Shown: positions 1-64,000 of the stretch, piece after piece
Layout of the letters: every line of letters begins with the position of its first letter
Numbering within the stretch: position 1 is the first letter of the stretch
Assembly: GCF_004361815.1 (NCBI RefSeq)
Contig: NZ_SNWA01000002.1
Location: 1,302,001-1,366,000, forward strand
DNA from: Paraburkholderia sp. BL10I2N1
Lineage (GTDB): Bacteria > Pseudomonadota > Gammaproteobacteria > Burkholderiales > Burkholderiaceae
Length of the DNA stretch: 64,000 nt
Direction: 5' to 3'
Notes under the pieces: generated by a model
The model's input: only the letters and a program-made list of their open reading frames with translations
What the model was told of the DNA's origin: nothing
Database searches by the model: none
Position numbers and translations under genes: made by a program

Positions 1-1
1 G

Positions 2-1951
2 ACTCCATTCGTTGCGCAGGCCAATCTGGCAGATCCAGGTGTGTTCGAACGCTTTTCCCTCGAACGGTTTCCCGAGTACTTCAAGGAGTTCGCGGACCTT
101 CTGGACTGGTACAAATACTGGGAGACGACGTTCGACGCCAGCCATCCCCCGTTCTGGCGCTGGTTCGTCGGCGGCAGGATCAACGCGTGTTACAACTGTG
201 TGGATCGCCACCTCCCCGGCTACAGGAACAAGACGGCGATCCATTTCGTGCCCGAGCCGGAGAGTGAGGCGGTACAGCACCTCACCTACCAGGAGCTTTT
301 CGTACGCGTCAACGAGTTTGCGGCCCTGCTGCGCGATTTCGGCGGTCTGAAGGCGGGCGACCGTGTGACCCTGCATATGCCGATGGTAGCGGAGCTCCCT
401 ATCACCATGCTCGCATGCGCCCGGCTCGGCGTGATTCACTCGCAGGTCTTCAGCGGATTCAGTGGAAAGGCGTGCGGCGATCGGGTCTCGGATTCCGGGA
501 GCCGCCTGTTGATCACGATGGACGCCTATTACCGCGCCGGTGAGCTCCTTGATCACAAGGAGAAGGCTGACGCTGCAGTCATGGAGGCCGCCAGCACCGG
601 TCATCAGGTCGACAAGGTTCTGATCTGGCAGCGCTACCCGGGCAGGCACTCGAGTCCCACGAAGCTCGTGGATGGACGCGACGTCATCATCAACGACGTC
701 CTTGGGAGATTTCGTGGCAAACGGGTCGAGCCCGTGCAGATGCCGGCCGAGGCGCCGCTTTTCCTCATGTACACAAGCGGCACCACAGGGCGGCCCAAAG
801 GCTGCCAGCACTCCACCGGTGGCTACCTTGCCTACGTCACGTGGACGTCAAAGTACATCCAGGACATCCATCCCGAAGACGTTTACTGGTGCATGGCCGA
901 CATCGGCTGGATCACCGGCCACTCCTACATCGTCTACGGCCCGCTCGCGCTCGCCGCTTCCTCGGTTATGTACGAAGGTGTGCCGGCGTATCCGGACGCG
1001 GGGCGGCCGTGGCGTATCGCTGAAAACCTCGGGGTCAACACCTTTCACACGTCGCCCACGGCAATCCGCGCGCTACGACGCAACGGACCTGACGAACCCG
1101 CGAAATACAACTACCGTTTCAAACACATGACGACCGTTGGTGAGCCTATCGAGCCCGAAGTGTGGAAGTGGTACCACGCTGTGGTCGGCAAGGGCGAGGC
1201 GGTCATCGTGGACACCTGGTGGCAGACCGAAAACGGCGGATTCCTTTGCAGCACGGTGCCGGCGATCCACAAGATGAAGCCCGGCAGCACGGGCCCCGCT
1301 ATTCCAGGCATTCATCCGGTGATCTACGACGACGAGGGAAAAGAGCTGCCGGGCGGTTCGGGCAAGGCCGGCAACATCTGCATCCGCAACCCCTGGCCCG
1401 GATCCTTCCAGACCATCTGGAAGGATCCGGATCGCTACGTCAGCCAGTACTACGCGCGCTATTGCAAGGATCCCGGGAGTAAAGACTGGCGCGACTGGCC
1501 GTATATGGCTGGTGATGGCGCGGTGCAGGCACTGGACGGTTACTATCGGATCCTCGGCCGCATTGACGACGTGATCAATGTTGCCGGCCATCGCCTCGGC
1601 ACCAAGGAAATCGAGTCGGCAGCTCTTCTCGTGTCCGAGGTTGTCGAGGCAGCAGTGGTACCGGTCGCCGACCCGATAAAGGGCAAGGTGCCTGACCTCT
1701 ATGTTTCATTGAAACCGGGACTCGCGCCCTCCGTGAAGCTTGCGGATAAAGTCACGGCATCGGTGGTTTCCCAGATCGGCGCAATCGCGCGGCCGCGCCG
1801 TGTCGTCATCGTGCCCGATATGCCCAAGACGCGCTCGGGAAAAATCATGCGCCGTGTGCTCGCGGCAATTTCCAGTCATCAGGATCCTGGCGACGTATCC
1901 ACCCTTGCCAATCCGGAGATTGTTGAACAGATCAAGGAACTCGCCCGGTAG
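2..1951 (+). CDS. AMP-forming acetyl/propionyl-CoA synthetase, 5' end outside window
   Basis: This is an adenylate-forming synthetase that makes an acyl-CoA from a short carboxylate, ATP and CoA in the cytoplasm. The frame is open from the first bases of the window, and the residues before the GTG at 41 (TPFVAQANLADPG) still look like the ACS N-terminus. The real start is therefore upstream and the GTG is not a start. Visible motifs are the P-loop-like YTSGTTGRPKG, the core DTWWQTENGG, the YRILGRIDDVINVAGHRLG hinge and the C-terminal RSGKIMRR carrying the catalytic, acetylatable lysine. The usual DTWWQTE-T is DTWWQTE-N here. Size and motifs fit Acs/PrpE; substrate preference cannot be read from sequence. 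Confidence 0.9.
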   Translation, partial: TPFVAQANLADPGVFERFSLERFPEYFKEFADLLDWYKYWETTFDASHPPFWRWFVGGRINACYNCVDRHLPGYRNKTAIHFVPEPESEAVQHLTYQELFVRVNEFAALLRDFGGLKAGDRVTLHMPMVAELPITMLACARLGVIHSQVFSGFSGKACGDRVSDSGSRLLITMDAYYRAGELLDHKEKADAAVMEAASTGHQVDKVLIWQRYPGRHSSPTKLVDGRDVIINDVLGRFRGKRVEPVQMPAEAPLFLMYTSGTTGRPKGCQHSTGGYLAYVTWTSKYIQDIHPEDVYWCMADIGWITGHSYIVYGPLALAASSVMYEGVPAYPDAGRPWRIAENLGVNTFHTSPTAIRALRRNGPDEPAKYNYRFKHMTTVGEPIEPEVWKWYHAVVGKGEAVIVDTWWQTENGGFLCSTVPAIHKMKPGSTGPAIPGIHPVIYDDEGKELPGGSGKAGNICIRNPWPGSFQTIWKDPDRYVSQYYARYCKDPGSKDWRDWPYMAGDGAVQALDGYYRILGRIDDVINVAGHRLGTKEIESAALLVSEVVEAAVVPVADPIKGKVPDLYVSLKPGLAPSVKLADKVTASVVSQIGAIARPRRVVIVPDMPKTRSGKIMRRVLAAISSHQDPGDVSTLANPEIVEQIKELAR

Positions 1952-2042
1952 CCCAAAGGCGCGCATCGGACAATCGCCCCAATATATCAATCTGTCGTCG
2001 GCGGCCCTGGCAAGGAGACGTTAATACCAGCGCGAATATGCC

Positions 2043-2073
2043 GCCAGCGTGCCAGCTCTTCTAGCACGCTGGC
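2043..2073. terminator. 10-bp perfect inverted repeat between convergent genes
   Basis: GCCAGCGTGC is followed 11 nt later by its exact complement GCACGCTGGC. It lies between the convergent synthetase and GNAT-like genes, where a bidirectional terminator would be expected. There is no T-run, so termination is an inference. Confidence 0.4.
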
Positions 2074-2090
2074 ACGCGACCGCCCGGATG

Positions 2091-2468
2091 TCACCTCCAG
2101 CCCGACCTGCCGCCATTCTCTCGCGCAGCGTCCCAGAACTGTTCTGCGCAATGGGTCTCAACACTTGGCGTGATCGGCACCCGGTAGGTATTGTGCAGGA
2201 GCAGCAGGAACGCGAGACCGTAACCTCGTCGCCGGAGGGGCTCTGGTACCACAAGCCGATAGATGTACAGATGATCTCGGAGTGGCGACAGACCGTAAGT
2301 CGCTTTCCCCACCTTTTCACCTGCGACGTCGCAGATGATGGTTTCCCAAACCGGATTGGGCAACGTTGGCGATCCGGGATCAATCGTCGTGGTCCTGACA
2401 CTGATCCTGGGCAGACCGCGAATTTTTCGTCGCAAGAACAAAGTGCGCAGAAAGTCGATCATTTTCAT
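2091..2468 (-). CDS. GNAT-like small protein
   Basis: About 125 residues starting at an ATG (MKMIDFLRTLF). The middle carries LYIYRLVVPEPLRRRGYGLA, which resembles the acetyl-CoA-binding motif A of GNAT N-acetyltransferases (V-x-P-x-x-R-x-x-G-x-G/A). The protein is short and basic at its N-terminus, and the C-terminal GNAT strand is poorly recognisable. It may be a diverged or partial acetyltransferase. It converges with the acyl-CoA synthetase. Acs enzymes are often regulated by GNAT acetyltransferases, but nothing here shows that this protein does so. No strong ribosome-binding site is visible. Confidence 0.5.
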   Translation of the reverse strand: MKMIDFLRTLFLRRKIRGLPRISVRTTTIDPGSPTLPNPVWETIICDVAGEKVGKATYGLSPLRDHLYIYRLVVPEPLRRRGYGLAFLLLLHNTYRVPITPSVETHCAEQFWDAARENGGRSGWR

Positions 2469-2776
2469 GTGATGTCTGCGGCACACCGAGGGTAACAACG
2501 ATTCGTGTTGCTGGATTTCACCCGAACACGATTGGTTCAAAGCCGTCAAGCCATATGACCAGTATCGCAGGACACATTACGTAAAGAAATCAGTACCGGA
2601 TAAATCGTCGACAGGATAAGGATGACGGCGTGGAGGGGATTTCCTACCGGAGGGCTATTCGGAACGCGCTCCCACTGCCGAACGGGACGTGCCAGGTCAC
2701 GATGGATCCTGCTCGTGCGCTTCCGGTCCATTGCGTTATTTGTTATCTGGATGCCGGGTCAGCATCCGAGGGTACC
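2469..2776. other. Intergenic, no gene seen
   Basis: About 300 bases between fabZ and the GNAT-like gene. Short open frames exist on both strands, but none has a ribosome-binding site or family resemblance. The stretch probably carries the promoter of the GNAT-like gene. Confidence 0.4.
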
Positions 2777-3244
2777 TTACCGGCCGTCCCCATCCGTGTG
2801 TCTGACCGTGCAGATCAGACCGGCCTCTGCCACGACCACGCCATCCACTTCGGCGCGAGCCTTGAACTTCCAGATACCGCGCATATGCCGCTCGAACGTC
2901 GCGTTCAGGATCAGTTGATCTCCAGGTTCCACCACGTGCCTGAAGCGCGCGTTGTCGATGCCGACGAACAGGTACAGGGTGCTGGCCGGATCATGTGGTT
3001 CTTCCGAGAAGGTCAACAGTGCAGCCGTCTGCGCGAGCGCTTCCAGAATCAGCACGCCCGGCATCACCGGACGACTCGGGAAGTGACCCGTGAAGTACGG
3101 TTCATTGACCGATACGTTCTTCAGCGCCCTGATGCGCTTGTGCGGCTCGAGTTCGAGTACCCGATCGACCAGCAGGATCGGATAGCGATGCGGCAGCAGC
3201 GTGAGAATCCTGTGAATGTCGAGATTGATTTTTTCAGTGCTCAT
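2777..3244 (-). CDS. fabZ: 3-hydroxyacyl-ACP dehydratase FabZ (accessory copy)
   Basis: 155 residues with a hot-dog fold signature. It dehydrates (3R)-hydroxyacyl-ACP in fatty acid elongation. The active-site loop [12 protein letters not shown] supplies His54, and ILEALAQ supplies Glu68 on the first helix. An in-frame GTG lies 15 nt upstream, but the ATG giving [14 protein letters not shown] matches the family N-terminus. The usual FabZ gene sits in the lpxD-fabZ-lpxA operon. This copy is instead beside a sigma factor and 6 kb from an accessory fabH, so it is probably a paralogue serving a specialised or condition-specific lipid pathway (inference). Confidence 0.92.
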
Positions 3245-3540
3245 GGTGTTTCTGTTCACGCGTTGACCGCGCGCTGATCACTCCGGATGCTGGTGCAGGT
3301 GGGTAGGTATAACGCATGCTGCCACTGGTTCCGTCACCCGGCGGCAGCATGCGACCCTTCTGGTCTGATGCTCGCTCGCACCTTACCCGGTGCTCACGCC
3401 TTGTCGCCCGAGGCATCGGCAGCCGCCGCGCCGAATGCCTTGAAACGGCCGCACTGTCTGTCGAGATTGCACATCAACGCGGCGCTTCGTTTCTCATCCG
3501 GTGTACCCGGCCCCGCCGGACCGTGTATCGCCTCCGGTTT

Positions 3541-5673
3541 CTACTCGTCGTCGCCCAGGAACGACTTCAATCGCCCGGACCGGGCCGGGTGCCGCAGCTT
3601 GCGCAGTGCCTTGGCTTCAATCTGTCGGATCCGTTCGCGCGTCAGCTCAAACTGCACTCCGAGTTCCTCCAGAGTGTGATCGTTGCCGCTATCGATACCG
3701 AAACGCAGGCGCAGAATCTTCGCTTCGCGCGGCGTCAACGTCGTGAGCGCCTCGCTGACGGCATCCCGCATGCTGGCCTGGAGCGCGGCGTCGTCGGGCA
3801 AAATCGCCGCGGGGTCCTCGATCAGGTCGCCTACCGACGTATCGTCGTTTTCCCCGACGGACGCATCCAGGGAAACCGGCTCCCTGACGATCCGCAGCAT
3901 TGCCCGAACCTTGTTTTCCTGCATCTCCATCCGCTCCGCCAGCACGGCGGCGTCGGGTTCCCGTCCGGTTTCCTGCAGGATCTGGCGCGACATCCGTTTC
4001 AGTTTGTTGATCGACTCGATCATATGGACAGGGACCCGGATGGTGCGCGCCTGATCGGCGACCGACCGGGTGATGGCCTGCCGGATCCACCAGGTCGCGT
4101 AGGTAGAGAACTTGTACCCACGACGGTATTCAAACTTGTCAACGGCGCGCATCAGGCCGATATTGCCTTCCTGTATCAGATCGAGAAACAGCAGGCCGCG
4201 GTTCACGTACCGCTTCGCGATCGAGATCACCAGCCGCAGATTCGCTTCGATCATTTCGCCTTTCGCGCGCAGCGTTTTCGCTTCACTTGCGGCCATCGCG
4301 CGGCAGACGTCCCTGAAATCGTCGAGCGGCAGCGCGACCCGCTTTTGCAGGACGAGCAACTTTTCCTGCTCCAGCCAGATCGCGGGGAGGTTTCGCTCCA
4401 GCACGCCACTGAACGGGCACCCTGCCGCGACGAGTTGCTGTAGCCACGCCGGGCTGGTCTCGTTGCCCCGGAAATGCGCGATAAACGTGTCGCGAGGCAC
4501 ATCACACCGGTCAACCGCGATCCGGGCGATTTCGCGCTCGATGGTTCGTACCTCATTGGCGGATACCCGCAACGCGCCGCACAAACGGTCGATCGTGCGG
4601 GCCGTGAAGCGGATCGTCATCAGTTCGGTCTCGATCGCCGCCTGTGCCGTGCGATAGCAGTCGGATCCGTAACCCTCCGTCTCGTATGCGTCGAGCAATT
4701 TCTCGAACCACCCGGCTACCGTCGCAAACTTCTCCAGCGCCTCACGCTTCAGAGTCTCGCTGTGCAGATTGGCCGACGCGGCTTCAGCACCGTCATCATC
4801 TTCGTCGCCCTGAACCTCGCCGGGGACCTGATCGCCGTCGACGCTTTCCTCCGCGACGGCAACAATGTCATCCGTCTGCACCGCAGCCGGATCGATCATC
4901 CCATCGACAAACTCTTCGATCGGGGTTGCGCCGCTGGCAACAGCGTTAGCGATCGCCAGTAGATCCGCGATCGTTGTCGGGCACGAAGATATGGCCCGGA
5001 TCATGTCGTTGCGGCCCTCTTCGATGCGTCGCGCAAGTGCAACCTCACCCTGGCGGGTGAGGAGTTCAGTGGCACCCATCTCTCGCATGTACATGCGCAC
5101 GGGATCGGTGGTGCGGCCGAACTCGGCGTCCACGCTCGAGATGGCTGCCACGGCCTCTTCCTCAACCTGCTCATCGGACGAACCCGCGACCGCATGATCG
5201 TGCATCACCATGGACTCGACGTCCGGTGCCTGCTCGAACACGGCGATGCCCATGTCGCTGAAAGCTCTGATCACGTTTTCGATCGCATCAGGTTGCGCCA
5301 GGCGCTCAGGCAGGCAGTCGCTAATTTCCCCACGAATGACGAAACCGCGCTCATTTCCCAGCTTGATCAGCGCCCTCAGGTCCGCGCGGCTACTTTCGTT
5401 TTCTCCAGCGGACTCATCCGGTAGCGCTGCAGTGGCGTCGTTCACACGTGAGTCTGCTTTCGTCCGGCGTGGAGCGGTCCCCGGTGGAACTGCTCCAACC
5501 GCGGACCCGGTGTCTCGCGCTCCGTCCCGCGTCGCCGGGTCCGCTGGTCGCGGTGTCCCCGCGACCGCCGCGCGTGCGCGATCCGTACCGCCTCTGCCTG
5601 CGTGTCCATTCTTCACGTTGAGGTCGCCCGGCATCACGTCCAGTGTCGGCCTCTTCACAGCCTTCTTCGTCAC
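3541..5673 (-). CDS. rpoD: RNA polymerase sigma-70 factor, RpoD type (probably a paralogue)
   Basis: 710 residues. The N-terminal ~90 residues are low-complexity. Region 1.1 follows ([12 protein letters not shown]..), then region 1.2 ([20 protein letters not shown]), and a long non-conserved region typical of proteobacterial RpoD. Region 2 carries [25 protein letters not shown] and [15 protein letters not shown]. Region 4 ends in [20 protein letters not shown]. The start is GTG preceded by a good AAGGAG. Regions 2.4 and 4.2 look canonical, so it should read housekeeping-like promoters. It lacks the usual dnaG-rpoD neighbourhood and lies in an accessory-type cluster between fabZ and maeB. A second, condition-specific RpoD is therefore likely, though that cannot be proved without the rest of the genome. 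Confidence 0.93.
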
Positions 5674-5749
5674 GCGGTCGCTCCTTTGAATATGACGTCA
5701 GGGTTAGCGCGCTGCACGTGCGGCAGCCTTCTCGAGGTGGATAGCCATT

Positions 5750-6007
5750 TCAGAGGCGCGCACCATGCGCCCGGATCAGCTGGACCAGTTCAGATACCGA
5801 AATCTCATACCGGACCTCCTGTTCGGGACCCGTCGCGTGATGATCGCTGTATCGCTCCTCGATCTCGATGAGCACGGCGGTTCTGCCGTCGGGTGATGCC
5901 TGCAGCGTGACGTCGCGATGCGCCTGCACCTGATGGCCAACGGGGCTGACCGGATCGTGATGCAGTCGCAGACGTCCAGGGTCGTTGTTGCGTGGAGCTG
6001 AATTCAT
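5750..6007 (-). CDS. Small hypothetical protein
   Basis: 85 residues, starting at an ATG preceded by AGGGGAAAG at good spacing. The middle has alternating hydrophobic strands (VTLQASPDGRTAVLIEIEER) and the C-terminus is a short amphipathic helix (SVSELVQLIRAHGARL). No signal peptide or membrane segment is seen and the family is not recognised. It lies 76 bases upstream of rpoD on the same strand and is divergent from maeB, so palindrome A at 6123 sits between it and maeB and could control both directions. Confidence 0.6.
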   Translation of the reverse strand: MNSAPRNNDPGRLRLHHDPVSPVGHQVQAHRDVTLQASPDGRTAVLIEIEERYSDHHATGPEQEVRYEISVSELVQLIRAHGARL

Positions 6008-6122
6008 CTGGGCTTTCCCCTAATCCATTTCTGTCTGCAGTCTTGCCTTGCCGGGCCGCGACAGGCGCGCGCATTGCGCCGCGAAGTCTGGTGTCACAGC
6101 TCCTCTGTGCATGCCGTTGACG

Positions 6123-6139
6123 TGATAATATCATTATCA
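6123..6139. promoter_or_regulatory. Palindromic operator A (7-3-7)
   Basis: TGATAATATCATTATCA, a perfect 7-bp inverted repeat with a 3-bp centre, 32 bases upstream of the maeB start. The 22 bases from 6123 to 6144 are identical to those from 10373 to 10394. The half-site also resembles Fur-family half-sites, whose classical Bacillus form is spaced 7-1-7. Confidence 0.7.
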
Positions 6140-6171
6140 TTGTCTGCAAATTTTGTTAACCAGAGGACATC

Positions 6172-8481
6172 ATGCCTGCCACAGTCCAGGGTAAACTCCG
6201 CGAAGCCGCCCTCGATTACCACGAGTTCCCGACCCCGGGGAAGATCGCGATCGCCCCGACCAAGCAGATGATCAACCAGCGCGACCTCGCGCTGGCGTAC
6301 TCGCCGGGCGTTGCGTTCGCGTGCGAGGAAATCGTCGAGAACCCGCTGAACGCCGCGCGCTTCACCGCGCGCAGCAACCTCGTCGGCGTCGTCACGAACG
6401 GCACCGCGGTGCTGGGTCTCGGCAACATCGGGCCGCTCGCCTCGAAGCCGGTCATGGAAGGCAAGGCCGTTCTGTTCAAGAAGTTCGCCGGCATCGACGT
6501 GTTCGATATCGAGCTGAACGAGTCCGATCCGCACAAGCTGGTCGACGTAATCGCCGCGCTCGAACCGACCTTCGGCGGCATCAACCTGGAAGACATCAAG
6601 GCGCCGGACTGCTTCATCGTCGAGCGCGAATGCCGCAAGCGCATGAAGATTCCGGTCTTCCACGACGACCAGCATGGCACGGCGATCGTGGTCGCGGCGG
6701 CGATCACCAACGGCCTGAAGGTGGTCGGCAAGAGCATCAAGGAAGTGAAGCTGGTCGCCTCCGGCGCGGGCGCGGCGGCGCTGGCCTGTCTGGATCTGCT
6801 GGTCGATATCGGCCTGCCGCTCGAAAACATCACCGTCACCGATCTGGCCGGCGTGGTCTACACGGGCCGCGTCGAGTTGATGGACCCGGACAAGGAGCGC
6901 TTCGCGCGTGAAACCGACGCTCGCACGCTCGCTGAGGCGATCGGCAACGCAGACATTTTCCTCGGCCTGTCGGCCGGCGGCGTCCTCAAGCAGGACATGG
7001 TCAAGCAGATGGCCGACAAGCCGCTGATTCTGGCGCTGGCCAACCCGACGCCCGAAATCCTGCCAGAACTCGCGCTCGAAGTGCGTCCGGACGCTGTGCT
7101 GTGCACGGGCCGTACCGACTATCCGAACCAGGTGAACAACGTGCTGGTGTTCCCGTTCCTGTTCCGCGGCGCGCTGGACGCGGGCGCGACGACAGTGACG
7201 CGTGAAATGGAAATCGCGGCGGTCAATGCGATCGCCGAACTGGCACGCCAGGAGCAGAGCGACATCGTCGCGACGGCGTACGGCATCCAGGACCTGTCGT
7301 TTGGTCCTGCCTACCTGATTCCGAAGCCGTTCGATCCGCGCCTGATCGTCAAGATCGCACCGGCGGTGGCGAAGGCCGCGATGGATTCGGGCGTTGCCGA
7401 GCGCCCGATCGAGGACATGGACGCCTACGAGCAGCACCTGCAGCAATTCGTCTATCACAGCGGCACGACCATGAAGCCGATTTTCCAGCTGGCGCGCAGC
7501 GTCGAGGCGGAGAAGAAGCGCATCGTGTTCGCGGAAGGCGAGGAAGAGCGCGTGCTGCGTGCGATGCAGATCGTGGTCGACGAAAAGCTCGCGACGCCGA
7601 TTCTGATCGGCCGCCCAGCGGTGATCAAGCACCGGATCGAGCGCTATTGCCTGCGTCTTACGCCTGGCGTCGACTTCACGATCGTCAACACCGACCACGA
7701 CGAACGTTATCGCGACTTCTGGCAGGAGTATCACCGGCTGATGGCTCGCAAGGGCATCAGCGAGCAGATGGCCAAGCTCGAAATGCGCCGCCGCACCACG
7801 CTGATCGGCGCGATGCTGGTGAAGAAGGGCGAGGCCGATGGCATGATCTGCGGCACGGTCAGCACGACACACCGGCACCTGCACTTCATCGATCAGGTGA
7901 TCGGCAAGAAGGGCGGCCGCAACGTCTATGCGGCGATGAATGGGCTGGTGCTGCCGGGCCGGCAGATCTTCCTGGTCGACACCCACGTGAACGTCGATCC
8001 GACACCCGGGCAGCTCGCCGAGATCACGATCATGGCGGCCGAAGAAGTGCGCCGCTTCGGCATCGAGCCGAAAGTCGCGCTGCTGTCGCACTCGAACTTC
8101 GGCACCAGCAACGCGCCGACCGCGCAGAAGATGCGCGACACGCTGGCGATCCTGCGCGAGCGCGCGCCGGACCTGCAGGTGGACGGCGAAATGCACGGCG
8201 ACGTTGCGCTCGACGCCAATCTGCGCCGCGAAGTGCTGCCCGACTCGACGCTCGAAGGCGACGCGAACCTGCTGATCCTGCCGAATATTGATGCGGCGAA
8301 CATCGCGTACAGCCTGCTCAAGACGGCCGCAGGCAACAACATCACAATCGGTCCGATGCTGCTGGGTGCCGCGAAGCCGGTACATGTGCTGACCGCGTCC
8401 GCCACGGTGCGTGCCATCGTCAACATGACTGCACTGGTCGTCGCCGATGCAGGTGCCGCATCCCCATCGCCCCGGGTGTGA
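6172..8481 (+). CDS. maeB: NADP-dependent malic enzyme with phosphotransacetylase-like C-terminus
   Basis: 769 residues. The N-terminal half (to about residue 430) is a MaeB-type malic enzyme that decarboxylates malate to pyruvate and makes NADPH. It has YSPGVAFACEEI, the substrate/metal segment EDIKAPDCFIVERECRK, DDQHGTAIV and the dinucleotide-binding GAGAAALACLDLL. The C-terminal half (from about residue 440, KKRIVFAEGEEERVLRAMQ) resembles phosphate acetyltransferase and in this family acts as an acetyl-CoA-sensing regulatory domain rather than a catalytic one. Length matches E. coli MaeB. It follows palindrome A closely. The NADPH it supplies would suit the accessory FabH/FabZ nearby (inference). 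Confidence 0.95.
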   Translation: MPATVQGKLREAALDYHEFPTPGKIAIAPTKQMINQRDLALAYSPGVAFACEEIVENPLNAARFTARSNLVGVVTNGTAVLGLGNIGPLASKPVMEGKAVLFKKFAGIDVFDIELNESDPHKLVDVIAALEPTFGGINLEDIKAPDCFIVERECRKRMKIPVFHDDQHGTAIVVAAAITNGLKVVGKSIKEVKLVASGAGAAALACLDLLVDIGLPLENITVTDLAGVVYTGRVELMDPDKERFARETDARTLAEAIGNADIFLGLSAGGVLKQDMVKQMADKPLILALANPTPEILPELALEVRPDAVLCTGRTDYPNQVNNVLVFPFLFRGALDAGATTVTREMEIAAVNAIAELARQEQSDIVATAYGIQDLSFGPAYLIPKPFDPRLIVKIAPAVAKAAMDSGVAERPIEDMDAYEQHLQQFVYHSGTTMKPIFQLARSVEAEKKRIVFAEGEEERVLRAMQIVVDEKLATPILIGRPAVIKHRIERYCLRLTPGVDFTIVNTDHDERYRDFWQEYHRLMARKGISEQMAKLEMRRRTTLIGAMLVKKGEADGMICGTVSTTHRHLHFIDQVIGKKGGRNVYAAMNGLVLPGRQIFLVDTHVNVDPTPGQLAEITIMAAEEVRRFGIEPKVALLSHSNFGTSNAPTAQKMRDTLAILRERAPDLQVDGEMHGDVALDANLRREVLPDSTLEGDANLLILPNIDAANIAYSLLKTAAGNNITIGPMLLGAAKPVHVLTASATVRAIVNMTALVVADAGAASPSPRV

Positions 8482-8711
8482 CGTTTCAACTGTCGGGGGC
8501 GAGCGCGGCCGGCCCGCGCCATTTCCGCGTCGACTTCGCCTTGCGAGTCCGGTGTTTTCTACGACATTCCGTGGACGAGCGCCGCATGTCGCTATCGGTG
8601 GGATTCCTTTGCGTTTCGCCGCCGGTTACTGCATGAGATATTTTGTGGAGATTGTCGGGCGATTGCACAAGTAATGCTGGATGGGTCTGGGCACCGTTCT
8701 CACTCCCGATA

Positions 8712-8897
8712 TCAGCGAGGGGGGGTGACTGAAAGAACATCAGCCGGCTCGCCGAGCCGTTGGAGCAGCGCCCGAACACGACTCTCCGACAGCAAGTCGC
8801 CTTGTTGCAAACTGCACACCAGCAGAGCATTGAGCTGTCTCGCCCAATAGTGGTCGGGCAATCGCTTAAGCGCCGCGCCGCTGTTGAGTTCAAACAC
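8712..8897 (-). CDS. Possible small protein in the maeB-fabH gap
   Basis: The 627 bases from 8482 to 9108 hold no convincing full-length gene. The best candidate is this 61-residue frame opening with GTG (VFELNSGAALKRLPDHYWA). The frame stays open upstream as LLSLRDDIAHAEH before a stop, without an ATG or a clear ribosome-binding site. Its composition (helical, Leu/Arg/Glu-rich, soluble) looks protein-like. It could be a real short gene or the end of a decayed one. No family is recognised. Confidence 0.3.
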   Translation of the reverse strand: MFELNSGAALKRLPDHYWARQLNALLVCSLQQGDLLSESRVRALLQRLGEPADVLSVTPPR

Positions 8898-9108
8898 GTG
8901 CTCAGCGTGAGCAATATCGTCTCGCAGGCTCAGCAGGGGTTATAAGCCGGAACATTTCCGTGCTTTCTCCCGAAGCTGGTTTCGACAAATGAATGATACG
9001 CGTTCCGGCCCACCGGGTTCATATCCGGAGCACACCCCGGACCGGCATGGAAGGCGCCGGCATCGGAACAGGAAAACCGGCGTGACCTGATTCTCACGGA
9101 CTGCGCCC

Positions 9109-10086
9109 CTACGCCTGCATTGCCAATGCGCCCCAGGTTACGCCGGCCCCCACCGCATGCATCAAGACCTTGTCGCCGCGACGGATACGGCCGTCCCGAT
9201 AGGCATGATCCAGGGCGAGGGGGATGGAAGCAGCAGATGTGTTGCCATGCTCACGGACAGTGGCAACCAGGCGATCGATCGGCACGCCCAGTTTGCGCGC
9301 CGTGGCTTCCATAATGCGGATGTTCGCCTGATGAGGCACGACCCAGGTGAAGTCTGACATCGCCAGGCCACACTGTGCCGCGACTTCCTCGCTGACCGCC
9401 TGGAGCGCACCGACCGCCAGCTTGAACACTGCCGGCCCATCCATGCGCAAAAACGGATCTCCCAACACAGATCCACCGGCAATGCTGCCCGCCACTTTGA
9501 GGATTTCCGAGTGGTGTCCATCGGCATGTAAGGCCGCGCCAAGTATCCCCGGCTCACCGGATGATCTCAGAACCACAGCGCCTGCGCCGTCGCCGAACAG
9601 AACGCAGGTACTGCGATCCTCGAAATCAAGGAGTCTCGAGAATGTCTCCGCTCCGATGACGAGTGCCGTCTTCACCGACGTGGCCCGTATCAGCGCGTCT
9701 GCGACCGTGAGTGCATAGATGAACCCACCGCACACCGCCTGAATGTCGAATGCCGCACAGCCGTTTCGTATTCCGAGTTTCCGCTGGACAAGGCACGCTG
9801 TGCTCGGAAAGATTGCATCGGGTGTGGTGGTGGCTACTACGATCAGATCGATGGCATCCGCTTCGATTGCCGCCGCAGACAGGGCCCGGGACGCGGCCGC
9901 TACGGCAAGATCGCTCGTTTGCGACTGACGGTCAGCGAACCGTCGGGACTGGATGCCGCTGCGTGAATAGATCCAGTCGTCGCTCGTCTCGATGCCCCTG
10001 CTGGCAAGCTGCGACACCAGGTCCGCGTTGGAAATGACGTTCGAAGGCAGGAAACTACCTGTTCCGACAATCCGTGCAAATGACAT
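9109..10086 (-). CDS. fabH: Beta-ketoacyl-ACP synthase III (accessory FabH)
   Basis: 325 residues, thiolase fold. It condenses acyl-CoA with malonyl-ACP to start a fatty acid chain. The Cys-His-Asn triad is visible: Cys119 in [10 protein letters not shown], His252 in [10 protein letters not shown] and Asn282 in [10 protein letters not shown]. The start is an ATG ([10 protein letters not shown]); a GTG nine bases upstream is less likely. It lies away from a plsX-fabH-fabD operon, so it is an extra copy. With fabZ at 2777 it suggests a dedicated acyl-chain-building capacity in this cluster. The acyl-CoA starter might come from the synthetase at the left edge (inference). Confidence 0.93.
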
Positions 10087-10156
10087 GAATAACACCGGTC
10101 AGAATGTGGAAGGAATCTCGCCGCCGTCAGGATGGACGTCCCGGAGTGAGCGAGTT

Positions 10157-10390
10157 TCATATCAGCTTTGCGACCGGCGATGAACGGCAACTGCAGCCGC
10201 CACATGCGCCGCCGGCATATCGCAAATGCCTTTCCCGCCGACTGCGAACGAGCCAGGCAACCGCATGCCGGCATTGATGCGGATGCTTCTCAAAGGTCGC
10301 CTTGTTCGCCGGATCGATCAACACCGTGACCGGGCCGAACCCGGATGTCAGACAAACGAGGAGCGCATGCCATGATAATATCATTATCAT
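10157..10390 (-). pseudogene. Decayed ribbon-helix-helix repressor gene
   Basis: The frame contains PVTVLIDPANKATFEKHPHQ, which matches LTILIDPVKKEAFEKLCAAQ of the intact RHH protein at 12137-12334 (9 of the 14 residues from T to K are identical). After FEK the similarity vanishes and the frame becomes Cys/Arg-rich, so the helix-turn-helix part is lost. Palindrome B overlaps its 5' end, as palindrome C lies just upstream of the intact gene. I infer a duplicated, inactivated regulator copy. A chance resemblance is less likely but possible over so short a stretch. Confidence 0.45.
10373..10389. promoter_or_regulatory. Palindromic operator B (7-3-7)
   Basis: TGATAATATCATTATCA, identical to operator A. 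It overlaps the start of the RHH remnant and lies about 210 bases upstream of the first spermidine-synthase-like gene. Confidence 0.7.
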
Positions 10391-10599
10391 TGTCCACCGC
10401 CTGCCTGTGGGACAGGTTTATGCCCCCAGGGGCTAGTCGTCCCGTCTCGGGTTATTGGTCCCGGCGGCAGGACATTCATGTCTGCCCGGACTGGAACCGG
10501 AGGACAGATGCGGGCCGCCAGTCAGCCCGAAGACGCAGCGGTCATCGCATGCGGTGGGCGGACCGAAGACCCGAACAGTAACCTCGCTTGGACCGCAGC

Positions 10600-11415
10600 A
10601 TGGATCACTCTCACGCGTCGTTCGACGCCTACATGAAGTTTCTTGCCGGGCCATCCGTCGACGGTGCGCCCGTGGTGCTGGAAACCGAGCACGCGCTTTC
10701 GCTGCACTTCGATCTGCTGGCCACGCAGAGTTTCATGTCCCGGCGTGACCCCGACAGGCTGGTGCTCGGCTACACCCGGACCATGATGGGATTCCTGCTG
10801 CTGCAGCCGGCGCCCACCAGAATCTCCATGATCGGCCTGGGCGGTGGATCGCTGGCAAAGTACTGCCACCGGTATCTCCCGGATACCAAAGTCGTGGCTG
10901 TCGAAATTGACCCGGCCGTGATCGCGCTACGTAATACATTTCATATTCCACCCGATAGCGAGCGATTCGAGGTGATCTGCGCGGACGGGGCGGAATACGT
11001 CAAGGGCCACGATGCGCGCCCGGACGTGATTCTGGTGGATGGCTTTCTGGCACACGGCATGCCTGCGCAACTGGGTAACGCCGGCTTTTACTCGGCTTGT
11101 CATGCGCGGCTTGCGGGCGATGGGGTGCTGGTCGCCAATTTCGCCGACGACGATCCCCATATTCCATACTACGTGGAAGAGGTGCGTTCAGTGTTCGGTG
11201 AGTCGCTTTCCATTTTCATGGCCGAGGACAGTTGCAACTACACGCTGTTTGCCTGGAAGGGCGCGCCGGGACTTCCCTCCCGGGATAAGCTCCTCGCGCG
11301 TGCGCGCGTCCTGGTCACGACACATCCCCTGAACCTGCGCGGGGCCGCACGCCGTTTGAAGCAAGGCGTGGGGCTCGCTTCAGACTGGACATTCGGGCGG
11401 AAGCTGACCGGCTGA
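10600..11415 (+). CDS. Spermidine-synthase-like protein, paralogue 1
   Basis: 271 residues with a Rossmann SAM-dependent fold of the spermine/spermidine synthase family. The nucleotide loop is MIGLGGGSLAKYC. The acidic strand end is VAVEIDPAVIALR, followed by ERFEVICADGAEYV and PDVILVDGF. Genuine polyamine synthases carry a GGGDG loop and a catalytic Asp in a D-x-x-D-P-x-G motif. Here the loop is GGGS and the second motif is DGFLAHGMPA, so the reaction is probably different and unknown. An upstream TTG at 10588 is possible, but the ATG at 10600 looks better. Two paralogues lie at 12815 and 16355, all sharing a YTR-MM-F block. Confidence 0.8.
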   Translation: MDHSHASFDAYMKFLAGPSVDGAPVVLETEHALSLHFDLLATQSFMSRRDPDRLVLGYTRTMMGFLLLQPAPTRISMIGLGGGSLAKYCHRYLPDTKVVAVEIDPAVIALRNTFHIPPDSERFEVICADGAEYVKGHDARPDVILVDGFLAHGMPAQLGNAGFYSACHARLAGDGVLVANFADDDPHIPYYVEEVRSVFGESLSIFMAEDSCNYTLFAWKGAPGLPSRDKLLARARVLVTTHPLNLRGAARRLKQGVGLASDWTFGRKLTG

Positions 11416-11603
11416 CGAAACGGCTGACGGACGCCCGATCTGCGCGGCCGGAACGGAAGTGCGGCGTGATGCGTCCACAACATACAGGCACGCGCGACGG
11501 TCGATACCGGCACCTCATGCAAGGGCCCCGGGAAGACATGACAGTCAAGGTGCCGGGACCCGGCATGGGTCCGGCAGCATCGGCGGTGCGTTGAATACCA
11601 AGG

Positions 11604-12002
11604 CTATGCCGGACCGCCGCTCATGTCCCTGCTCAGGGTAGCCACGCATTGGGCGTAGACGACGATCACCCGCGGTGATGCGAAGTTGATCTGCATGTCC
11701 CGCGTGAACAACCAGGATGCGTCCGGTTGGCCACGCACGATGTCGCCGGCTTTCACGAGTTGCCGCGCGAGATCCGCGGCCATTCGACTCAATTCAACCC
11801 GCAGGAGCCAGTCGGCATGATGATCGTGGCGACGCAGCCAGACCCTCGTGCTCTCAACAAGATGATCGGGCTGCAGCCACGCTCCGGTGGTGCGAAAGGC
11901 AAATATCTCGGATAACGTGAGAAAGCACAGCACCTCTGCGTTCGTCTCAAGTCGGTGCATCCTGCGACCTGTCATATCGTTGCGGCCGCGACGGCCGGAC
12001 AT
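11604..12002 (-). CDS. Hypothetical protein
   Basis: 132 residues when started at the ATG of MSGRRGRNDM, which has GAGGGTAA at suitable spacing; a TTG lies 24 nt upstream. The protein is Arg-rich and soluble, with a strand-helix pattern such as DWLLRVELSRMAADLARQLV and a C-terminal SPRVIVVYAQCVATLS. No family is recognised. It sits between the spermidine-synthase-like paralogue 1 and the RHH gene. With the RHH gene 134 bases upstream on the same strand, co-transcription from palindrome C is possible. Confidence 0.55.
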   Translation of the reverse strand: MSGRRGRNDMTGRRMHRLETNAEVLCFLTLSEIFAFRTTGAWLQPDHLVESTRVWLRRHDHHADWLLRVELSRMAADLARQLVKAGDIVRGQPDASWLFTRDMQINFASPRVIVVYAQCVATLSRDMSGGPA

Positions 12003-12136
12003 CGTCACGTTACCCTCATCGTGCAATCTTTCCTATGCACGCTGAAGCAGGCTGCCGAAGAGGCCTGCGGTGCCGTGGAACCAGGACAGCGCGATGCCTG
12101 CGCGGGGTCACGTCGCTGACCTGGCGCCGGCGTACC

Positions 12137-12334
12137 TCAGGCGGTTTTTCGGCGTGGACGCGCGCCCATTGCGCTTTTGGTCCGGTAGCTGACGCCATGC
12201 TGATCGAGGTAGTCGCGGATCAGTTGCCGCACTACCTGTGAGGGCGTCAGGTCCTGCGCCGCGCAAAGTTTTTCGAACGCTTCCTTCTTCACAGGATCGA
12301 TCAGAATCGTGAGTCGAGCGCTTTTCGTTTCCAT
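12137..12334 (-). CDS. Ribbon-helix-helix (CopG/Arc-type) DNA-binding protein
   Basis: 65 residues. The N-terminal beta-strand is ARLTILIDP, helix A is VKKEAFEKLCAAQ, the turn is DLTPSQ, and helix B is VVRQLIRDYLDQHG. This is the complete RHH fold, which dimerises through the strand and inserts it in the major groove. A basic tail (RTKSAMGARPRRKTA) follows. RHH proteins usually repress their own promoter through short palindromes, and palindrome C begins 22 bases upstream of the start. I propose this as the regulator reading the 7-3-7 palindromes in this cluster. No toxin partner is seen next to it, which argues against a toxin-antitoxin role. Confidence 0.8.
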   Translation of the reverse strand: METKSARLTILIDPVKKEAFEKLCAAQDLTPSQVVRQLIRDYLDQHGVSYRTKSAMGARPRRKTA

Positions 12335-12356
12335 GACGGTGGGCGAAGTCCAAGTA

Positions 12357-12373
12357 TGATAATTAAATTATAA
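12357..12373. promoter_or_regulatory. Palindromic operator C (7-3-7, one mismatch)
   Basis: TGATAATTAAATTATAA. The left half matches the consensus and the right half differs at one base. It is followed by TTCAT in a generally A/T-rich patch. Position just upstream of the RHH gene suggests autoregulation. Confidence 0.6.
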
Positions 12374-12505
12374 TTCATCGTGTGGCCCGAGTCATCTTCG
12401 TGGCACCAGAATCACGCGGCGGCCGGCGATTCCCGCTTGCATCGCCGATGCCCAGCAGCTCAGCGGCCAGGAAACCAAAGACGTGCAGCGCGCGGAGACG
12501 GTACG

Positions 12506-12733
12506 CTAAATCTCCGCCCTGGCACGCAGAAAATCCTGTCCAGCCCGGGTAATCGACACACCGCCCCGCCCATTCGCGGGGACGGATACCAACCCGGCGT
12601 TACGCAGTTCCTGCGCGACCGACCAGTTTAGCGTGGGCGCGTCGCGGCCGTATCGCTGCTGGGCCAGACGCTCAAGCGCCCAGATGGCTGCATGGGTCAG
12701 GGGGCTGCTGTCGTTGTCACGTTCCGCTGTCAT
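12506..12733 (-). CDS. Small hypothetical protein
   Basis: 75 residues from the ATG of MTAERDNDSS, which has GAGGA eight bases upstream; a GTG 21 nt further up is less likely. It is helical with a C-terminal WSVAQELRNAGLVSVPANGRGGVSITR-type stretch that looks like a winged-helix or MarR-like half (helix, turn, Gly-rich wing, strand). Too short for a firm assignment. It stands between the RHH gene and paralogue 2 on the minus strand. Confidence 0.55.
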   Translation of the reverse strand: MTAERDNDSSPLTHAAIWALERLAQQRYGRDAPTLNWSVAQELRNAGLVSVPANGRGGVSITRAGQDFLRARAEI

Positions 12734-12814
12734 TTTCCATCCTCGAGAATGCACCTGCTCAAACAGGCCACGAACGTGCAGGGGTTGCCATCCACCAGCG
12801 ACAGATGCATCCGC

Positions 12815-13582
12815 TCAGCACGTCTGTTCATATCGTTGCCAGTTAAATTTCTTGCCGTACTCGATGCGGGTGGCCGTCGCATGGAGGTTCACCGCATGTG
12901 TGGGTCCGAGTGCGCGCGCCCGGTCGAGCATCGTTGCGAAGGACGGAAGCTCATCCGCGCCCTTCCACGCAAACACAGTGACGTTGTGTTCACTCCCTTC
13001 CGACGGCGCCAGGGTTACCGCGTTCGCGAAGGCCTCCCTGAGCGAGCGCAGGTAGCGATGGAAGTCCGGTTCGTCGGTCACCAGATTGGCCACCAGGACG
13101 CCGTCATCGCTCAACCTGCGACGACAGGCTTCATAAAACGTCCTGCTGCCCAGTTCTGCGGGCAGACCATCGGCATTGAAACCGTCGACCAGCAGCACGT
13201 CGGGCCGGTGATCCGGAACGGTGACGTACTGCGCGCCATCGGCACAAACCACCCTGAAGCGTTCACTGTCACGCGGAACATGAAACCGGTCGCGCAGCGC
13301 GATCACCTGGGAATTGATTTCGACGACGGAAATCATGGTGTCGGGCAAATGACGATAACAGTATTTCGCGAGCGACCCGCCACCCAGACCGATCATCGAA
13401 ATGCGGCGCGGGAATGGCTGGAAGAGCAGGAAGCCCATCATGGTGCGCGTGTAACCCAGCGCAAGGGCGTAGGGATCGTGCCGCAACATGGTGCTCTGCA
13501 CGCCGCGCGCATCGAAGTACAGTGAAACGACCTGGTCATTCTCTATGACCACCGGCTTGCTCGTCTTCCTCTTTCTTTTCAT
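12815..13582 (-). CDS. Spermidine-synthase-like protein, paralogue 2
   Basis: 255 residues, same family as 10600-11415. It has RISMIGLGGGSLAKYC, VVEINSQVIALRDRFHVP, ERFRVVCADGAQYV and PDVLLVDGFNADGLPAELG. The N-terminus is shorter and strongly basic (MKRKRKTSKP), and the first domain seen in true spermidine synthases is reduced. The GGGS loop and DGFNADGLPA again replace the canonical catalytic motifs. It lies 68 bases downstream of the HPr-like gene on the same strand, so it is probably the third gene of a palindrome-D operon (unknown protein, HPr-like, paralogue 2). Confidence 0.8.
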   Translation of the reverse strand: MKRKRKTSKPVVIENDQVVSLYFDARGVQSTMLRHDPYALALGYTRTMMGFLLFQPFPRRISMIGLGGGSLAKYCYRHLPDTMISVVEINSQVIALRDRFHVPRDSERFRVVCADGAQYVTVPDHRPDVLLVDGFNADGLPAELGSRTFYEACRRRLSDDGVLVANLVTDEPDFHRYLRSLREAFANAVTLAPSEGSEHNVTVFAWKGADELPSFATMLDRARALGPTHAVNLHATATRIEYGKKFNWQRYEQTC

Positions 13583-13650
13583 GTGTGTGATTGAATAGTT
13601 CGCATGCGGGGCCGATCGACAGGCGTGAGCCGGATCCCCGCATCGGTCCG

Positions 13651-13914
13651 TCAGAAAGAGTCCTGCACATGAAGAATGGCCGCAAGCGCTTCAAGCGCTG
13701 CAGTCTCGTCGGGACCGGTCGCGAGAATGCGCACCTGCGTGCCCGGCTTCGCCCGAAGGGACATGACCGACATGACATCCTTGGCATTGACGGACCGGCC
13801 GTTCGCCATACAGACGATGTCGCTCGCAAACCGGGCGGCGCTAACGGCGAGCCTCGCTGACTCGTGCCCGTTTAAACCCCATCGACCACCAATCTGAATC
13901 AATGCCTCGACCAA
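13651..13914 (-). CDS. HPr-like protein lacking His15 and Ser46
   Basis: 87 residues if started at the TTG at 13914, which has AAAGGGGAG just upstream. That start puts residues in register with HPr. The His15 phosphorylation loop (GLHxRP) is GLNGHE, so position 15 is Asn and Arg17 is His. The Ser46 region (AKSIMGVMSL in firmicutes) is AKDVMSVMSL, so position 46 is Asp. The rest of the HPr fold is kept (NGRSVNAKD, GTQVRILATGPDETAALEAL). An in-frame ATG at 13956 would add 14 residues. It cannot work as a phosphocarrier; a regulatory, possibly constitutive P-Ser-mimicking role is inferred. It sits 60 bases (18 from the ATG) after the upstream gene. Confidence 0.75.
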   Translation of the reverse strand: MVEALIQIGGRWGLNGHESARLAVSAARFASDIVCMANGRSVNAKDVMSVMSLRAKPGTQVRILATGPDETAALEALAAILHVQDSF

Positions 13915-13974
13915 CCCCGCTCCCCTTTGTACGTAAGCAGTGACCCAGCGCCCCATGTCCCCACGCAGTCGCGC

Positions 13975-14466
13975 TCAGTGCATCACGCTTGCAATGACCT
14001 GGGCAAAGAAAGCACGCAGCAGTGGATCCCACGTTTCATTCCGTACTGCAATTTCGGCCGTGTCGAGCCGCCGCATGTCCCGATCCAGATACACCACGCG
14101 CAACGATTTCGGATGCGGTGGACCGACAAAGAACTGACCGTCATCGTCCAGAAACAGGCACGGCCTCTGCCTGTATCGCGCTCCGGACCGCGAGGTCGCG
14201 TCGTGGACGTGGCGAGCCGATTCCTTCTGATAGACGAAGATGACGTTCACTCCGCACGCTTCCAGGCGGTCACAGATATCGGAAAACCGGTAGAGCATCT
14301 GGAATCCGCGTTCACCCGCCTTGTCCACGCCGATGACGATCAGTCCGCGACGACCCATTACGTCCCTCAGATACCGGTGCGTGTAGTCGTGGGACAGCAG
14401 CGGAACACTTGCATCAATCACATCGACCTCCCCGCCGCGCCCGGACAGTTGCCCCGTTTCGCGCAT
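13975..14466 (-). CDS. Unknown protein, possible thioredoxin-like fold
   Basis: 163 residues. GRRGLIVIGVDKAGERGFQM reads like a strand-loop-helix, followed by a helix, then ACGVNVIFVYQKESA, and later RPCLFLDDDGQFFVG. This order of strand, helix, strand, helix and a C-terminal hairpin recalls peroxiredoxin or thioredoxin folds, but the CxxC or peroxidatic Cys is absent. I do not assign a function. It is the first gene behind palindrome D (73 bases upstream) and probably heads an operon with the HPr-like gene and spermidine-synthase-like paralogue 2. Confidence 0.55.
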   Translation of the reverse strand: MRETGQLSGRGGEVDVIDASVPLLSHDYTHRYLRDVMGRRGLIVIGVDKAGERGFQMLYRFSDICDRLEACGVNVIFVYQKESARHVHDATSRSGARYRQRPCLFLDDDGQFFVGPPHPKSLRVVYLDRDMRRLDTAEIAVRNETWDPLLRAFFAQVIASVMH

Positions 14467-14539
14467 GCCTGGCCTGCAACATGACCAGCAGGATTGTGGC
14501 CCGTAGCCGCCATATCATTACCATAACAGCATACATTAA

Positions 14540-14556
14540 TGATAATTATATTATCA
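14540..14556. promoter_or_regulatory. Palindromic operator D (7-3-7)
   Basis: TGATAATTATATTATCA, a perfect 7-bp inverted repeat extended by A and T on each side. It is 73 bases upstream of the minus-strand gene at 14466 and about 185 bases beyond the end of the DUF1275 gene. Confidence 0.7.
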
Positions 14557-14726
14557 TGTTTTTGCACTACTCACCCTGACGGATCCGGCTGGCCTGTTTG
14601 CCGGTTCTCCAATGCGCAGGTGCGTGACCGTGGAGGGTGGTCGCGAAGCAGTAGGTTGCGTGACTCCGGATTGACGGCGCATGCCGGGTCCGAACGGTCG
14701 TCTGCCGTGTGGTTTGTGGCCGCAGC

Positions 14727-15488
14727 CTAACGATCAAGTCGATAGATCTGCGCGCGCAGGTCGTCGATGAGAGGAACAATGGCCAGCACAATCAGCACGC
14801 CCGCAAGCGGCACCGTCGACGCGTATCCAATGTGCTTGAATCCCATTGCCCCCGTGACGCCACCGACGAAGAACATGGCCAGCATCGTCCCGTGAACTTT
14901 CAGCCTCGTTCGATTCGCCAGCACAAACGGCTCTGCGGGGTCGACGCTGGAGGAATTCCAGTAGAAAAGTTTGCCGAGCTCGATGCCGATATCCGTCACG
15001 ATGCCGGTCATGTGGGTGGTACGGATTTCCGCGCCCGACAGCTTGGTGATCATCGCGTTCTGCAGCCCCATGATGAAGCACAGCAGCACGACCGTCGCGG
15101 GCACGAACAGGGTCTCCCACATCGCCAGATGGCCGCCGAGCAATCCGAAGCACAGGAGCAGAAGCGCCTCGATCAGCAACGGCGACGCGTACTGACTGTT
15201 CAGCCGCCGGCGCCGCCCCCAATTGACGAGCATCGCGGAACTGGCAGCGCCGAACATGAACGAAATCAGCGATCCGGCGCCCGCCAGAACCAGCGAGAGG
15301 TCGCCCAGTGCAGTCTGATCGGCAATTGCCGATACCACGCCGCTCATATGGGACGTGTATTGCTTCACCGCCAGGAAGCCGCCGGCGTTGGTTGCGCCAG
15401 CCACGAACGCGAGCGAGAAGCCAAGCTGCCTGTCGGCCCCGGAACTGCGGTCCTTTCCGGTCAGCGCCCGGAAATAGTGTGCTGGCAT
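14727..15488 (-). CDS. DUF1275 (YoaK-type) membrane protein
   Basis: 253 residues with about six hydrophobic helices. The family signatures are present: LAFVAGATNAGGFLAVKQYTSHMSG near the N-terminus, IMGLQNAMITK in the middle, then IRTTHMTGIVTDIGIELG. Function of the family is not established; an inner-membrane transporter-like role is usually proposed. A homologue lies at 29951. It is divergent from the CZB-like gene, with palindrome E in the shared 393-base intergenic region (15489-15881), which holds no other gene. Confidence 0.85.
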   Translation of the reverse strand: MPAHYFRALTGKDRSSGADRQLGFSLAFVAGATNAGGFLAVKQYTSHMSGVVSAIADQTALGDLSLVLAGAGSLISFMFGAASSAMLVNWGRRRRLNSQYASPLLIEALLLLCFGLLGGHLAMWETLFVPATVVLLCFIMGLQNAMITKLSGAEIRTTHMTGIVTDIGIELGKLFYWNSSSVDPAEPFVLANRTRLKVHGTMLAMFFVGGVTGAMGFKHIGYASTVPLAGVLIVLAIVPLIDDLRAQIYRLDR

Positions 15489-15682
15489 CAGGTATCAACC
15501 CGTGTGTTCGTCAGTCCAGGTGCGCTTCGACAAAAGCCGGCACCGGCGCAGCAGGTGGGATTTTGAATTTCCACGCGCAGGGTGAAGTCCTGCATTCGCG
15601 GTGCCCCGAGCGAACACGGCACGTTCGTCGCGCACGCCGCTGGATCGTCGCGTATGGAATCAGATCAACAAAGCTGCTAGGA

Positions 15683-15699
15683 TGATAACGCAATTATCA
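15683..15699. promoter_or_regulatory. Palindromic operator E (7-3-7, one mismatch)
   Basis: TGATAACGCAATTATCA. The left half differs at one base from the consensus. It lies between the divergent DUF1275 gene and the plus-strand run 15882 to 24365, so it could control the CZB-like gene, paralogue 3 and the whole hydrogenase-related operon. Confidence 0.65.
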
Positions 15700-15881
15700 T
15701 TAACTGGTAACTTGATGCTCCTGACGAAGCCTCCACGAGGCCAGTAACAGGCAGGGAAGCCTTCTATGTGTTCGCAGCGGCAACGATCCAGGGGCAACGT
15801 GGTTCGTAGCGGCAAAAGGACAGGGTTCGGCAACTGGCGGGATGCCGGCCCGACGGGCGCGCCGTATTGGGGAGAAGTGTC

Positions 15882-16277
15882 ATGACGTTTGACGACTTTC
15901 TTGAAGGGCACCGGTTAGCTGGCGTCTCGTTGGGTGATGGCATGCTTGAGCGCGTGCGGCTCGCCAGGTCCGCGTTCGACAACGAGCGGCTCGACGGACT
16001 CGGGCGCTGGGTTCATGAAGTTCAGGCGCGGCGGGACGACGCTCCTGAGCTTCACCAGTTGATGCTGGCACATGCAAGCTTCCGTGCCATTGCGCTGATA
16101 ATCGAGATTTCCGTCACGCAGGGGAGACTCGCTGACGCGGTCGCCATGCTTGAGTCTGACGGTCTGCTCGATAACGCGACGCGCATGCTCGCGCACGCGC
16201 TGTCGTGTTTCGAAAAGTGCCAGGACGTGGGCGCCACGCTCGCATTCACGCCAGCATCGCACGGCCTTATACATTAA
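15882..16277 (+). CDS. CZB-like (chemoreceptor zinc-binding-like) small protein
   Basis: 131 residues, ATG preceded by GGGGAGAAG. The region LGRWVHEVQ..., ELHQLMLAHASFRAIAL, a Gly-containing turn (TQGRLADAVAML) and the C-terminal NATRMLAHALSCFEK follow the pattern of CZB domains (LGKW, then HxxFH-like helix, then A-x-x-L). The first zinc His and the Cys of the usual HWxxR/C motif are not evident, so zinc binding may be lost. CZB domains sense zinc or hypochlorite in signalling proteins. It is 77 bases ahead of spermidine-synthase-like paralogue 3 and probably the first gene of that operon. Confidence 0.55.
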   Translation: MTFDDFLEGHRLAGVSLGDGMLERVRLARSAFDNERLDGLGRWVHEVQARRDDAPELHQLMLAHASFRAIALIIEISVTQGRLADAVAMLESDGLLDNATRMLAHALSCFEKCQDVGATLAFTPASHGLIH

Positions 16278-16354
16278 GGTTGACGTGACAACCCAGTCGT
16301 CGTGTGACTCCGTTTCGTGGCAACTGATCTGCGCAGTTTCAGGAGAATATTGAC

Positions 16355-17182
16355 TTGTCGGCCGATCACAATCAGTTCAGGCAGGCCCTGGCGGAGCGGT
16401 GGGGAAAGACGTATGGAAAACCCGTGGTGCGCGAGGGGCTGCGCACGCGGTCGCTGTGTTTCGACGCCTTCGGCATACAAAGCTCAATGCGCACGAGTGA
16501 TCCGCTCGAACCGGATCTGTCGTACACGCGGGCCATGATGTCGTTCCAGCTCTTTCACCCCGCCCCCAGGGACATCCTGATCGTGGGTCTGGGCGGAGGA
16601 TCCCTGTCGAAACACTGCTTCCACAAATTTCCGTTGGCACGGGTGACCACCGTGGAAATCGACGAGGGAGTGATCGCGTTACGCGAGTGTTTTTTCATTC
16701 CGCCTGATTCGGAACGATTCCGGATCGTGCACGCCGACGCCGCCAAATATCTCCCGGACAGGATTGGCATCGCGGATGTAATCCTGCTCGACGGTTTTAA
16801 CGCGTTTGGCCTGCCCGCCAGCCTGTCGAGTCAGTACTTTTACGACTGCTGCCATGCCGCGCTGCGTGATGAAGGCGTGCTGGTAGCCAATCTGCTCAAC
16901 AACGACTCGCAGCTACCCACCCACCTCGACCGGATACGCCGTGCGTGCGACGGAAAACTGTTCCGCACCATGGCGCGACGCGAAGGCAACACCATTGCCA
17001 TCGGCATCAGACAGGCGATCGTGCCGGGATGGCAGGACCTCTATGCCCGCGCCGAAGCCATCACGAAATCGATGGGGCTTGACCTGTGCCAGTATGTCAA
17101 AAAAATGGAACGTCACCACCGGGTAGAACCGGTTTCGGGATACCCTTCGTCCTCCACACTGGCCGTTGAACAAAACATCTGA
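16355..17182 (+). CDS. Spermidine-synthase-like protein, paralogue 3
   Basis: 275 residues starting at TTG with AGGAG nine bases upstream; no better start is available. Family motifs are ILIVGLGGGSLSKHC, VTTVEIDEGVIALRECFFIP, ERFRIVHADAAKYL and ADVILLDGFNAFGLPASLS. It is the most diverged of the three, with an extra C-terminal tail of about 30 residues (VKKMERHHRVEP..). The GGGS loop and lack of a D-x-x-D-P motif argue against spermidine synthesis. Only 20 bases separate it from the hyfB-like gene, so it is almost certainly co-transcribed with the membrane complex. Confidence 0.8.
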   Translation: MSADHNQFRQALAERWGKTYGKPVVREGLRTRSLCFDAFGIQSSMRTSDPLEPDLSYTRAMMSFQLFHPAPRDILIVGLGGGSLSKHCFHKFPLARVTTVEIDEGVIALRECFFIPPDSERFRIVHADAAKYLPDRIGIADVILLDGFNAFGLPASLSSQYFYDCCHAALRDEGVLVANLLNNDSQLPTHLDRIRRACDGKLFRTMARREGNTIAIGIRQAIVPGWQDLYARAEAITKSMGLDLCQYVKKMERHHRVEPVSGYPSSSTLAVEQNI

Positions 17183-17202
17183 CGGCAACGGAGACAACGC
17201 CG

Positions 17203-19212
17203 ATGGAACATTTGCTGGTCGTCCATTACGTGCTGCTGGTAGTCGCGGGCTGGCTGATCGTTGGAATGCTTGGGCTGGGCACTCTGCGTCGCACCCGCAT
17301 GGTGGCGCATGGCCTGTTCCCTGTCGGTGCAGTGTTCGGCCTGTTCCTGTGCGGACTGGGCCTGACCGGCGTTTTCGCGGGTCCTCAGGAAGTCATCCTG
17401 CCGCTCGGGTTGCCGGGCCTGCCGTTCCATCTGCGGCTCGACGGCCTGTCAGCGTATTTCCTCGCTGTCCTCGGTGTGGTGAGCACGGGGGTAAGTGCGT
17501 TCTCCGCCGGCTATTTCCGCAAGGGCGAAGGCACGCCTCCCGGACTCATCTGCTTTGAGTACCACGTGTGCCTCGCAAGCATGGCGGTGCTGCTGCTCGC
17601 GGACGATGCATATTGCTTCATGGTCGCGTGGGAGACAATGACACTCTCGGCCACCTTCCTGGTGATGACCAATCACCGCCTTGCCGAGATTCGGCGGGCC
17701 GCCTGGCTCTACTTCCTGATCTCCCACGTCGGCGCGTTGGCGTTGCTGCTGTGTTTTGGCCTGCTGCAGGCCAATACCGGCGACTATACGTTCGCCAACA
17801 TGCGCCAGCAACATCTGGACGTGTTCTGGGCATCCATCGCATTCCTGCTGGCACTGTTCGGCTTCGGCACCAAGGCCGGCATCGTTCCGCTGCATGTCTG
17901 GCTGCCCGAGGCGCATCCGGCCGCGCCGTCGCCGGTATCGGCCCTCATGAGCGGCTTCGTCCTGAAAGCCGGCCTGTACGGCGTGCTGCGCACGGTGTTC
18001 GACCTGCTGCACGTGCAGATTGCATGGTGGGGCGTGCTCATGCTGGTGCTCGGGCTCTTCACCGCCCTGTTCGGCGTCGTGTTCAGCGCCATCCAGACGG
18101 ACATGAAGCGGCTGCTTGCGTACTCGTCGATCGACAACATCGGCCTGATGTTCGTCAGCATGGGGCTGGCGATCCTGTTTCGCGCGTATGGCATGAGCGC
18201 GCTGGCAGCGTTGTCCTTGACGGCACTGCTCTACCAGATCGCCAGCCACGCGACGTTCAAGAGCCTGCTGTTCCTCGGCACGGGTTCGGTGCTACACGCG
18301 ACGGGCGAGCGCAATCTCGGGCGCCTGGGCGGCCTGATCCGCTTCATGCCGTGGACCGCATGGGCGGCTCTTGTGGGCGCGCTGACCAGTGCAGGCCTGC
18401 CGCCCTTGAGCGGTTTTGTCTCCGAATGGCTGCTGCTGCAAAGCTTCCTGTTCACACCGGGCTTGCCAGACCCGTTCCTGAACATGGTGGTTCCGCTTGT
18501 TGCCGCGTTAATCGCCCTGGTAGCCGCTCTCGCCGGCTACACGATGGTCAAGTTTTTCGGCATCGTCTTTCTTGGCCAGCCTCGCGAGACGAAGCTTCGC
18601 GACGCACGCGATGCAAGCCCGTGGGAACGGGCCGGGTTCGTGTGGCTGGCAGCGATATGCGTGCTGCTCGGCCTGTTGCCGGTACAGTTTGTGATCGTTC
18701 TGGATCGCGTCACACAGCTGCTGGTGGGCGCGGGCATCGGACCCGCAGTGGCAAGGCATGGCTGGCTGCTGCTCGCACCCATCAGCGTCGAGCGGGCCAG
18801 CTACATGCCAGCGGTTTTCCTGCTGTTCTTCTTCGCCTGTTGCGGGCTTGGGTGGCTGCTGGTCCGCCGCCTCTATCACGGGCGCCTGCGGCGAGCCGCG
18901 CCATGGGCCTGTGGCTATCCGTTCGTCAACGCGCGGATGCAGGACACAGCCGAAGGGTTCGGTCAGCCGATCCGCGAAATCTTCGCGCCTCTGTTCAGGA
19001 TCGAACGGCGGCTTCCCTCTCCGTTCGACAAACAACCCGTGTATGGCGTCACCGTGACGGATCGCGCGTGGACCCTGATCTATCAGCCGCTGGAGCGGCT
19101 GGTCAGGCGCGTCGCGGCACTGGCCGGGTTACTGCAAACTGGCCGCATCGCCGTCTATCTGATGCATAGCTTTCTCGTGCTGATCGTGCTGCTGATGCTG
19201 GTGAGACGATGA
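17203..19212 (+). CDS. HyfB-like antiporter subunit of a hydrogenase-related complex
   Basis: 669 residues, about 16 transmembrane helices, Mrp/NuoL-type proton-translocating subunit. The conserved Glu of TM5 is in MVAWETM and the Lys of TM7 in FGTKAGIVPLHVWLPEAHP. It resembles the hydrogenase-4 subunit HyfB and HycC. An ATG with GGAGAC upstream opens it, and it overlaps the next gene by 4 bases. It would couple electron transfer in the peripheral arm to ion movement across the inner membrane. The partner large subunit lacks the Ni-Fe site, so it belongs to the energy-converting-hydrogenase-related (Ehr) group. Confidence 0.88.
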   Translation: MEHLLVVHYVLLVVAGWLIVGMLGLGTLRRTRMVAHGLFPVGAVFGLFLCGLGLTGVFAGPQEVILPLGLPGLPFHLRLDGLSAYFLAVLGVVSTGVSAFSAGYFRKGEGTPPGLICFEYHVCLASMAVLLLADDAYCFMVAWETMTLSATFLVMTNHRLAEIRRAAWLYFLISHVGALALLLCFGLLQANTGDYTFANMRQQHLDVFWASIAFLLALFGFGTKAGIVPLHVWLPEAHPAAPSPVSALMSGFVLKAGLYGVLRTVFDLLHVQIAWWGVLMLVLGLFTALFGVVFSAIQTDMKRLLAYSSIDNIGLMFVSMGLAILFRAYGMSALAALSLTALLYQIASHATFKSLLFLGTGSVLHATGERNLGRLGGLIRFMPWTAWAALVGALTSAGLPPLSGFVSEWLLLQSFLFTPGLPDPFLNMVVPLVAALIALVAALAGYTMVKFFGIVFLGQPRETKLRDARDASPWERAGFVWLAAICVLLGLLPVQFVIVLDRVTQLLVGAGIGPAVARHGWLLLAPISVERASYMPAVFLLFFFACCGLGWLLVRRLYHGRLRRAAPWACGYPFVNARMQDTAEGFGQPIREIFAPLFRIERRLPSPFDKQPVYGVTVTDRAWTLIYQPLERLVRRVAALAGLLQTGRIAVYLMHSFLVLIVLLMLVRR

Positions 19213-20159
19213 TCACACTCTCCGGATTGCTCTCCCAGGGGCTTGAAATCCTGCTGGCACTGGCGGCCGCGCCTTTGCTGACGGGCTGGGTCAACATGTG
19301 CCGCGCCCGTTTGCAGAACCGCCGCTCGCCGAGCATCTGGCAGCCTTACCGGATGCTTCACAAGCTGTTCAACAAGGAGTCGGTCGTCGCCGGTCATGCC
19401 AGCCCCCTGTTCCGCGGGGCACCCTATGTTGTCTGGGCGTGCATGACGCTTGCCAGCGCGATCGTGCCGACACTGTCGACCGACCTGCCGCTGTCGCCGG
19501 CCGCCGATGCGATCGCCCTCGTGGGCCTCTTCGCGCTGGCCCGCGTGGTGATCTCGCTGGCCGCGATGGACATCGGTACCGCATTCGGCACACTGGGCGC
19601 ACGCCGCGAAATGCTGGTCGGTTTCCTCGCGGAGCCGGCCTTGCTGATGGTGCTCTTTTCAGCGTCGCTGATTACGCGATCCACCTTGCTGACCAGCATC
19701 GTCGCGACGCTCAGCCATCGCGAGCTGGCGATCTACCCGAGCCTCGCATTCGCGGGGATCGCGTTCACGATGGTGTCGCTCGCCGAGAACGCGCGCCTGC
19801 CGGTCGACAACCCCACCACGCACCTTGAACTGACGATGATCCACGAGGCGCTGATCCTCGAGTATTCCGGGCGGCATCTCGCGCTGATGGAGTGGGCCGC
19901 CAGCCTCAAGCTGTTCGCGTACTCCTGCATCGGCCTTGCGCTGTTCATCCCGTGGGGCATTGCCGAAGCGGGCAATCCGCTGGCGCTGCTGTTCGCGATA
20001 CCGGCGCTGTTCGTCAAGTTGCTGGTGGGTGGCGCAGCGCTCGCGGTCGTCGAGACGACCAACGCGAAGATGCGCATTTTCCGTGTGCCGGAGTTTCTCG
20101 CGACAGCCTTCCTGCTGGCTGTCATTGGAATGCTCGTCCACTTCCTGCTGGGGGCGTGA
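19209..20159 (+). CDS. HyfC/NuoH-like membrane subunit
   Basis: 316 residues, about eight transmembrane helices. It corresponds to complex I subunit 1 / HycD / HyfC, which links the quinone-site module to the membrane arm. The family features ENARLPVDNPTTHLELTMIHE (acidic loop) and NRRSPSIWQPYRMLHKLFNKE are clear. It overlaps the hyfB-like gene (ATGA) and abuts the next gene directly. Charged loop residues needed in NuoH seem intact, so energy coupling may be preserved. Confidence 0.88.
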   Translation: MITLSGLLSQGLEILLALAAAPLLTGWVNMCRARLQNRRSPSIWQPYRMLHKLFNKESVVAGHASPLFRGAPYVVWACMTLASAIVPTLSTDLPLSPAADAIALVGLFALARVVISLAAMDIGTAFGTLGARREMLVGFLAEPALLMVLFSASLITRSTLLTSIVATLSHRELAIYPSLAFAGIAFTMVSLAENARLPVDNPTTHLELTMIHEALILEYSGRHLALMEWAASLKLFAYSCIGLALFIPWGIAEAGNPLALLFAIPALFVKLLVGGAALAVVETTNAKMRIFRVPEFLATAFLLAVIGMLVHFLLGA

Positions 20160-20819
20160 ATGCACGGCTACGCGACGCAGATCATCAACTTCCTGGCCGC
20201 CATCCTGCTGCTGCTGTCGTTTGCCATGCTCAGCCAGCGCCGGATCCTGTCCCTGATCCACCTCTACACCCTGCAGGGGCTGACACTCGTGGCAGCCAAT
20301 CTGATCCTGGGATTTGTCACGGACGACGTCCACCTCTATATCTCCGCCGCACTGACCCTGGTGCTCAAGGTCGGCCTGATTCCCTGGATTCTTTACAGGC
20401 TCGTGCAGCGGCTCAACGTGAAGACCGACGTCGAACCGCTGCTCAATATCCCGGCGACCCTGCTCGTTGGCATCGTGCTCGTGATCATCGCGTTCAACGT
20501 GGCCTCGCCGATCAGCCAGCTCGCCTCGTCGGTCGCGCGCGGCACGCTCGGCATTGCACTCGCCTGCGTGCTGCTGTCGTTCATGATGATGATCACGCGC
20601 GCGAAAGCGATACCGCAGGTGATCGGCTTCCTGTCGATGGAAAACGGCCTGTTTTTTGCCGCGGCAGCGGCGACGAACGGCATGCCGATGATCGTCGAAC
20701 TCGGTATCGGACTCGATGTGCTGGTCGGCATTCTGATCCTTGGCGTGTTCATGTTCCAGATCCGCGAGCAGTTCGACAGTCTGGACATTCATCACCTTGA
20801 AAAACTCAAAGATGACTGA
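20160..20819 (+). CDS. HyfE-like membrane subunit
   Basis: 219 residues, seven or so transmembrane helices. It is similar to hydrogenase-4 component E, a NuoK-like subunit with an N-terminal extension (SLIHLYTLQGLTLVAANL, FLSMENGLFFAAAAATNGMP). The Glu in SMENG corresponds to the buried membrane carboxylate of this family. It starts immediately after the hyfC-like stop and overlaps the hyfF-like start by 8 bases. Confidence 0.85.
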   Translation: MHGYATQIINFLAAILLLLSFAMLSQRRILSLIHLYTLQGLTLVAANLILGFVTDDVHLYISAALTLVLKVGLIPWILYRLVQRLNVKTDVEPLLNIPATLLVGIVLVIIAFNVASPISQLASSVARGTLGIALACVLLSFMMMITRAKAIPQVIGFLSMENGLFFAAAAATNGMPMIVELGIGLDVLVGILILGVFMFQIREQFDSLDIHHLEKLKDD

Positions 20820-22272
20820 AGCCTGGGTACTGCTGCTGGTTTTCGGGATACCGCTCTTTGCAGGCGCATGTCTGGCGCTCGCAGGACAGCACCATGTCGC
20901 TGCGGAGCTCAACGTCGGGTTCAGTTTCCTGACCTTTGTCGCCGCCATGCTGCTCGCTGCACAGACAGTGGCGCATGGGCCTGCGTTCGCACTGGGCAAG
21001 CTTTTTTTCGTCGATCCGCTCAACGTGTTCCTGGTCGCGCTGACGGCCTTCGTCGGCTGGACCACGTCGATCTTTTCAAGGCCGTACATGCGCATCGAGC
21101 GGGACCGCGGCAGGATGACCGGCCCTCGCATGCGCCTGTATCACAGCATGTACCAGCTGTTCATCTTCGCGATGCTGCTCGCGCTGCTCACCAATAACAT
21201 GGGCATCCTGTGGGTTGCCATGGAAGCCGCCACGCTCGCGACGGTGCTGCTGGTCAGCGTCTATCGCACCGCGGCAAGTCTCGAAGCCGCGTGGAAGTAT
21301 TTCATCTTGTGCGGCGTCGGCATCGCGCAGGCACTGTTCGGCACGATCCTGCTCTATCTCGCCGCGAGCCGGCAGCTCGGCGGCGGCGATGCGCTGCTCT
21401 GGACCAGCCTGAACGCGGTCAAGGGCAGTCTCGACCCGACCATCATTTCGCTCGCGTTCGTGTTCCTGCTGATCGGCTATGGCACCAAGGTCGGTCTCGT
21501 GCCGATGCACAACTGGTTGCCCGACGCGCATGCCGAAGGCCCGACGCCCATTTCGGCCGTACTCTCCGGCCTGCTGCTCAACGTCGCCCTTTATGCCGTC
21601 CTGCGATGCAAGGTGCTGGCCGATGGCGCGCTCCAGAATGGCCTGCCGGGGCACCTGCTGGTCGGTTTCGGACTGATCTCTGTGCTGGTTGCGACCTTCT
21701 CGCTATTCCGGCAGAAAGACGTCAAGCGGCTCTTTTCGTATTCGTCGATCGAGCACATGGGCCTGATGACGTTCGCTTTCGGTCTGGGCGGCCCCACTGC
21801 GACCTTTGCGGGTCTGCTGCACATGACCGTTCATTCGCTCGTCAAGTCGGCCATCTTCTTTACCGTCGGACACGCGGTTCAGAAGGCGGGCACCCAGGCG
21901 ATCGACGACATCCGCGGCTTGCTGCGCGTGAGCCCAACCGTTGGCTGGGGCATGATGCTCGGCGCGCTGGCAATCCTGGGTATGCCGCCATTCGGCGTGT
22001 TCGCGAGCGAGTTCCTGATCCTGACGACCGCGATGAGCAAACTCCCGTGGGCGACGCCCTTCCTGTTGTTCGCGCTTGCCGCGGCGTTTGCGGCCATCTT
22101 TGTCCGCGTGCAGGGCATGGTGTTCGGCGAGACGACGGCCAGGGCGCTTGAACACCCCCCAGCGTTGCTGCCGGTGTTCGTTCATCTCGGCTTCGGGCTG
22201 ATGCTGGGACTCTACATTCCGCCGTATCTTGCAACGTGGTATCGGCAGGCGGCGGCCATGATCGCGGGGTGA
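20812..22272 (+). CDS. HyfF-like antiporter subunit
   Basis: 486 residues, about 14 transmembrane helices, the second Mrp/NuoN-type subunit. The TM5 Glu is in WVAMEAATLATV, the TM7 Lys in YGTKVGLVPMHNWLPDAHAEGPTPISAV, here given as its start GYGTKVGLVP. The ATG at 20812 (MTEAWVLLLVFG) overlaps the preceding gene; upstream in-frame starts would add a Ser/Cys-rich shadow and are rejected. Together with HyfB-like this gives two putative ion channels, the Hyf rather than the Hyc layout, although no HyfD homologue is present. Confidence 0.87.
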   Translation: MTEAWVLLLVFGIPLFAGACLALAGQHHVAAELNVGFSFLTFVAAMLLAAQTVAHGPAFALGKLFFVDPLNVFLVALTAFVGWTTSIFSRPYMRIERDRGRMTGPRMRLYHSMYQLFIFAMLLALLTNNMGILWVAMEAATLATVLLVSVYRTAASLEAAWKYFILCGVGIAQALFGTILLYLAASRQLGGGDALLWTSLNAVKGSLDPTIISLAFVFLLIGYGTKVGLVPMHNWLPDAHAEGPTPISAVLSGLLLNVALYAVLRCKVLADGALQNGLPGHLLVGFGLISVLVATFSLFRQKDVKRLFSYSSIEHMGLMTFAFGLGGPTATFAGLLHMTVHSLVKSAIFFTVGHAVQKAGTQAIDDIRGLLRVSPTVGWGMMLGALAILGMPPFGVFASEFLILTTAMSKLPWATPFLLFALAAAFAAIFVRVQGMVFGETTARALEHPPALLPVFVHLGFGLMLGLYIPPYLATWYRQAAAMIAG

Positions 22273-22275
22273 AGC

Positions 22276-23838
22276 ATGCATATCGAGGCATTCGGGTTTC
22301 CTGATCTGATCCGCCTGTCCGCATTTACCGGCAGGTCGTCAGCTTTTCTGGCGAGAACCGATTCCGTCACCTGGACCCGCACCGCCACGACGGTGCGCGA
22401 AGCCGGCGGCCGGCTGATCTCCCTGTGGGGCGCCGAAACCGCCGCGGGCGCATTCACGATCTCCGCAGCCTACGCGCTGGAGGACGGCATCCTGTGGCTT
22501 CAGTTGCCGGTCGACAAAGGGCATGATGACGGGGGCGGATACCCGGATCTGTCAACCGTCTTTCCGTGTGCAGCGCGTATGCAGCGGGCTATCTACGACC
22601 TGCTTGGGCTGCGTGCGATTGGTGCCGACGATACGCGGCCGTGGCTGAATCACGGCAACTGGCCCGCCGACTACCATCCGCTGCAAAAGCAGTCCTCCGG
22701 GACGGAACGGTTCGAATCCCGGGAGCAGGACTATCCGTTTGTGCAGGTCGCCGGAGACGGTGTCCACGAGATCGCCGTTGGGCCGATCCACGCCGGCGTA
22801 ATCGAGCCGGGACACTTCCGCTTCTCGGTCGTTGGTGAAAAGGTGCTGAGGCTCGAAGAGCGGCTGGGTTATGCGCACCGGGGCGTCGAACGTCTGTTCG
22901 AACAGACGCCACTGCTGCTCGGGCATCGACTGGCGGGGCGGATCGCCGGGGATACGACCATCGCCTTTTCCTGGGCATACTGCATGGCCGTCGAACGCGC
23001 ACTGGATGTGCGCATTCCGCCACGCGCGCAGTGGCTGCGCGCGCTGCTGCTCGAGCGCGAGCGCATTGCCAATCATCTCGGCGATCTTGGGGCGCTGGGT
23101 AACGATGCCGGATTCGGGTACGGCCTCGCGCAATTCTCCCGCCTCAAGGAAGACTGGCTCCGGCTGAACGACCGGTTTTTCGGACACCGCTATCTGATGG
23201 ACCGCATTGTGCCCGGCGGTGTTGCAACGGACGTCGATGCGCGCTGCGTCACCGCGATGCTGATGCAGTGCGACCAGGTCGACGCACAGGTTCGTGTGAT
23301 GCAGGGCATTTACGACGATCAGTCGGGGCTGCAGGATCGCTTTGCAGGCGCAGGCGTACTCTCCGCGAAGGTCGCGGAGCACTTTGGTGTCTGCGGGCTG
23401 GTCGGGCGTGCCAGCGGCCGGAAAACCGATGTGCGGGTCGACCACCCCTACGCGCCCTACCACGAGGTTCAGGTGCAGATGGTCAGCGATGACCGGGGTG
23501 ACGTGGCGGCCCGGGTCGCCGTCCGCTTCAATGAAATCTACGAGTCCATCCGGCTGATCCGTGCCCTCCTGAACGACCTGCCAGGCGGCGACATCGTCAC
23601 GCGGATCGAACACGACGGTTCGCCCTTCTTCGGGGTGGGCTGGATCGAAGGCTGGCGCGGCGACGTATTGATCGCTCTCGAGACCGGCGCCAACGGCACC
23701 ATTGCACGCTGCCACTGCCATGACCCGTCATGGCATAACTGGCCAGCCCTGGAGCACGCGATCATCGGCAATATCGTTCCTGATTTCCCGCTGATCAACA
23801 AGTCATTCAATCTGAACTACGCCGGACACGACCTGTAA
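22276..23838 (+). CDS. HycE-like large subunit lacking all four Ni-Fe cysteines
   Basis: 520 residues: a NuoC-like N-terminal domain (to about 155) fused to a NuoD/HycE-like domain. The segment equivalent to the L1 motif (RVCGICG in HycE) reads RIAGDTTIAF, so the cysteines are Ala224 and Thr227. The C-terminal L2 motif (SLDPCYSC) reads SFNLNYAG, so the cysteines are Asn514 and Gly517. The surrounding fold is otherwise well kept (GYAHRGVERLFE, LERERIANHLGDLGAL, NWPALEHAIIGN). A Ni-Fe centre cannot be bound. This is the defining trait of Ehr complexes, which may use a quinone or another electron partner. It overlaps the small subunit by one base. Confidence 0.88.
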   Translation: MHIEAFGFPDLIRLSAFTGRSSAFLARTDSVTWTRTATTVREAGGRLISLWGAETAAGAFTISAAYALEDGILWLQLPVDKGHDDGGGYPDLSTVFPCAARMQRAIYDLLGLRAIGADDTRPWLNHGNWPADYHPLQKQSSGTERFESREQDYPFVQVAGDGVHEIAVGPIHAGVIEPGHFRFSVVGEKVLRLEERLGYAHRGVERLFEQTPLLLGHRLAGRIAGDTTIAFSWAYCMAVERALDVRIPPRAQWLRALLLERERIANHLGDLGALGNDAGFGYGLAQFSRLKEDWLRLNDRFFGHRYLMDRIVPGGVATDVDARCVTAMLMQCDQVDAQVRVMQGIYDDQSGLQDRFAGAGVLSAKVAEHFGVCGLVGRASGRKTDVRVDHPYAPYHEVQVQMVSDDRGDVAARVAVRFNEIYESIRLIRALLNDLPGGDIVTRIEHDGSPFFGVGWIEGWRGDVLIALETGANGTIARCHCHDPSWHNWPALEHAIIGNIVPDFPLINKSFNLNYAGHDL

Positions 23839-24365
23839 TGTGGCAACTTCTCAGACAGATCGCCAGGACCGACGCGCCGACCCAGCGCCTGCCGGAGAGC
23901 GATGACGCATGGCGCACCGAAGGGCAGCGAATCCAGCAGGACATCCTCGACGTGCTCGGGCGGGCGCTGTGCATTCGCGAGATCGACGCGGGTTCCTGCA
24001 ACGGATGCGAACTGGAAATCCATGCGCTCAACAATCCGTACTACAACATCGAAGGTCTGGGCATCAGGTTTGTCGCGAGTCCCCGGCATGCCGACATGCT
24101 GCTCATCACAGGCCCGCTCACATTGAACATGAAGGAGGCGGTATGGCGAGCATACGATGCAGTGCCGCATCCGAAGCTGGTCGTCGCGGCCGGCGAGTGC
24201 GCCTGCACGGGCGGCATCTTCAAGGGCAGTTACGCCGTGTGTGGACCGCTGTCGAACCTCCTGCCTGTCGACGTCACGATTCCGGGCTGTCCGCCGCCCC
24301 CCACCGATATCCTGAGGGGCATACTCACCGCGCTTCGCGTCAAACGCACAACCCTCCCGCCCTGA
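23838..24365 (+). CDS. HycG/NuoB-like small subunit with intact Fe-S cysteines
   Basis: 175 residues. The N2-type [4Fe-4S] ligands are present: Cys54 and Cys57 in GSCNGCELEI, Cys121 in AGECACTGG and Cys151 in PGCPPPP. It would pass electrons to or from the site next to the degenerate large subunit. No separate ferredoxin-like subunits (HycB/HyfA/HyfH) or hyp maturation genes lie in the window, so the electron donor is unknown. The ATG overlaps the preceding stop codon region, making it translationally coupled. Confidence 0.88.
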   Translation: MWQLLRQIARTDAPTQRLPESDDAWRTEGQRIQQDILDVLGRALCIREIDAGSCNGCELEIHALNNPYYNIEGLGIRFVASPRHADMLLITGPLTLNMKEAVWRAYDAVPHPKLVVAAGECACTGGIFKGSYAVCGPLSNLLPVDVTIPGCPPPPTDILRGILTALRVKRTTLPP

Positions 24366-24366
24366 G

Positions 24367-24396
24367 TTCCGCCAGCGACATGCGCCGCTGACGGAA
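24367..24396 (+). terminator. Stem-loop after the hydrogenase-related operon
   Basis: TTCCGCCAGCG and CGCTGACGGAA pair over 11 positions with one mismatch and an 8-base loop, directly after the small-subunit stop. There is no T-run, so it may instead be an RNA-stability element. Confidence 0.35.
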
Positions 24397-24476
24397 ATCC
24401 TGGCATGAGCTTCGCGCCGGACCGATGCATGATGACGACCCCATGTACCATTCCGATGCGTTCGAGGACAATAACG

Positions 24477-24923
24477 ATGATTGAGCACCTGGCCAATCTG
24501 AGAGATCTTGTCAGTGCCTTGATGCGCAGGGCATGGCCGCAGGTGTTGACGATGATCGTCTTCATGGTCGCGATCAGCCTGCGCTTCCCGTTGTGGTTTG
24601 TGATGCTCTCGGCCGCCGTCAACGGTGCGGCCTTGACATACCTCGCGCGATGCTTCGCGTCCCAGCCGTCCCGTCGCGTTCATGACCCGTTACTGGGCGC
24701 AGTTCTGGTCGGCAGCGGACTGGCATCGGTTGCCCTGACGCTGAAGTGGTGGACCGTCGAAAAGCAGTTGCAACTCGCACCGGGTGTGCTCCTGCATCTC
24801 GCTGGCCATTCAACATCGAATTCGACGCAGGCATGGTCGAGTGTCCTGACCCAGTGGGGCTCCTGCTCGATCTTTCTCGTGATTGTGGCGGTGTGGGTAC
24901 GGGGCAGCAGGCGCGCAGACTGA
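24477..24923 (+). CDS. Small integral membrane protein
   Basis: 148 residues from the ATG of MIEHLANLRD. Four hydrophobic segments are visible: VLTMIVFMVAISL, PLWFVMLSAAVNGAALTYL, LGAVLVGSGLASVALTLKW and SIFLVIVAVWV. No family is recognised. It follows the hydrogenase-related operon on the same strand after 111 bases and a stem-loop, so co-expression is possible but uncertain. Confidence 0.55.
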   Translation: MIEHLANLRDLVSALMRRAWPQVLTMIVFMVAISLRFPLWFVMLSAAVNGAALTYLARCFASQPSRRVHDPLLGAVLVGSGLASVALTLKWWTVEKQLQLAPGVLLHLAGHSTSNSTQAWSSVLTQWGSCSIFLVIVAVWVRGSRRAD

Positions 24924-25066
24924 AGACCGGAAGCGCCCGGCATCGGTGCCGTCGGCCCGCATGTTCCGCACGCACGGCAAAGCAAAACCACGGCTTACCG
25001 TTGCCGCCCTCGTGGCAATACTGGCGACGGTGATGAGACGCGCACCGGAGTAACTGCGAGCGTAGC

Positions 25067-25597
25067 TCACCCGATGATGTACCCCTGAGGTGCAGACGAC
25101 TCCGATATGGTTGATGGCGTGCCGGATTCCACTTCGCGGTCCACGCCCGTTTGGGTCGACTGGCGCACGACGAGAACGGGAATTGCACTGTGTGTCAGGA
25201 CCTTCTGCGTTTCGCTGCCGATCAGCAGGGCATGCACACCGCTACGGCCGTGAGATGCCATGACAATCAGGTCGCAATTGCGCTGGGCTGCGGTGCTGAT
25301 AATCGCTTCATACGGGCGAGCACGGGTCGTGGCAACCGTTTCGCATTCGACGCCAACCTGCGCAGCTGCCCTTGTAACTGCGGCGAGAAAGTCATCTGCA
25401 TGCTGCTGGTTGACCCGAATGAATTGCTCCTCGGTATCCGCAAGCATTTCGGTTCCATACGCGAAGACGTGAAATTCCGGCATGACATGCAGTCCCGTGA
25501 CCTTGGCGCCATTTTCACTGGCGAGTGTCACCGCCATCTGGATGGCGGCTTCAGAGAGCGTCGAGCCGTCGGTCGGCACCAGCAGATGCTTGAACAT
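25067..25597 (-). CDS. Universal stress protein, UspA family
   Basis: 176 residues, single Usp domain. The N-terminus FKHLLVPTDGSTLSE carries the nucleotide-contacting Asp, and the C-terminal IVMASHGRSGVHALLIGSE followed by SAIPVLVVR is the G-2x-G-9x-G-S/T ATP-binding signature. A divergent, Ser/Thr-rich tail of about 25 residues follows the domain. Such proteins are often induced by hypoxia or growth arrest. It stands convergent with the membrane protein gene after the Ehr-type operon. Confidence 0.9.
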   Translation of the reverse strand: MFKHLLVPTDGSTLSEAAIQMAVTLASENGAKVTGLHVMPEFHVFAYGTEMLADTEEQFIRVNQQHADDFLAAVTRAAAQVGVECETVATTRARPYEAIISTAAQRNCDLIVMASHGRSGVHALLIGSETQKVLTHSAIPVLVVRQSTQTGVDREVESGTPSTISESSAPQGYIIG

Positions 25598-25690
25598 GAC
25601 GCCCCTCCTCGCTGGGCGTGCCCAGTCAATCCGGCGCGCGTTTGACCGCCCACCGCATCGGCCGGTTATGGAACCATGAATGGAACCATG

Positions 25691-25702
25691 ATGTAATTAC
25701 AT
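25691..25702. promoter_or_regulatory. 12-bp perfect palindrome ATGTAATTACAT
   Basis: It lies about 95 bases upstream of the uspA-like gene in a 362-base intergenic stretch (25598-25959) that holds no gene. It is different from the 7-3-7 palindromes. A regulatory role is inferred only from symmetry and position. Confidence 0.35.
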
Positions 25703-25959
25703 ATCGCTTTCAGTATAGTCATTCCCGAGGAGATGGAGAATGGCGTTTTCGTGGCAGTTTGTCGCGGACTGCCCCTGCGGGATTTTGGTATATTCGACGT
25801 GCATTATGCGTAGTCTCCGGTTTGCCCCGGGCGGCACATGATGCGCGGCCTGCGGCTTCTCGCAGGTCGTCTCCCGTTCGGTGACTGGACACTGATCGTC
25901 TTCAAGTCATACTTTCTGGTCGGAAGTTCGTGCATTGCGCGTCTTCGCGAAAACCTGTC

Positions 25960-26292
25960 ATGGCGCCCGTCAAGTTCATTCTCCGTTACACCGCGGTGCC
26001 GTTGATGGCGATTGTTGCCGTCGTATTCTGGGCCTCACTTCACTCATCCGTCGAGATCGATGCGCGGCAGTACGCTGCGCTATCAAACGCCTATACGCGC
26101 TTTCCTGTCGATCTCCGGCGTGATATTGCAGACGCGATGAAATCGGGGAAACTGAGCAAATGGGATTATTCGTCGGTGGTCCGGCAGTCGCTCGACGACG
26201 GAATCGCTCTCGACTGGCCGGCTGGGGAAAAGGCGGACGTTGCCGGCGAACGGGCAAAACTGGTCGCGCTCGTCAAGGCAGACAGACTTTGA
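25960..26292 (+). CDS. Hypothetical single-pass membrane protein
   Basis: 110 residues from the ATG of MAPVKFILRY. A single N-terminal transmembrane segment (AVPLMAIVAVVFWASLHSSV) is followed by a periplasmic-type soluble region (ARQYAALSNAYTRFPVDLRR, ADAMKSGKLSKWDYSSVV). No family is recognised. The soluble part looks like a small helical domain. An in-frame GTG 30 bases upstream is less likely because it delays the membrane helix. Confidence 0.55.
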   Translation: MAPVKFILRYTAVPLMAIVAVVFWASLHSSVEIDARQYAALSNAYTRFPVDLRRDIADAMKSGKLSKWDYSSVVRQSLDDGIALDWPAGEKADVAGERAKLVALVKADRL

Positions 26293-26397
26293 GTCGTGCT
26301 GCCCGCCGAGATTCCGGCACACGCCTGCTGGTGATCATCGGTGAATCCGGATCAGACGGTTTCGACGGGATTTTGCCGCGTGTCCGGACGCCACACG

Positions 26398-26607
26398 CTA
26401 GCGGCCAAAGGGAATGCCGGTGGACTGGATCCAGCCCATCCAGTGCGCAAAAAGGATGGACAGGAAAAGCGTAATCGACAGACCGACACGTGTCGCCAGC
26501 GACCAGACCATTCTCTGCGTCGTGCCCCGATCATGCATCATGAAATACAGCGCCGAAACCATGCTGCCGATGATCAGAACAAATGCGATAGGGACGAGAA
26601 TATGCAT
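26398..26607 (-). CDS. DUF2909 twin transmembrane protein
   Basis: 69 residues with two membrane helices: LVPIAFVLIIGSMVSALYFM, and VGLSITLFLSILFAHWMGWI. Between them is the family hallmark DRGTTQRMVWSLATR. DUF2909 proteins usually sit between cytochrome c oxidase and SURF1 genes. Here it is isolated from any oxidase operon, so it is an orphan copy. Confidence 0.8.
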   Translation of the reverse strand: MHILVPIAFVLIIGSMVSALYFMMHDRGTTQRMVWSLATRVGLSITLFLSILFAHWMGWIQSTGIPFGR

Positions 26608-26825
26608 GGTTTGCTATCAATAGTGAAGCGAGGCACATCTGCAGCGCGCGAATCAGGATCCCATTATAGGATTCGCACGTGACCGCACCCGTGACGTGAT
26701 GCCGCACCACTCTCAATCTGTTGGCTGCAACGGGTAGCAGAGGTACTCGTTACGTCGGTTCAATTGACGGTCCGCGAAAGAATCCCGTCATTTCGATTAA
26801 CCCTTTTTCACAGGAAAGACAACGT

Positions 26826-27104
26826 ATGAACAAGCAGGACCTGATTGACGCGATCGCCACCCAAACCGATATCAGTAAAACGCAGGCAGGCGAGGTGCTC
26901 GACGCACTGTTCGATACGATCAAGGACGCCGTGACGAACGGTGACACGGTTCAACTGGTCGGCTTCGGCAGCTTCGGTTCGGGCCAACGTGCCGCGCGTA
27001 CCGGCCGCAATCCGAGCACCGGCGCGCCGATCGAGATCGCGGCGGCAAAGACCGTCAAGTTCACCGCGGGCAAGGCATTCAAAGACGCCGTCAACGCGCC
27101 GTAA
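26826..27104 (+). CDS. HU family DNA-binding protein
   Basis: 92 residues, HU-beta-like, started at the ATG of [11 protein letters not shown] with CAGGAAAGAC upstream. The intertwined helix pair, the [20 protein letters not shown] arm with the intercalating proline region, and the C-terminal [12 protein letters not shown] are intact. It binds and bends DNA without sequence specificity. The neighbourhood (Tn3 remnant on one side, DUF2909 on the other) suggests an accessory copy. Confidence 0.92.
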
Positions 27105-27130
27105 AAAGACTCGTCCTCTGGCGATCTGGG

Positions 27131-27965
27131 TCAGGCCGAATGCTGTCGGTACGGTGTGCCCGGATCGCCAGCTGCACTGGGCAAGACCCGGTGCGCATAG
27201 CGTGCAATCGGAAAATCGAACGTGCCGCGCAGGTTGATGCCTTCGAGATGGGTTGGCGCGATGCGTCGCAAGTCACCCGCATGAACGGTCTCTCCGCTCG
27301 TTGCCTCGATCTGATCGACTGCGCGTTGCATGTGTATCGTGTTCCACGCCATCACGGCATTGGAAAGCAGCGCCAACGCCGACGACACGGCTGCGAGCGA
27401 GTCATGGTGTCGGGTCAGCTCCAGCGGAATCTTGCCGATGTGGATCGCCCGTTGCACAGTATGCACGGCCTCGCCGCGATTGAGGACGTGCTGCAGTTCG
27501 GCGCGAAACGCTGCATTGGTGAAGTAGTCGATCAGGAAAATCGTCCGGAATAGTCGTCCGACATGGACGCCGCCGTCGTACACCGGCTGTCCGCGTGCGG
27601 CTGAACCGAAGCGCGTGAGCGCTTGCACCGCCGTGCATTGACCGGACTGCACCGAGGCGGCGACCCGTACGAACTCGTCCCAGATGCTCTCGATCAGGTC
27701 CAGCCGGACGTCCCGATCGGTGACGGCGCTTAGTTCCCCCGGGACAGCATGGTGCTGCGGGACGTGCAGGCGCCGGTCACGGAGATGCGCAAGGCGTGGA
27801 CACAGGTCAAGCCCAGGGCCCGTGCGAGACCCATTGCATAGTCGGTATAACCATGGGTATCTACCGCAAGCTGGGCAACATCGTCGGTGCTACTTTGCCG
27901 GATCACCCCTTCTATCGCTGCCCCGGCTTGCCGTTCGTTGAGGACAATCGGTTGATCGTAGAAGA
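27131..27965 (-). pseudogene. Tn3-family transposase C-terminal remnant
   Basis: Reading on the minus strand: FYDQPIVLNERQAGAAIEGV, then QLAVDTHGYTDYAMGLARAL, a one-base frameshift near 27830, then DLCPRLAHLRDRRLHVPQHH and LFRTIFLIDYFTNAAF, and the family C-terminus IAPTHLEGINLRGTFDF. This is the catalytic C-terminal third of a Tn3 transposase. The N-terminal part is missing, cut off by the IS at 27966. It is inactive. No resolvase is present in the window. Confidence 0.8.
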
Positions 27966-29666
27966 GGCGTGGTTCAAAAACGGGTTATATTACACGCGGA
28001 GCTAGGGATGACGTGATCGGGGGGCGATAATGAGGCCCCTATTTTTCCAGTCGTGGTGAACGCATGAACCGATCCGCGAGTGTGGCAGCGAAGCTGCCTG
28101 AATGTGAACGTAAGGACCTGGCAATTCTCGCGTTGACGGGATCGGAGACGGTCCGCGCGCTGGCCGACCGCCACAACGTCAGCCGCAAGTTCGTCTACGA
28201 GCAGGTGAGCAAGGCTGGCGCCGCGCTGGATGACGCCTTTGCGCCGGTGGTGACGAACGTCGCCGACGAGGTGCTGTTCATGCTACCGGTCACCGACAGG
28301 TTTCTGCAGCAGGTGACGCTCGCGCTGACGTTGATCTGCCACAGCTCGTATCGCGGTGTCGTGGAATTCATGCGCGACGTGCTGGGCGCGTCCATCAGCC
28401 TGGGGCGCGTGCACGACATTCATCAACAGGCCGCGCAGCAGGCGGACGCCATCAATTGTGGGCAGGACCTGTCCGCTATCCGCGTGGGTCTGCACGACGA
28501 GCTCTTTCAGGGGGCGCAGCCTGTGCTCGCCGGCGTCGACGCCCGCTCGACATACTGCTACCTGCTTGCCGCAGAAGCGCAGCGCGACGGCGATACATGG
28601 TATGTGCACCTGCACGACGCGAAGGCGCAGGGGCTCGATCCCGACTACACGATCGCCGACGCCGGTTCTGGCCTGCGCGCCGGACAGAAACTCGCCTGGG
28701 GCGACACGCCGTGCCATGGCGATGTGTTTCACATCCAGCACCAGTGCGAAACGCTGGTCAACCTCCGGACCCGCATTGCGATGGAGGCCCGGAACCGGCG
28801 CAAAAAGCTGCAGACCCTCATCGACAGGGGCTTTCGACAGAATCAGGATGGTCTGCTCGTCGCCCAGCTGAAGCCGCTCTGTCAGGCCGAAGCACGCACA
28901 CATGTGCTGGCGCTTGAGTTGCGCACGCTCGTCCAGTGGCTGGGCCGCGACATCCTGGCATTGGCGGGCCCCGATCTGGCGACGCGCCAGGAGCTGTTCG
29001 ATTTCGTCGTCGACGAGTTGCGTCGCCGCGAGCACGAAGACGTGCGACGCATCCGGCCGGTGCGCCGCGCGCTGCAGAACCAGCGCGACGACCTGCTGGC
29101 CTTCGCGGGCGTGCTCGACGGGAAACTGGCCGCCATCGCGCAGGCCGAACAGGTGCCCGACTATCTCGTGCGCGCCGCATGCGTGCTGCATCGCAAGCCG
29201 ACGAGCTCGCCGGCGTACTGGCAAGGCTGGAGCCGGCTGCGATCGAAAATGGGCAGCCGGTTCCACGCGGTGTTCAGCGCCGTCTCACAGGCCCTCGCAA
29301 ACACGCCACGTAGCAGCTCACTGGTGGAGAACCTCAACTCGCGGCTGCGTAACTACTTCACGCTACGCCGTCACCTCGGCAATGCGTATCTGGGCCTGCT
29401 GCAGTTCTTTCTGAATCATCGTCGCTTCATGCGCAGTCGGCATGTCGGGCGCGTCGGCAGAAGCCCGCGTGAAGTGATGACGGGCCAGCCTCATCCGCAT
29501 TGGCTCACGCTTCTCGGCCTGGGCACGCTTCAATCCCAGCGAGCCTGACCGCCGGGCCGGTAACCGCCACCCGGCATCACCCCCGCAAGCCCCCAATCCC
29601 GCCTTCACAGGCGAGCTGATTCCGCTCGTCCGTGTTACCCAAAAACGACGATTTTTGAACCACGCC
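27966..29666 (+). mobile_element. 1.7-kb insertion sequence with 15-bp inverted repeats
   Basis: The ends are GGCGTGGTTCAAAAA at 27966-27980 and its exact complement TTTTTGAACCACGCC at 29652-29666. One transposase gene fills most of it. No target duplication is obvious. Its left end abuts the Tn3 remnant, so it probably inserted in, or recombined with, that older element. Confidence 0.8.
28064..29548 (+). CDS. IS transposase, DDE type (family not assigned)
   Basis: 494 residues. An N-terminal helix-turn-helix is visible (LTGSETVRALADRHNVSRKFVYEQ). Candidate acidic triad residues are the Asp of AGVDARSTYC, the Asp of TIADAGSGLRAG and the Glu of SSLVENLNSRLRNYF. The last motif, with FFLNHRRFMRSRH, recalls ISNCY or related unclassified groups. 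The frame is intact, and the element has matching inverted repeats, so it could be active. Confidence 0.85.
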   Translation: MNRSASVAAKLPECERKDLAILALTGSETVRALADRHNVSRKFVYEQVSKAGAALDDAFAPVVTNVADEVLFMLPVTDRFLQQVTLALTLICHSSYRGVVEFMRDVLGASISLGRVHDIHQQAAQQADAINCGQDLSAIRVGLHDELFQGAQPVLAGVDARSTYCYLLAAEAQRDGDTWYVHLHDAKAQGLDPDYTIADAGSGLRAGQKLAWGDTPCHGDVFHIQHQCETLVNLRTRIAMEARNRRKKLQTLIDRGFRQNQDGLLVAQLKPLCQAEARTHVLALELRTLVQWLGRDILALAGPDLATRQELFDFVVDELRRREHEDVRRIRPVRRALQNQRDDLLAFAGVLDGKLAAIAQAEQVPDYLVRAACVLHRKPTSSPAYWQGWSRLRSKMGSRFHAVFSAVSQALANTPRSSSLVENLNSRLRNYFTLRRHLGNAYLGLLQFFLNHRRFMRSRHVGRVGRSPREVMTGQPHPHWLTLLGLGTLQSQRA

Positions 29667-29900
29667 ACCCAACGCTGTCCAGTCGAGATCCTCCCAACCA
29701 CATGCGACTGCAGCAATTCGCCTATCACACACGACTCTGGCGACGGCATGGGAGCCGCAACGCGTTCTGCCTCGCCAAGCGCCATGTCACAAAACCCACG
29801 CTTCCATGTTTGATGACCTAATGACCGGCATGCACTTCTACAGGCAGCCCGCCGAGGTGGCCCCTTTCCCGCAAATCTGATTTCCCGGCAGAGAGCTTCT

Positions 29901-29916
29901 TGTGACGTGAGTCACA
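29901..29916. promoter_or_regulatory. CRP/FNR-family palindrome
   Basis: TGTGACGTGAGTCACA matches the CRP consensus TGTGA-N6-TCACA perfectly. It is about 35 to 50 bases upstream of the DUF1275 gene start, a typical distance for an activator or a repressor near a promoter. The 29667-29950 stretch has no other gene. Confidence 0.55.
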
Positions 29917-29950
29917 TCGTATCCTTTGCGCGTCTCGGCTGCCATGCTTG

Positions 29951-30772
29951 ATGTACATGAACACAAGCCAAGGCGGAGAACACCTGGTCTCTTCCGAGCA
30001 TCGCGGATCGATGCGTCAAGAAACCACGCCCAGAAACAAGGATCTCCAGCAAATGTCTCTAGACCAAACCGTTCTTTCGTCACGTCACGAACTGCGTTTG
30101 GCCTGGTCGCTCGCGGCAGTCGCCGGCGTTCTCAATGCGACGGGCTTTTGTGTCGCAGGTATTTTCTCGGGCAACATGACTGGCAATGTGACGTCATTGG
30201 CAGACAGGATCGCCACAGGCGACCCGCGTTCGGGGCTCTCACTCCTCGTGATCATCATGCTCTTCATCATGGGAGCGACGCTTTCTGCGCTTCTTCTCGA
30301 GTTTCGCGGTGCAGGTAACCGGGCGCACACGTGCGCGATCATCTTCATGACAGAAGCCGTGTCGCTTGTGGTTCTCGCAGTTATAGACGTGAAGGTTCAC
30401 ACTGCAAGCAGCCTGGTGCTCGTTTTCGGATTGAGTTTTCTCATGGGCTGCCAGAACGCAGCAGCCGCCGTCGTTTCGAATTTCCGGGTGCGCACCACTC
30501 ATTTTTCGGGCACATCGACCGATATCGGAGTGAAACTCGGTCTTATCTTCGCTCATGCACTTCAGAGGAATAAGCTGCCTGATCGGGTTGAGCACTTCCA
30601 CGAACTGAAAGCCAAAGCGCTGACGATGGCAGCATTTTGCGCGGGTGGCGTCGTAGGTGTGACCTCCTATAGCGTGGCCGGGAAAATGAACCTGCTGATA
30701 TCCGCACTCGGGATCGTTTTTCTCTCGATCCCGCCGCTCGTCGTTTCGAGGAGCCAGCAGGTATCAGCGTAG
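29951..30772 (+). CDS. DUF1275 (YoaK-type) membrane protein, second copy
   Basis: 273 residues if started at ATG 29951. ATGs at 30011 and 30053 (MSLDQTVLSS) would give forms closer to the usual length, and no start has a strong ribosome-binding site. Family motifs are AGVLNATGFCVAGIFSGNMTGN, given here as its core FSGNMTGN, then GLSFLMGCQNAAAA and VRTTHFSGTSTDIGVKLG. About six membrane helices. It shares the family with 14727-15488 but is behind a CRP-type site instead of a 7-3-7 palindrome. Confidence 0.85.
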   Translation: MYMNTSQGGEHLVSSEHRGSMRQETTPRNKDLQQMSLDQTVLSSRHELRLAWSLAAVAGVLNATGFCVAGIFSGNMTGNVTSLADRIATGDPRSGLSLLVIIMLFIMGATLSALLLEFRGAGNRAHTCAIIFMTEAVSLVVLAVIDVKVHTASSLVLVFGLSFLMGCQNAAAAVVSNFRVRTTHFSGTSTDIGVKLGLIFAHALQRNKLPDRVEHFHELKAKALTMAAFCAGGVVGVTSYSVAGKMNLLISALGIVFLSIPPLVVSRSQQVSA

Positions 30773-30987
30773 TTTTTGCAATGCCTGTGGCGGCGCCCCA
30801 ACCACACGCCCAACTCGAGCGACGTATTGTCGCGTCCAACCCCGTAGGTTCCGGATTTTTCGATTCTTCTGACTCCGCATACCCGCTCGCTTCTTTTGCG
30901 GAATCTGTCTTTCGACAGCACACGCAAAGAAATTCCCAGTGTGCCGGCGGATCGTCGATCGTTTCGGAAATCACACTCACTAGTTAT

Positions 30988-32091
30988 TATTGAGACTTCC
31001 ATAATTCATGACGGTCACCACAGCGTAGCCTGCATCCAGCAAGCGGCAATGATCGAAGGCCGCTTTTGAGCGCTCTTGAGCTTGTTGCGGGCGCTTGCGT
31101 GCAGTTCGCCGAGATCGTTGGGGCAGTAGTTGGCCAGTGCGTGGCGCTTCAGCCAGGCCCACAGGTATTCGACCGGGTTCATGTCCGGCGCGTACGGCGG
31201 CAGAAACGCAATCTGGATGTGTCTGTCCAGGCTGTCCAGGTACTCGCGCACCAAACGACTGCGATGCGCCTTCAGGCCATCCCAGATCACCAGCAGCGGC
31301 TGCTTCAGGTGGGCCGTGAGCGCTTTGAGGAATCCGACGATCTCTTCCTTCTTGATGCTGCCCTCGTGCAGCCGGAACAAACAGTTGGTGCGCGTGAGCC
31401 CGGCGATGACCGAGACGTGATTCCAGTTGAAGTGAAACTGGATGATGGGCGTCTGTCCCCTGGGGCGCCCAGGTGCGGACTCTGGTCGGGCGCTCGCTGA
31501 TGCCGGACTCGTCCACGAAGACAATCAGTCGGCCTTCTCGTCGGGCTTTTTTTTAAGGGCCGGCCAGGTGCGGCGCTTCCAGTTGCGCACGGCATCCTCG
31601 TTGCGCTCGATGGCCCGCTTCTCGGGCTTTTGCGGGCTAAAGCCCAGTGAGCCCAGGATGCGCCAAACCTGCGTCTGGCCAAAGCGCACGCCGTGCATGC
31701 GTTCGATGACCGCGCCCACACGCTTGAGAGTCCACAGTTCAGTGCCAAATCCATGCTCGACGGGGCTTTGCAGCAGGGCGGCGCGAACAGCCGCCAACTG
31801 TTGCTCATCGAGTTGGGCCGGGCGCCCCCGCTCGCGCACCTCTCGCAGGGCATCGATGCCGCCTTCATCGAGCAGCCGCTTCCATGTGTACACCGTCTGC
31901 CGAGCCACACCCACCGCTAACGCCACCTCGGCGCAGCCCTTGCCCGCCAGCAGCAGTCGACCCGCCTTCAATCGCTTCTTTGCTGCTTCGCTCATTCGCC
32001 ATTGCGCCATGCCAACTCGTCTCCAGGACCGTCCTGGAAATATAACGCTTGAGACGCTCAACGGTTGTCATGATTTACGGAAAGATCAATA
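30988..32091 (-). mobile_element. IS630-family insertion sequence
   Basis: The imperfect ends begin TATTGA on the left and, reading inward from 32091, TATTGATCTTTCCGTAAATC on the right. TTCC and TCATGAC blocks are shared between the two ends. TA dinucleotides at 30988 and 32090 fit the TA target duplication of this family. The element ends two bases before the ftsI-like start codon. Confidence 0.75.
31015..32010 (-). pseudogene. IS630 transposase, two frame changes
   Basis: The first frame starts at the ATG of MAQWRMSEAAKKRLKAG with a helix-turn-helix (VALAVGVARQTVYTWKRLL). It runs to WPALKKKPDE at an A8 run near 31549, where this family often uses programmed frameshifting. The next frame gives VFVDESGISERPTRVRTWAP with the first catalytic Asp. 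A further one-base shift at a run of C near 31466 returns to the frame encoding RGQTPIIQFHFNW and the DGLKAH and PPYAPDMNPVEYLW motifs. The second shift makes an active transposase unlikely. Confidence 0.75.
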
Positions 32092-32092
32092 G

Positions 32093-33824
32093 ATGCCGCA
32101 AAACGTCACTTTCAATCAAACACCACTCGTGAAGGCAAAAGTTTCCCGCGGACGGTCGACGCTAGTGATGATTTTCATGTCGATTGCGTTTGCGTCCTGC
32201 GCGGCCCGTGCCTTCTGGATTCAGGTTATCGACCGCAAGTTCTATGAAAAGGAAGGCGCCTCGCGAGTTGAACACATCATCGATGTTCGTGCTGAGCGCG
32301 GAAAGATAATAGACAGGAACGGGATGGCGCTGGCTACAAATGTTCTCGTGAAGTCCATTTGGTTCGACCCTAAGGAAATTCCCGAAGACCTTGAACCCGG
32401 CAAGCTTGCGACGCTGTCGCGGCTACTCGACATGCCGGCGCAGCAGATCGCCGCACAATTCGACAGTGACAAAACATTCGTCTATCTGAAGCGTCAGGTG
32501 CCGCTTGGCGAGGCTGACGAAATCAAGTCTCTGGGCATCCCGGGAATCTACCAGACTACGGAGTACAAGCGTCTATACCCTGAAGACGAAGTCACCACAC
32601 AACTGGTCGGCTTTACCGGCATCACGGGTGCAGGCGAAGACGGCGTAGAGCTTGCCCAGGACGCGAAGCTTGGAGCCGTGGACGGCACCAAGTTGGTCAT
32701 TCGCGATAGAGTGGGACACGTCGTCGAAGATCTTGGGAACGTGACTACTGCACGTCCCGGCGTCGACGTCCAGCTTGCCCTGAACGGCAGTATCCAGTAC
32801 AGCGCCTTCAACGCGCTGCGCTCAGCCGTCATCAATAGCAACGCGGAGGCCGGCTCCGCAGTTGTCGTCGATGGCCACACCGGCGAAATTCTGGCTCTCG
32901 CCAAATTATCCGAGCTACGACCCGAACGATCGTTCCTTACTACGAGGGCCTGCTTTGCGTAACCGAGTGGTGACGGATGTATTCGAACCGGGTTCGATAA
33001 TGAAACCGTTTACGGTCTCACTCACTCTCGACCTGCGCCGGGTTTCGCCTGATTCGCTCGTGGAGACGAACCGAACGCTCTCCCTGGAGGGAGCCACCAT
33101 CACGGACGACGCAAATTTCGGCACTTTGACTGTTGCTGGGGTTATCCAGAAGTCAAGCAATATCGGCGCAACGAAGATAGCGCTAACGATGAAGCCCGAG
33201 GAAATGTGGAAGATGTACACTGCCCTCGGATTCGGGCACGCTCCAGACCTCGGGTTCCCCGGCGCTGGTGTCGGCATCGTGAGACCGTGGCGAAAGTGGC
33301 ATCGCATCGAGCAGGCGACGATGTCCTACGGATACGGCGTGTCCGTATCGCTAATCCAGCTCGCGCACGCCTACACGGTCTTCGCGAACAACGGCAGGCT
33401 CGTGCCGCTTTCGCTGTACAAGACGGACGAAGCGTCCGTCAAAGATACGCAGATTTTCACCGAGCACACAACGGATGAAGTCAGGGTAATGCTGGAGAGT
33501 GTGGTGGCGAAAGACGGTACTGCTCCTCAGGCCGAAGTCCCTGGATACAGCGTCGGGGGAAAGACAGGAACGGCCTATACCGCCACCCGCCACGGATATG
33601 AGAGGAACGCCTACCGCGCATCGTTCGTGGGGGTTATTCCGATCAGAAACCCGAGGCTCGTGATAGCTGTTTCGGTCGACAAGCCCAAAGGCGCGAAGCA
33701 CTATGGCGGTGACGTTTCAGGACCTGTATTCGCCGAGATTGCGCAGGCAGCGATGGGCGTGCTCAACGTCCAGCCGGACGAGCCCGTGACCGAAGCGGCC
33801 CATCCAGAGCCGTTGTTGAATTAG
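32093..33824 (+). pseudogene. ftsI: FtsI/PBP3-like penicillin-binding protein, frameshifted
   Basis: Together the two frames encode about 577 residues of a class B transpeptidase. A membrane anchor (STLVMIFMSIAFASCAARAF) and RGKIIDRNGMALAT of the dimerisation domain come first, then GEILALA. One extra A in the AAA near 32912 shifts the frame before NYPSYDPNDR. The catalytic domain follows: SxxK as PGSIMKPFT, SxN as QKSSNIGATK and KTG as GGKTGTAY, all intact. Synthesis would stop at 32962. An IS630 element abuts its 5' end, so its native promoter is cut off. It is an extra copy away from the mur cluster. A sequencing error in the homopolymer is possible. Confidence 0.8.
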
Positions 33825-34000
33825 CGTGGCGTGAGAAATAGCTCGGGTGCGACGATGGTGCTTACCTGCCGGTTGCCGGAGGATCCCACGGTCATACGAT
33901 ATGGAGCAGTTCATCTCTGGAATCTTGAATTACGAGGGGCCGGCTTCACGGCATAAGGACGCCCTTGAGATTGGTCGACGAAACCCGGGTGCCGCAAAAA
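33825..34000. other. Intergenic, no gene seen
   Basis: Together with 34024-34224 this makes a 400-base gap between the ftsI-like pseudogene and the cupin gene. Apart from the terminator at 34001-34023, I see no gene. Confidence 0.4.
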
Positions 34001-34023
34001 GGCGGAGACTTTTGGTCTCCGCC
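34001..34023 (-). terminator. Intrinsic terminator for the cupin gene
   Basis: A 9-bp perfect stem GGCGGAGAC / GTCTCCGCC with a 5-base loop. On the minus strand it is followed by TTTTT (AAAAA at 33996-34000), the classic rho-independent layout. It lies about 200 bases downstream of the cupin stop. Confidence 0.75.
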
Positions 34024-34224
34024 AGACTTTGGGCTGGTTAGCCCCCTCTTGTCGTCGGTTGTTCCGGATGCTTTGCGGTGAGCAAGTTCTGCCAACGGCA
34101 CATTGCGTGCCGCGACACCTCGAATCCAGAGAGCGCGTGCGCTGCGTCTTTGCGATGCAACGCTGACCGCCTTGTTCCGTCAAGACGCAGACACGCAACC
34201 CGGAGCAAGGCACCCGGTGCCCAA

Positions 34225-35169
34225 TCAATGTGCGAACTGGATATCCAGCGAACGCAGATACGTCTGAAGACCCGCGTCCTGGATTGGGATCACGTAGCCG
34301 TTTTCCCCCGACTCATTGAAGTGTGAGTGCCAGTAGCCCGGCGGCGTGACGAAAGCCATGCCTGGTTCCCAGTCGACGCGCTCCGGGTTGACGATGTTGC
34401 CCTGCTCATCCAGTTCGGTTCCGACCAGCGTATAGCAACCGGGCTTGCACTCCGAAATGAAGTCGAGCGCGATCGACTGATGGCGGTGCGGCTTTTGCAT
34501 CGTGTTCGGCGCAATAACGCCAAACATTGCCCACAGGGTGTGGGTCACCGTGCGAGTCTGCGGAAATTCCGCGTTGCCAAGCAGAATGCTGACGCGACTG
34601 CGCTGACCAGCGCCCGGTGCTCCAGCGACCTTCAGCAGTTCCTCTTCCGCGCGGACTGCGGGGTAAAGCGTCGGCGAAAAGCGCGCCTGCCCGACGTCCA
34701 CACCCAGATAGGCGAGCAACGGCGCATCGTTGACGTAGTAGAGCCGCGCGGTCGAGTCAGCCGTCAGCACTGCTTCTGCGCCACCGGGAAGCGCAAAAAA
34801 ATCACCCTTGGCGAACTGGAATGAAGTCTTTGGCTGTACTGCGGCGCCCGAGCCTTCCAGGACGTAAAAAACCTGCGAAGTCGCGTTTGGGTTCAATGAA
34901 ACCTTCTCGCCAGCGAGAATACGCACGAAGTTGGCGATCAGCCCAGGACCGGTAGCGGGGCCCTCGCAACGCAGTTCAGCAGACAGGTCAAGCGGCACTA
35001 CCCGCGTTGGACCGCTGTCGTAAAGCGAGGTCAGGAAAGAACGATACGGAACTCGCGAAATCAGCTTCGCGCCGATCGGATTGGCCGACGAAGTGTATTC
35101 GAAGTATTGAGCGTCACGCGTCACTTCGCCATTGAGCTCAAGCGTTGAAGCTACGGTTTTGTCCAGCAT
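34225..35169 (-). CDS. Bicupin protein, gentisate-dioxygenase-like
   Basis: 314 residues, ATG preceded by a strong GGAGGT. Two cupin barrels are visible: the first with FYVLEGSGAAV and FAKGDFFALPGG, the second with PHRHQSIALDF and VTPPGYWHSHFNESGENGYV. The second barrel keeps His residues (HRH, HSH) typical of metal-binding cupins; the first barrel lacks the HxH motif. Gentisate dioxygenases have this two-barrel plan, but the substrate cannot be deduced. It is divergent from a FUSC exporter and near a LysR gene, suggesting handling of an aromatic acid (inference). Confidence 0.75.
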   Translation of the reverse strand: MLDKTVASTLELNGEVTRDAQYFEYTSSANPIGAKLISRVPYRSFLTSLYDSGPTRVVPLDLSAELRCEGPATGPGLIANFVRILAGEKVSLNPNATSQVFYVLEGSGAAVQPKTSFQFAKGDFFALPGGAEAVLTADSTARLYYVNDAPLLAYLGVDVGQARFSPTLYPAVRAEEELLKVAGAPGAGQRSRVSILLGNAEFPQTRTVTHTLWAMFGVIAPNTMQKPHRHQSIALDFISECKPGCYTLVGTELDEQGNIVNPERVDWEPGMAFVTPPGYWHSHFNESGENGYVIPIQDAGLQTYLRSLDIQFAH

Positions 35170-35490
35170 GGAATACCTCCAGAAAGTGGACTAGTGAAGA
35201 ACGGCACACTTATGCGCGTGAGATAGGGCGTTGCGCAAAAGGTTGCCGTCACTATAGGAGCAAATTTTCGTGGCTAGAATCGCGCGCACCAAAAATCACC
35301 TTTGCAAAAAGGGGATAACTTCGGCCCTGCTCTTCCCGCAAAATTGAAACCTCGCGATAAACGCTCATCAGTTGGCCGAGAACACATAGCCGTCGTCGTT
35401 CCGTTAGGCCTGACACCCGCGGCATCTGGTACGCTCGCCTTGTCCTCGCCACGACGTGTGCGCGTCGCCATCAGTGAAGAGGAGCGTCGC
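35170..35490. other. Divergent intergenic region, no gene seen
   Basis: About 320 bases between the divergent cupin and FUSC genes. It should hold both promoters. An open frame exists upstream of the FUSC start (from 35302), but it lacks a ribosome-binding site and does not resemble the family. Confidence 0.4.
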
Positions 35491-37602
35491 GTGATCCTTT
35501 CTATCTTTCGTCGCCTGCCGCATCGAAAGCAGGCCTTCTTTCGCAACCTCGCGCGGCAGCGCCCCGCGTGGATGGTTTCTTTCGCCATCGAGGAAGCAAG
35601 CCTGTCCGAGGGCCTCCGGGCAGCTAGCGCGTCGACCGCGATGCTGCTCGTCGGACAGATTTTGCATGACCCCCTTTTCTCCTGGGCCGCGATCGGCGCG
35701 TTCTGGACGTGCCTCGCCGATGCGGCTGGTTCGTCGCGCCGCCGCTTCGCGTCGATGATGGGATTCGCCGTGCTCTCCACCGTGTGTGGCGGCCTGACAG
35801 CCCTTGCCTCAGGCGCGGGCGCATTCGCGGCCTGCGCCGCGGTGCTGGCCGTCTCGTTCTGCGCCGGGCTTGCGTCCATCTGGTCGCCCGCCGCCTACCA
35901 GCTCGCGCTCGTGACGGCGACCACCTGCATCGTCATGGTGGATAGTCCGATGCACAGTATCAGCGGCGGTGCACCGCTACTCGGTATCTACCTGAGCGGT
36001 TGCCTCGTGGCGACCGTCCTCAGCTTTAGCATCTGGCGCATTCACCCGTTCGGACCAAGCCGTTATGCCGTCCGGCTCGTGTATCAGCATCTGTCTGATT
36101 CGGCACGCGATATTGCCTCGCTGGCCACTGATCCCGCCGCCACGCGCGCCGATTGGACGCGGCACGCGACCGAATTTCGTGCAATGGTCCGGCAGTCGCT
36201 GGAAGCCGCACGCAAAGCGCTGATCAGTTTGCCCCAGTCGCGCGTAGAAGGACGCCAGCTGTTCGGCGATCTGCAACTCGCCCTCGACGACGCCGACCAG
36301 ATCCTCGTCACCCTGATCGTCGTCTCAACGGCGGCCGACCATGCGTTGATTCCCGGAAACGCTCCGTGCCGCCCTGGGCGAGACCGCGCAGTACGGCTCG
36401 CACGCTGCCTCGGCATGCTCGCAGAGGTGCTTGCCCGCATCGCGTTGGTCCTTGAAAAACCGCTTTCGCCGTTCCCGTATGAACTGCGCGCGCGCCTGCC
36501 GACAGTCGCCCGGCGACTCGAAGAGGCCCTGGATCATTCGCTCTCCATCCGCCTTTTGTCAGTCAACGCGCAGCGCTATGCGCCCGCAGCAACGGAACAG
36601 GGCTGGTGGCGCGCCACGCTCGGCACCACACGCAACGCACTCAAAACGCTGCGGGCGAACCTGCGGCCTGGTTCGCCCGGCCTGCGCCACGCAGCGCGGC
36701 TTTGCCTGGCGACGACGTCCGCGTTCGTCGTCGTGCGAAGCTTTCACATTCCGTTTGGTTATTGGGCAACCATGGCAACACTGTTCGTGCTGCAACCTGC
36801 TAGCGGCACGACACTGTCCAGAAGTCTGGAGCGCGCGGCCGGAAGTGCGGCCGGCGCCGCGCTCGCCGCGGTGATCGGGCTTATTATTCACAGCCCGCTT
36901 GCGATCTCGTTCGTCGTCTTCCCGCTGGTGTGCCTTACGATGGGACTACGGCGCGTCAGCTATAGCTTGTATGTCGTGTTCCTTACCCCGTCGTTCGTGC
37001 TGGTCGCCGATTTCGCCAAGCCGGCGAACGAGTTCATGTACGCACTCGACCGACTCGGAAACAACCTGCTCGGCTGTCTGGCCGCAGTGCTCGCTACCTG
37101 GATCGTCTGGTCAGCGAAAGGCGGCGAAAGTCTCGGCGACGCCGTTGAGCACGCGGTCGAAACCAACCTCGCGTATCTGGCCGCTGCGGCAGGAATTTCA
37201 CATCGATGCGACGGTGAGATCGAGGCACTACGGCGCGCCGCGGGCCTCGCAAGCACGCACGCCGAGGAGATTTATCGACGCGGTTGGCCAAGCCGCACGC
37301 CTCAGCGACGCAAGACCGTTGCGACGCTCTCGCTGCTACGGCGGATTCTGGGAACGGCAGCCGTTGTCCGGAACTCGCCAATTCCGGCGGAAGGAAGTGC
37401 ACCGTTCCGCGATGTTCTCTGCACCGCTATCGACAAGATCCACGCACAGGCACACACGAGCACCGACACGCCACCAAGTATTCCACGTGACATTCGGCTG
37501 CGTCCCATCGAGTATGAATTGCTGCGCCAGTTAATGGAACTGTGGACACTGCGCCGCACCATCATCGTGAAAGAACGTGCCGAAGGCGAGCCGGTAACCT
37601 AG
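35491..37602 (+). CDS. FUSC-family aromatic acid / multidrug exporter
   Basis: 704 residues from the GTG of VILSIFRRLPHR, chosen because GAGGAG lies just upstream; a longer frame from 35302 is possible. Two blocks of about six membrane helices (LRAASASTAMLLVGQILH onward, and LRHAARLCLATTSAFVVVRS onward) are separated by a cytoplasmic helical region. This is the FusC / aromatic acid exporter (AaeB-like) layout. GYWATMATLFVLQPASGTTL is the FUSC signature. It probably exports aromatic acids through an outer-membrane channel with a periplasmic adaptor, neither of which is in the window. Confidence 0.85.
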   Translation: MILSIFRRLPHRKQAFFRNLARQRPAWMVSFAIEEASLSEGLRAASASTAMLLVGQILHDPLFSWAAIGAFWTCLADAAGSSRRRFASMMGFAVLSTVCGGLTALASGAGAFAACAAVLAVSFCAGLASIWSPAAYQLALVTATTCIVMVDSPMHSISGGAPLLGIYLSGCLVATVLSFSIWRIHPFGPSRYAVRLVYQHLSDSARDIASLATDPAATRADWTRHATEFRAMVRQSLEAARKALISLPQSRVEGRQLFGDLQLALDDADQILVTLIVVSTAADHALIPGNAPCRPGRDRAVRLARCLGMLAEVLARIALVLEKPLSPFPYELRARLPTVARRLEEALDHSLSIRLLSVNAQRYAPAATEQGWWRATLGTTRNALKTLRANLRPGSPGLRHAARLCLATTSAFVVVRSFHIPFGYWATMATLFVLQPASGTTLSRSLERAAGSAAGAALAAVIGLIIHSPLAISFVVFPLVCLTMGLRRVSYSLYVVFLTPSFVLVADFAKPANEFMYALDRLGNNLLGCLAAVLATWIVWSAKGGESLGDAVEHAVETNLAYLAAAAGISHRCDGEIEALRRAAGLASTHAEEIYRRGWPSRTPQRRKTVATLSLLRRILGTAAVVRNSPIPAEGSAPFRDVLCTAIDKIHAQAHTSTDTPPSIPRDIRLRPIEYELLRQLMELWTLRRTIIVKERAEGEPVT

Positions 37603-37739
37603 CGGCTACGCCACCATCAGCTCACGCCCGGTACAGTAGAATATTCAGCCTCCCAGGCGATTACCCGAGCTGCATGCATGGCTCGAGAGTGCGGCAGGCA
37701 TTGGGCAACAACCTCGACTTGCTATCCCGGAAGCGGACC

Positions 37740-38666
37740 ATGGACTACTTCTCTGCAATACGCGCTTTTCTTCATGCGGCGGAGCTCGGAAGTTTCAGCA
37801 AGGCGGCAGATAAAGTTGGGATTAAGACCTCTACCGTTTCGCGCTATATCAACGAACTGGAACAGGATCTAGGAATCGCGCTTTTCAATCGATCGACGCG
37901 AGGCCTGGTGCCCACCGAAGGGGGACGGGTCTTCAGGGAACACGCGCTTATCGTCATCAAAAGCCTGGACGAAGCACGCGAAATCACAGCATCACTCAAC
38001 ACGTCTCCGCGCGGGCTCCTGCGCGTTACGATGCCGACATCATTTGGGCGCAGACACGTGATACGCCATCTGCCGGATTTCATGGATCGCTACCCCAAAA
38101 TCGATATCGATGCGGTCGTCACCGACGACGTCCTGAACATCATTGATTCGGGCATCGACCTCGCGATCAGAATTGGTGTACTCCCGGATTCGCAATTGAT
38201 GGCGCGGCAACTGGCAGTACATCGACGGATTGTATGTTCGAGCCCGGCCTATCTGGCACAGCACGGCACCCCCGCGTCCCCGGAGGAACTAGCAGGCCAC
38301 ACGACGCTACGCATGCCCCTGGCGACAGACGACACATGGTTTTTCGTCAACCGCACGCATCGCACGGTTCCCCAAGACGTATCTGTGCGACTCCAGAGCC
38401 GCTTGCGTGTCAACGATACCGAAGCGGTACTGGATCTCGCCATTGCCGGCCGCGGCATAGCCCTGCTACCCACCTGGGCAATCGGCCCCGCTTTCCGGAA
38501 AGGCAAGCTGGTGCAGCTCCTTCCTGAGTGGGAAGCACAGCCTACGCGCGCGGCGCCTGCGGTATGGGCCGTCTATCCCCCCAAAAAGACTGTGTCATCA
38601 AAGGTACGGGCGTTTCTCGACTTCTACGCAGCGATCTTCAGTCAGGAAGGCTACTGGGAAAGCTGA
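37740..38666 (+). CDS. LysR-family transcriptional regulator
   Basis: 308 residues from the ATG of MDYFSAIRAFLH, with GGAAG upstream. The winged helix-turn-helix (GSFSKAADKVGIKTSTVSRY, then INELEQDLGIALFNRSTRGL) is intact. The C-terminal periplasmic-binding-protein-like effector domain has GLLRVTMPTSFGRRHV and VNDTEAVLDLAIAGRGIALL. It is CrgA/AaeR-like in overall look. It follows the FUSC gene by 137 bases on the same strand. It probably controls the exporter and the divergent cupin gene. Confidence 0.9.
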   Translation: MDYFSAIRAFLHAAELGSFSKAADKVGIKTSTVSRYINELEQDLGIALFNRSTRGLVPTEGGRVFREHALIVIKSLDEAREITASLNTSPRGLLRVTMPTSFGRRHVIRHLPDFMDRYPKIDIDAVVTDDVLNIIDSGIDLAIRIGVLPDSQLMARQLAVHRRIVCSSPAYLAQHGTPASPEELAGHTTLRMPLATDDTWFFVNRTHRTVPQDVSVRLQSRLRVNDTEAVLDLAIAGRGIALLPTWAIGPAFRKGKLVQLLPEWEAQPTRAAPAVWAVYPPKKTVSSKVRAFLDFYAAIFSQEGYWES

Positions 38667-39231
38667 GCGGCCTCGGTGCGGACCCATGCGGGTTGACAAG
38701 CTCCGCCCCGGGTCAAACTTCGCGAGCAGCATGGCCGCCGCGAACTCTGGCGGCCCTGTCCTCAAAAGCGAATGGCGCGCGCCGTACAACCCATTTCAAA
38801 CGGTCCCAGTCGCGTCTGCTGTAAATGCCGACACGGCGGGCCGCACCGGCGCGCGAGACATCCATGGCAAGGACGGTAACGCGAAAACACCGGCAAAACA
38901 GCCGTTACTCCCTCGCAAACGGATATGCAGTTCTTCGCTGCGACGCCCCAACGATCCACTGCAAGCACACTGAGGCCCGGACGAACGCGACACCCGATGC
39001 CCGGCGCACGCATCGTTAGCGCAGGCGCCATTGCGGCATGCCCCACTGCGCAAAGGAGAGTTCCCGATTAGGTCCTTCCGCACCCTGCTTGCGACAGCTA
39101 TTGTGCACGTGACTACGCAGCACCGCTGTTTCGCACGCTCCCCGAGACCGGGCAAGTTACGTGCGCGCAATGGTGTCCGGTGATACACCTTCATTGAAAA
39201 AGATGACGACTTCCACACCTCTGGCCACGAT
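38667..39231. other. Intergenic, no gene seen
   Basis: 565 bases with no supportable gene. Open frames on both strands lack ribosome-binding sites and family resemblance. The right end should hold the promoter of the FdhF-like and cioAB genes. Confidence 0.4.
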
Positions 39232-39288
39232 TTGAGGAGGTGGACATGCATCGTCTGCGGTTGGATATACGACGAAGCGGCGGGTGCA
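39232..39288 (+). pseudogene. Rubredoxin 5' remnant
   Basis: RRWTCIVCGWIYDEAAG is the rubredoxin N-terminus with its first CxxC iron ligands. The frame then runs into unrelated sequence, and the second CxxCG is absent. It is in frame with the FdhF-like gene 100 bases downstream, but the downstream ATG with its own ribosome-binding site is the better start for that gene. I infer a rubredoxin gene truncated by deletion. Confidence 0.6.
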
Positions 39289-39393
39289 CTCGTGAACGCG
39301 GCCTTTGCTTTTACGCTTACGCCAACCAATCGCAGTGTGCGGCGCTGGTCGAAAAAAGACCGGGGCCCGCGCGAAGTCAACGGAGCTAAGGGC

Positions 39394-41721
39394 ATGGACA
39401 AGGCAAAGCGAAAAGGCAAAATCGAGGCGTATCACCACCCCGCCGCCGGCTGGGGCGCACTGAAGTACGTCGCCATCAATCTGATCAAGGAGCGCGTTGC
39501 CGGCAGCAACTACCGTACCCTGTTCAAGCAGAACCAGCCGGACGGCTTCGATTGCCCGGGCTGCGCGTGGCCCGATCGCAACCACGCGTCGACATTCGAG
39601 TTCTGCGAGAACGGCGTGAAGGCCGTCGCGGCCGAAGCCACGACCAAGCGCGTCACACCGGCGTCTTTCGAGGCGAACACGGTCGAATCGCTCATGAAGC
39701 AGTCCGATTACGAACTCGAGCAGCACGGCCGGCTCACCGACCCGATGGTGTACGACGCCCGCACGGACCGCTATCGGCCCATAGCCTGGGATGACGCCTT
39801 CGCGCTGATTGCAAGGCTTCTCAACCAGCTGGATTCGCCAGACGAAGCCGCGTTCTACACGTCGGGACGCGCGAGCAACGAGGCCGCGTTCCTCTACCAG
39901 CTGTTCGTGCGCATGTACGGCACGAACAACTTCCCCGACTGCTCGAATATGTGCCACGAAGCAACCAGCCGCGGCCTGCCGACGACGGTGGGCGTAGGCA
40001 AGGGCACGGTCACGCTCGACGACTTCGAACTGGCGGACACCATCATCATCTTCGGGCAAAACCCGGCCACGAACCATCCGCGCATGCTGGGCGAACTGCG
40101 TGAAGCGTCGCGCCGCGGCGCCACGATCGTATCGGTGAATCCGCTGCGCGAACGCGGTCTCGAACGCTTCGCGAGCCCGCAGCACCCGGTCGAAATGCTG
40201 ACCTTCAGCAGCACGAAGATCGCCTCGACGTTCATCCAGCCGAAACTGGGCGGAGACTTCGCGCTCATCAAGGGCGTGGCCAAGCATCTCATCGAGCTCG
40301 ACGACAAGGCGCTTGAAAACCGCACGGAACGCGTGCTCGATCTCGACTTCATCAACCAGCACACCCTTGGCTTCAGCGCGTTCGCCGACGACCTGCGCAA
40401 CGAGAGCTGGCCGCTTCTCGAAGCGCAGTCCGGCGTCGCCCGCGAAGACGTCGAAGGTCTCGCGCGCATCTATGCCAACGGCAAGCGCGTGATCGCCACC
40501 TGGGGCATGGGCATTACGCAGCACAAGCATTCGGTGCAGACCGTGCACATGCTCTCGAATCTGCTGATGATGCGCGGCAATATCGGCCGTGAGGGCGCCG
40601 GCCTGTGTCCCGTGCGCGGCCACTCGAACGTGCAGGGCAACCGGACCGTGGGCATCGAGGACAAGCCCACGCAGGCCTTCCTCGACCGGCTGGGCAAGGT
40701 GTTCGACTTCGATCCACCGCGCGAGCATGGTCTCGACGTCGTCGAGACGGTCGAGCACATGATCGAAGGCAAAGTGAAGGTGTTCATGGGGCTGGGCGGC
40801 AACTTCGCCATGGCGACCCCGGACACGCGTCGCACCTTCGACGGCCTGCGTTCCTGCGACCTCACGGTCCACATCACGACCAAGCTCAACCGCAGCCATC
40901 TTGTGCACGGTGCCAATGCGCTGATCCTGCCGACGCTCGGCCGCACCGAGATCGACGTGCAAAACGGCATCGCTCAGGGCGTCACGGTCGAAGACTCGAT
41001 GAGCATGGTGCACATATCGTATGGCATGAACAAGCCCGCCTCGCCGAACCTGATGTCCGAGACGGCAATCGTCGCGAACATCGCGCACGCCACGCTCGGC
41101 GACGAGAAGGTGGACTGGCTCGCGTATGCCCGCGACTACGCGAAAATCCGCGACGCCATCGAGCAGGCCATCGAGGGCTTTGACCGGTACAACGAGCGCA
41201 TCCAGCACCCGGGCGGCTTCCATCTGCGCGTGGCCTCGCGCGAGCGCGACTGGAAGACCTCGACCGGCAAGGCGAACTTCGTCGTGCACGCCGTGCAGCA
41301 GGACACGCCGATCGCCCGTGCGAAGGCGATTCACGGCGAACGCCTGATGACGCTGATGACCACGCGCTCTCACGACCAGTACAACACGACGGTCTACGCG
41401 CTCGACGATCGCTATCGCGGCGTCTTCGGCCAGCGACGCGTCGTTTTCATCAACCCGACCGACATAGCCATGCTCGGGTTCAAGAACGGCGACTGGGTCG
41501 ACATGACCACGGTCTGGGACGACGGCATCGAACGCCGTGCGGACTACTTCCGGCTCGTCGAATACGACATTCCGCGCGGCTGCATCGGGGCGTACTACCC
41601 GGAGACGAATCCGCTCGTTCCGCTGTCGAGCGTGGGCGACGTCTGCAACACCCCGACCTCGAAGTCGATTCCCGTGTTGCTGCACCGTTCGTCCGAGCCG
41701 CCCGTGCTGCCTGCGTTCTGA
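39394..41721 (+). CDS. FdhF/YdeP-like molybdopterin oxidoreductase
   Basis: 775 residues, ATG preceded by GGAGCTAAGGG. It is a large molybdenum enzyme of the formate-dehydrogenase-alpha-like YdeP family (TIGR01701 type). The N-terminus has QPDGFDCPGCAWPD, which may bind an Fe-S cluster. Core motifs follow: YTSGRASNEAAFLYQLFVR, NMCHEATSRGL, FGQNPATNHPRMLGEL, GMGITQHKHSVQ and the C-terminal dinucleotide domain (TTRSHDQYNTTVYALDDRYRG). Substrate is uncertain for this family. Its tight linkage to cioAB suggests expression with the respiratory chain. A moeA remnant lies downstream. Confidence 0.85.
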   Translation: MDKAKRKGKIEAYHHPAAGWGALKYVAINLIKERVAGSNYRTLFKQNQPDGFDCPGCAWPDRNHASTFEFCENGVKAVAAEATTKRVTPASFEANTVESLMKQSDYELEQHGRLTDPMVYDARTDRYRPIAWDDAFALIARLLNQLDSPDEAAFYTSGRASNEAAFLYQLFVRMYGTNNFPDCSNMCHEATSRGLPTTVGVGKGTVTLDDFELADTIIIFGQNPATNHPRMLGELREASRRGATIVSVNPLRERGLERFASPQHPVEMLTFSSTKIASTFIQPKLGGDFALIKGVAKHLIELDDKALENRTERVLDLDFINQHTLGFSAFADDLRNESWPLLEAQSGVAREDVEGLARIYANGKRVIATWGMGITQHKHSVQTVHMLSNLLMMRGNIGREGAGLCPVRGHSNVQGNRTVGIEDKPTQAFLDRLGKVFDFDPPREHGLDVVETVEHMIEGKVKVFMGLGGNFAMATPDTRRTFDGLRSCDLTVHITTKLNRSHLVHGANALILPTLGRTEIDVQNGIAQGVTVEDSMSMVHISYGMNKPASPNLMSETAIVANIAHATLGDEKVDWLAYARDYAKIRDAIEQAIEGFDRYNERIQHPGGFHLRVASRERDWKTSTGKANFVVHAVQQDTPIARAKAIHGERLMTLMTTRSHDQYNTTVYALDDRYRGVFGQRRVVFINPTDIAMLGFKNGDWVDMTTVWDDGIERRADYFRLVEYDIPRGCIGAYYPETNPLVPLSSVGDVCNTPTSKSIPVLLHRSSEPPVLPAF

Positions 41722-41780
41722 TTCCCCACTGTCGGGTCGAGTCGCGCGCTTCCCTGTTCTCCAATCACCTGGTAATCACC

Positions 41781-43175
41781 ATGTCTGTCGAAGCCCTGAA
41801 TCTGGCCCGCGGTCAGTTCGCCTTGACCGCGATCTTCCACATACTCTGGCCGATCCTCACGATCAGCCTGTCCGCCTTTCTTCTCGTCGTCGAAATCCTT
41901 TGGGTCAAGACGAGCGACGTCGTCTGGTACCGCCACGCGCGGTTCTGGAGCAAGCTGCTGCTGCTGAACTTCGCCGTCGGCGTCGTGAGCGGCATTCCCC
42001 TGGAATTCGAGTTCGGCACGAACTGGGGACCGTTCTCCCGATACACCGGCCAGTTCTTCGGCAATATCCTCGGGTTCGAGGGGGCCCTGGCGTTCATGCT
42101 GGAGGCGGGCTTCGTCGGCATCATGATGCTCGGATGGGGTCGCGTGCCCAAGGGCGTGCACCTGTTCGCCACCGCGATGGTCGCGTTCGGCTCGTCCCTC
42201 TCCGCTTTCTGGATCATGGTCGCGAACTCGTGGCTGCAAACGCCGAGCGGCGTGACCGTGGTGGACGGCAAGCTCGTCGTCACCGACTACCTCAAGGCGA
42301 TCTTCAGCCCGGACATGCCTTGGGGCGCGTCGCACATGTGGTTCGCCGCACTCGAAACGGGCCTCGTCGTGATCGCCGGCATCTCGGCGTACTACCTGTT
42401 CAAGCGTCGCAATCCGGCGTTCTTTGTCCGCTCGTTCAAGCTCGCGCTCCTGCTGCTGGTATTCGTCGCGCCCGTGGAGATCTGGCTCGGCGATTCGAGC
42501 GGCGTCGACGTCTTCAAAACGCAGCCGGCCAAGGGCGCCGCGATCGAGGGCCACTGGGAAACGAACGCACCCGGCACCGGTGCGAGCTGGTCGCTCCTTG
42601 CGTGGCCGGATGCCGCCAAACAACGCAACGACTGGTCGCTTGAAGTGCCCGGCCTGCTGAGCGTTCTCGGCACGCACAGCCTGCACGGTCAGGTCACGGG
42701 TCTGAAAGACATTCCCGTCCAGAATCAGCCGCCGATGATCCCGCTGCTTTACTACGCGTTTCGCGTCATGGCCGGGATCGGCTTCCTGTTGATGGTGCTC
42801 GCGTTCTGGACCCTCTACGCATTGCGCCAGTCGGGCCGCCACCTCGACAAGCTGCTTGCGCAGCGCAAGCTGCTGCTCGCCTGGGTGCTGGCGATCCCGC
42901 TGCCGTACATTGCCGTCGAATGCGGCTGGATCGTGCGCGAGGTGGGCCGCCAGCCGTGGCTCGTCTACGGTCTACTGCGCACCGAGCATGCCGCCTCCGC
43001 CATTCCGGCCGGCACCGTTTTGGGCAGCATGATCATGTTCTGCGCCTTATTCGTCATCCTGATCGTGTCGTTCTTCGTGGCCGCCCGGCGCTGGCTGCGT
43101 CAAGGTCCCGATCTCGACGTGATGCCGCCGGCCGAGCCCGCACGTCAGGCCGTCGCGCACGCCGTCGACTATTGA
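41781..43175 (+). CDS. cioA: Cytochrome bd ubiquinol oxidase subunit I (CioA type)
   Basis: 464 residues with about nine membrane helices. It oxidises ubiquinol and reduces O2 with high affinity in the inner membrane. Heme ligands: His in TAIFHILWPI, His in GASHMWFAALE and Met in YYAFRVMAGIG. The Q loop is short, so this is the cyanide-insensitive (CioA) branch rather than E. coli CydA. It starts 59 bases after the FdhF-like gene and 46 bases before the subunit II start codon. Confidence 0.93.
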   Translation: MSVEALNLARGQFALTAIFHILWPILTISLSAFLLVVEILWVKTSDVVWYRHARFWSKLLLLNFAVGVVSGIPLEFEFGTNWGPFSRYTGQFFGNILGFEGALAFMLEAGFVGIMMLGWGRVPKGVHLFATAMVAFGSSLSAFWIMVANSWLQTPSGVTVVDGKLVVTDYLKAIFSPDMPWGASHMWFAALETGLVVIAGISAYYLFKRRNPAFFVRSFKLALLLLVFVAPVEIWLGDSSGVDVFKTQPAKGAAIEGHWETNAPGTGASWSLLAWPDAAKQRNDWSLEVPGLLSVLGTHSLHGQVTGLKDIPVQNQPPMIPLLYYAFRVMAGIGFLLMVLAFWTLYALRQSGRHLDKLLAQRKLLLAWVLAIPLPYIAVECGWIVREVGRQPWLVYGLLRTEHAASAIPAGTVLGSMIMFCALFVILIVSFFVAARRWLRQGPDLDVMPPAEPARQAVAHAVDY

Positions 43176-43221
43176 TCTGCGCCGTCTCCCCCAATTCGCT
43201 TTGACCTTACAGGAAGTCATC

Positions 43222-44208
43222 ATGACCCCCGCATCAACCCAGGACCTGTTGAATCACGCATGGTTCGGGCTCATCGGCCTGATGCTCGTGCTCTACGTCG
43301 TCACGGACGGCTTTGACCTCGGCGTGGGCGTGCTCACGCTGCTGCAGCGCCGCGAGAGCGACCGCGACCTCATGGTCCAGTCCATCGGCCACGTCTGGGA
43401 CGCCAACGAAACCTGGCTCGTCGTGCTCGGCGGCGCCCTCTTTGGCGCCTTTCCGGCGGCCTATGCGATGATCCTCTCTGATCTCTACGTCCCCGTGATG
43501 GTCCTCATCGCGAGCTTCATCATGCGTGGCGCGGCCCTCGAGTTCCGTCACGCGGCCCACTCGAGCAAGACCGTGTGGGACCGCGTTTTCGGCATCGGCA
43601 GCCTGCTCGCCGCGGTCTCGCAGGGCATCGTGCTCGGCAAGATTCTTACCGGCTTCGTGCCGGGCGCCTCGAGCCTCGGCTTCGTGGCGGTCACGGCGAT
43701 CGGCGTCGTATCCGGCTATTGCCTGCTCGGCGCGACCTGGCTCGTGAAGAAGACCACGGGCGGCCTCGAGAGCTCGGCGCGCCGCTACGCAATCGTTTCT
43801 GTCTTCACGACCGTGGCCGCGGCCCTCGTGGTTTCGTTCGCGACGCTGAAGCTGAGCCCGGTCGGCGTGACGCGCTGGCAGGAACAGGGCGTCTTCCATC
43901 TGCTGATCGCGCTCGCGGTGCTCGCTGCGCTGGCGTTCCTGTATGTGCTTTACGCGATCCACATGCGCGGAGAACACGGCCCGTTCGTGGGGGCCACGCT
44001 GCTCTTCGTGATCTCGTTCGCGGGGCTCGCCATCAGCCTGTTCCCATACATCGTGCCGGGCGAGCTGACCGTTGCCGCCGCCGCCTCGGATAGCGCGACG
44101 CTCACTTTCATGCTCTTCGGCATCGGCACCGTCTTCCCGATCATGGTCGGCTACAATCTTTACCAATACCATCTGTTCCGCGGCAAGTTGGTGCCGGTAA
44201 AGCACTAG
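43222..44208 (+). CDS. cioB: Cytochrome bd ubiquinol oxidase subunit II (CioB type)
   Basis: 328 residues from the ATG of MTPASTQDLLNH, with AGGAAG upstream. Eight membrane helices; family motifs are YVVTDGFDLGVGVL, WDANETWLVVLGGALFGAFP and IMRGAALEFR. It forms the heterodimer with CioA. No small cydX-like gene follows; a good terminator does. An upstream in-frame start is rejected because the family begins near MTP. Confidence 0.93.
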   Translation: MTPASTQDLLNHAWFGLIGLMLVLYVVTDGFDLGVGVLTLLQRRESDRDLMVQSIGHVWDANETWLVVLGGALFGAFPAAYAMILSDLYVPVMVLIASFIMRGAALEFRHAAHSSKTVWDRVFGIGSLLAAVSQGIVLGKILTGFVPGASSLGFVAVTAIGVVSGYCLLGATWLVKKTTGGLESSARRYAIVSVFTTVAAALVVSFATLKLSPVGVTRWQEQGVFHLLIALAVLAALAFLYVLYAIHMRGEHGPFVGATLLFVISFAGLAISLFPYIVPGELTVAAAASDSATLTFMLFGIGTVFPIMVGYNLYQYHLFRGKLVPVKH

Positions 44209-44233
44209 GCGGCCACCGCGCTCCGTCAACAAC

Positions 44234-44270
44234 GCCTTGCGCGCGGGACACCGTGCGCAAGGCATTTTTC
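44234..44270 (+). terminator. Intrinsic terminator after cioAB
   Basis: The 9-bp stem GCCTTGCGC / GCGCAAGGC has a 12-base loop and is followed by ATTTTTC. It lies 26 bases after the cioB stop. Confidence 0.85.
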
Positions 44271-44412
44271 TTAGTGTCGCCGCGGGCGAAGCGTCACCGG
44301 CAAGCGACCCTTCGGCACGCCAGTGCCCGCAGAAGCGCTCGACGAAGCCATCAGCGCATCTCGGACCACGGCCGCGAGGAGATTCGCGCTCCCTCCATCA
44401 ACCACTCAAGCC

Positions 44413-45076
44413 ATGCCTGACACTCTCAGCTTCGACCACGCGCAGCGCTGCCACACGCGTCTTCACGGGCAGCCTGGTGCCGACACCGTCGCGATGCAGG
44501 AGCATGCCCGCGAGGCCTATGAAACCGTAACATTCGACGCGCCGGTGCCAGCTGGCGCACACATTCGCCGGCGCGGCGAAGAAGTGCGCGCGGGACAACT
44601 GCTGCTACCGGCCGGCGTGCGCATCGAGCCGGCGCATATCGGCGTCGCGGCCGCACCGGGGCATCGACATGCTCGATGTCTTCGCGACGCTGCGCGTGGG
44701 CATCCTGACTACCGGCGACGAGCTCGTCGCGCCGGGCGGCCCGCGCGAGGCACAGCAGATCTATGACAGCAACGGCTTGATGCTGGGCACGCTGGCAGCG
44801 GGCATGGGCGCGCACGTCGTGCGCACCGTTCATATGGGCGACGACGAACGTGCGATCCACGCGACCCTGCGCGCATTGCGTGCGCAGTTCGACCTGATCG
44901 TGACGACGGGCGGCGCGTCAGTCGGCGAGCGCGACATGACCCGCAGCGCGTTGACGTCGCTCGGAGCTTCCTTCGTTCTGCGCGGCATGCGCATGAAGCC
45001 CGGCAAGCCGGCCGCGCTCGCGCGCTTATTCGTGCGGGCATCGTCCGGCTTTGGAGGCCAGTGCAGTGAACAGTGA
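44413..45076 (+). pseudogene. moeA: moeA remnant (molybdenum cofactor insertion)
   Basis: The first frame reads PGADTVAMQEHAREAYE, VPAGAHIRRRGEEVRAGQLL and PAGVRIEPAHIGVAAA. A one-base shift near 44659 then gives GIDMLDVFATLRVGILTTGD and IVTTGGASVGERDM, MKPGKPAALA. These are middle and MogA-like parts of MoeA. About 90 N-terminal residues and the C-terminal domain are missing. Not functional. Its position after an FdhF-like enzyme suggests it once belonged with it. Confidence 0.7.
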
Positions 45077-45123
45077 AGCCCGATCATGCTGGCGCAGGAC
45101 CCGCGAGCGGGGCCCCGATCCCG

Positions 45124-46314
45124 TCAGCCGGGCCGATTGAGGTGCAGCAGCATGAAGTCCCACGCTCGCGCAAGGAGTCCGGCCTGCGGAACTGCGTCGA
45201 GCGCGACAAGCGGCCCCTGTGCGAGAACCCGGCCGTCCGTTGAGACGAGCTCCACGTTCCCCACCTTCTGGTCTGCGGCGAGCGGCGCGACGAGCGGTGA
45301 CACGATTGAGACCTTCGGCTTGACGCCGCGATCCTGACCGGCGGGCACGGTCAGCATCAGGTCCTTCGCCACGCCCACCCTGACGCTCAATGCCGTGCCC
45401 TCGTAGAGGCGGGACGTCTCGACCGCCTGACCGGCCTTGTAGAACGCGACTTCCTCGAACGCATCGTAGGCGAAGTCGAGCATTTTCAGGCTGTCGCGCA
45501 CACGGTCGGATCCTGTCGGGTCGCCCATCACGACACTGATGACACGCCGCGTCATGCCGGGGGCGCCAGGTACGGGCCGCAGGGCGCTGGCGATCAGGCA
45601 ATACCCGGCGGCATCGGTATGTCCGGTCTTGAGACCGTCAACAGTCGGATCGAGCCAGAGCAGGCGATTACGGTTTAGCTGCCGGATGTTGTCGTAGCTG
45701 AACGTCCTGACCGAAAAGATTGGATAGTCCTGCGGGAAATCGTGAATCACGCGCATCGCGAGAATCGCCAGATCGCCTGCCGTCGTGTAGTGATTCGGTT
45801 CAGGCATGCCGTTGACGTCCGCAAAGTGCGTGTGGCTCATCCCTATCGCCTGGGCCTGGGCATTCATCACGTCGACGAAATGCGATTGCGTGCCGCCCAC
45901 GATTTCCGCCAGTGCAATCGCGGCATCGTTGCCGGACTCTACAATCAACCCGTAGAGCAGGTCGTGCACGGACACCGGCTTGTTCGCCTCGATGAACATC
46001 CTCGATTCGTCCTTGCCGACGGAGCGAACGGCATCGCTGGGCAACACCGTTTCGTCCATGCGGATTTTATTGTCCTGCAGCGCCTGAAAGACCAGATACG
46101 CCGTCATGATCTTCGTGAGCGACGCAGGCTCCATGCGCGCCTCGGCGTCCTGCGAGGCGAGGATCTGATTGCTCGACGAGTCCATTAAGACCCAGGCGCG
46201 CGCGTTGACCGCGGGCGGTGCGGTCTGGGCCGGTGCGCGATTCGAAAGCAGCGCGATCGAGCAAAGCGACGCGAGGAGGACATATCTCTTACGAAGGGAC
46301 TTGCACAGACTCAT
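45124..46314 (-). CDS. dacA: D-alanyl-D-alanine carboxypeptidase, PBP5/6 type
   Basis: 396 residues from the ATG of MSLCKSLRKRYVLL, with AAGGAG upstream; longer in-frame extensions are rejected. An N-terminal signal peptide ends near APAQTAPP. Active-site motifs: SxxK in PASLTKIMTAY, SGN in VESGNDAAIA, KTG in DGLKTGHTDA. A C-terminal beta domain and an amphipathic anchor helix (LLARAWDFMLLHL) complete the PBP5 plan. It trims pentapeptides of periplasmic peptidoglycan. Confidence 0.92.
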   Translation of the reverse strand: MSLCKSLRKRYVLLASLCSIALLSNRAPAQTAPPAVNARAWVLMDSSSNQILASQDAEARMEPASLTKIMTAYLVFQALQDNKIRMDETVLPSDAVRSVGKDESRMFIEANKPVSVHDLLYGLIVESGNDAAIALAEIVGGTQSHFVDVMNAQAQAIGMSHTHFADVNGMPEPNHYTTAGDLAILAMRVIHDFPQDYPIFSVRTFSYDNIRQLNRNRLLWLDPTVDGLKTGHTDAAGYCLIASALRPVPGAPGMTRRVISVVMGDPTGSDRVRDSLKMLDFAYDAFEEVAFYKAGQAVETSRLYEGTALSVRVGVAKDLMLTVPAGQDRGVKPKVSIVSPLVAPLAADQKVGNVELVSTDGRVLAQGPLVALDAVPQAGLLARAWDFMLLHLNRPG

Positions 46315-46786
46315 ACGCTCCTTGTGACGTTCAGGGTTGCTGAAATGTGGTAAGGCAGTAGCAACGCGCGCACGCAACCGCGCGGTGCGCATCCGCCCCC
46401 ATCTGGCCGATTGCGAGACAAGTACGGTAGAGGGCGGCCCCTGCGCCCAGGAAGTCCCTTTTCCAGAATACTGTTTTGCGCGCTGGGCACCGCCCTGACG
46501 CACAGACGCCGCCTCGCGGCAACTCGCCATCTTCGAAAATCTGCTTTGCGCAACCGGTATAGCGGCCCCCAAACCACGCGTTCTAGACTACACGGGCCGG
46601 CTTCTGCTCCCGCGCTCGCCGCCGATCGGATGGCCAGTGGATCGGGGCGCCGAGTGTCCAGACTGCTCGCGCCGCATGGGCAGGCGGCGCCCGGCTCGCA
46701 TGCGGCACGCGCGTCTCGCCTCTTCGCGCCCGCTGCCCGATCGACAGCCAGGCTGAAATCGCTACAACGGAAAAAGGAGAATCTCG
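46315..46786. other. Intergenic, no gene seen
   Basis: 472 bases between the divergent dacA-like and cfa genes. Open frames here are antisense or out-of-frame extensions. No gene or clear hairpin was found; both promoters should lie here. Confidence 0.4.
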
Positions 46787-48007
46787 ATGCTTTTGGGAAA
46801 AAAACTGGCCCACTGGGCGGAGGAAATACGGTCGACGTCAAACCTTCCAGCGCACCTTGTGTTGTGGAATGGTGAGCACTTCGATTTTGGGACGTTCGCC
46901 GAGCCTCATGTCACGCTGAACGTCAGGAGCGCATCCGCGTTGCCGTTGCTCCTCGATCCGAGTCTCGACAATCTCGGCGAGGCCTACGTGAACGGCAAGA
47001 TCGATATCGAAGGCAAACTCACGGACATCATCGACATCGGCTACGCGCTCGCCCGCAGTACCGTGACTAACGCCCTCTCTGCTGTGCGCGCCGTGCGCGC
47101 CATGAGTCACACGAGGCGGACCGACAAGCGGGCAATCCAATACCACTACGATGTCTCGAACGAGTTCTACCAACTGTGGCTCGACGAGAACATGGTCTAC
47201 TCGTGCGCGTACTTCGAGAACGGCGACGAAGACCTCGCCGCCGCGCAACTCAAGAAGATCGACCACATCCTCACCAAGATCCAGTTGCAGCCCGGACAGC
47301 GCCTGCTCGACATCGGCTGCGGCTGGGGCGCGCTCGTGCTGCGCGCGGCCCACAAGTTCGGCGCGCGCTGTGTGGGTATCACGCTTTCCCAGAACCAGTT
47401 CGATCTCGCCGCTGCGCGCGTGAAAGCAGCCGGACTCGAGGACCGCATCGAGATCCGCCTGCAGGACTATCGCGACGTCGAAGGCCAGTTCGACCGCATC
47501 ACGAGTGTCGGCATGTTCGAGCACGTCGGCTGCAGGAATCTGCCTGACTATTTCTCTCGCATCCGCGCGTTGCTCACCGACGACGGCATCGCCATGAACC
47601 ATGGGATCACGTCCACCGGCGCAGACGGCCGCGAGACCGGCCTCGGCGGCAGCCAGTTCATCGACCGCTACGTGTTCCCGGACGGCGAGCTACCGAACAT
47701 CAGTCTGGCGCTCGAGGCGCTGCAGAGCGGCGGACTGGAGGCGGTCGACATCGAGAACCTGAGGCGACACTATGCCCGCACGCTCAACACCTGGAGCGGG
47801 AACTTCGAGGCGCAAGCCGAGCAGGCCAGGAAGCTCGTCGATGAAGTGAAGTTCCGCATCTGGCGCGTCTATCTGGCGGGTTGCGCCTACGCGTTTGAGC
47901 ACGACGACGTCTCGATTTACCAGATCGTCTGCCGCAAGGCCGGGCGAAACGCGGCGACGCTGCCGTGGTCGCGCCGACACATGTACGAGCACACACTGCC
48001 GCGCTAG
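46787..48007 (+). CDS. cfa: Cyclopropane-fatty-acyl-phospholipid synthase
   Basis: 406 residues, ATG with AAGGAG upstream. It methylenates unsaturated acyl chains of membrane phospholipids using SAM. The N-terminal lipid-binding domain is followed by IQYHYDVSNEFYQLWLDENM, the SAM-binding LLDIGCGWGALVLRAA, the ITSVGMFEHVGCRNLPDYF active-site region and GGSQFIDRYVFPDGELPN. Length and domain order fit E. coli Cfa. A TetR-family gene follows 160 bases downstream. Confidence 0.95.
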   Translation: MLLGKKLAHWAEEIRSTSNLPAHLVLWNGEHFDFGTFAEPHVTLNVRSASALPLLLDPSLDNLGEAYVNGKIDIEGKLTDIIDIGYALARSTVTNALSAVRAVRAMSHTRRTDKRAIQYHYDVSNEFYQLWLDENMVYSCAYFENGDEDLAAAQLKKIDHILTKIQLQPGQRLLDIGCGWGALVLRAAHKFGARCVGITLSQNQFDLAAARVKAAGLEDRIEIRLQDYRDVEGQFDRITSVGMFEHVGCRNLPDYFSRIRALLTDDGIAMNHGITSTGADGRETGLGGSQFIDRYVFPDGELPNISLALEALQSGGLEAVDIENLRRHYARTLNTWSGNFEAQAEQARKLVDEVKFRIWRVYLAGCAYAFEHDDVSIYQIVCRKAGRNAATLPWSRRHMYEHTLPR

Positions 48008-48132
48008 CGCATTGGCCCGGATCGATACACGCGGCCGCGCGTGTCAGCGTGCAAGAGAACGCACGGCGCGGGCACGCGGCCTTTCCGATCCGACCCATCG
48101 AACTCTGAAACAACACAGTTAGAAAAATCCCC

Positions 48133-48163
48133 TTGACTGACTACCTATCAGTAGATAGAGTTA
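48133..48163 (+). promoter_or_regulatory. Promoter and operator of the TetR gene
   Basis: TTGACT and TAGAGT are separated by 17 bases. The inverted repeat CTATC-AGTA-GATAG (48145-48158) occupies the spacer and -10 region. The start codon is 6 bases after the -10. This is a textbook autorepression layout. Confidence 0.65.
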
Positions 48164-48168
48164 ACTCT

Positions 48169-48735
48169 ATGGACACGACATCAACAATACGCGAGCAGAT
48201 TCTCGACCACGCGATCACGCTGATCATGCTCCGCGGTTACAACGGCTTTAGCTACCGCGATCTGTCGGAACTGGTCGGCGTGAAGACGTCAAGTATCCAC
48301 TACTACTACCCGTCGAAGGACGATCTGGTACTTGAAGCGGTCAATGAGTACAGCAGCGAAGTACTCAATACCGTCAAGGCGATCGACGCTGCGTTGCCGG
48401 CCGATGCGAAGCTCAGCAAGTACACGAAGTTGTTTGGCAGAACCCTGGGGGACGGCAATCAGATTTGTCTGTGCGGCATGCTCGCAGCCGACATCGAATC
48501 GCTGCCGGACAACATCCGGCATGCGATACAGGCTTTTTTCAAGGCCAACGAAAGCTGGCTGGCGAAAGTGCTCGCGCAAGGTGCACAGGAGCGTACGCTG
48601 ACGGTCAACGGCAAACCCGAAAATGCCGCGCGTGCGCTCTTCGCGGCTTATCAGGGCAGTGTGCTGGCAAGCCGGTTGTTCAAGACGAAGGGCCGGCTCG
48701 AAGATATCGAGGGCACCTTGAAAGTAGTGCGGTAA
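48169..48735 (+). CDS. TetR-family transcriptional regulator
   Basis: 188 residues from the ATG of MDTTSTIREQIL; an upstream TTG is rejected because it lies in the promoter. The N-terminal helix-turn-helix is GFSYRDLSELVGVKTSSIHYYYPSKDDLV, here recognised by its core VGVKTSSIHYYYPSKDDLV. The ligand domain has QICLCGMLAADIESL and GSVLASRLFKTKG and belongs to the AcrR/NemR-like type with a possible redox Cys pair. It probably represses itself and the adjacent genes through the CTATC-GATAG repeats. Confidence 0.88.
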   Translation: MDTTSTIREQILDHAITLIMLRGYNGFSYRDLSELVGVKTSSIHYYYPSKDDLVLEAVNEYSSEVLNTVKAIDAALPADAKLSKYTKLFGRTLGDGNQICLCGMLAADIESLPDNIRHAIQAFFKANESWLAKVLAQGAQERTLTVNGKPENAARALFAAYQGSVLASRLFKTKGRLEDIEGTLKVVR

Positions 48736-48795
48736 AGCGGTAGTGCAGTAAAGCTGTAAGGTGAGGTGGCGATTCACCTCTTTAATTGGCCATCG

Positions 48796-48817
48796 ATCTA
48801 TCTTCCCATAGATAGAT
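48796..48817. promoter_or_regulatory. Second TetR-like inverted repeat
   Basis: ATCTATC and GATAGAT flank 8 bases. The TAGATAGA core is shared with the operator at 48145. It lies downstream of the tetR gene and upstream of the HAD remnant-DSD1-RidA unit, so it may be a second operator for that unit. Confidence 0.5.
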
Positions 48818-48859
48818 GACGTTAGACGGAAAGCGCGGACATCATATCTCTCTTCCCCG

Positions 48860-49090
48860 CCCCTATCGGCTTGCGCTCCATAAACTAGACGTGTCCCCTC
48901 AGGAAGCGGCGTTCGTTGCTGGCTCCAGTTACGACATGTTCGGTACGCGGCCGTCGGATTACGAACCTACTGGCACAACCGGATCGGCTTGCCGCTCGTC
49001 TGCGGCGCACAGACACCGGAAATCGAGTCCCGAACACTCACCTCACTCGTCTCGTGGGCCAGCCACTTCGAACCGGCCACTCAGCCATGA
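48860..49090 (+). pseudogene. Haloacid-dehalogenase-like C-terminal remnant
   Basis: The first frame gives LDVSPQEAAFVAGSSYDMFG. After a shift of one base near 48943, the next frame gives YAAVGLRTYWHNRIGLPLV and ends with the stop TGA overlapping the DSD1 start (ATGA). That is the C-terminal part of a HAD-type hydrolase. The N-terminal catalytic Asp domain is missing. The ATGA overlap shows it was once translationally coupled to the DSD1 gene. Confidence 0.65.
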
Positions 49091-50247
49091 CACTCGATCA
49101 CACCGTGGCACTTGATTTACTGTACACACCGGCGGCCGTCATCGAGGTACGCCGGATGGAAAAGAACATCGCATCGATGCAGCAGCGAATGAACGCATTG
49201 GGCGTGAAATTCCGGCCGCACGTGAAGACATCGAAATGCCTCGACGTCGTAAGGGCGCAGCTATCCGCAGGTGCACAAGGTATTACGGTGTCCACGCTGA
49301 AGGAGGCGGAGACATTTTTCGCGGCCGGCATCACGGATATCCTTTACGCTGTCAGCATCGTTCCGTCCAAGCTCTCCCGGGCTATGGCACTCCGGAAACA
49401 GGGATGCGACCTGAAAATCATCGTCGACAATGCCGGCGCCGCCGCCGCAATCGTCGCGTTTTGCCAGACGGCGGACGATCCACTCGAGGTGTGGATCGAA
49501 GTGGATACCGACGGGCATCGCTCCGGGATCACGCCCGAGGAGAATGAGCTGCTGGAAATCGGTCGCATCCTGCAGACGGGCGGCATCAAAGTCGGAGGAG
49601 TCATCACTCATGCCGGCTCGAGTTACGAACTGAACACGCAGGAAGCGTTAGCGGCGCTCGCCGAACAGGAGCGCGCCGGCTGTGTGCGTGCCGCACAGCG
49701 CCTACACGCCGCCGGCATTCCATGCGAAACCGTCAGCGTTGGTTCGACGCCGACTGCGCTGGCCGCAAAGCATCTCGATGGCGTCACTGAAGTTCGAGCC
49801 GGTGTTTACGCCTTTTTTGATCTCGTGATGCATAACGTCGGCGTGTGCGCGATCGACGACATTGCGCTCAGCGTACTCACCACTGTGATCGGCCATCGGC
49901 GGGACAAGGGATGGGTCATCGTCGATGCGGGCTGGATGGCGATGAGCCGCGACCGCGGCACGTCGAAACAATCCCGCGATTTCGGCTATGGACTGCCGTG
50001 CACCCTGGACGGCGCCCCGCTCAACGGCTTCGTGCTGATCGGCGCTAACCAGGAGCATGGCATATTGGCTCGGGCCGATGCTGAGCCCGCAACTGATGAC
50101 GGCGACCTCGAAACCCGCTTTCCGATCGGTACCCGGCTACGCATCCTGCCGAACCACGCTTGCGCGACAGGCGCACAGTTCCCCGAATACCATGCGCTCG
50201 AACCGACCGGCGCACTTACCGTATGGAGACGCTTTCATGGCTGGTGA
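49087..50247 (+). CDS. DSD1-family PLP-dependent D-amino acid lyase
   Basis: 386 residues from the ATG of MTLDHTVALDLL. An alanine-racemase-like N-terminal barrel carries the PLP lysine in FRPHVKTSKC. The C-terminal domain has FGYGLPCTLDG and the metal-binding region ILPNHACATGAQFPEYHALE. This matches D-threonine aldolase and D-serine dehydratase of the DSD1 group. Substrate is not determined. It overlaps the RidA gene by 11 bases, which fits removal of the enamine/imine by-product released by PLP lyases. Confidence 0.88.
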   Translation: MTLDHTVALDLLYTPAAVIEVRRMEKNIASMQQRMNALGVKFRPHVKTSKCLDVVRAQLSAGAQGITVSTLKEAETFFAAGITDILYAVSIVPSKLSRAMALRKQGCDLKIIVDNAGAAAAIVAFCQTADDPLEVWIEVDTDGHRSGITPEENELLEIGRILQTGGIKVGGVITHAGSSYELNTQEALAALAEQERAGCVRAAQRLHAAGIPCETVSVGSTPTALAAKHLDGVTEVRAGVYAFFDLVMHNVGVCAIDDIALSVLTTVIGHRRDKGWVIVDAGWMAMSRDRGTSKQSRDFGYGLPCTLDGAPLNGFVLIGANQEHGILARADAEPATDDGDLETRFPIGTRLRILPNHACATGAQFPEYHALEPTGALTVWRRFHGW

Positions 50248-50638
50248 AAATCGTTCGCCGCAGCCCGTTCACCCCGCTACGCCGGGTCTCTCGACGCCCG
50301 GCGGGCACTATAGCCATGTGACGGTCGCGAACGGGTTCGTTTTTGTTTCGGGTCAGTTGCCAGTTACGGCCGCCGGCACGAGACTGGACGACCGTTCATT
50401 CGCCGAACAGGCCCGGCAGGTACTCGACAACGTGGAACAGGCGCTGCTCGCCGCAGGCAGCGCGATCGACCAGCTGGTGCAGGTTCGCGTCTACGTCGAC
50501 GACATCGAAAACTGGCCGGAATTCAATAGCATTTATGCGAGCTGGGCTGGAAATGCACGTTCTTCCAGAGCCGTCGTTCCGACGGGGCCGCTGCATTTCG
50601 GTTTGAAGATCGAGGTGGAGGCTTTGGCAGTTCTGTAG
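50237..50638 (+). CDS. ridA: RidA/YjgF-family reactive imine deaminase
   Basis: 133 residues starting at the ATG of MAGENRSPQPVHP inside the end of the DSD1 gene. The RidA core is visible: GHYSHVTVANGFVFVSGQLP, the RVYVDDIENWPEFNSIY with the catalytic Arg, and FGLKIEVEALAVL at the C-terminus. It hydrolyses 2-iminoacids from PLP-dependent lyases, in keeping with its neighbour. The RidA arginine is in QVRVYVDD. Confidence 0.88.
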   Translation: MAGENRSPQPVHPATPGLSTPGGHYSHVTVANGFVFVSGQLPVTAAGTRLDDRSFAEQARQVLDNVEQALLAAGSAIDQLVQVRVYVDDIENWPEFNSIYASWAGNARSSRAVVPTGPLHFGLKIEVEALAVL

Positions 50639-50709
50639 AGCAGTAGAGTGAAAGGCCGCGACTTGCGCTTTGTGTCGAATAGCCAGATCACCGAGCAGTC
50701 AGAGGATGG

Positions 50710-51132
50710 GTGACCTACGCGAGTTTCGGTCATCAAGGAGTAGGCTTGAACGCTCATTCCGTCGCACAAGACGTCGAAGGTAAGTTGTTCGATATCACAC
50801 CGTTATCGGATGAAAGCGCTCGTCAGTTCATGCGCTTTGTCCGGCATTCTGGTGAAGAAGCTCAATGTCTCATTCATCGAGATCTGAACGGCAGCCTCGC
50901 CAACGCCTCAATACTCGAAGCCGTCGACCGTGCTTCGATAGTCATCTGCGCATGGGGCTCGCACGAAGCCGCGGCAAGGCGCGCAGCCGACGTACTGCAC
51001 CTCCTTCGCATCACCAGCATGAGCGGCAAACTCTTTCACCTCGGCCTGAACAGGGATGGCAGCCCGAAGCACCCGCTGTACATCGCCAGCAGCACACGGC
51101 CGAAGCCATTTAGCGGGGTCGAGGATGTCTGA
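50710..51132 (+). CDS. DUF1643-like protein, N-terminus truncated or diverged
   Basis: 140 residues from a GTG. Only the second half resembles DUF1643: ASIVICAWGSHEAAARRAAD, then LHLLRITSMSGKLFHLGLNR and DGSPKHPLYIA. The first half does not fit the family, so the gene is probably a fragment joined to unrelated sequence. DUF1643 genes often travel on phage and islands. It overlaps the DUF4224 gene by 8 bases, as in intact modules of this kind. Confidence 0.6.
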   Translation: MTYASFGHQGVGLNAHSVAQDVEGKLFDITPLSDESARQFMRFVRHSGEEAQCLIHRDLNGSLANASILEAVDRASIVICAWGSHEAAARRAADVLHLLRITSMSGKLFHLGLNRDGSPKHPLYIASSTRPKPFSGVEDV

Positions 51133-51361
51133 TACTTTCCTGACGGAAGAAGAAGTAGCAGAATTGACTGGCGTCCGTACGGGGCGTCGCGGCAAGACGC
51201 GCGAGGAGCGGCAGATAGACTGGCTGCGAACCTCTGGGATCCCGTTCTGGACAAACGCGCGCCGCCGACCGATTATTCCACGTGCGGCGATCGAAGGGCG
51301 GCGGCAGACCGATGAACCGGTCAGGAAGAAGTGGCGGCCGAAGGTGCTTGCATCGGGGTGA
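51125..51361 (+). CDS. DUF4224 protein (island integrase partner)
   Basis: 78 residues from the ATG of MSDTFLTEEEVAELTG. DUF4224 motifs are clear: LTGVRTGRRGKTREERQIDW and SGIPFWTNARRRPIIPRAAI. These small proteins sit just ahead of tyrosine integrases and may act as excisionase or directionality factors. It ends 5 bases before the integrase start. Confidence 0.8.
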   Translation: MSDTFLTEEEVAELTGVRTGRRGKTREERQIDWLRTSGIPFWTNARRRPIIPRAAIEGRRQTDEPVRKKWRPKVLASG

Positions 51362-51365
51362 CATC

Positions 51366-52278
51366 ATGGGTCGAAAGCCGACTGTGAATCTGAACCTGCC
51401 ACCAAGGATGCGTGCCCGGAAACGTTGGAACAAAATCCATTACTACTACGACTGGGGAGGCAATCCACGTCGCGAAGAACCGCTCGGCCCAGACTTCGTG
51501 CTTGCCGTAAAACGGTGGTCCGCGATCGAGGAAACGCAAGCGCCGAGAGCGACACAGCCTACCTTCAAGGACGCAGCGGCGATGTATGTACGCGAGGTCC
51601 TGCCCACCAAAGCTCGCCGCACGCAGACCGACAACCTTAAGGAACTCGTATTTCTACGCGAGTTGTTCGACGACGATGTGCTGCTGGACGATATCGAGCC
51701 AACCCACGTCAAACAGTATCTGCGCTGGCGTCACAAGAAGGCCGTCGCGTGGTATGCAGCGAAGAATCGGGTCTCGCCCCCGAACGCGGGACACGTGCGT
51801 GCCAATCGTGAGATCGCCCTGTTTAGCCACATCTTTAACAATGCACGCGAGATCGGCCTGACGAAAGCGGCGAACCCTTGCGTGGGTGTGAAGAAGAACA
51901 CGGAGGACGGTCGCGATGTCTACGTGGAAGATGATCTGTATGTACGCCTGTATGAGAAAGCTGACCAGCCGACGCGCGACGCGATGGATCTGGGCTACCT
52001 CGCCGGCCAGCGTCCGCAGGACACATTGCGCTATGACGAGCGCGATATCCGGGACAACTTCCTCGCCATAGGACAGGGGAAGACGGGAAAGAAGATCCGC
52101 ATGGAAGTGACCGGCGAACTGAAGTTGGTAATCGAGCGGATTAGGGCGCGCAAAGCGACTTACAAGGTCGTCAGCACCGCGCTGATCGTCACGGAGACCG
52201 GCCAGCGCATGACGTTGAGAACCTTGCAATACCGGTTCAGGACGGCGCGAGAAGCGGCCGGCATCCCGGCGAAAGACT
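51366..52278 (+). pseudogene. Tyrosine integrase, 5' part, interrupted by ISL3
   Basis: The N-terminal 304 residues of a phage-type integrase, from MGRKPTVNLNLPP, include the core-binding domain and the first catalytic Arg region (GYLAGQRPQDTLRYDERD). It runs to AGIPAKD at the insertion point. Removing the IS and one target copy joins it in frame to 53701, giving AKDFQFRDLRAK. Without the 3' part the catalytic HxxR and Tyr are missing, so the present product is inactive. Translation stops inside the IS at 52289. Confidence 0.85.
52271..52278. repeat. 8-bp target site duplication, left copy
   Basis: GAAAGACT, repeated at 53693-53700 on the far side of the ISL3 element. Confidence 0.85.
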
Positions 52279-53692
52279 GGCTCTTTTAAAAGCGCAGTGG
52301 GTAATGCGGCTCACGAGGCATGCGGATTGAGTGCTGAGAAGTCGAGTTTGCCCGCGATGAGAAACAGCACGGTGCGCATGGTCTTGAAGCTGGCGTATCC
52401 CCGTGCCTTGCGCTTGGCGGCCTGAAACAGGCCGTTGATCGCCTCAATGAATCCATTGGTCTGGCGTGTCTGCGCCCACGCGATGATGCCGTCGAAATGA
52501 CGACGGATCATGCGCGCGACGTCCTTCATGGGCTCGACCTTGGAACGCATGACGTTGCCGCACCACCGGCGCAGCATTTTGGAGACGACGTGGATCTGTT
52601 TGCGATCGAGAATCTCGCGCAGTTGCTCGCGGTACATCCACGCTCGGGCCGTGCGGTTGGTGGCGTACTGGCTGATCAGCGCCTCGAGATCGGTCAGTTG
52701 CGCGAGATCGAGTTTCTCGGCATCCTTGAGCAGCGACCAGCGCATGCCCTTCAGCGAGGGATCGGTTTTCTGCTGCGCGCGGCGCACACCATCAAGCGCT
52801 TTGGACGCATGCGCCACGACATGAAACTTGTCGAAGGTCACACGCGCGTCGGGCAGGTGTTCGTCCACGCCCTTGATGAAGGCAGCCGACATGTCGATGC
52901 TGACCGATTCGATCTGTGCAGGCGTGGCATTATGTTCCTCCAGGTGCCGGGCAAAGCGTTCGACAACGCCGGCATCCTTGCCTGGCGTGACGAAGACCAC
53001 GCGCCTTGCGTCCATGTCGGCGACCAGCGAGATATAGTCCTGCCCACGTCGGGCCGACGTTTCGTCAATGGCCACCGCGGTAACTTCGGACAGGTCGGTC
53101 GCGGCCACGGCCAGGTCCACGTAACGGTCACAGATGGCCTTCACCCGATGCCACGACAGGTTCACCACGCGGGCCACCGCGGCAAATGTCATCTCCCGGC
53201 ACAGCGTCAGCACGAGCGCTTCAAACAGCAGCGTGAAGCCGTCCAGCTTGCCTATCCAGTCGGGTTCGACCAGGCGCACCGAGCCGTCCGGCAGACGCAC
53301 CCGCGGCACCCGAACCTCCAGATAGCACTCGTGCTGAAAGAAGTTGAGGTGGCGCAGCCGCTTGATCTGGGTGTCGTGAGCCGGATGCTCGCCCGCGACG
53401 CCGGGATAGGGAAAGCGCGTACCCGCGACAAAGTCCACGGCAATGGTCAGTTCACGCCGCGCGGCATCGAAATCGACGCCTTGCACGTACCACGGGGCCT
53501 TGATTCCCAAGGCGGCTTCAAACAGTTGGGTCTGGTTCATCGGTTCACGTTGTCTTGCAGGGCTGGTTGCCGCATTCTGCCGCAACCAGCCCTGTCCCAG
53601 CTTACTTCTTCAACGCGCGTCAAGTATTCGCTTCGCCGGGCTGACGCCCGTACTTGACCCGCCAAACCAGCCACTCGGAATTTGAAATAGGC
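52279..53692 (-). mobile_element. ISL3-family insertion sequence
   Basis: 1414 bases between the duplicated GAAAGACT copies. The terminal 22 bases (GGCTCTTTTAAAAGCGCAGT.. on the left and, inverted, GCCTATTTCAAATTCCGAGT.. on the right) match at about 15 positions. One intact transposase gene is carried on the minus strand. The clean duplication implies a simple and fairly recent insertion. Confidence 0.88.
52311..53540 (-). CDS. ISL3-family transposase
   Basis: 409 residues from the ATG of MNQTQLFEAALGIKAPW. The N-terminal zinc-finger-like region is Cys-poor. An HTH-like stretch is FAAVARVVNLSWHRVKAICD. The DDE domain has VAIDETSARRGQDYISLV, SIDMSAAFIKGVDEHLPDAR with FDKFHVVAH, and TNGFIEAINGLFQAAKRKA. 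All three acidic residues can be placed and the frame is complete, so it is probably active. Confidence 0.92.
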   Translation of the reverse strand: MNQTQLFEAALGIKAPWYVQGVDFDAARRELTIAVDFVAGTRFPYPGVAGEHPAHDTQIKRLRHLNFFQHECYLEVRVPRVRLPDGSVRLVEPDWIGKLDGFTLLFEALVLTLCREMTFAAVARVVNLSWHRVKAICDRYVDLAVAATDLSEVTAVAIDETSARRGQDYISLVADMDARRVVFVTPGKDAGVVERFARHLEEHNATPAQIESVSIDMSAAFIKGVDEHLPDARVTFDKFHVVAHASKALDGVRRAQQKTDPSLKGMRWSLLKDAEKLDLAQLTDLEALISQYATNRTARAWMYREQLREILDRKQIHVVSKMLRRWCGNVMRSKVEPMKDVARMIRRHFDGIIAWAQTRQTNGFIEAINGLFQAAKRKARGYASFKTMRTVLFLIAGKLDFSALNPHAS

Positions 53693-53700
53693 GAAAGACT
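53693..53700. repeat. 8-bp target site duplication, right copy
   Basis: GAAAGACT, identical to 52271-52278. Confidence 0.85.
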
Positions 53701-53858
53701 TTCAGTTCCGGGATCTACGCGCCAAGGCGGGGACTGACAAGACGGATTCGAGTGGAGACATCCGTCAGGCGCAGAAACAGCTCGGTCACGAGTCGCTGGC
53801 CATGACAGAACACTATGTCAGGAAGCGCCGGGGAGAGAAGGTCGGACCGACCAGATAG
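53701..53858 (+). pseudogene. Tyrosine integrase, 3' part
   Basis: Continues the interrupted integrase in frame: FQFRDLRAKAGTDKTD, then the catalytic helix with QKQLGHESLAMTEHYVRKRR. It contains HxxR-equivalent residues, the second His and the nucleophile Tyr. It has no start of its own. It ends 65 bases before the tRNA segment, the usual integrase-to-att distance. Confidence 0.85.
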
Positions 53859-53923
53859 GAGAATTGCGGAGCAGAACCGATTTTGCGGAGCAGAAATCGG
53901 GCTTCAAAAATCGCTGAAAGCCT

Positions 53924-53983
53924 TGGTGGGCCGGGTGGGAGTCGAACCCACGATGTCCTTTCGGAGGCGGATTATGAGTCCCG
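53924..53983 (-). tRNA. 3' part of a tRNA gene, probable attachment site
   Basis: Read on the minus strand, GGACTCATAATCC is an anticodon arm with CAT in the loop. A variable region of about 16 bases follows, then the T arm GTGGGTTCGACTCCCAC and an acceptor end in CCGGCCCACCA. The 5' half (D arm, 5' acceptor strand) is not present. This is what a site-specific integrase leaves at the distal end of an island, so I read it as an att copy rather than a functional tRNA. Confidence 0.6.
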
Positions 53984-54045
53984 TTTCACTGTATGCAAAG
54001 ACAGGCTTCTGGCGGGGCAGGCACAGTAAATCAAGGGGCGGTTTC

Positions 54046-55125
54046 AAAACCGAAATGCAACAGGTTAATGAAGGGTTGAAGGTGTTTGCGTGTTGGTCTC
54101 GAGCATGCGCGCAAAGACTTCCAGAGGCGAGTGAAAGGCGTGGGTAGCACGGGGCCTGCTGTTCAGGCTGTCGGCGATGTCGTCAAGTTCATCCTGGCTG
54201 TAGACCGAGAGATCGGTGCCCTTGGGCAGATACTGGCGTAGCAGTCCGTTGGTGTTCTCACAGGTGCCACGCTGCCACGGACTGTGCGGGTCACAGAAAT
54301 ACACGCGCACGCCGGTGGCGGCGGTGAGTTCCGGATGCCGCGCCATCTCCTTGCCCTGATCATAGGTCAGGCTCTGACGCAGTGGCGTGGCGATGGAGTT
54401 CAGTTTGGCGGTGAAGCCGGCCAGCGCTGAGGCGGCGGTGGCATCCTCCATCTTCGCGAGCAGGACAAGCCGGCTGGTGCGCTCGACCAGAACTCCCACG
54501 GAGGACTGGTTGCCCGCACCCTTGATAAAGTCTCCCTCCCAGTGCCCGGGCATGACCCGATCGTTCACCTCAGGCGGGCGTACGTGGATGCTCAGCATGT
54601 CGGCGATCTTGCCCCGTCTGTCGTTGCCACGACTGCGTGGCATTCGCGTGCTGCGAGCCTGGCGCAGACACGAGATGAGCTGGCGGCGCAGTTCGCCGCG
54701 CGGGTGTGCATAGATTGCGTTGTAGATGGTCTCGTGCGAGACGTGCATGGAAGGGTCATCGGGCCACATGCGCGTCAGCGTACCGGAGATCTGCTGCGGC
54801 GACCACTTCCAGCTAAGCAGACTGAGCACAATGCGCCACAGTGCGCCTTGGGGATTCAGCTTACCCGGCGTGCGCGCTGCAGCCCGCCGGTTCGAACTGA
54901 TGGTCTGCGCGACTACCGAAGCGTAGCCGCGCACCGGACACGCATTACGCGCCAGTTCACGGCTGACGCTCGAAGCTGAGCGGTCAAGCGTGCGGGCCAT
55001 GGCCCGCACGCTCAAACCCTGCTGTTTCATGCTGGCAATAGTGATACGTTCTTCAGGCTGCAACTGCTGATACTTTCTTGTAGTCATGTGCGCACCTTAG
55101 CAGATCAAGGTGTTGCACTTCAAAA
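54046..55125 (-). mobile_element. IS30-family insertion sequence
   Basis: Imperfect ends share GAA-TGCAACA: AAACCGAAATGCAACAGG near 54046 and, inverted, TTTTGAAGTGCAACACC near 55125. The exact outer bases are uncertain. One full-length transposase is inside. Confidence 0.7.
54065..55087 (-). CDS. IS30-family transposase
   Basis: 340 residues. The N-terminal HTH is visible (ITIASMKQQGLSVRAMARTL and ASSVSRELARN). The rve-type DDE core has MPGHWEGDFIKGAGNQSSVG, SLTYDQGKEMARHPEL with YFCDPHSPWQRGTCENTNGL. The acidic triad (GDFI, YDQG, CENTNG) is intact. Probably functional. Confidence 0.93.
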   Translation of the reverse strand: MTTRKYQQLQPEERITIASMKQQGLSVRAMARTLDRSASSVSRELARNACPVRGYASVVAQTISSNRRAAARTPGKLNPQGALWRIVLSLLSWKWSPQQISGTLTRMWPDDPSMHVSHETIYNAIYAHPRGELRRQLISCLRQARSTRMPRSRGNDRRGKIADMLSIHVRPPEVNDRVMPGHWEGDFIKGAGNQSSVGVLVERTSRLVLLAKMEDATAASALAGFTAKLNSIATPLRQSLTYDQGKEMARHPELTAATGVRVYFCDPHSPWQRGTCENTNGLLRQYLPKGTDLSVYSQDELDDIADSLNSRPRATHAFHSPLEVFARMLETNTQTPSTLH

Positions 55126-55478
55126 TTGATCGCGCCAGGGTTTCCGGCTGGTCACGATGATGCAAATGCGGACAGTGTTTGCAGCTTTAAGGCAGAAAAA
55201 TCCACACTGCTCGTGACGCCCGCCTTCCCGGGGATCCGCGCCGCTTGCAATGATGATCGCGCGCCGCGCCTCGCACTTGAGACATCAATCTGGCCTTTCT
55301 GAATGAACCAAAGGACGGTCCGGCGTACGGCCGCGCTAGTCGCTCGAGTGTACGTGGTCGAGCCTGAACAATTCGGCGAGCCTCGTGCAGCGGGGCTTTG
55401 AGGCCGAAATGGTGTTGTGAGATTTGCAGGAACCTGGCACATTAACGTGAGAATCCTGCAAATTCTGATGAGGTGCGG
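55126..55478. other. Intergenic, remnants only
   Basis: About 350 bases between IS30 and the chimeric transposase. No gene. Inverted TTTGCAGGA / TCCTGCAAA at 55423-55462 may be an old IS end. A minus-strand frame across it shows no family resemblance. Confidence 0.35.
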
Positions 55479-56669
55479 ATGGGTCCCAAGACGCCTGTGA
55501 AAGAAGGAGATTTCTTCCGGCAGCCGCTGCGTGAACAGATCAATCTGAAACATCCGCTGGTACGGCTGGCTGACCTGATCAACTGGAATCGGCTGGGCGT
55601 CGCGATGAGCGAAAGCTTCGTGTCGCGCAAGGGGCGACCGGCGACATCGCCCAGGCTGATCGCCGGTCTGCTGTATCTGCAGCACGCATTTGACCTGTCT
55701 GACGAAGAGGTCGTCTGGCAATGGGTGGAAAACCCGTATTGGCAAGTGTTCACCGGCGAAACGCACCTGCAGACCGAACCGCCAATCGATCCATCGAGCC
55801 TGACGCGCTGGCGCAAGCGGCTGGGCGAAGCCGGCGTTGAGGAGTTGCTGGCCGAAACGATCGACGCAGCCAAAAGGGCGGGCGTGATCAGGGCTGCGAG
55901 CGTCAAGCGCGTGATCGTAGACACTACTGTCATGCAAAAGGCGGTCGCGCACCCGACGGATTCACGCCTGCTCGAGCGGTGTCGCGAACATCTGGTGAAG
56001 GCTGCAGCGCGCCACGGCCTGAAGCTGCGGCAGAACTACAACCGCGAGGCGCCGCACCTGGCGCGTCAGATTGGCCGTTACGCACATGCGAAGCAGTACA
56101 AGCGCATGAAGAAAGTGTTGCGTACGCTGCGCTCGCGTGTGGGTCGGGTGATGCGTGACGTGGAGAGGCAGATAGATTCGGTATCCGAAGGAAGTCGCGT
56201 GATTCTGCAGGAACTGGTTGGGCGCACAAAGCGCATCCTGTCGCAAAAGCCGAAGGACAAAAACAAGCTCTACGCACTGCACGCGCCCGAAGTTGAGTGT
56301 CTGGCCAAAGGCAAGGCGCATACGCATCAGCAGGATCTCGCGGCGAAGATGCTCAGCGACAATCTCAGCGCGCTGCTGTGCCTGGAAGCACTCCGCGAAC
56401 GCGACGGCGTGATCGGCGAAGATACGCCTACCGTGCTCGGCTCTTCCAGCGGCGCACTGCTCAAGCTCAACCGCACTCGCGCATTTGCCCACATCCGGCA
56501 GTGCTTGCCTCGCTGGCTGTGCGATCGCTGCGCGCCACCCCTCGATGATCTGATTCGTCTGCTTCGTCATATCGCCGACAATGTCATTCGCTTCGTTCCA
56601 GACCGGGCACGACCTCGTCCCTCTCAACCCAAGCCACACAAGGCATTCGCCTCCAAGGCCGTCATGTAG
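55479..56669 (+). CDS. Chimeric transposase: IS5-type N-terminus, IS4-type C-terminus
   Basis: 396 residues from the ATG of MGPKTPVKEGDFF. Up to VECLAKGKAHT the protein reads as an IS5-group transposase (LNRLGVAMSESFVSRKG-type start, ITGLL-like helix, LTRWRKRLGEAGVEELL, VDTTVMQKAVAHPTDS). In that group the next residues should be FGxKV and an MxGNPYDGHTL block. Here they become HQQDLAAKMLSDNLSALLCL and end with LPRWLCDRC and RFVPDRARPRPSQPK, which resembles IS4-group C-termini. I infer an in-frame fusion of two transposase genes near 56320. The chimera should be inactive because the catalytic C-terminal half of the IS5 domain is missing. Confidence 0.6.
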   Translation: MGPKTPVKEGDFFRQPLREQINLKHPLVRLADLINWNRLGVAMSESFVSRKGRPATSPRLIAGLLYLQHAFDLSDEEVVWQWVENPYWQVFTGETHLQTEPPIDPSSLTRWRKRLGEAGVEELLAETIDAAKRAGVIRAASVKRVIVDTTVMQKAVAHPTDSRLLERCREHLVKAAARHGLKLRQNYNREAPHLARQIGRYAHAKQYKRMKKVLRTLRSRVGRVMRDVERQIDSVSEGSRVILQELVGRTKRILSQKPKDKNKLYALHAPEVECLAKGKAHTHQQDLAAKMLSDNLSALLCLEALRERDGVIGEDTPTVLGSSSGALLKLNRTRAFAHIRQCLPRWLCDRCAPPLDDLIRLLRHIADNVIRFVPDRARPRPSQPKPHKAFASKAVM

Positions 56670-56781
56670 TCATCCTTAAGTTGCGAGGATTTCCTGCACA
56701 TGGCCGTCCGGGCGCGAGCGGCCGCCGAAGCTGGGCTGCCGGAATGCCGCTACCAGCAAAGGCTGTCATGTCGGAATATCG

Positions 56782-57858
56782 CTATTGCCGTCCAAAAACA
56801 GCGGTTAGCGCCATCGTGCAAAGCGAGGTAATAATTGCGCCTATCAAAAGTCCGAGTACCAAATTCGTCCCGATATATTTGTTAAACCGATCGTCCGTGA
56901 CCCAGACACCATTCTTTGTAAACCAAGCACTCCCGTGGATCGTAACGATCGCGCTATCCGGTCTGAGCTCGAGTTTCGTCGCACGCAATAATATCGGGGT
57001 GGTCGCACAATCCTGGCTAGCTGGATCTCCCAATTGCCAATAGTCCAACCCTTCGTTTGCCGCACAAGCGTAGAGTGTGTCAACGCTAACGTCGGACGGT
57101 CGCACAGCGGCGCTGCGCAAAGACAGGCCGGAACTGGCCGCGAGGGTATCTTCCGCTGCGCCGAGGTGAATAATCGAGGCAGGTTTTCGGGACGGAAAAG
57201 TCAGTATGAACGCGTGGTCCTCCGGAACCTCGACGGTAATCGGAACGGCGCCAGGAAGGTGTACGACAGTGCGTTCGGCAATTTGCAAGGCTTTCTGTTC
57301 TGCCGAGACTGGCGCCGTCCCGCTTGTGTCGAGCAATACGCCGAGCTGAACTTTCAGTCTGGCGTTGTGTGGAACGATATTCAGGCCTGGATGCGGCCCT
57401 TCTCCAATGTGTGCAATCTGCACTTCCGGAACGCCGCGGTCCGCTTCCAACGTTATGTCTATCATCGTGTGGCCGATTCCTGTTTGCGTGGTCGTCCAGG
57501 ATATCGCTCCATCGGACGTCGGAATCGTCAGCGCGAAATCGTCGCGGAGCGACTTGGCCGTGCTTTCATCCAGATGCGCTCTATCGAAACGCACGTCGAC
57601 ACCCTCGTTGTCCGCGCCCTCGATAGCTAGCAGCGGCCCCGCTCCGAGTAGCTCGAGGAGAAGCCGGTCCCCGATCCCCACTTTCCACGGGTCCGATGAA
57701 ACCTGGTGGGCAATTGGTCGACTTGTCACGTACCAGTACCCCCCCGCAAGCACCAGCAACACGACAAGGGCGACGGCTGCGTGCATGATGATCGCCCGCG
57801 CTTTGGGCGTGATCCTGCGCGCGTGCGATACGGGACCAGGTTTGGGTCGCCTAGTCAT
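56782..57858 (-). CDS. Unknown membrane protein (operon partner of 57855-58820)
   Basis: 358 residues. After a basic cytoplasmic start (MTRRPKPGPVSHARRITPKA) there is one transmembrane helix (IIMHAAVALVVLLVLAGGYW), then about 280 residues of strand-rich extracytoplasmic protein, and a second membrane helix at the C-terminus (YIGTNLVLGLLIGAIITSL). Two Cys residues in the extracytoplasmic part (ACAANEG, QDCATT) could form a disulfide. No family is recognised. Its ATG overlaps the upstream stop (ATGA), so the two genes are translationally coupled. Lower GC than the flanks hints at transfer. Confidence 0.65.
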   Translation of the reverse strand: MTRRPKPGPVSHARRITPKARAIIMHAAVALVVLLVLAGGYWYVTSRPIAHQVSSDPWKVGIGDRLLLELLGAGPLLAIEGADNEGVDVRFDRAHLDESTAKSLRDDFALTIPTSDGAISWTTTQTGIGHTMIDITLEADRGVPEVQIAHIGEGPHPGLNIVPHNARLKVQLGVLLDTSGTAPVSAEQKALQIAERTVVHLPGAVPITVEVPEDHAFILTFPSRKPASIIHLGAAEDTLAASSGLSLRSAAVRPSDVSVDTLYACAANEGLDYWQLGDPASQDCATTPILLRATKLELRPDSAIVTIHGSAWFTKNGVWVTDDRFNKYIGTNLVLGLLIGAIITSLCTMALTAVFGRQ

Positions 57859-58820
57859 GGCTTCACAATGTGTACGGAGTCGGGCGAAAGTGCGCCGCCC
57901 CAGCTCTTTTCGTCATTCAACGTATTCCAGACTCGCACTTGCAGGTGATATATGCCTGGCTTGCGTTCGCCGCCCCCATCCTTTCCATCCCAGCTCCCAC
58001 GATGTGGCCCATGCGGCAGGGCATCGAGTTGGGTCGCGTGTACGACCCCCACGCTCCACTGCCCTTCCCCCGTCTCTTCGAAGCGAAGTATTTCTTCCGA
58101 AGCGCGGACAAAGAAATTTACGGTGTTGTAGCCGAACGTGGCCGATTCCTGCGGGAACCGAGGTGTGGGCGGTCCGAATTGCACATTGTTGATCGCGACC
58201 GATCCAACTGCGCGCGGTCCTGCGCCGATACCGTAGACGGCGATTGGAGAAAAGGGGCGCGCCGCTTGCTGGCCGCCGCCGGTGGTCGAGGTACACGCCT
58301 GCCGTTCCGAATAGACGATGTATTCGCCAGGCCGAGGGTTAGGCCCAATTTCGTCAGGAAGATTTACCTTGGCGACATGCCGGCCGGCATGACCGTCCAT
58401 ATCCAACAAGATGCCTGCGTATGATTTTTCGCCCGTGCTGACGGCAAGCCACGTGCAACTGTCGGGCTGCGGCAGGAAGTCAATCACGAAAGGCCAACCG
58501 CCGCGCGTGAACCCCTCGACAGTAAACGACCCAATGCTCAGCGTTACGGGAAATTGAGGGCCTCTCTCCAGCAAACTGTCCGTGCTGGGTTTCGGCTGGG
58601 GACTGGACGGATTGACTTTGACTTCGGACCCGCCATCGGGGCGATTGAGGAATATCTGAATCGGGTTAAAGTTGATTGGCGGACCGTTCTCGGGCTTCGG
58701 AACAACGGATCCTTCACCCCTTGGCTGCGCAAGGACAATTTGCGAGCTAAACGACAAGCCAACGAACGCGCAGCCAACGGTGCCAATCAGCCTTAAAGTC
58801 ATGCCGCGGTGCCTGTTCAT
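57855..58820 (-). CDS. Unknown secreted protein
   Basis: 321 residues from the ATG of MNRHRGMTLRLIG, with CTGGGGG upstream. A signal peptide is clear: basic start, hydrophobic GTVGCAFVGLSFSSQIVLA and cleavage near LAQP. The mature part starts Pro/Asn-rich (PENGPPINFNPIQIFLNRPD), then has strand-rich regions (FPVTLSIGSFTVEGFTRGGW, FGYNTVNFFVRASEEILRF). It ends in an Ig-like WDGKDGGGERKPGIYHLQVR motif of the Kelch/FlgD-type beta-sandwich seen in extracellular proteins. A role at the cell surface with its membrane partner is inferred. Confidence 0.65.
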   Translation of the reverse strand: MNRHRGMTLRLIGTVGCAFVGLSFSSQIVLAQPRGEGSVVPKPENGPPINFNPIQIFLNRPDGGSEVKVNPSSPQPKPSTDSLLERGPQFPVTLSIGSFTVEGFTRGGWPFVIDFLPQPDSCTWLAVSTGEKSYAGILLDMDGHAGRHVAKVNLPDEIGPNPRPGEYIVYSERQACTSTTGGGQQAARPFSPIAVYGIGAGPRAVGSVAINNVQFGPPTPRFPQESATFGYNTVNFFVRASEEILRFEETGEGQWSVGVVHATQLDALPHGPHRGSWDGKDGGGERKPGIYHLQVRVWNTLNDEKSWGGALSPDSVHIVKP

Positions 58821-59689
58821 AATTGCCCCCCAGTTGCCGGTTCCGCGTTGCACACATGATGCAGCGTGGGGTGTCGAACTCACGTGCTGTGCTCGCGATG
58901 ACGCGGCATCCATTTCCTGCATTCGGATGAACGCTGCGATCAATAAACAATCGCACCGCATACAGACCCATACGTCGCCCACTGAACATGTACAAACAGA
59001 GGTTGACGTCACAGTACCGTGCAGACGTAAGATAAGTCTGCCAAAGGGAGACCTGCTCAAGGTGTGAGCGGAACTTATGAATCGTTTCCGTAGCCCATAG
59101 TTTTTTGACCATATGGAAGTAAATCTAGCACTCGACGCGAATAATACAAGGCGTTGGTTTGTACCCCTGAATTGACCTGTGATCTCATCCACGAACGGTG
59201 GCCACCTCGAATTGAGCGTTGGTTGATACGTTGAAGGACGGCACGTGATCGTCAAGATTGAAGGAGTAAAAGAGCCTGTCTTGACCGCCACCTTGCTGAC
59301 CCAGCATGACGAAATGGCGTACACGCTCAGACTAACCGCGCGGGAGCCGGTCCGAGCTGCTTCCAATGACTTCCTGTTGGCACGCCCAATCGCGCGGCCG
59401 TGCGTGGCTTGCCGCTGCCGCGTCGCGCAGCGGCAACGTCTCAGTGCGGCCGAGGGTGTGTCAAAACGTGCGCCGCTGCCATTCCGCAAAGACGCCGCCC
59501 CACCAGAACGCTCTGAATCGGCTTCGTGGCGCCTTGGGAGGGGTAAAGTGACACCCGAAAATCGGGGAGTTTCGAGTTTTGACTCAACTTTAGACACCGG
59601 CATCGCTGCCTCACCATCCCCAACGCTGGGCGGCGACCAGGCTATACCGACAACGAAACTGCGATGAACGCGGAACCGCGGCGAACAGA
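58821..59689. other. Long gap without a confident gene
   Basis: 870 bases. A plus-strand frame from 59245 opens with IVKIEGVKEPVLTATLLTQH and then becomes Arg/Ala-rich, so it is not convincing. The stretch is probably remains of older insertions. It should hold the promoter of the secreted-protein operon. Confidence 0.35.
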
Positions 59690-60604
59690 TGAAGCGCTAC
59701 AGCCTCAAGCGGGGGTCGTTGCGCGGTTCCGGGAAGACGAATTTCTGGGACTTGCGGTCGAAGCCGTCGCGAAAGGTAAGTCCGGTAAATTCCATGCGCA
59801 GCCACTGCGCCACCAGACCAGCGGTGAGCGGGTGCTTCATGCGCCAGGGTGCTACCGCCTCCATCGGGAAGGCATCGGGGGCCGCCAGACTCAACAACTG
59901 CGCCAAGGTCCAAGCCGTCGAGCGAATCTGCATCCACAGCTCGAGCGCGGTGCGCGACTGCTGCCAGAGATTGCTGATACCCCACTACCTTTTGAGATTG
60001 TGAAACAGCGGTTCGATGCCCCATCGGCGCGCATACAGCCGCACGATCGCTTCGGCCGTCAGCTCGGTCTCGGTGGCCAGCAGCAGACGGGGCTTCGTCC
60101 ACGTCTGCTTTTTGGTATCGAAGAACTGGCACCAGACGGCGCGCACGGGTGTGCCGTTGAGGAAGCGCGCCCGCGCCACCACCGAGCGCAGCCGGAGCAA
60201 CTGCTCCTGACCATAGAGCGACAGGCACAGCTCGGTCACCGGCAAGGCCGCCAGCCCCGGCGGTCAGCCGTTCGCCATAGATGCGCTTGCGGCCGCGCCT
60301 GGGCGTCGTCTGTGCCACCGGTGGGAGAAACAATGCGGTGTCGACGCGCGCCTGACCGACCACGCGAATCTGACGTCGCAGCAAGGGCAATACCAGACGC
60401 GCGCGCATGAACCAGGAATCGAACAGCACACCGGACCGGCTTGTCGGCCACGCCTGCCAAGCCGCGCAGCAGCGCCAGCGCAATCAAAAGCTTGTTGCGG
60501 TTGCCGGTCGCCGGCACCAGGCGGGAGAGAATCGGCAGCACGAGTTTGGCGCCGCCATGACCGAGCACGCTCACCCCGACGGTGACCCAGCACTGCGCGA
60601 GCAT
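59690..60604 (-). pseudogene. IS4/IS701-like transposase remnant
   Basis: Minus-strand pieces in three frames: GVSVLGHGGAKLVLPILSRL, LFDSWFMRARLVLPLLRRQI, RGRKRIYGERLT, and LTAEAIVRLYARRWGIEPLF followed by a stop after HNLKR. Then comes WGISNLWQQSRTALELWMQI. Two frameshifts and a nonsense codon make it dead. ARRWGIEPLFHNLKR is the YREK-like block of IS4/IS701 transposases. Confidence 0.7.
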
Positions 60605-60798
60605 GAACGTTGGCCGGTTGGTCTTGCGGGTTTTGTCGCGATAAGGGAATCGAGATAAGCGAAAGCGAAATACCGAGTACTGTTTACCAACTGGTTGCGG
60701 GTTTTTTCCAGCTGGCGGAATCGGTTGAAAGGCCCCCGGGCTTGGGTTCTACCCGCCTGGCACGAATCGGCTAGAATCCCGATGCTTTGAAGGTCGAA

Positions 60799-61665
60799 AT
60801 GGCCGAAAGTCAGTCGTGGCAAGAGATTCCAACGAAATTGAGCGTCGGAGAGTTCGAGCAATTTGTCTGGCCGCATCTGAGCAAGGGCCGTCGCGGACCA
60901 GCGCGAAAGCTCAGCGCGCACGCGATTTTCAACTACATCCTGAAGGCGCTCTATCTCGGCTGCCAGTGGAAGGAGTTGCCCATCGAGAAGGATTGGCACG
61001 GCCGTCCCGAGATCGATTACACACGCATTTATCGCGCCTTCCGGCGCTGGGAATCGGACGGATGCCTTGATGCCATTTTCGAGGCTTCGGTGTTCAGGCT
61101 TCATGGCGATCACCGCCTGGACACGCGCATCATCCATGGCGATGGCACCACAACCGCCGCGAAGAAAGGCGGCGACAATCTCGGCTTCAGCGGCCACAAG
61201 AAGCTCAAGGGCTGCAAGGTGGTTGCCCTGTGTGACCGGAATTGCAACGTCATCGCGCCGTTCGTCAGAGCACCGGGCAATCGCAATGAATCACCGCTGT
61301 TACGAGAAGCGCTGCCGCGCCTCACGAGCATCGCCCGTGCGGTGGGGCTGGATCTGCGGGGCACGGTCATGAGCCTGGATGGCGTGTACGATTGCCGGCC
61401 CAACCGCAAAGCCATTTTCAATCGCGGCATGGTGCCTAACATCGACCCTAATTCGCGCGGCAGAAAAGGACCGAAGCGCGGGCGCAAGCCGCTGTTCGAT
61501 CCGGCCATCTTTAAAGAACGGTTCAGGACAATCGAGCGGGTGTTCGCGTGGGAAGATAAGTTCCGGCGCCTGCTGCTGCGCTTCGAGCGACTCAGCCACC
61601 TGCACTACGCATTGAAAACCCTCGCGTACACGATGATCAATCTTCGGCACTACTGCCGAAGCTGA
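60799..61665 (+). CDS. IS5-family transposase
   Basis: 288 residues from the ATG of MAESQSWQEIPTKLS; a TTG 12 bases upstream is less likely. The N-terminal DUF4096 block includes GCQWKELPIEKDWHGRPEID. The DDE domain has IHGDGTTTAAKKGGDNLGFS, MSLDGVYDCRPNRKAIFNRG and the C-terminal RFRTIERVFAWEDKFRRLLL with Glu. Intact and possibly active. Confidence 0.88.
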   Translation: MAESQSWQEIPTKLSVGEFEQFVWPHLSKGRRGPARKLSAHAIFNYILKALYLGCQWKELPIEKDWHGRPEIDYTRIYRAFRRWESDGCLDAIFEASVFRLHGDHRLDTRIIHGDGTTTAAKKGGDNLGFSGHKKLKGCKVVALCDRNCNVIAPFVRAPGNRNESPLLREALPRLTSIARAVGLDLRGTVMSLDGVYDCRPNRKAIFNRGMVPNIDPNSRGRKGPKRGRKPLFDPAIFKERFRTIERVFAWEDKFRRLLLRFERLSHLHYALKTLAYTMINLRHYCRS

Positions 61666-61855
61666 TCACTTGCTTCGAGACCTTTGTTTCATCGCCGGCC
61701 ATCGCGCCGTGGTCACGCTCGCCCGCAAGATGCCGATACCTTCGCACAACGACACACATGGTCGCATCGCACGCCTGGCCGCTGCGATTCCTTCCCATCC
61801 CATGGGCTTGTCCAACCGCGCTGCGCCGAGCCTGCTCGAAACGCGCAACCAGTTG

Positions 61856-62054
61856 CCAGCGATGTACGGTCGAATGATCAACCTCGAAACCGCGTTCAGC
61901 CATCATTTCCTCGAGGTTTCGCAGGCTCAGCGAGTAGGCCCACGTACCACCGCACACACAGCAGGATCACGTCCAGTGGATAGTGCAGCCGTTTGAGCAC
62001 CTTGGCGACGCCAGACGGCAATGTCTTACGCGGTGTCTTTATGGTCTTGGCCAT
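61856..62054 (-). pseudogene. IS6-family transposase N-terminal remnant
   Basis: MAKTIKTPRKTLPSG, then LKRLHYPLDVILLCVRWYV, a one-base insertion near 61940, and AYSLSLRNLEEMMAERGFEV and DHSTVHRW. The remainder is replaced by unrelated sequence next to the IS5 copy. Inactive. Confidence 0.75.
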
Positions 62055-62420
62055 CGTGATCGTCTAAAATTTCCGTTCGCCGAATTTTACCTCAACGCCT
62101 TATTGCGACAGAACCTCCACGACTCCCTTGCCTTCAGGTACTGCGTCACCCGGTGATGCCGCCGACTGTTCTGTGAAAGATTCAGTACGGCGTGCGGTTT
62201 GAACGTTTGCGATACCTGGTGGTGCCCGTTATGGCCTTCTGTTCAGGCTTGGCTCTTGCGCGACGTATAGGAAAGCGCGTGTCGTTTCCGAGGGGATTTC
62301 CCCAGTGCCCGGCACGTCGGGGCAGCCTGAAGAGCACGAGTCGCGCACCGAAATCCACAGGCACTTATTTGATTACCTTACGCAAAAAGACCACAAGCCC
62401 TTGCATACAATGCACGAGCG
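62055..62420. other. Intergenic, no gene seen
   Basis: About 365 bases between the IS6 remnant and the apnL stop. Nothing recognisable; probably debris at the edge of the mobile region. Confidence 0.4.
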
Positions 62421-64000
62421 TCAGAAAGGCCCCCCAATAACAAAAGCATACGGACGCAGCAACACCGGGCGAGTAAGCTCCACCGACGCGGCGCCCCGCA
62501 TGGCGTCCGTCTGTCGCACCGTCTCCTCATCACTGGCAAACGCGTCGAGAGACACGTCCGCCCCATGAAGCGTCAGTCGCACCGTACGCGCGCGGTCAGT
62601 CAGATTGGCTACCACGACTCGAATGCGCCCCTGCGCGTCTCGCGCGGCGATGCATGCGATTGCGGACCGCTCCGCAGCCGCGACGGCGACAGGAAGCCTG
62701 TTCGATCCCGACATAGCGGCGAGCGCGCGGGCCACTGCATACATCGGATACCTCGTCACCCCATCGCTAACTTCTGCGAGACCTCGCTCTCCCGTCAACG
62801 CACCTAGCGTCAATGTGTCGATCTGCGCACCTTCCAGCGCCGCCGCGTAACCGGCGAGCCAAGCGCCCCCGAACAGCGCGGTCTGGCGCGGATCGAAGCC
62901 GGCCATCGTAATCCGTTCGCGGTGCGGGTTGGGCATCACGCGTGAGCCGTACGGATTCTGGCGCATGCCGATCGACACCGGCCCGATCGAGTAAGGCTGC
63001 TCCCCGACTAACGAGCGACATGATCGGGTGATGTGTGGAATGGCTTCTAGCGTCTGCATCACGCTACGATCGTCGGCCGCGTGGACGATCGGGCAGGTCG
63101 CGTGGGTCACCCAGTCCGCGAGTTCCAGCGGTGGACGCTTGCGATTGAGTTCGGTGAAATAGCTCAGCATCCCGCCGCCGATCCTGAGTCCGGGAAAGGC
63201 CGCGCGCGCGGCGCGATAGACGTCGTCGAGCGCGGGACATGGCGGGTTGATGCTGCCTGGCGGGTTCGACTGCCGGTGCACGGACGGACTGACCACGATG
63301 CCGACGATCTGCAGTTTTGCCGCCTCGATCAGCGCGGCCAGCGCGTTGAGTTCGCGGCGCGGTTCATCGATGCCGGGCAGCGCGCATTCGAGCACGGCCG
63401 CGATACCCGCGCGCCGCTGCAAGGCCGCGAACCGCTCCAGTTCGGCCACGCCGTGACCCGCCACCGGATCGAAGCTCAACGTGAGCTGCTGAGGGGCAAG
63501 CCCGGCCAGCAGTTCGGGATGCGCGAGCGCCGCGTCGATCTCGCTTGCGGAAATCGCGATACCGAGTGCCGGCATCGTTTCGACCGTTTCCTCAGCGAGG
63601 TCGAGCGTGATCGTCGCGAGGTCGTCGTGCGGCGGGATCGACGGCGCGCATGCGCTGCGCAGCAACGCCCCGCTCCGCTCCGTGACGCTCAGCGTCACGC
63701 TCTGGCGCTCCGTGGCTCCCGCTTCGAGCGCATAGGGCCAGGGCAACGCAAGCGGTCGCGAGTACGTCTTGAACGATGCATCGGACCAGTTACGCTGGTC
63801 TTCCATCTCGAACACGTCACCGGTGAATGCGCAGCGCACCGTGAGCCCGAATGCGAGATCGTGTTCGATCGCGCAGATGTCCTTGAACGGCTGCCATGGA
63901 TCGATCAGTTCCGGAAACGCGGATTCCTCTCGGGTTCCGTCTGCATGGTCGACGCGCGCGGGCGCGCCCGCTACGCCGTCGATCGGATGCAGCACGCAGA
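62421..64000 (-). CDS. apnL: D-apionate lactonase-like protein, 5' end outside window
   Basis: At least 526 residues; the frame is still open at the window edge, so the start is beyond 64000. The N-terminal part is a beta domain (FTGDVFEMEDQRNWSDASFK, LPWPYALEAGATERQSVTLS). The middle is a TIM-barrel-like domain (IGGGMLSYFTELNRKRPPLE, DWVTHATCPIVHAADDRSVM). The end is an all-beta domain (RVVVANLTDRARTVRLTLHG). This matches the apiose/apionate catabolism lactonase family, which opens D-apionolactone to D-apionate. Neighbouring apionate genes would lie outside the window. Confidence 0.75.
   Translation of the reverse strand, partial: CVLHPIDGVAGAPARVDHADGTREESAFPELIDPWQPFKDICAIEHDLAFGLTVRCAFTGDVFEMEDQRNWSDASFKTYSRPLALPWPYALEAGATERQSVTLSVTERSGALLRSACAPSIPPHDDLATITLDLAEETVETMPALGIAISASEIDAALAHPELLAGLAPQQLTLSFDPVAGHGVAELERFAALQRRAGIAAVLECALPGIDEPRRELNALAALIEAAKLQIVGIVVSPSVHRQSNPPGSINPPCPALDDVYRAARAAFPGLRIGGGMLSYFTELNRKRPPLELADWVTHATCPIVHAADDRSVMQTLEAIPHITRSCRSLVGEQPYSIGPVSIGMRQNPYGSRVMPNPHRERITMAGFDPRQTALFGGAWLAGYAAALEGAQIDTLTLGALTGERGLAEVSDGVTRYPMYAVARALAAMSGSNRLPVAVAAAERSAIACIAARDAQGRIRVVVANLTDRARTVRLTLHGADVSLDAFASDEETVRQTDAMRGAASVELTRPVLLRPYAFVIGGPF

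Follow-up and report, generated by a model that had tools for sequence, protein, structure and literature searches.

Five 7-3-7 palindromes, with half-sites resembling TGATAAT, are found within the 64-kb stretch of DNA analysed here (hereafter the window). Sequence comparisons indicate that they are very probably operators of the RHH_9 protein encoded beside one of them, site C. A probable regulator and its operator can thus be named for a cluster that includes malic enzyme, spermidine-synthase-like enzymes, an HPr-like protein, DUF1275 and a hydrogenase-4-like complex, and a predicted role is offered for Pfam family PF19839. With a protein of 65 residues and a site of 19 bp, the proposal is simple to test. 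In the literature that was searched, we found no described control of this cluster and no description of the operator, and PF19839 was not named.

Palindromes and adjacent genes

All five palindromes are located where the original prediction had placed them. Sites A (6123..6139, TGATAATATCATTATCA), B (10373..10389, TGATAATATCATTATCA) and D (14540..14556, TGATAATTATATTATCA) match without mismatch, sites C (12357..12373) and E (15683..15699, TGATAACGCAATTATCA) with one; no strand is assigned to any of them. A and B share 22 identical bases, as had been stated. It had also been claimed that the window holds no further copy, and indeed none besides the five is present at up to 3 mismatches, where 0.52 are expected and five were reached in 0 of 100 shuffles. 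In the whole 9.2 Mb genome, the same five are the only sites at up to 1 mismatch, clustered in 9.6 kb of DNA that surrounds the RHH gene; the reversed pattern has one such match. The proposed genome-wide scan with 2 mismatches returned six sites, compared with two in the backward control; the additional one, C2:1386371, lies inside a 314-aa open reading frame. The observation of the palindromes is correct and stronger than first claimed, as no other genome site exists at up to 1 mismatch. The relaxed pattern TKWTAAYNNNRTTAWMA has one extra exact match in this genome, on contig C4, 46 bp upstream of an aldehyde-dehydrogenase ORF. At up to 1 mismatch it yields 9 matches genome-wide versus 8 for the backward control and is thus not specific at this scale.

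The sites had further been described as near gene starts. Measured to the start codons used in this analysis, this holds for A (32 bp to maeB), C (22 bp to the RHH gene) and D (73 bp to the 163-aa ORF) and is loose for B and E, which lie 167-198 bp from theirs: B is 198 bp from spermidine-synthase-like gene 1, and E is 194 bp from the DUF1275 gene and 167 bp from the divergent ORF.

Site A precedes the putative target maeB (6172..8481, + strand), which encodes malic enzyme fused to phosphate acetyltransferase (Pfam malic, Malic_M, PTA_PTB). The 17 bases of the site are also found upstream of maeB in three other loci (L154, L155, L162). The window's genome has three maeB copies, among them a 92%-identical paralogue without a site. 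In Pseudomonas loci L213, L215, L216, L226 and L227 the site again precedes maeB, and second maeB copies of L215, L226 and L227 are preceded by it likewise. A KAS III (FabH)-like gene (9109..10095, - strand; Pfam ACP_syn_III) occupies the space between sites A and B.

Site B is flanked by spermidine-synthase-like gene 1 (10588..11415, + strand; Pfam Spermine_synth), another putative target, and by a stretch (10157..10351, - strand) that we tentatively regard as a decayed second RHH copy. This VTVLIDPANKATFEK remnant, overlooked in the original prediction, has a 43-bp local match to the RHH gene, and site B is about 21 bp from its presumed ancestral start position. Weaker remnants occur in L154, L155 and L162; the stretch has no Pfam match and no tblastn match at 1e-3. 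Spermidine-synthase-like gene 1 has a TTG start as listed and an in-frame ATG at codon 5, and its product scores below every NCBIfam polyamine aminopropyltransferase equivalog cut-off.

Downstream of the RHH gene on the same strand is a 140-aa ORF (11604..12026, -) with no Pfam match. On the other side of site C, an 82-aa ORF (12506..12754, -), present in several relatives and matching no Pfam or NCBIfam family, possibly forms an operon with the next genes. These encode spermidine-synthase-like protein 2 (12815..13582, -; Pfam), the HPr-like protein (13651..13956, -; Pfam PTS-HPr) and a 163-aa protein (13975..14466, -), which is found in many relatives, has no family match and is the first gene downstream of site D. 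Site E lies in the divergent control region between the DUF1275 gene (14727..15488, -; Pfam PF06912) and a gene series (15867..24365, +) comprising a 136-aa ORF, spermidine-synthase-like gene 3 and hyfB-, hyfC-, hyfE-, hyfF- and hyfG-like genes, as scanned with Pfam, and a further ORF at 23838-24365. The series is probably an operon related to hydrogenase-4 or complex I; at 20160-20819 the NCBIfam hydrogenase 4 membrane subunit profile matches below its cut-off. A Usp gene (25067-25597; Pfam) is found further on.

In rows chosen for having a site, identical columns are concentrated in the palindromes: 16/17 within site B versus 3/90 in its flanks (6 rows), 12/17 versus 8/90 for site D (8 rows) and 14/17 versus 29/90 for site E (8 rows).

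The RHH_9 protein and its association with the palindrome

The putative regulator (65 aa; 12137..12334, - strand) adjoins site C, which would be its own operator. It matches PF19839 (RHH_9) with E=6.8e-22 and 77.5 bits against a curated cut-off of 23.4, and also PF01402 with E=6.9e-05 (Pfam). Its AlphaFold model, a single chain and not a dimer, has a mean pLDDT of 73.9 and helices at residues 14-27 and 31-45; no strand is assigned in the single chain. Foldseek gave no match at E<=0.001, the best ones being PutA, CopASO, ORF56 and CopG domains with probability 0.95-1.00 and E of 0.1-0.3. The model superposes on DNA-bound CopG (1ea4) with rmsd 1.2 over 42 columns and a TM-score by target of 0.81, and also on the DNA-binding domains of PutA and antitoxins. 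The modelled chain thus has a predicted fold similar to solved RHH proteins. Sequence search of solved structures found no close RHH relative (ORF56 E=0.035, PutA E=0.2); matches to TAL effectors were discarded because they are sums of many 14-residue matches. A long regulator of the NikR or PutA type was rejected, the protein having 65 aa, only RHH profiles in Pfam and no extra C-terminal domain.

Members of RHH_9 occur in Burkholderia, Paraburkholderia, Caballeronia, Trinickia, Ralstonia, Pseudomonas and others. A single cysteine, Cys24, is invariant in 129 of 129 distinct sequences; it lies outside the motifs used to search for named RHH loci. Neighbours of RHH genes vary (a 140-aa ORF, a spermidine-synthase-like gene or a convergent SulP-type transporter), and no toxin profile, the mark of a type II toxin-antitoxin module, was found among the part of these neighbours that was scanned.

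That a shared regulator serves the local regulon had been proposed earlier. The case for RHH as this regulator is now strong, built on co-occurrence, a constant distance to the RHH start, synteny and reappearance in other genera. In a sample of 220 genomes from the window's family, all 4 Mb or larger, the palindrome (up to 1 mismatch) is present in 65 of 90 with RHH and in 9 of 130 without it. The association is modest (9/16 versus 4/23, p about 0.02) when only the window's own genus is considered. The operator at the RHH gene's own promoter recurs across relatives: a site with up to 3 mismatches lies 16-31 bp upstream of the RHH start in 70 of 91 fetched genes, and of 78 named loci, 69 carry the relaxed operator in front of RHH (0.22 in shuffles). 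The relaxed form also precedes RHH in 22/25 loci titled outside Burkholderiaceae or unplaced. Conservation in named loci is partly built in, as these were found through two protein motifs, ARLT[IVL]LIDP and D[LQ]T[PA]SQV[VI]R. Sites with 0, 1, 2 and 3 mismatches number 28, 40, 51 and 37 in 80 loci, versus 0, 0, 0 and 8 in one first-order Markov resample. Two relatives, L154 and L155, display five-site synteny. Paraburkholderia xenovorans LB400 also has the locus (L157) and seems to carry a second RHH copy. Ten whole genomes hold 38 distinct matches, of which 32 are no more than 20 kb away from an RHH gene identified in this analysis; counted as forward matches, the backward control gave 2 versus 37.

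There are exceptions. No site with up to 3 mismatches is present within 60 bp upstream of 21 of the 91 RHH genes; eleven of these belong to genus g3 (Cupriavidus according to one matched record), six are long-tailed second copies and four have degenerate site-like sequences. Loci L191 and L210 lack the relaxed operator as well. Of 25 large genomes with RHH and no site at up to 1 mismatch, the region was fetched for 20; 15 of these have a 2-3-mismatch form in it and five have none. In L069/L158 and L071 the 163-aa ORF is present with no site at up to 2 mismatches before it.

Proposed operator architecture and competing explanations

At RHH genes the extended consensus is ATKATAAT-N3-ATTAWCAT. 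The upstream half of site C in RHH orientation, TTATAAT, includes the -10-like TATAAT, and a promoter-like ATGACT-17-TATAAT (12395-12367, - strand; 10/12) overlaps the site. TATAAT is likewise embedded in site D on the - strand; no clear promoter was seen at site A. In RHH operators, position 2 of the upstream half is T in 72% and the mirror position is C in 91%, an asymmetry that a TATAAT box incorporated in the operator would be expected to produce. The hexamer is TATAAT in 67/108 and TACAAT in 17/108, counts in which only the T/G choice is informative because the pattern used itself contains KATAAT. Evidence for a -35 box is modest: at least 4/6 positions match in 25 of 108 operators at the best spacer, 17, and in 17 at spacer 10.

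Site A is followed by a weaker in-phase half-site pair, TGCAAAT ttt GTTAACC, and site E by a third half-site, TGGTAAC. These additional half-sites, at a distance of 12 bp, hint at cooperative arrays. Convergent pairs with other spacers occur in the 80 loci at up to 2 mismatches (6, 29, 19 and 8 for spacers 0, 6, 9 and 12) and nearly vanish at up to 1 mismatch (0, 4, 1 and 1). Since 6/6, 29/29, 16/19 and 6/8 of them, respectively, have a spacer-3 site no more than 25 bp away, we read them as shadows of that site or of third half-sites.

It is improbable that the palindromes, being real operators, are bound by another protein of the cluster, such as the product of the 82-aa or 163-aa ORF, or by one encoded elsewhere, with RHH merely a target. 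In its favour, both ORFs occur in numerous loci of Paraburkholderia and Burkholderia and have no assigned function, matching no family in Pfam or NCBIfam. However, the compared loci of Pseudomonas, a Tolumonas bin and a Moraxellaceae bin keep the RHH operator where neither ORF was found (tblastn E<=1e-8, coverage >=35%, thresholds at which diverged small ORFs could be missed). In the Pseudomonas loci compared, the rest of the cluster except maeB was not found, yet the RHH gene has its operator. A regulator encoded elsewhere in those genomes might still act there.

A Fur-family regulator, responding to iron or another metal, had been named as the main alternative, as TGATAAT resembles Fur-type half-sites. 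The comparisons lend this alternative no support and we consider it very unlikely. The spacing is 3 and not 1: in the 80 loci, spacer 1 accounts for 0 pairs at up to 1 mismatch and 1 at up to 2, against 68 and 119 for spacer 3. The genome does contain 69 7-1-7 matches at up to 3 mismatches versus 28 for the backward control, so that Fur-like sites may exist elsewhere in it. Nevertheless, none of those listed falls inside the interval, no match anywhere in the genome comes closer than 2 mismatches, the five 7-3-7 sites stand alone at up to 1 mismatch, and the distribution of the palindrome follows RHH.

It is hardly credible that the palindromes stem from a mobile or repetitive element that multiplied through local duplication and has no regulatory function, for despite the identity of A and B over 22 bases and duplicated genes nearby (three spermidine-synthase-like genes, the possible decayed RHH copy), the five copies have little in common beyond the site, relatives keep the sites in place while the flanks of B and D diverge, their distance to the RHH gene hardly varies from genus to genus and no copy with up to 1 mismatch lies elsewhere in the genome.

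Proposed regulation and known systems

Regulation by the RHH_9 protein would proceed as follows. Because the centres of the half-sites are separated by 10 bp, roughly one turn of the helix, two RHH dimers would sit on one DNA face, one per 7-bp half-site. At RHH genes the operator and the -10 box seem to overlap, so that RHH bound there would block RNA polymerase, and self-repression by occlusion is likely. Control by RHH, through repression or in some other way, would also extend to maeB, the spermidine-synthase-like genes, the group of the 163-aa and HPr-like proteins and the divergent DUF1275 and hyf-like genes. We put forward, with considerable doubt, a broader picture in which RHH is an old, widespread autorepressor found in beta- and gammaproteobacteria. 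It would have its own operator code, repeated in arrays, and would have become linked time and again to malic enzyme and, within Burkholderiaceae, to the hydrogenase-4/complex-I-like membrane complex, possibly sensing redox through Cys24.

In passages of two papers, the lxa (low-oxygen-activated) locus of Burkholderia cenocepacia is a gene cluster with universal stress proteins (PMC6127331, PMC9060813), and the oxygen regulator in the former is the CRP-family protein BCAM0049; the words 'ribbon' and 'motif' are absent from both texts. The window likewise contains a Usp gene. FNR-type boxes are not enriched here: FNR/Anr-type boxes (TTGAYNNNNRTCAA) number 4 at up to 1 mismatch versus 4.74 expected, none adjoins a site, and the scan lends no support to an oxygen link. 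Identity with lxa was also considered in one Burkholderia locus, L175, where no Usp was found among 10 ORFs.

The classical 7-1-7 Fur box has a similar A+T-rich half-site, whereas the palindromes described here have spacer 3 and are tied to RHH neighbourhoods. Regulators of the RHH class generally bind half-site pairs about one helical turn apart, in operators overlapping their own promoters. The candidate operator has the same spacing and an apparent overlap, and its presumed regulator, like repressors of the CopG/Arc/MetJ type, is short, with a modelled fold matching CopG. In contrast to these repressors, it belongs to PF19839 and is the proposed controller of a chromosomal metabolic cluster.

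Palindromes in the window and the genome

All five TGATAAT-N3-ATTATCA palindromes (sites A to E, at 6123, 10373, 12357, 14540 and 15683) were confirmed, with 0, 0, 1, 0 and 1 mismatches, respectively. Chance would give 0.52 matches at up to three mismatches in the window, and a count of five did not arise in any of 100 shuffles. The original prediction had seen no further copy in the window; at up to one mismatch the five are indeed the sole matches in the whole 9.2 Mb genome (the pattern read backwards, our control, gives 1). At up to two mismatches there are 6 sites, versus 2 for the backward control. Five of these six crowd into 9.6 kb (uniform-placement probability ~7e-15, computed after the fact), a distribution that points to a local operator rather than a global regulator.

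On another contig (C4:243467), a relaxed operator match precedes an aldehyde-dehydrogenase ORF by 46 bp; this may be a distant regulon member or a chance match. A second DUF1275 gene (29948-30772) has no palindrome. Hydrogenase-4/complex-I-like genes, including a fused 30/49-kDa-type subunit, occupy 17203-24365.

RHH protein and its association with the palindrome

The RHH gene beside site C (12137-12334, minus strand) codes for a 65-residue protein that matches Pfam RHH_9 (77.5 bits, cut-off 23.4) and has no effector domain. Its AlphaFold model (mean pLDDT 73.9) displays an extended start followed by helices 14-27 and 31-45. Arg7, Thr9 and Leu11, which alternate along the presumed DNA-reading strand, are identical in all 129 distinct sequences, which is partly owed to the search motif. 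Cys24, Arg40 and Tyr42, all outside the search motifs, are likewise invariant. A truncated copy (residues 25-65, 78% identity) is found elsewhere in the genome (C1:4119301), and the 20 kb around it hold no site at up to two mismatches.

To relate RHH to the palindrome, 299 family genomes were searched for both. RHH matches at E<=0.001 occur in 93 genomes, or 91 once two weak ones (G106, G218) are removed, and the palindrome at up to one mismatch in 96. It is present in 65/91 genomes with RHH versus 31/208 without, 22 of these 31 being smaller than 4 Mb. When only genomes of 4 Mb or more are counted (220), the figures are 65/90 versus 9/130 (Fisher p ~4e-25, relatedness not corrected), and in the window's own genus alone 9/16 versus 4/23 (p ~0.02).

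Spacing and position were determined in 79 of 80 fetched regions (that of the truncated copy was left out) and the window's first 40 kb. The N terminus is matched in 91 RHH genes there, part of the RHH places in the family genomes. In 70 of them a site with up to three mismatches precedes the start codon by 16-31 bp, 50 of these sites being at 21 or 22 bp, like site C. Of the remaining 21 genes, 11 belong to genus g3 and six are second copies that carry long tails; in the other four (L081, L082, L110 and L143) the sequence upstream resembles, by eye, a degenerate site. The g3 genes (L118, L123-L125, L128-L130, L132, L140, L144 and L145, one record being titled Cupriavidus) are preceded by an ATAAT-containing box, but no operator.

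Spacer 3 predominates, with 68 pairs at up to one mismatch and 119 at up to two. A Fur-type regulator, the main alternative originally proposed, would imply spacer 1, which yields 0 and 1 pairs, respectively, so that the spacing does not support it. Spacers 6, 9, 12 and 0 give 29, 19, 8 and 6 pairs at up to two mismatches, almost all of them no more than 25 bp from a spacer-3 site. The everted form ATTATCA-N5-TGATAAT likewise exceeds background (25 at up to two mismatches versus 0-7 for other spacers). By this arrangement sites A and E gain a third half-site in phase (6133-6157 and 15693-15711), suggesting cooperative arrays.

Proposed operator in other genera

A named scan returned at least 78 RHH loci; matches listed include Paraburkholderia, Burkholderia, Caballeronia, Trinickia, Ralstonia, Cupriavidus, Rugamonas, Collimonas and Pseudomonas, and bins called Pandoraea, Tolumonas, Gallionellaceae, Moraxellaceae and others. 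Of the 78 loci listed, 69 carry the relaxed operator TKWTAAYNNNRTTAWMA (up to one mismatch) no more than 60 bp upstream of RHH (shuffles 0.22). Outside Burkholderiaceae, as sorted by title and including L210 and L222, two bins that carry no family name, this operator precedes RHH in 22 of the 25 listed (shuffles 0.06). The consensus of 64 distinct 21-mers among these matches is ATKATAAT-N3-ATTAWCAT, A and T flanking the 17-mer in 98%.

The 19-mer ATKATAAYNNNRTTAWMAT (up to one mismatch) occupies 38 distinct places across 10 whole genomes, 32 of them no further than 20 kb from an RHH gene identified here; two of the other six, both on C3 of P. xenovorans, may represent a second RHH locus. Of 17 further genome entries (G304 is a repeat), 16 have matches; the sole exception is the genome of L191, whose RHH gene has no operator.

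RHH is convergent with a SulP-type transporter in a Pseudomonas locus (L216, 10255-11910) and a Tolumonas bin (L195, 10259-11968). In several Pseudomonas loci two-mismatch sites follow the RHH start ~1.9 kb downstream, at a place where such a transporter may begin (position checked for the L216 ORF only).

Putative targets and mode of action

The strongest indication of a wider regulon is the link to malic enzyme. In five Pseudomonas loci (L213, L215, L216, L226, L227) the degenerate 19-mer, matched without mismatch, precedes a malic-enzyme gene by 33 bp, and the surroundings there differ greatly from those in the window; being 95-100% identical, the five genes are not independent. One-mismatch sites precede second malic-enzyme genes of L215 (protein match in three pieces), L226 and L227. 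The window's genome has three maeB copies. While the window's copy has a perfect site, the best match in the 240 bp examined for the copy at C1:916071 (protein 92% identical) has at least 7 mismatches; the third was judged by the genome-wide palindrome scan. P. fluorescens FW300-N2E3 has the RHH site only, which counts against maeB as a fixed target.

All five sites and the genes around them keep the window's order in Burkholderia sp. 4M9327F10 and OK233. Among rows with a site at the corresponding place, identical columns in site and flanks number 17/17 and 43/90 for A (4 rows), 16/17 and 3/90 for B (6), 13/17 and 28/90 for C (6), 12/17 and 8/90 for D (8), and 14/17 and 29/90 for E (8); selecting rows for the site overstates its conservation, and the ungapped alignment overstates flank divergence. 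In L069/L158 and L071 the 163-aa ORF that follows site D is present with no site at up to two mismatches before it.

Next to site B lies what may be a decayed RHH copy (10157-10351), a short, tentative remnant that aligns with the RHH gene over 43 bp and whose ancestral start would fall ~21 bp from B. In relatives, other remnants are found while B itself is intact, tentatively suggesting that it now serves spermidine-synthase-like 1.

Among the matches listed, RHH operators have T at position 2 of the upstream half in 72% and, in the downstream half, C at the mirror position in 91%. TGATAAT thereby becomes TTATAAT, which contains TATAAT; the hexamer is TATAAT or TACAAT in 84/108 operators, an outcome favoured by the search pattern. 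The region's best promoter-like match in the window (ATGACT-17-TATAAT, minus strand, 10/12) has its -10 inside site C, which would explain the deviation of C from the other sites. This overlap is supportive but no proof, since base composition makes A+T-rich sites look like -10 boxes.

The literature searched, with subscription journals thinly covered, gave no account of this operator or PF19839, weak evidence of absence. We class palindromes and RHH as a putative RHH repressor system that controls itself and a small regulon. Foldseek returned no match to the RHH model at E<=0.001, owing to the short chain; its top matches, of high probability, are the RHH domains of PutA, CopASO, ORF56 and CopG. 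By analogy with this class, two RHH dimers would bind one DNA face, which fits half-site centres 10 bp apart.
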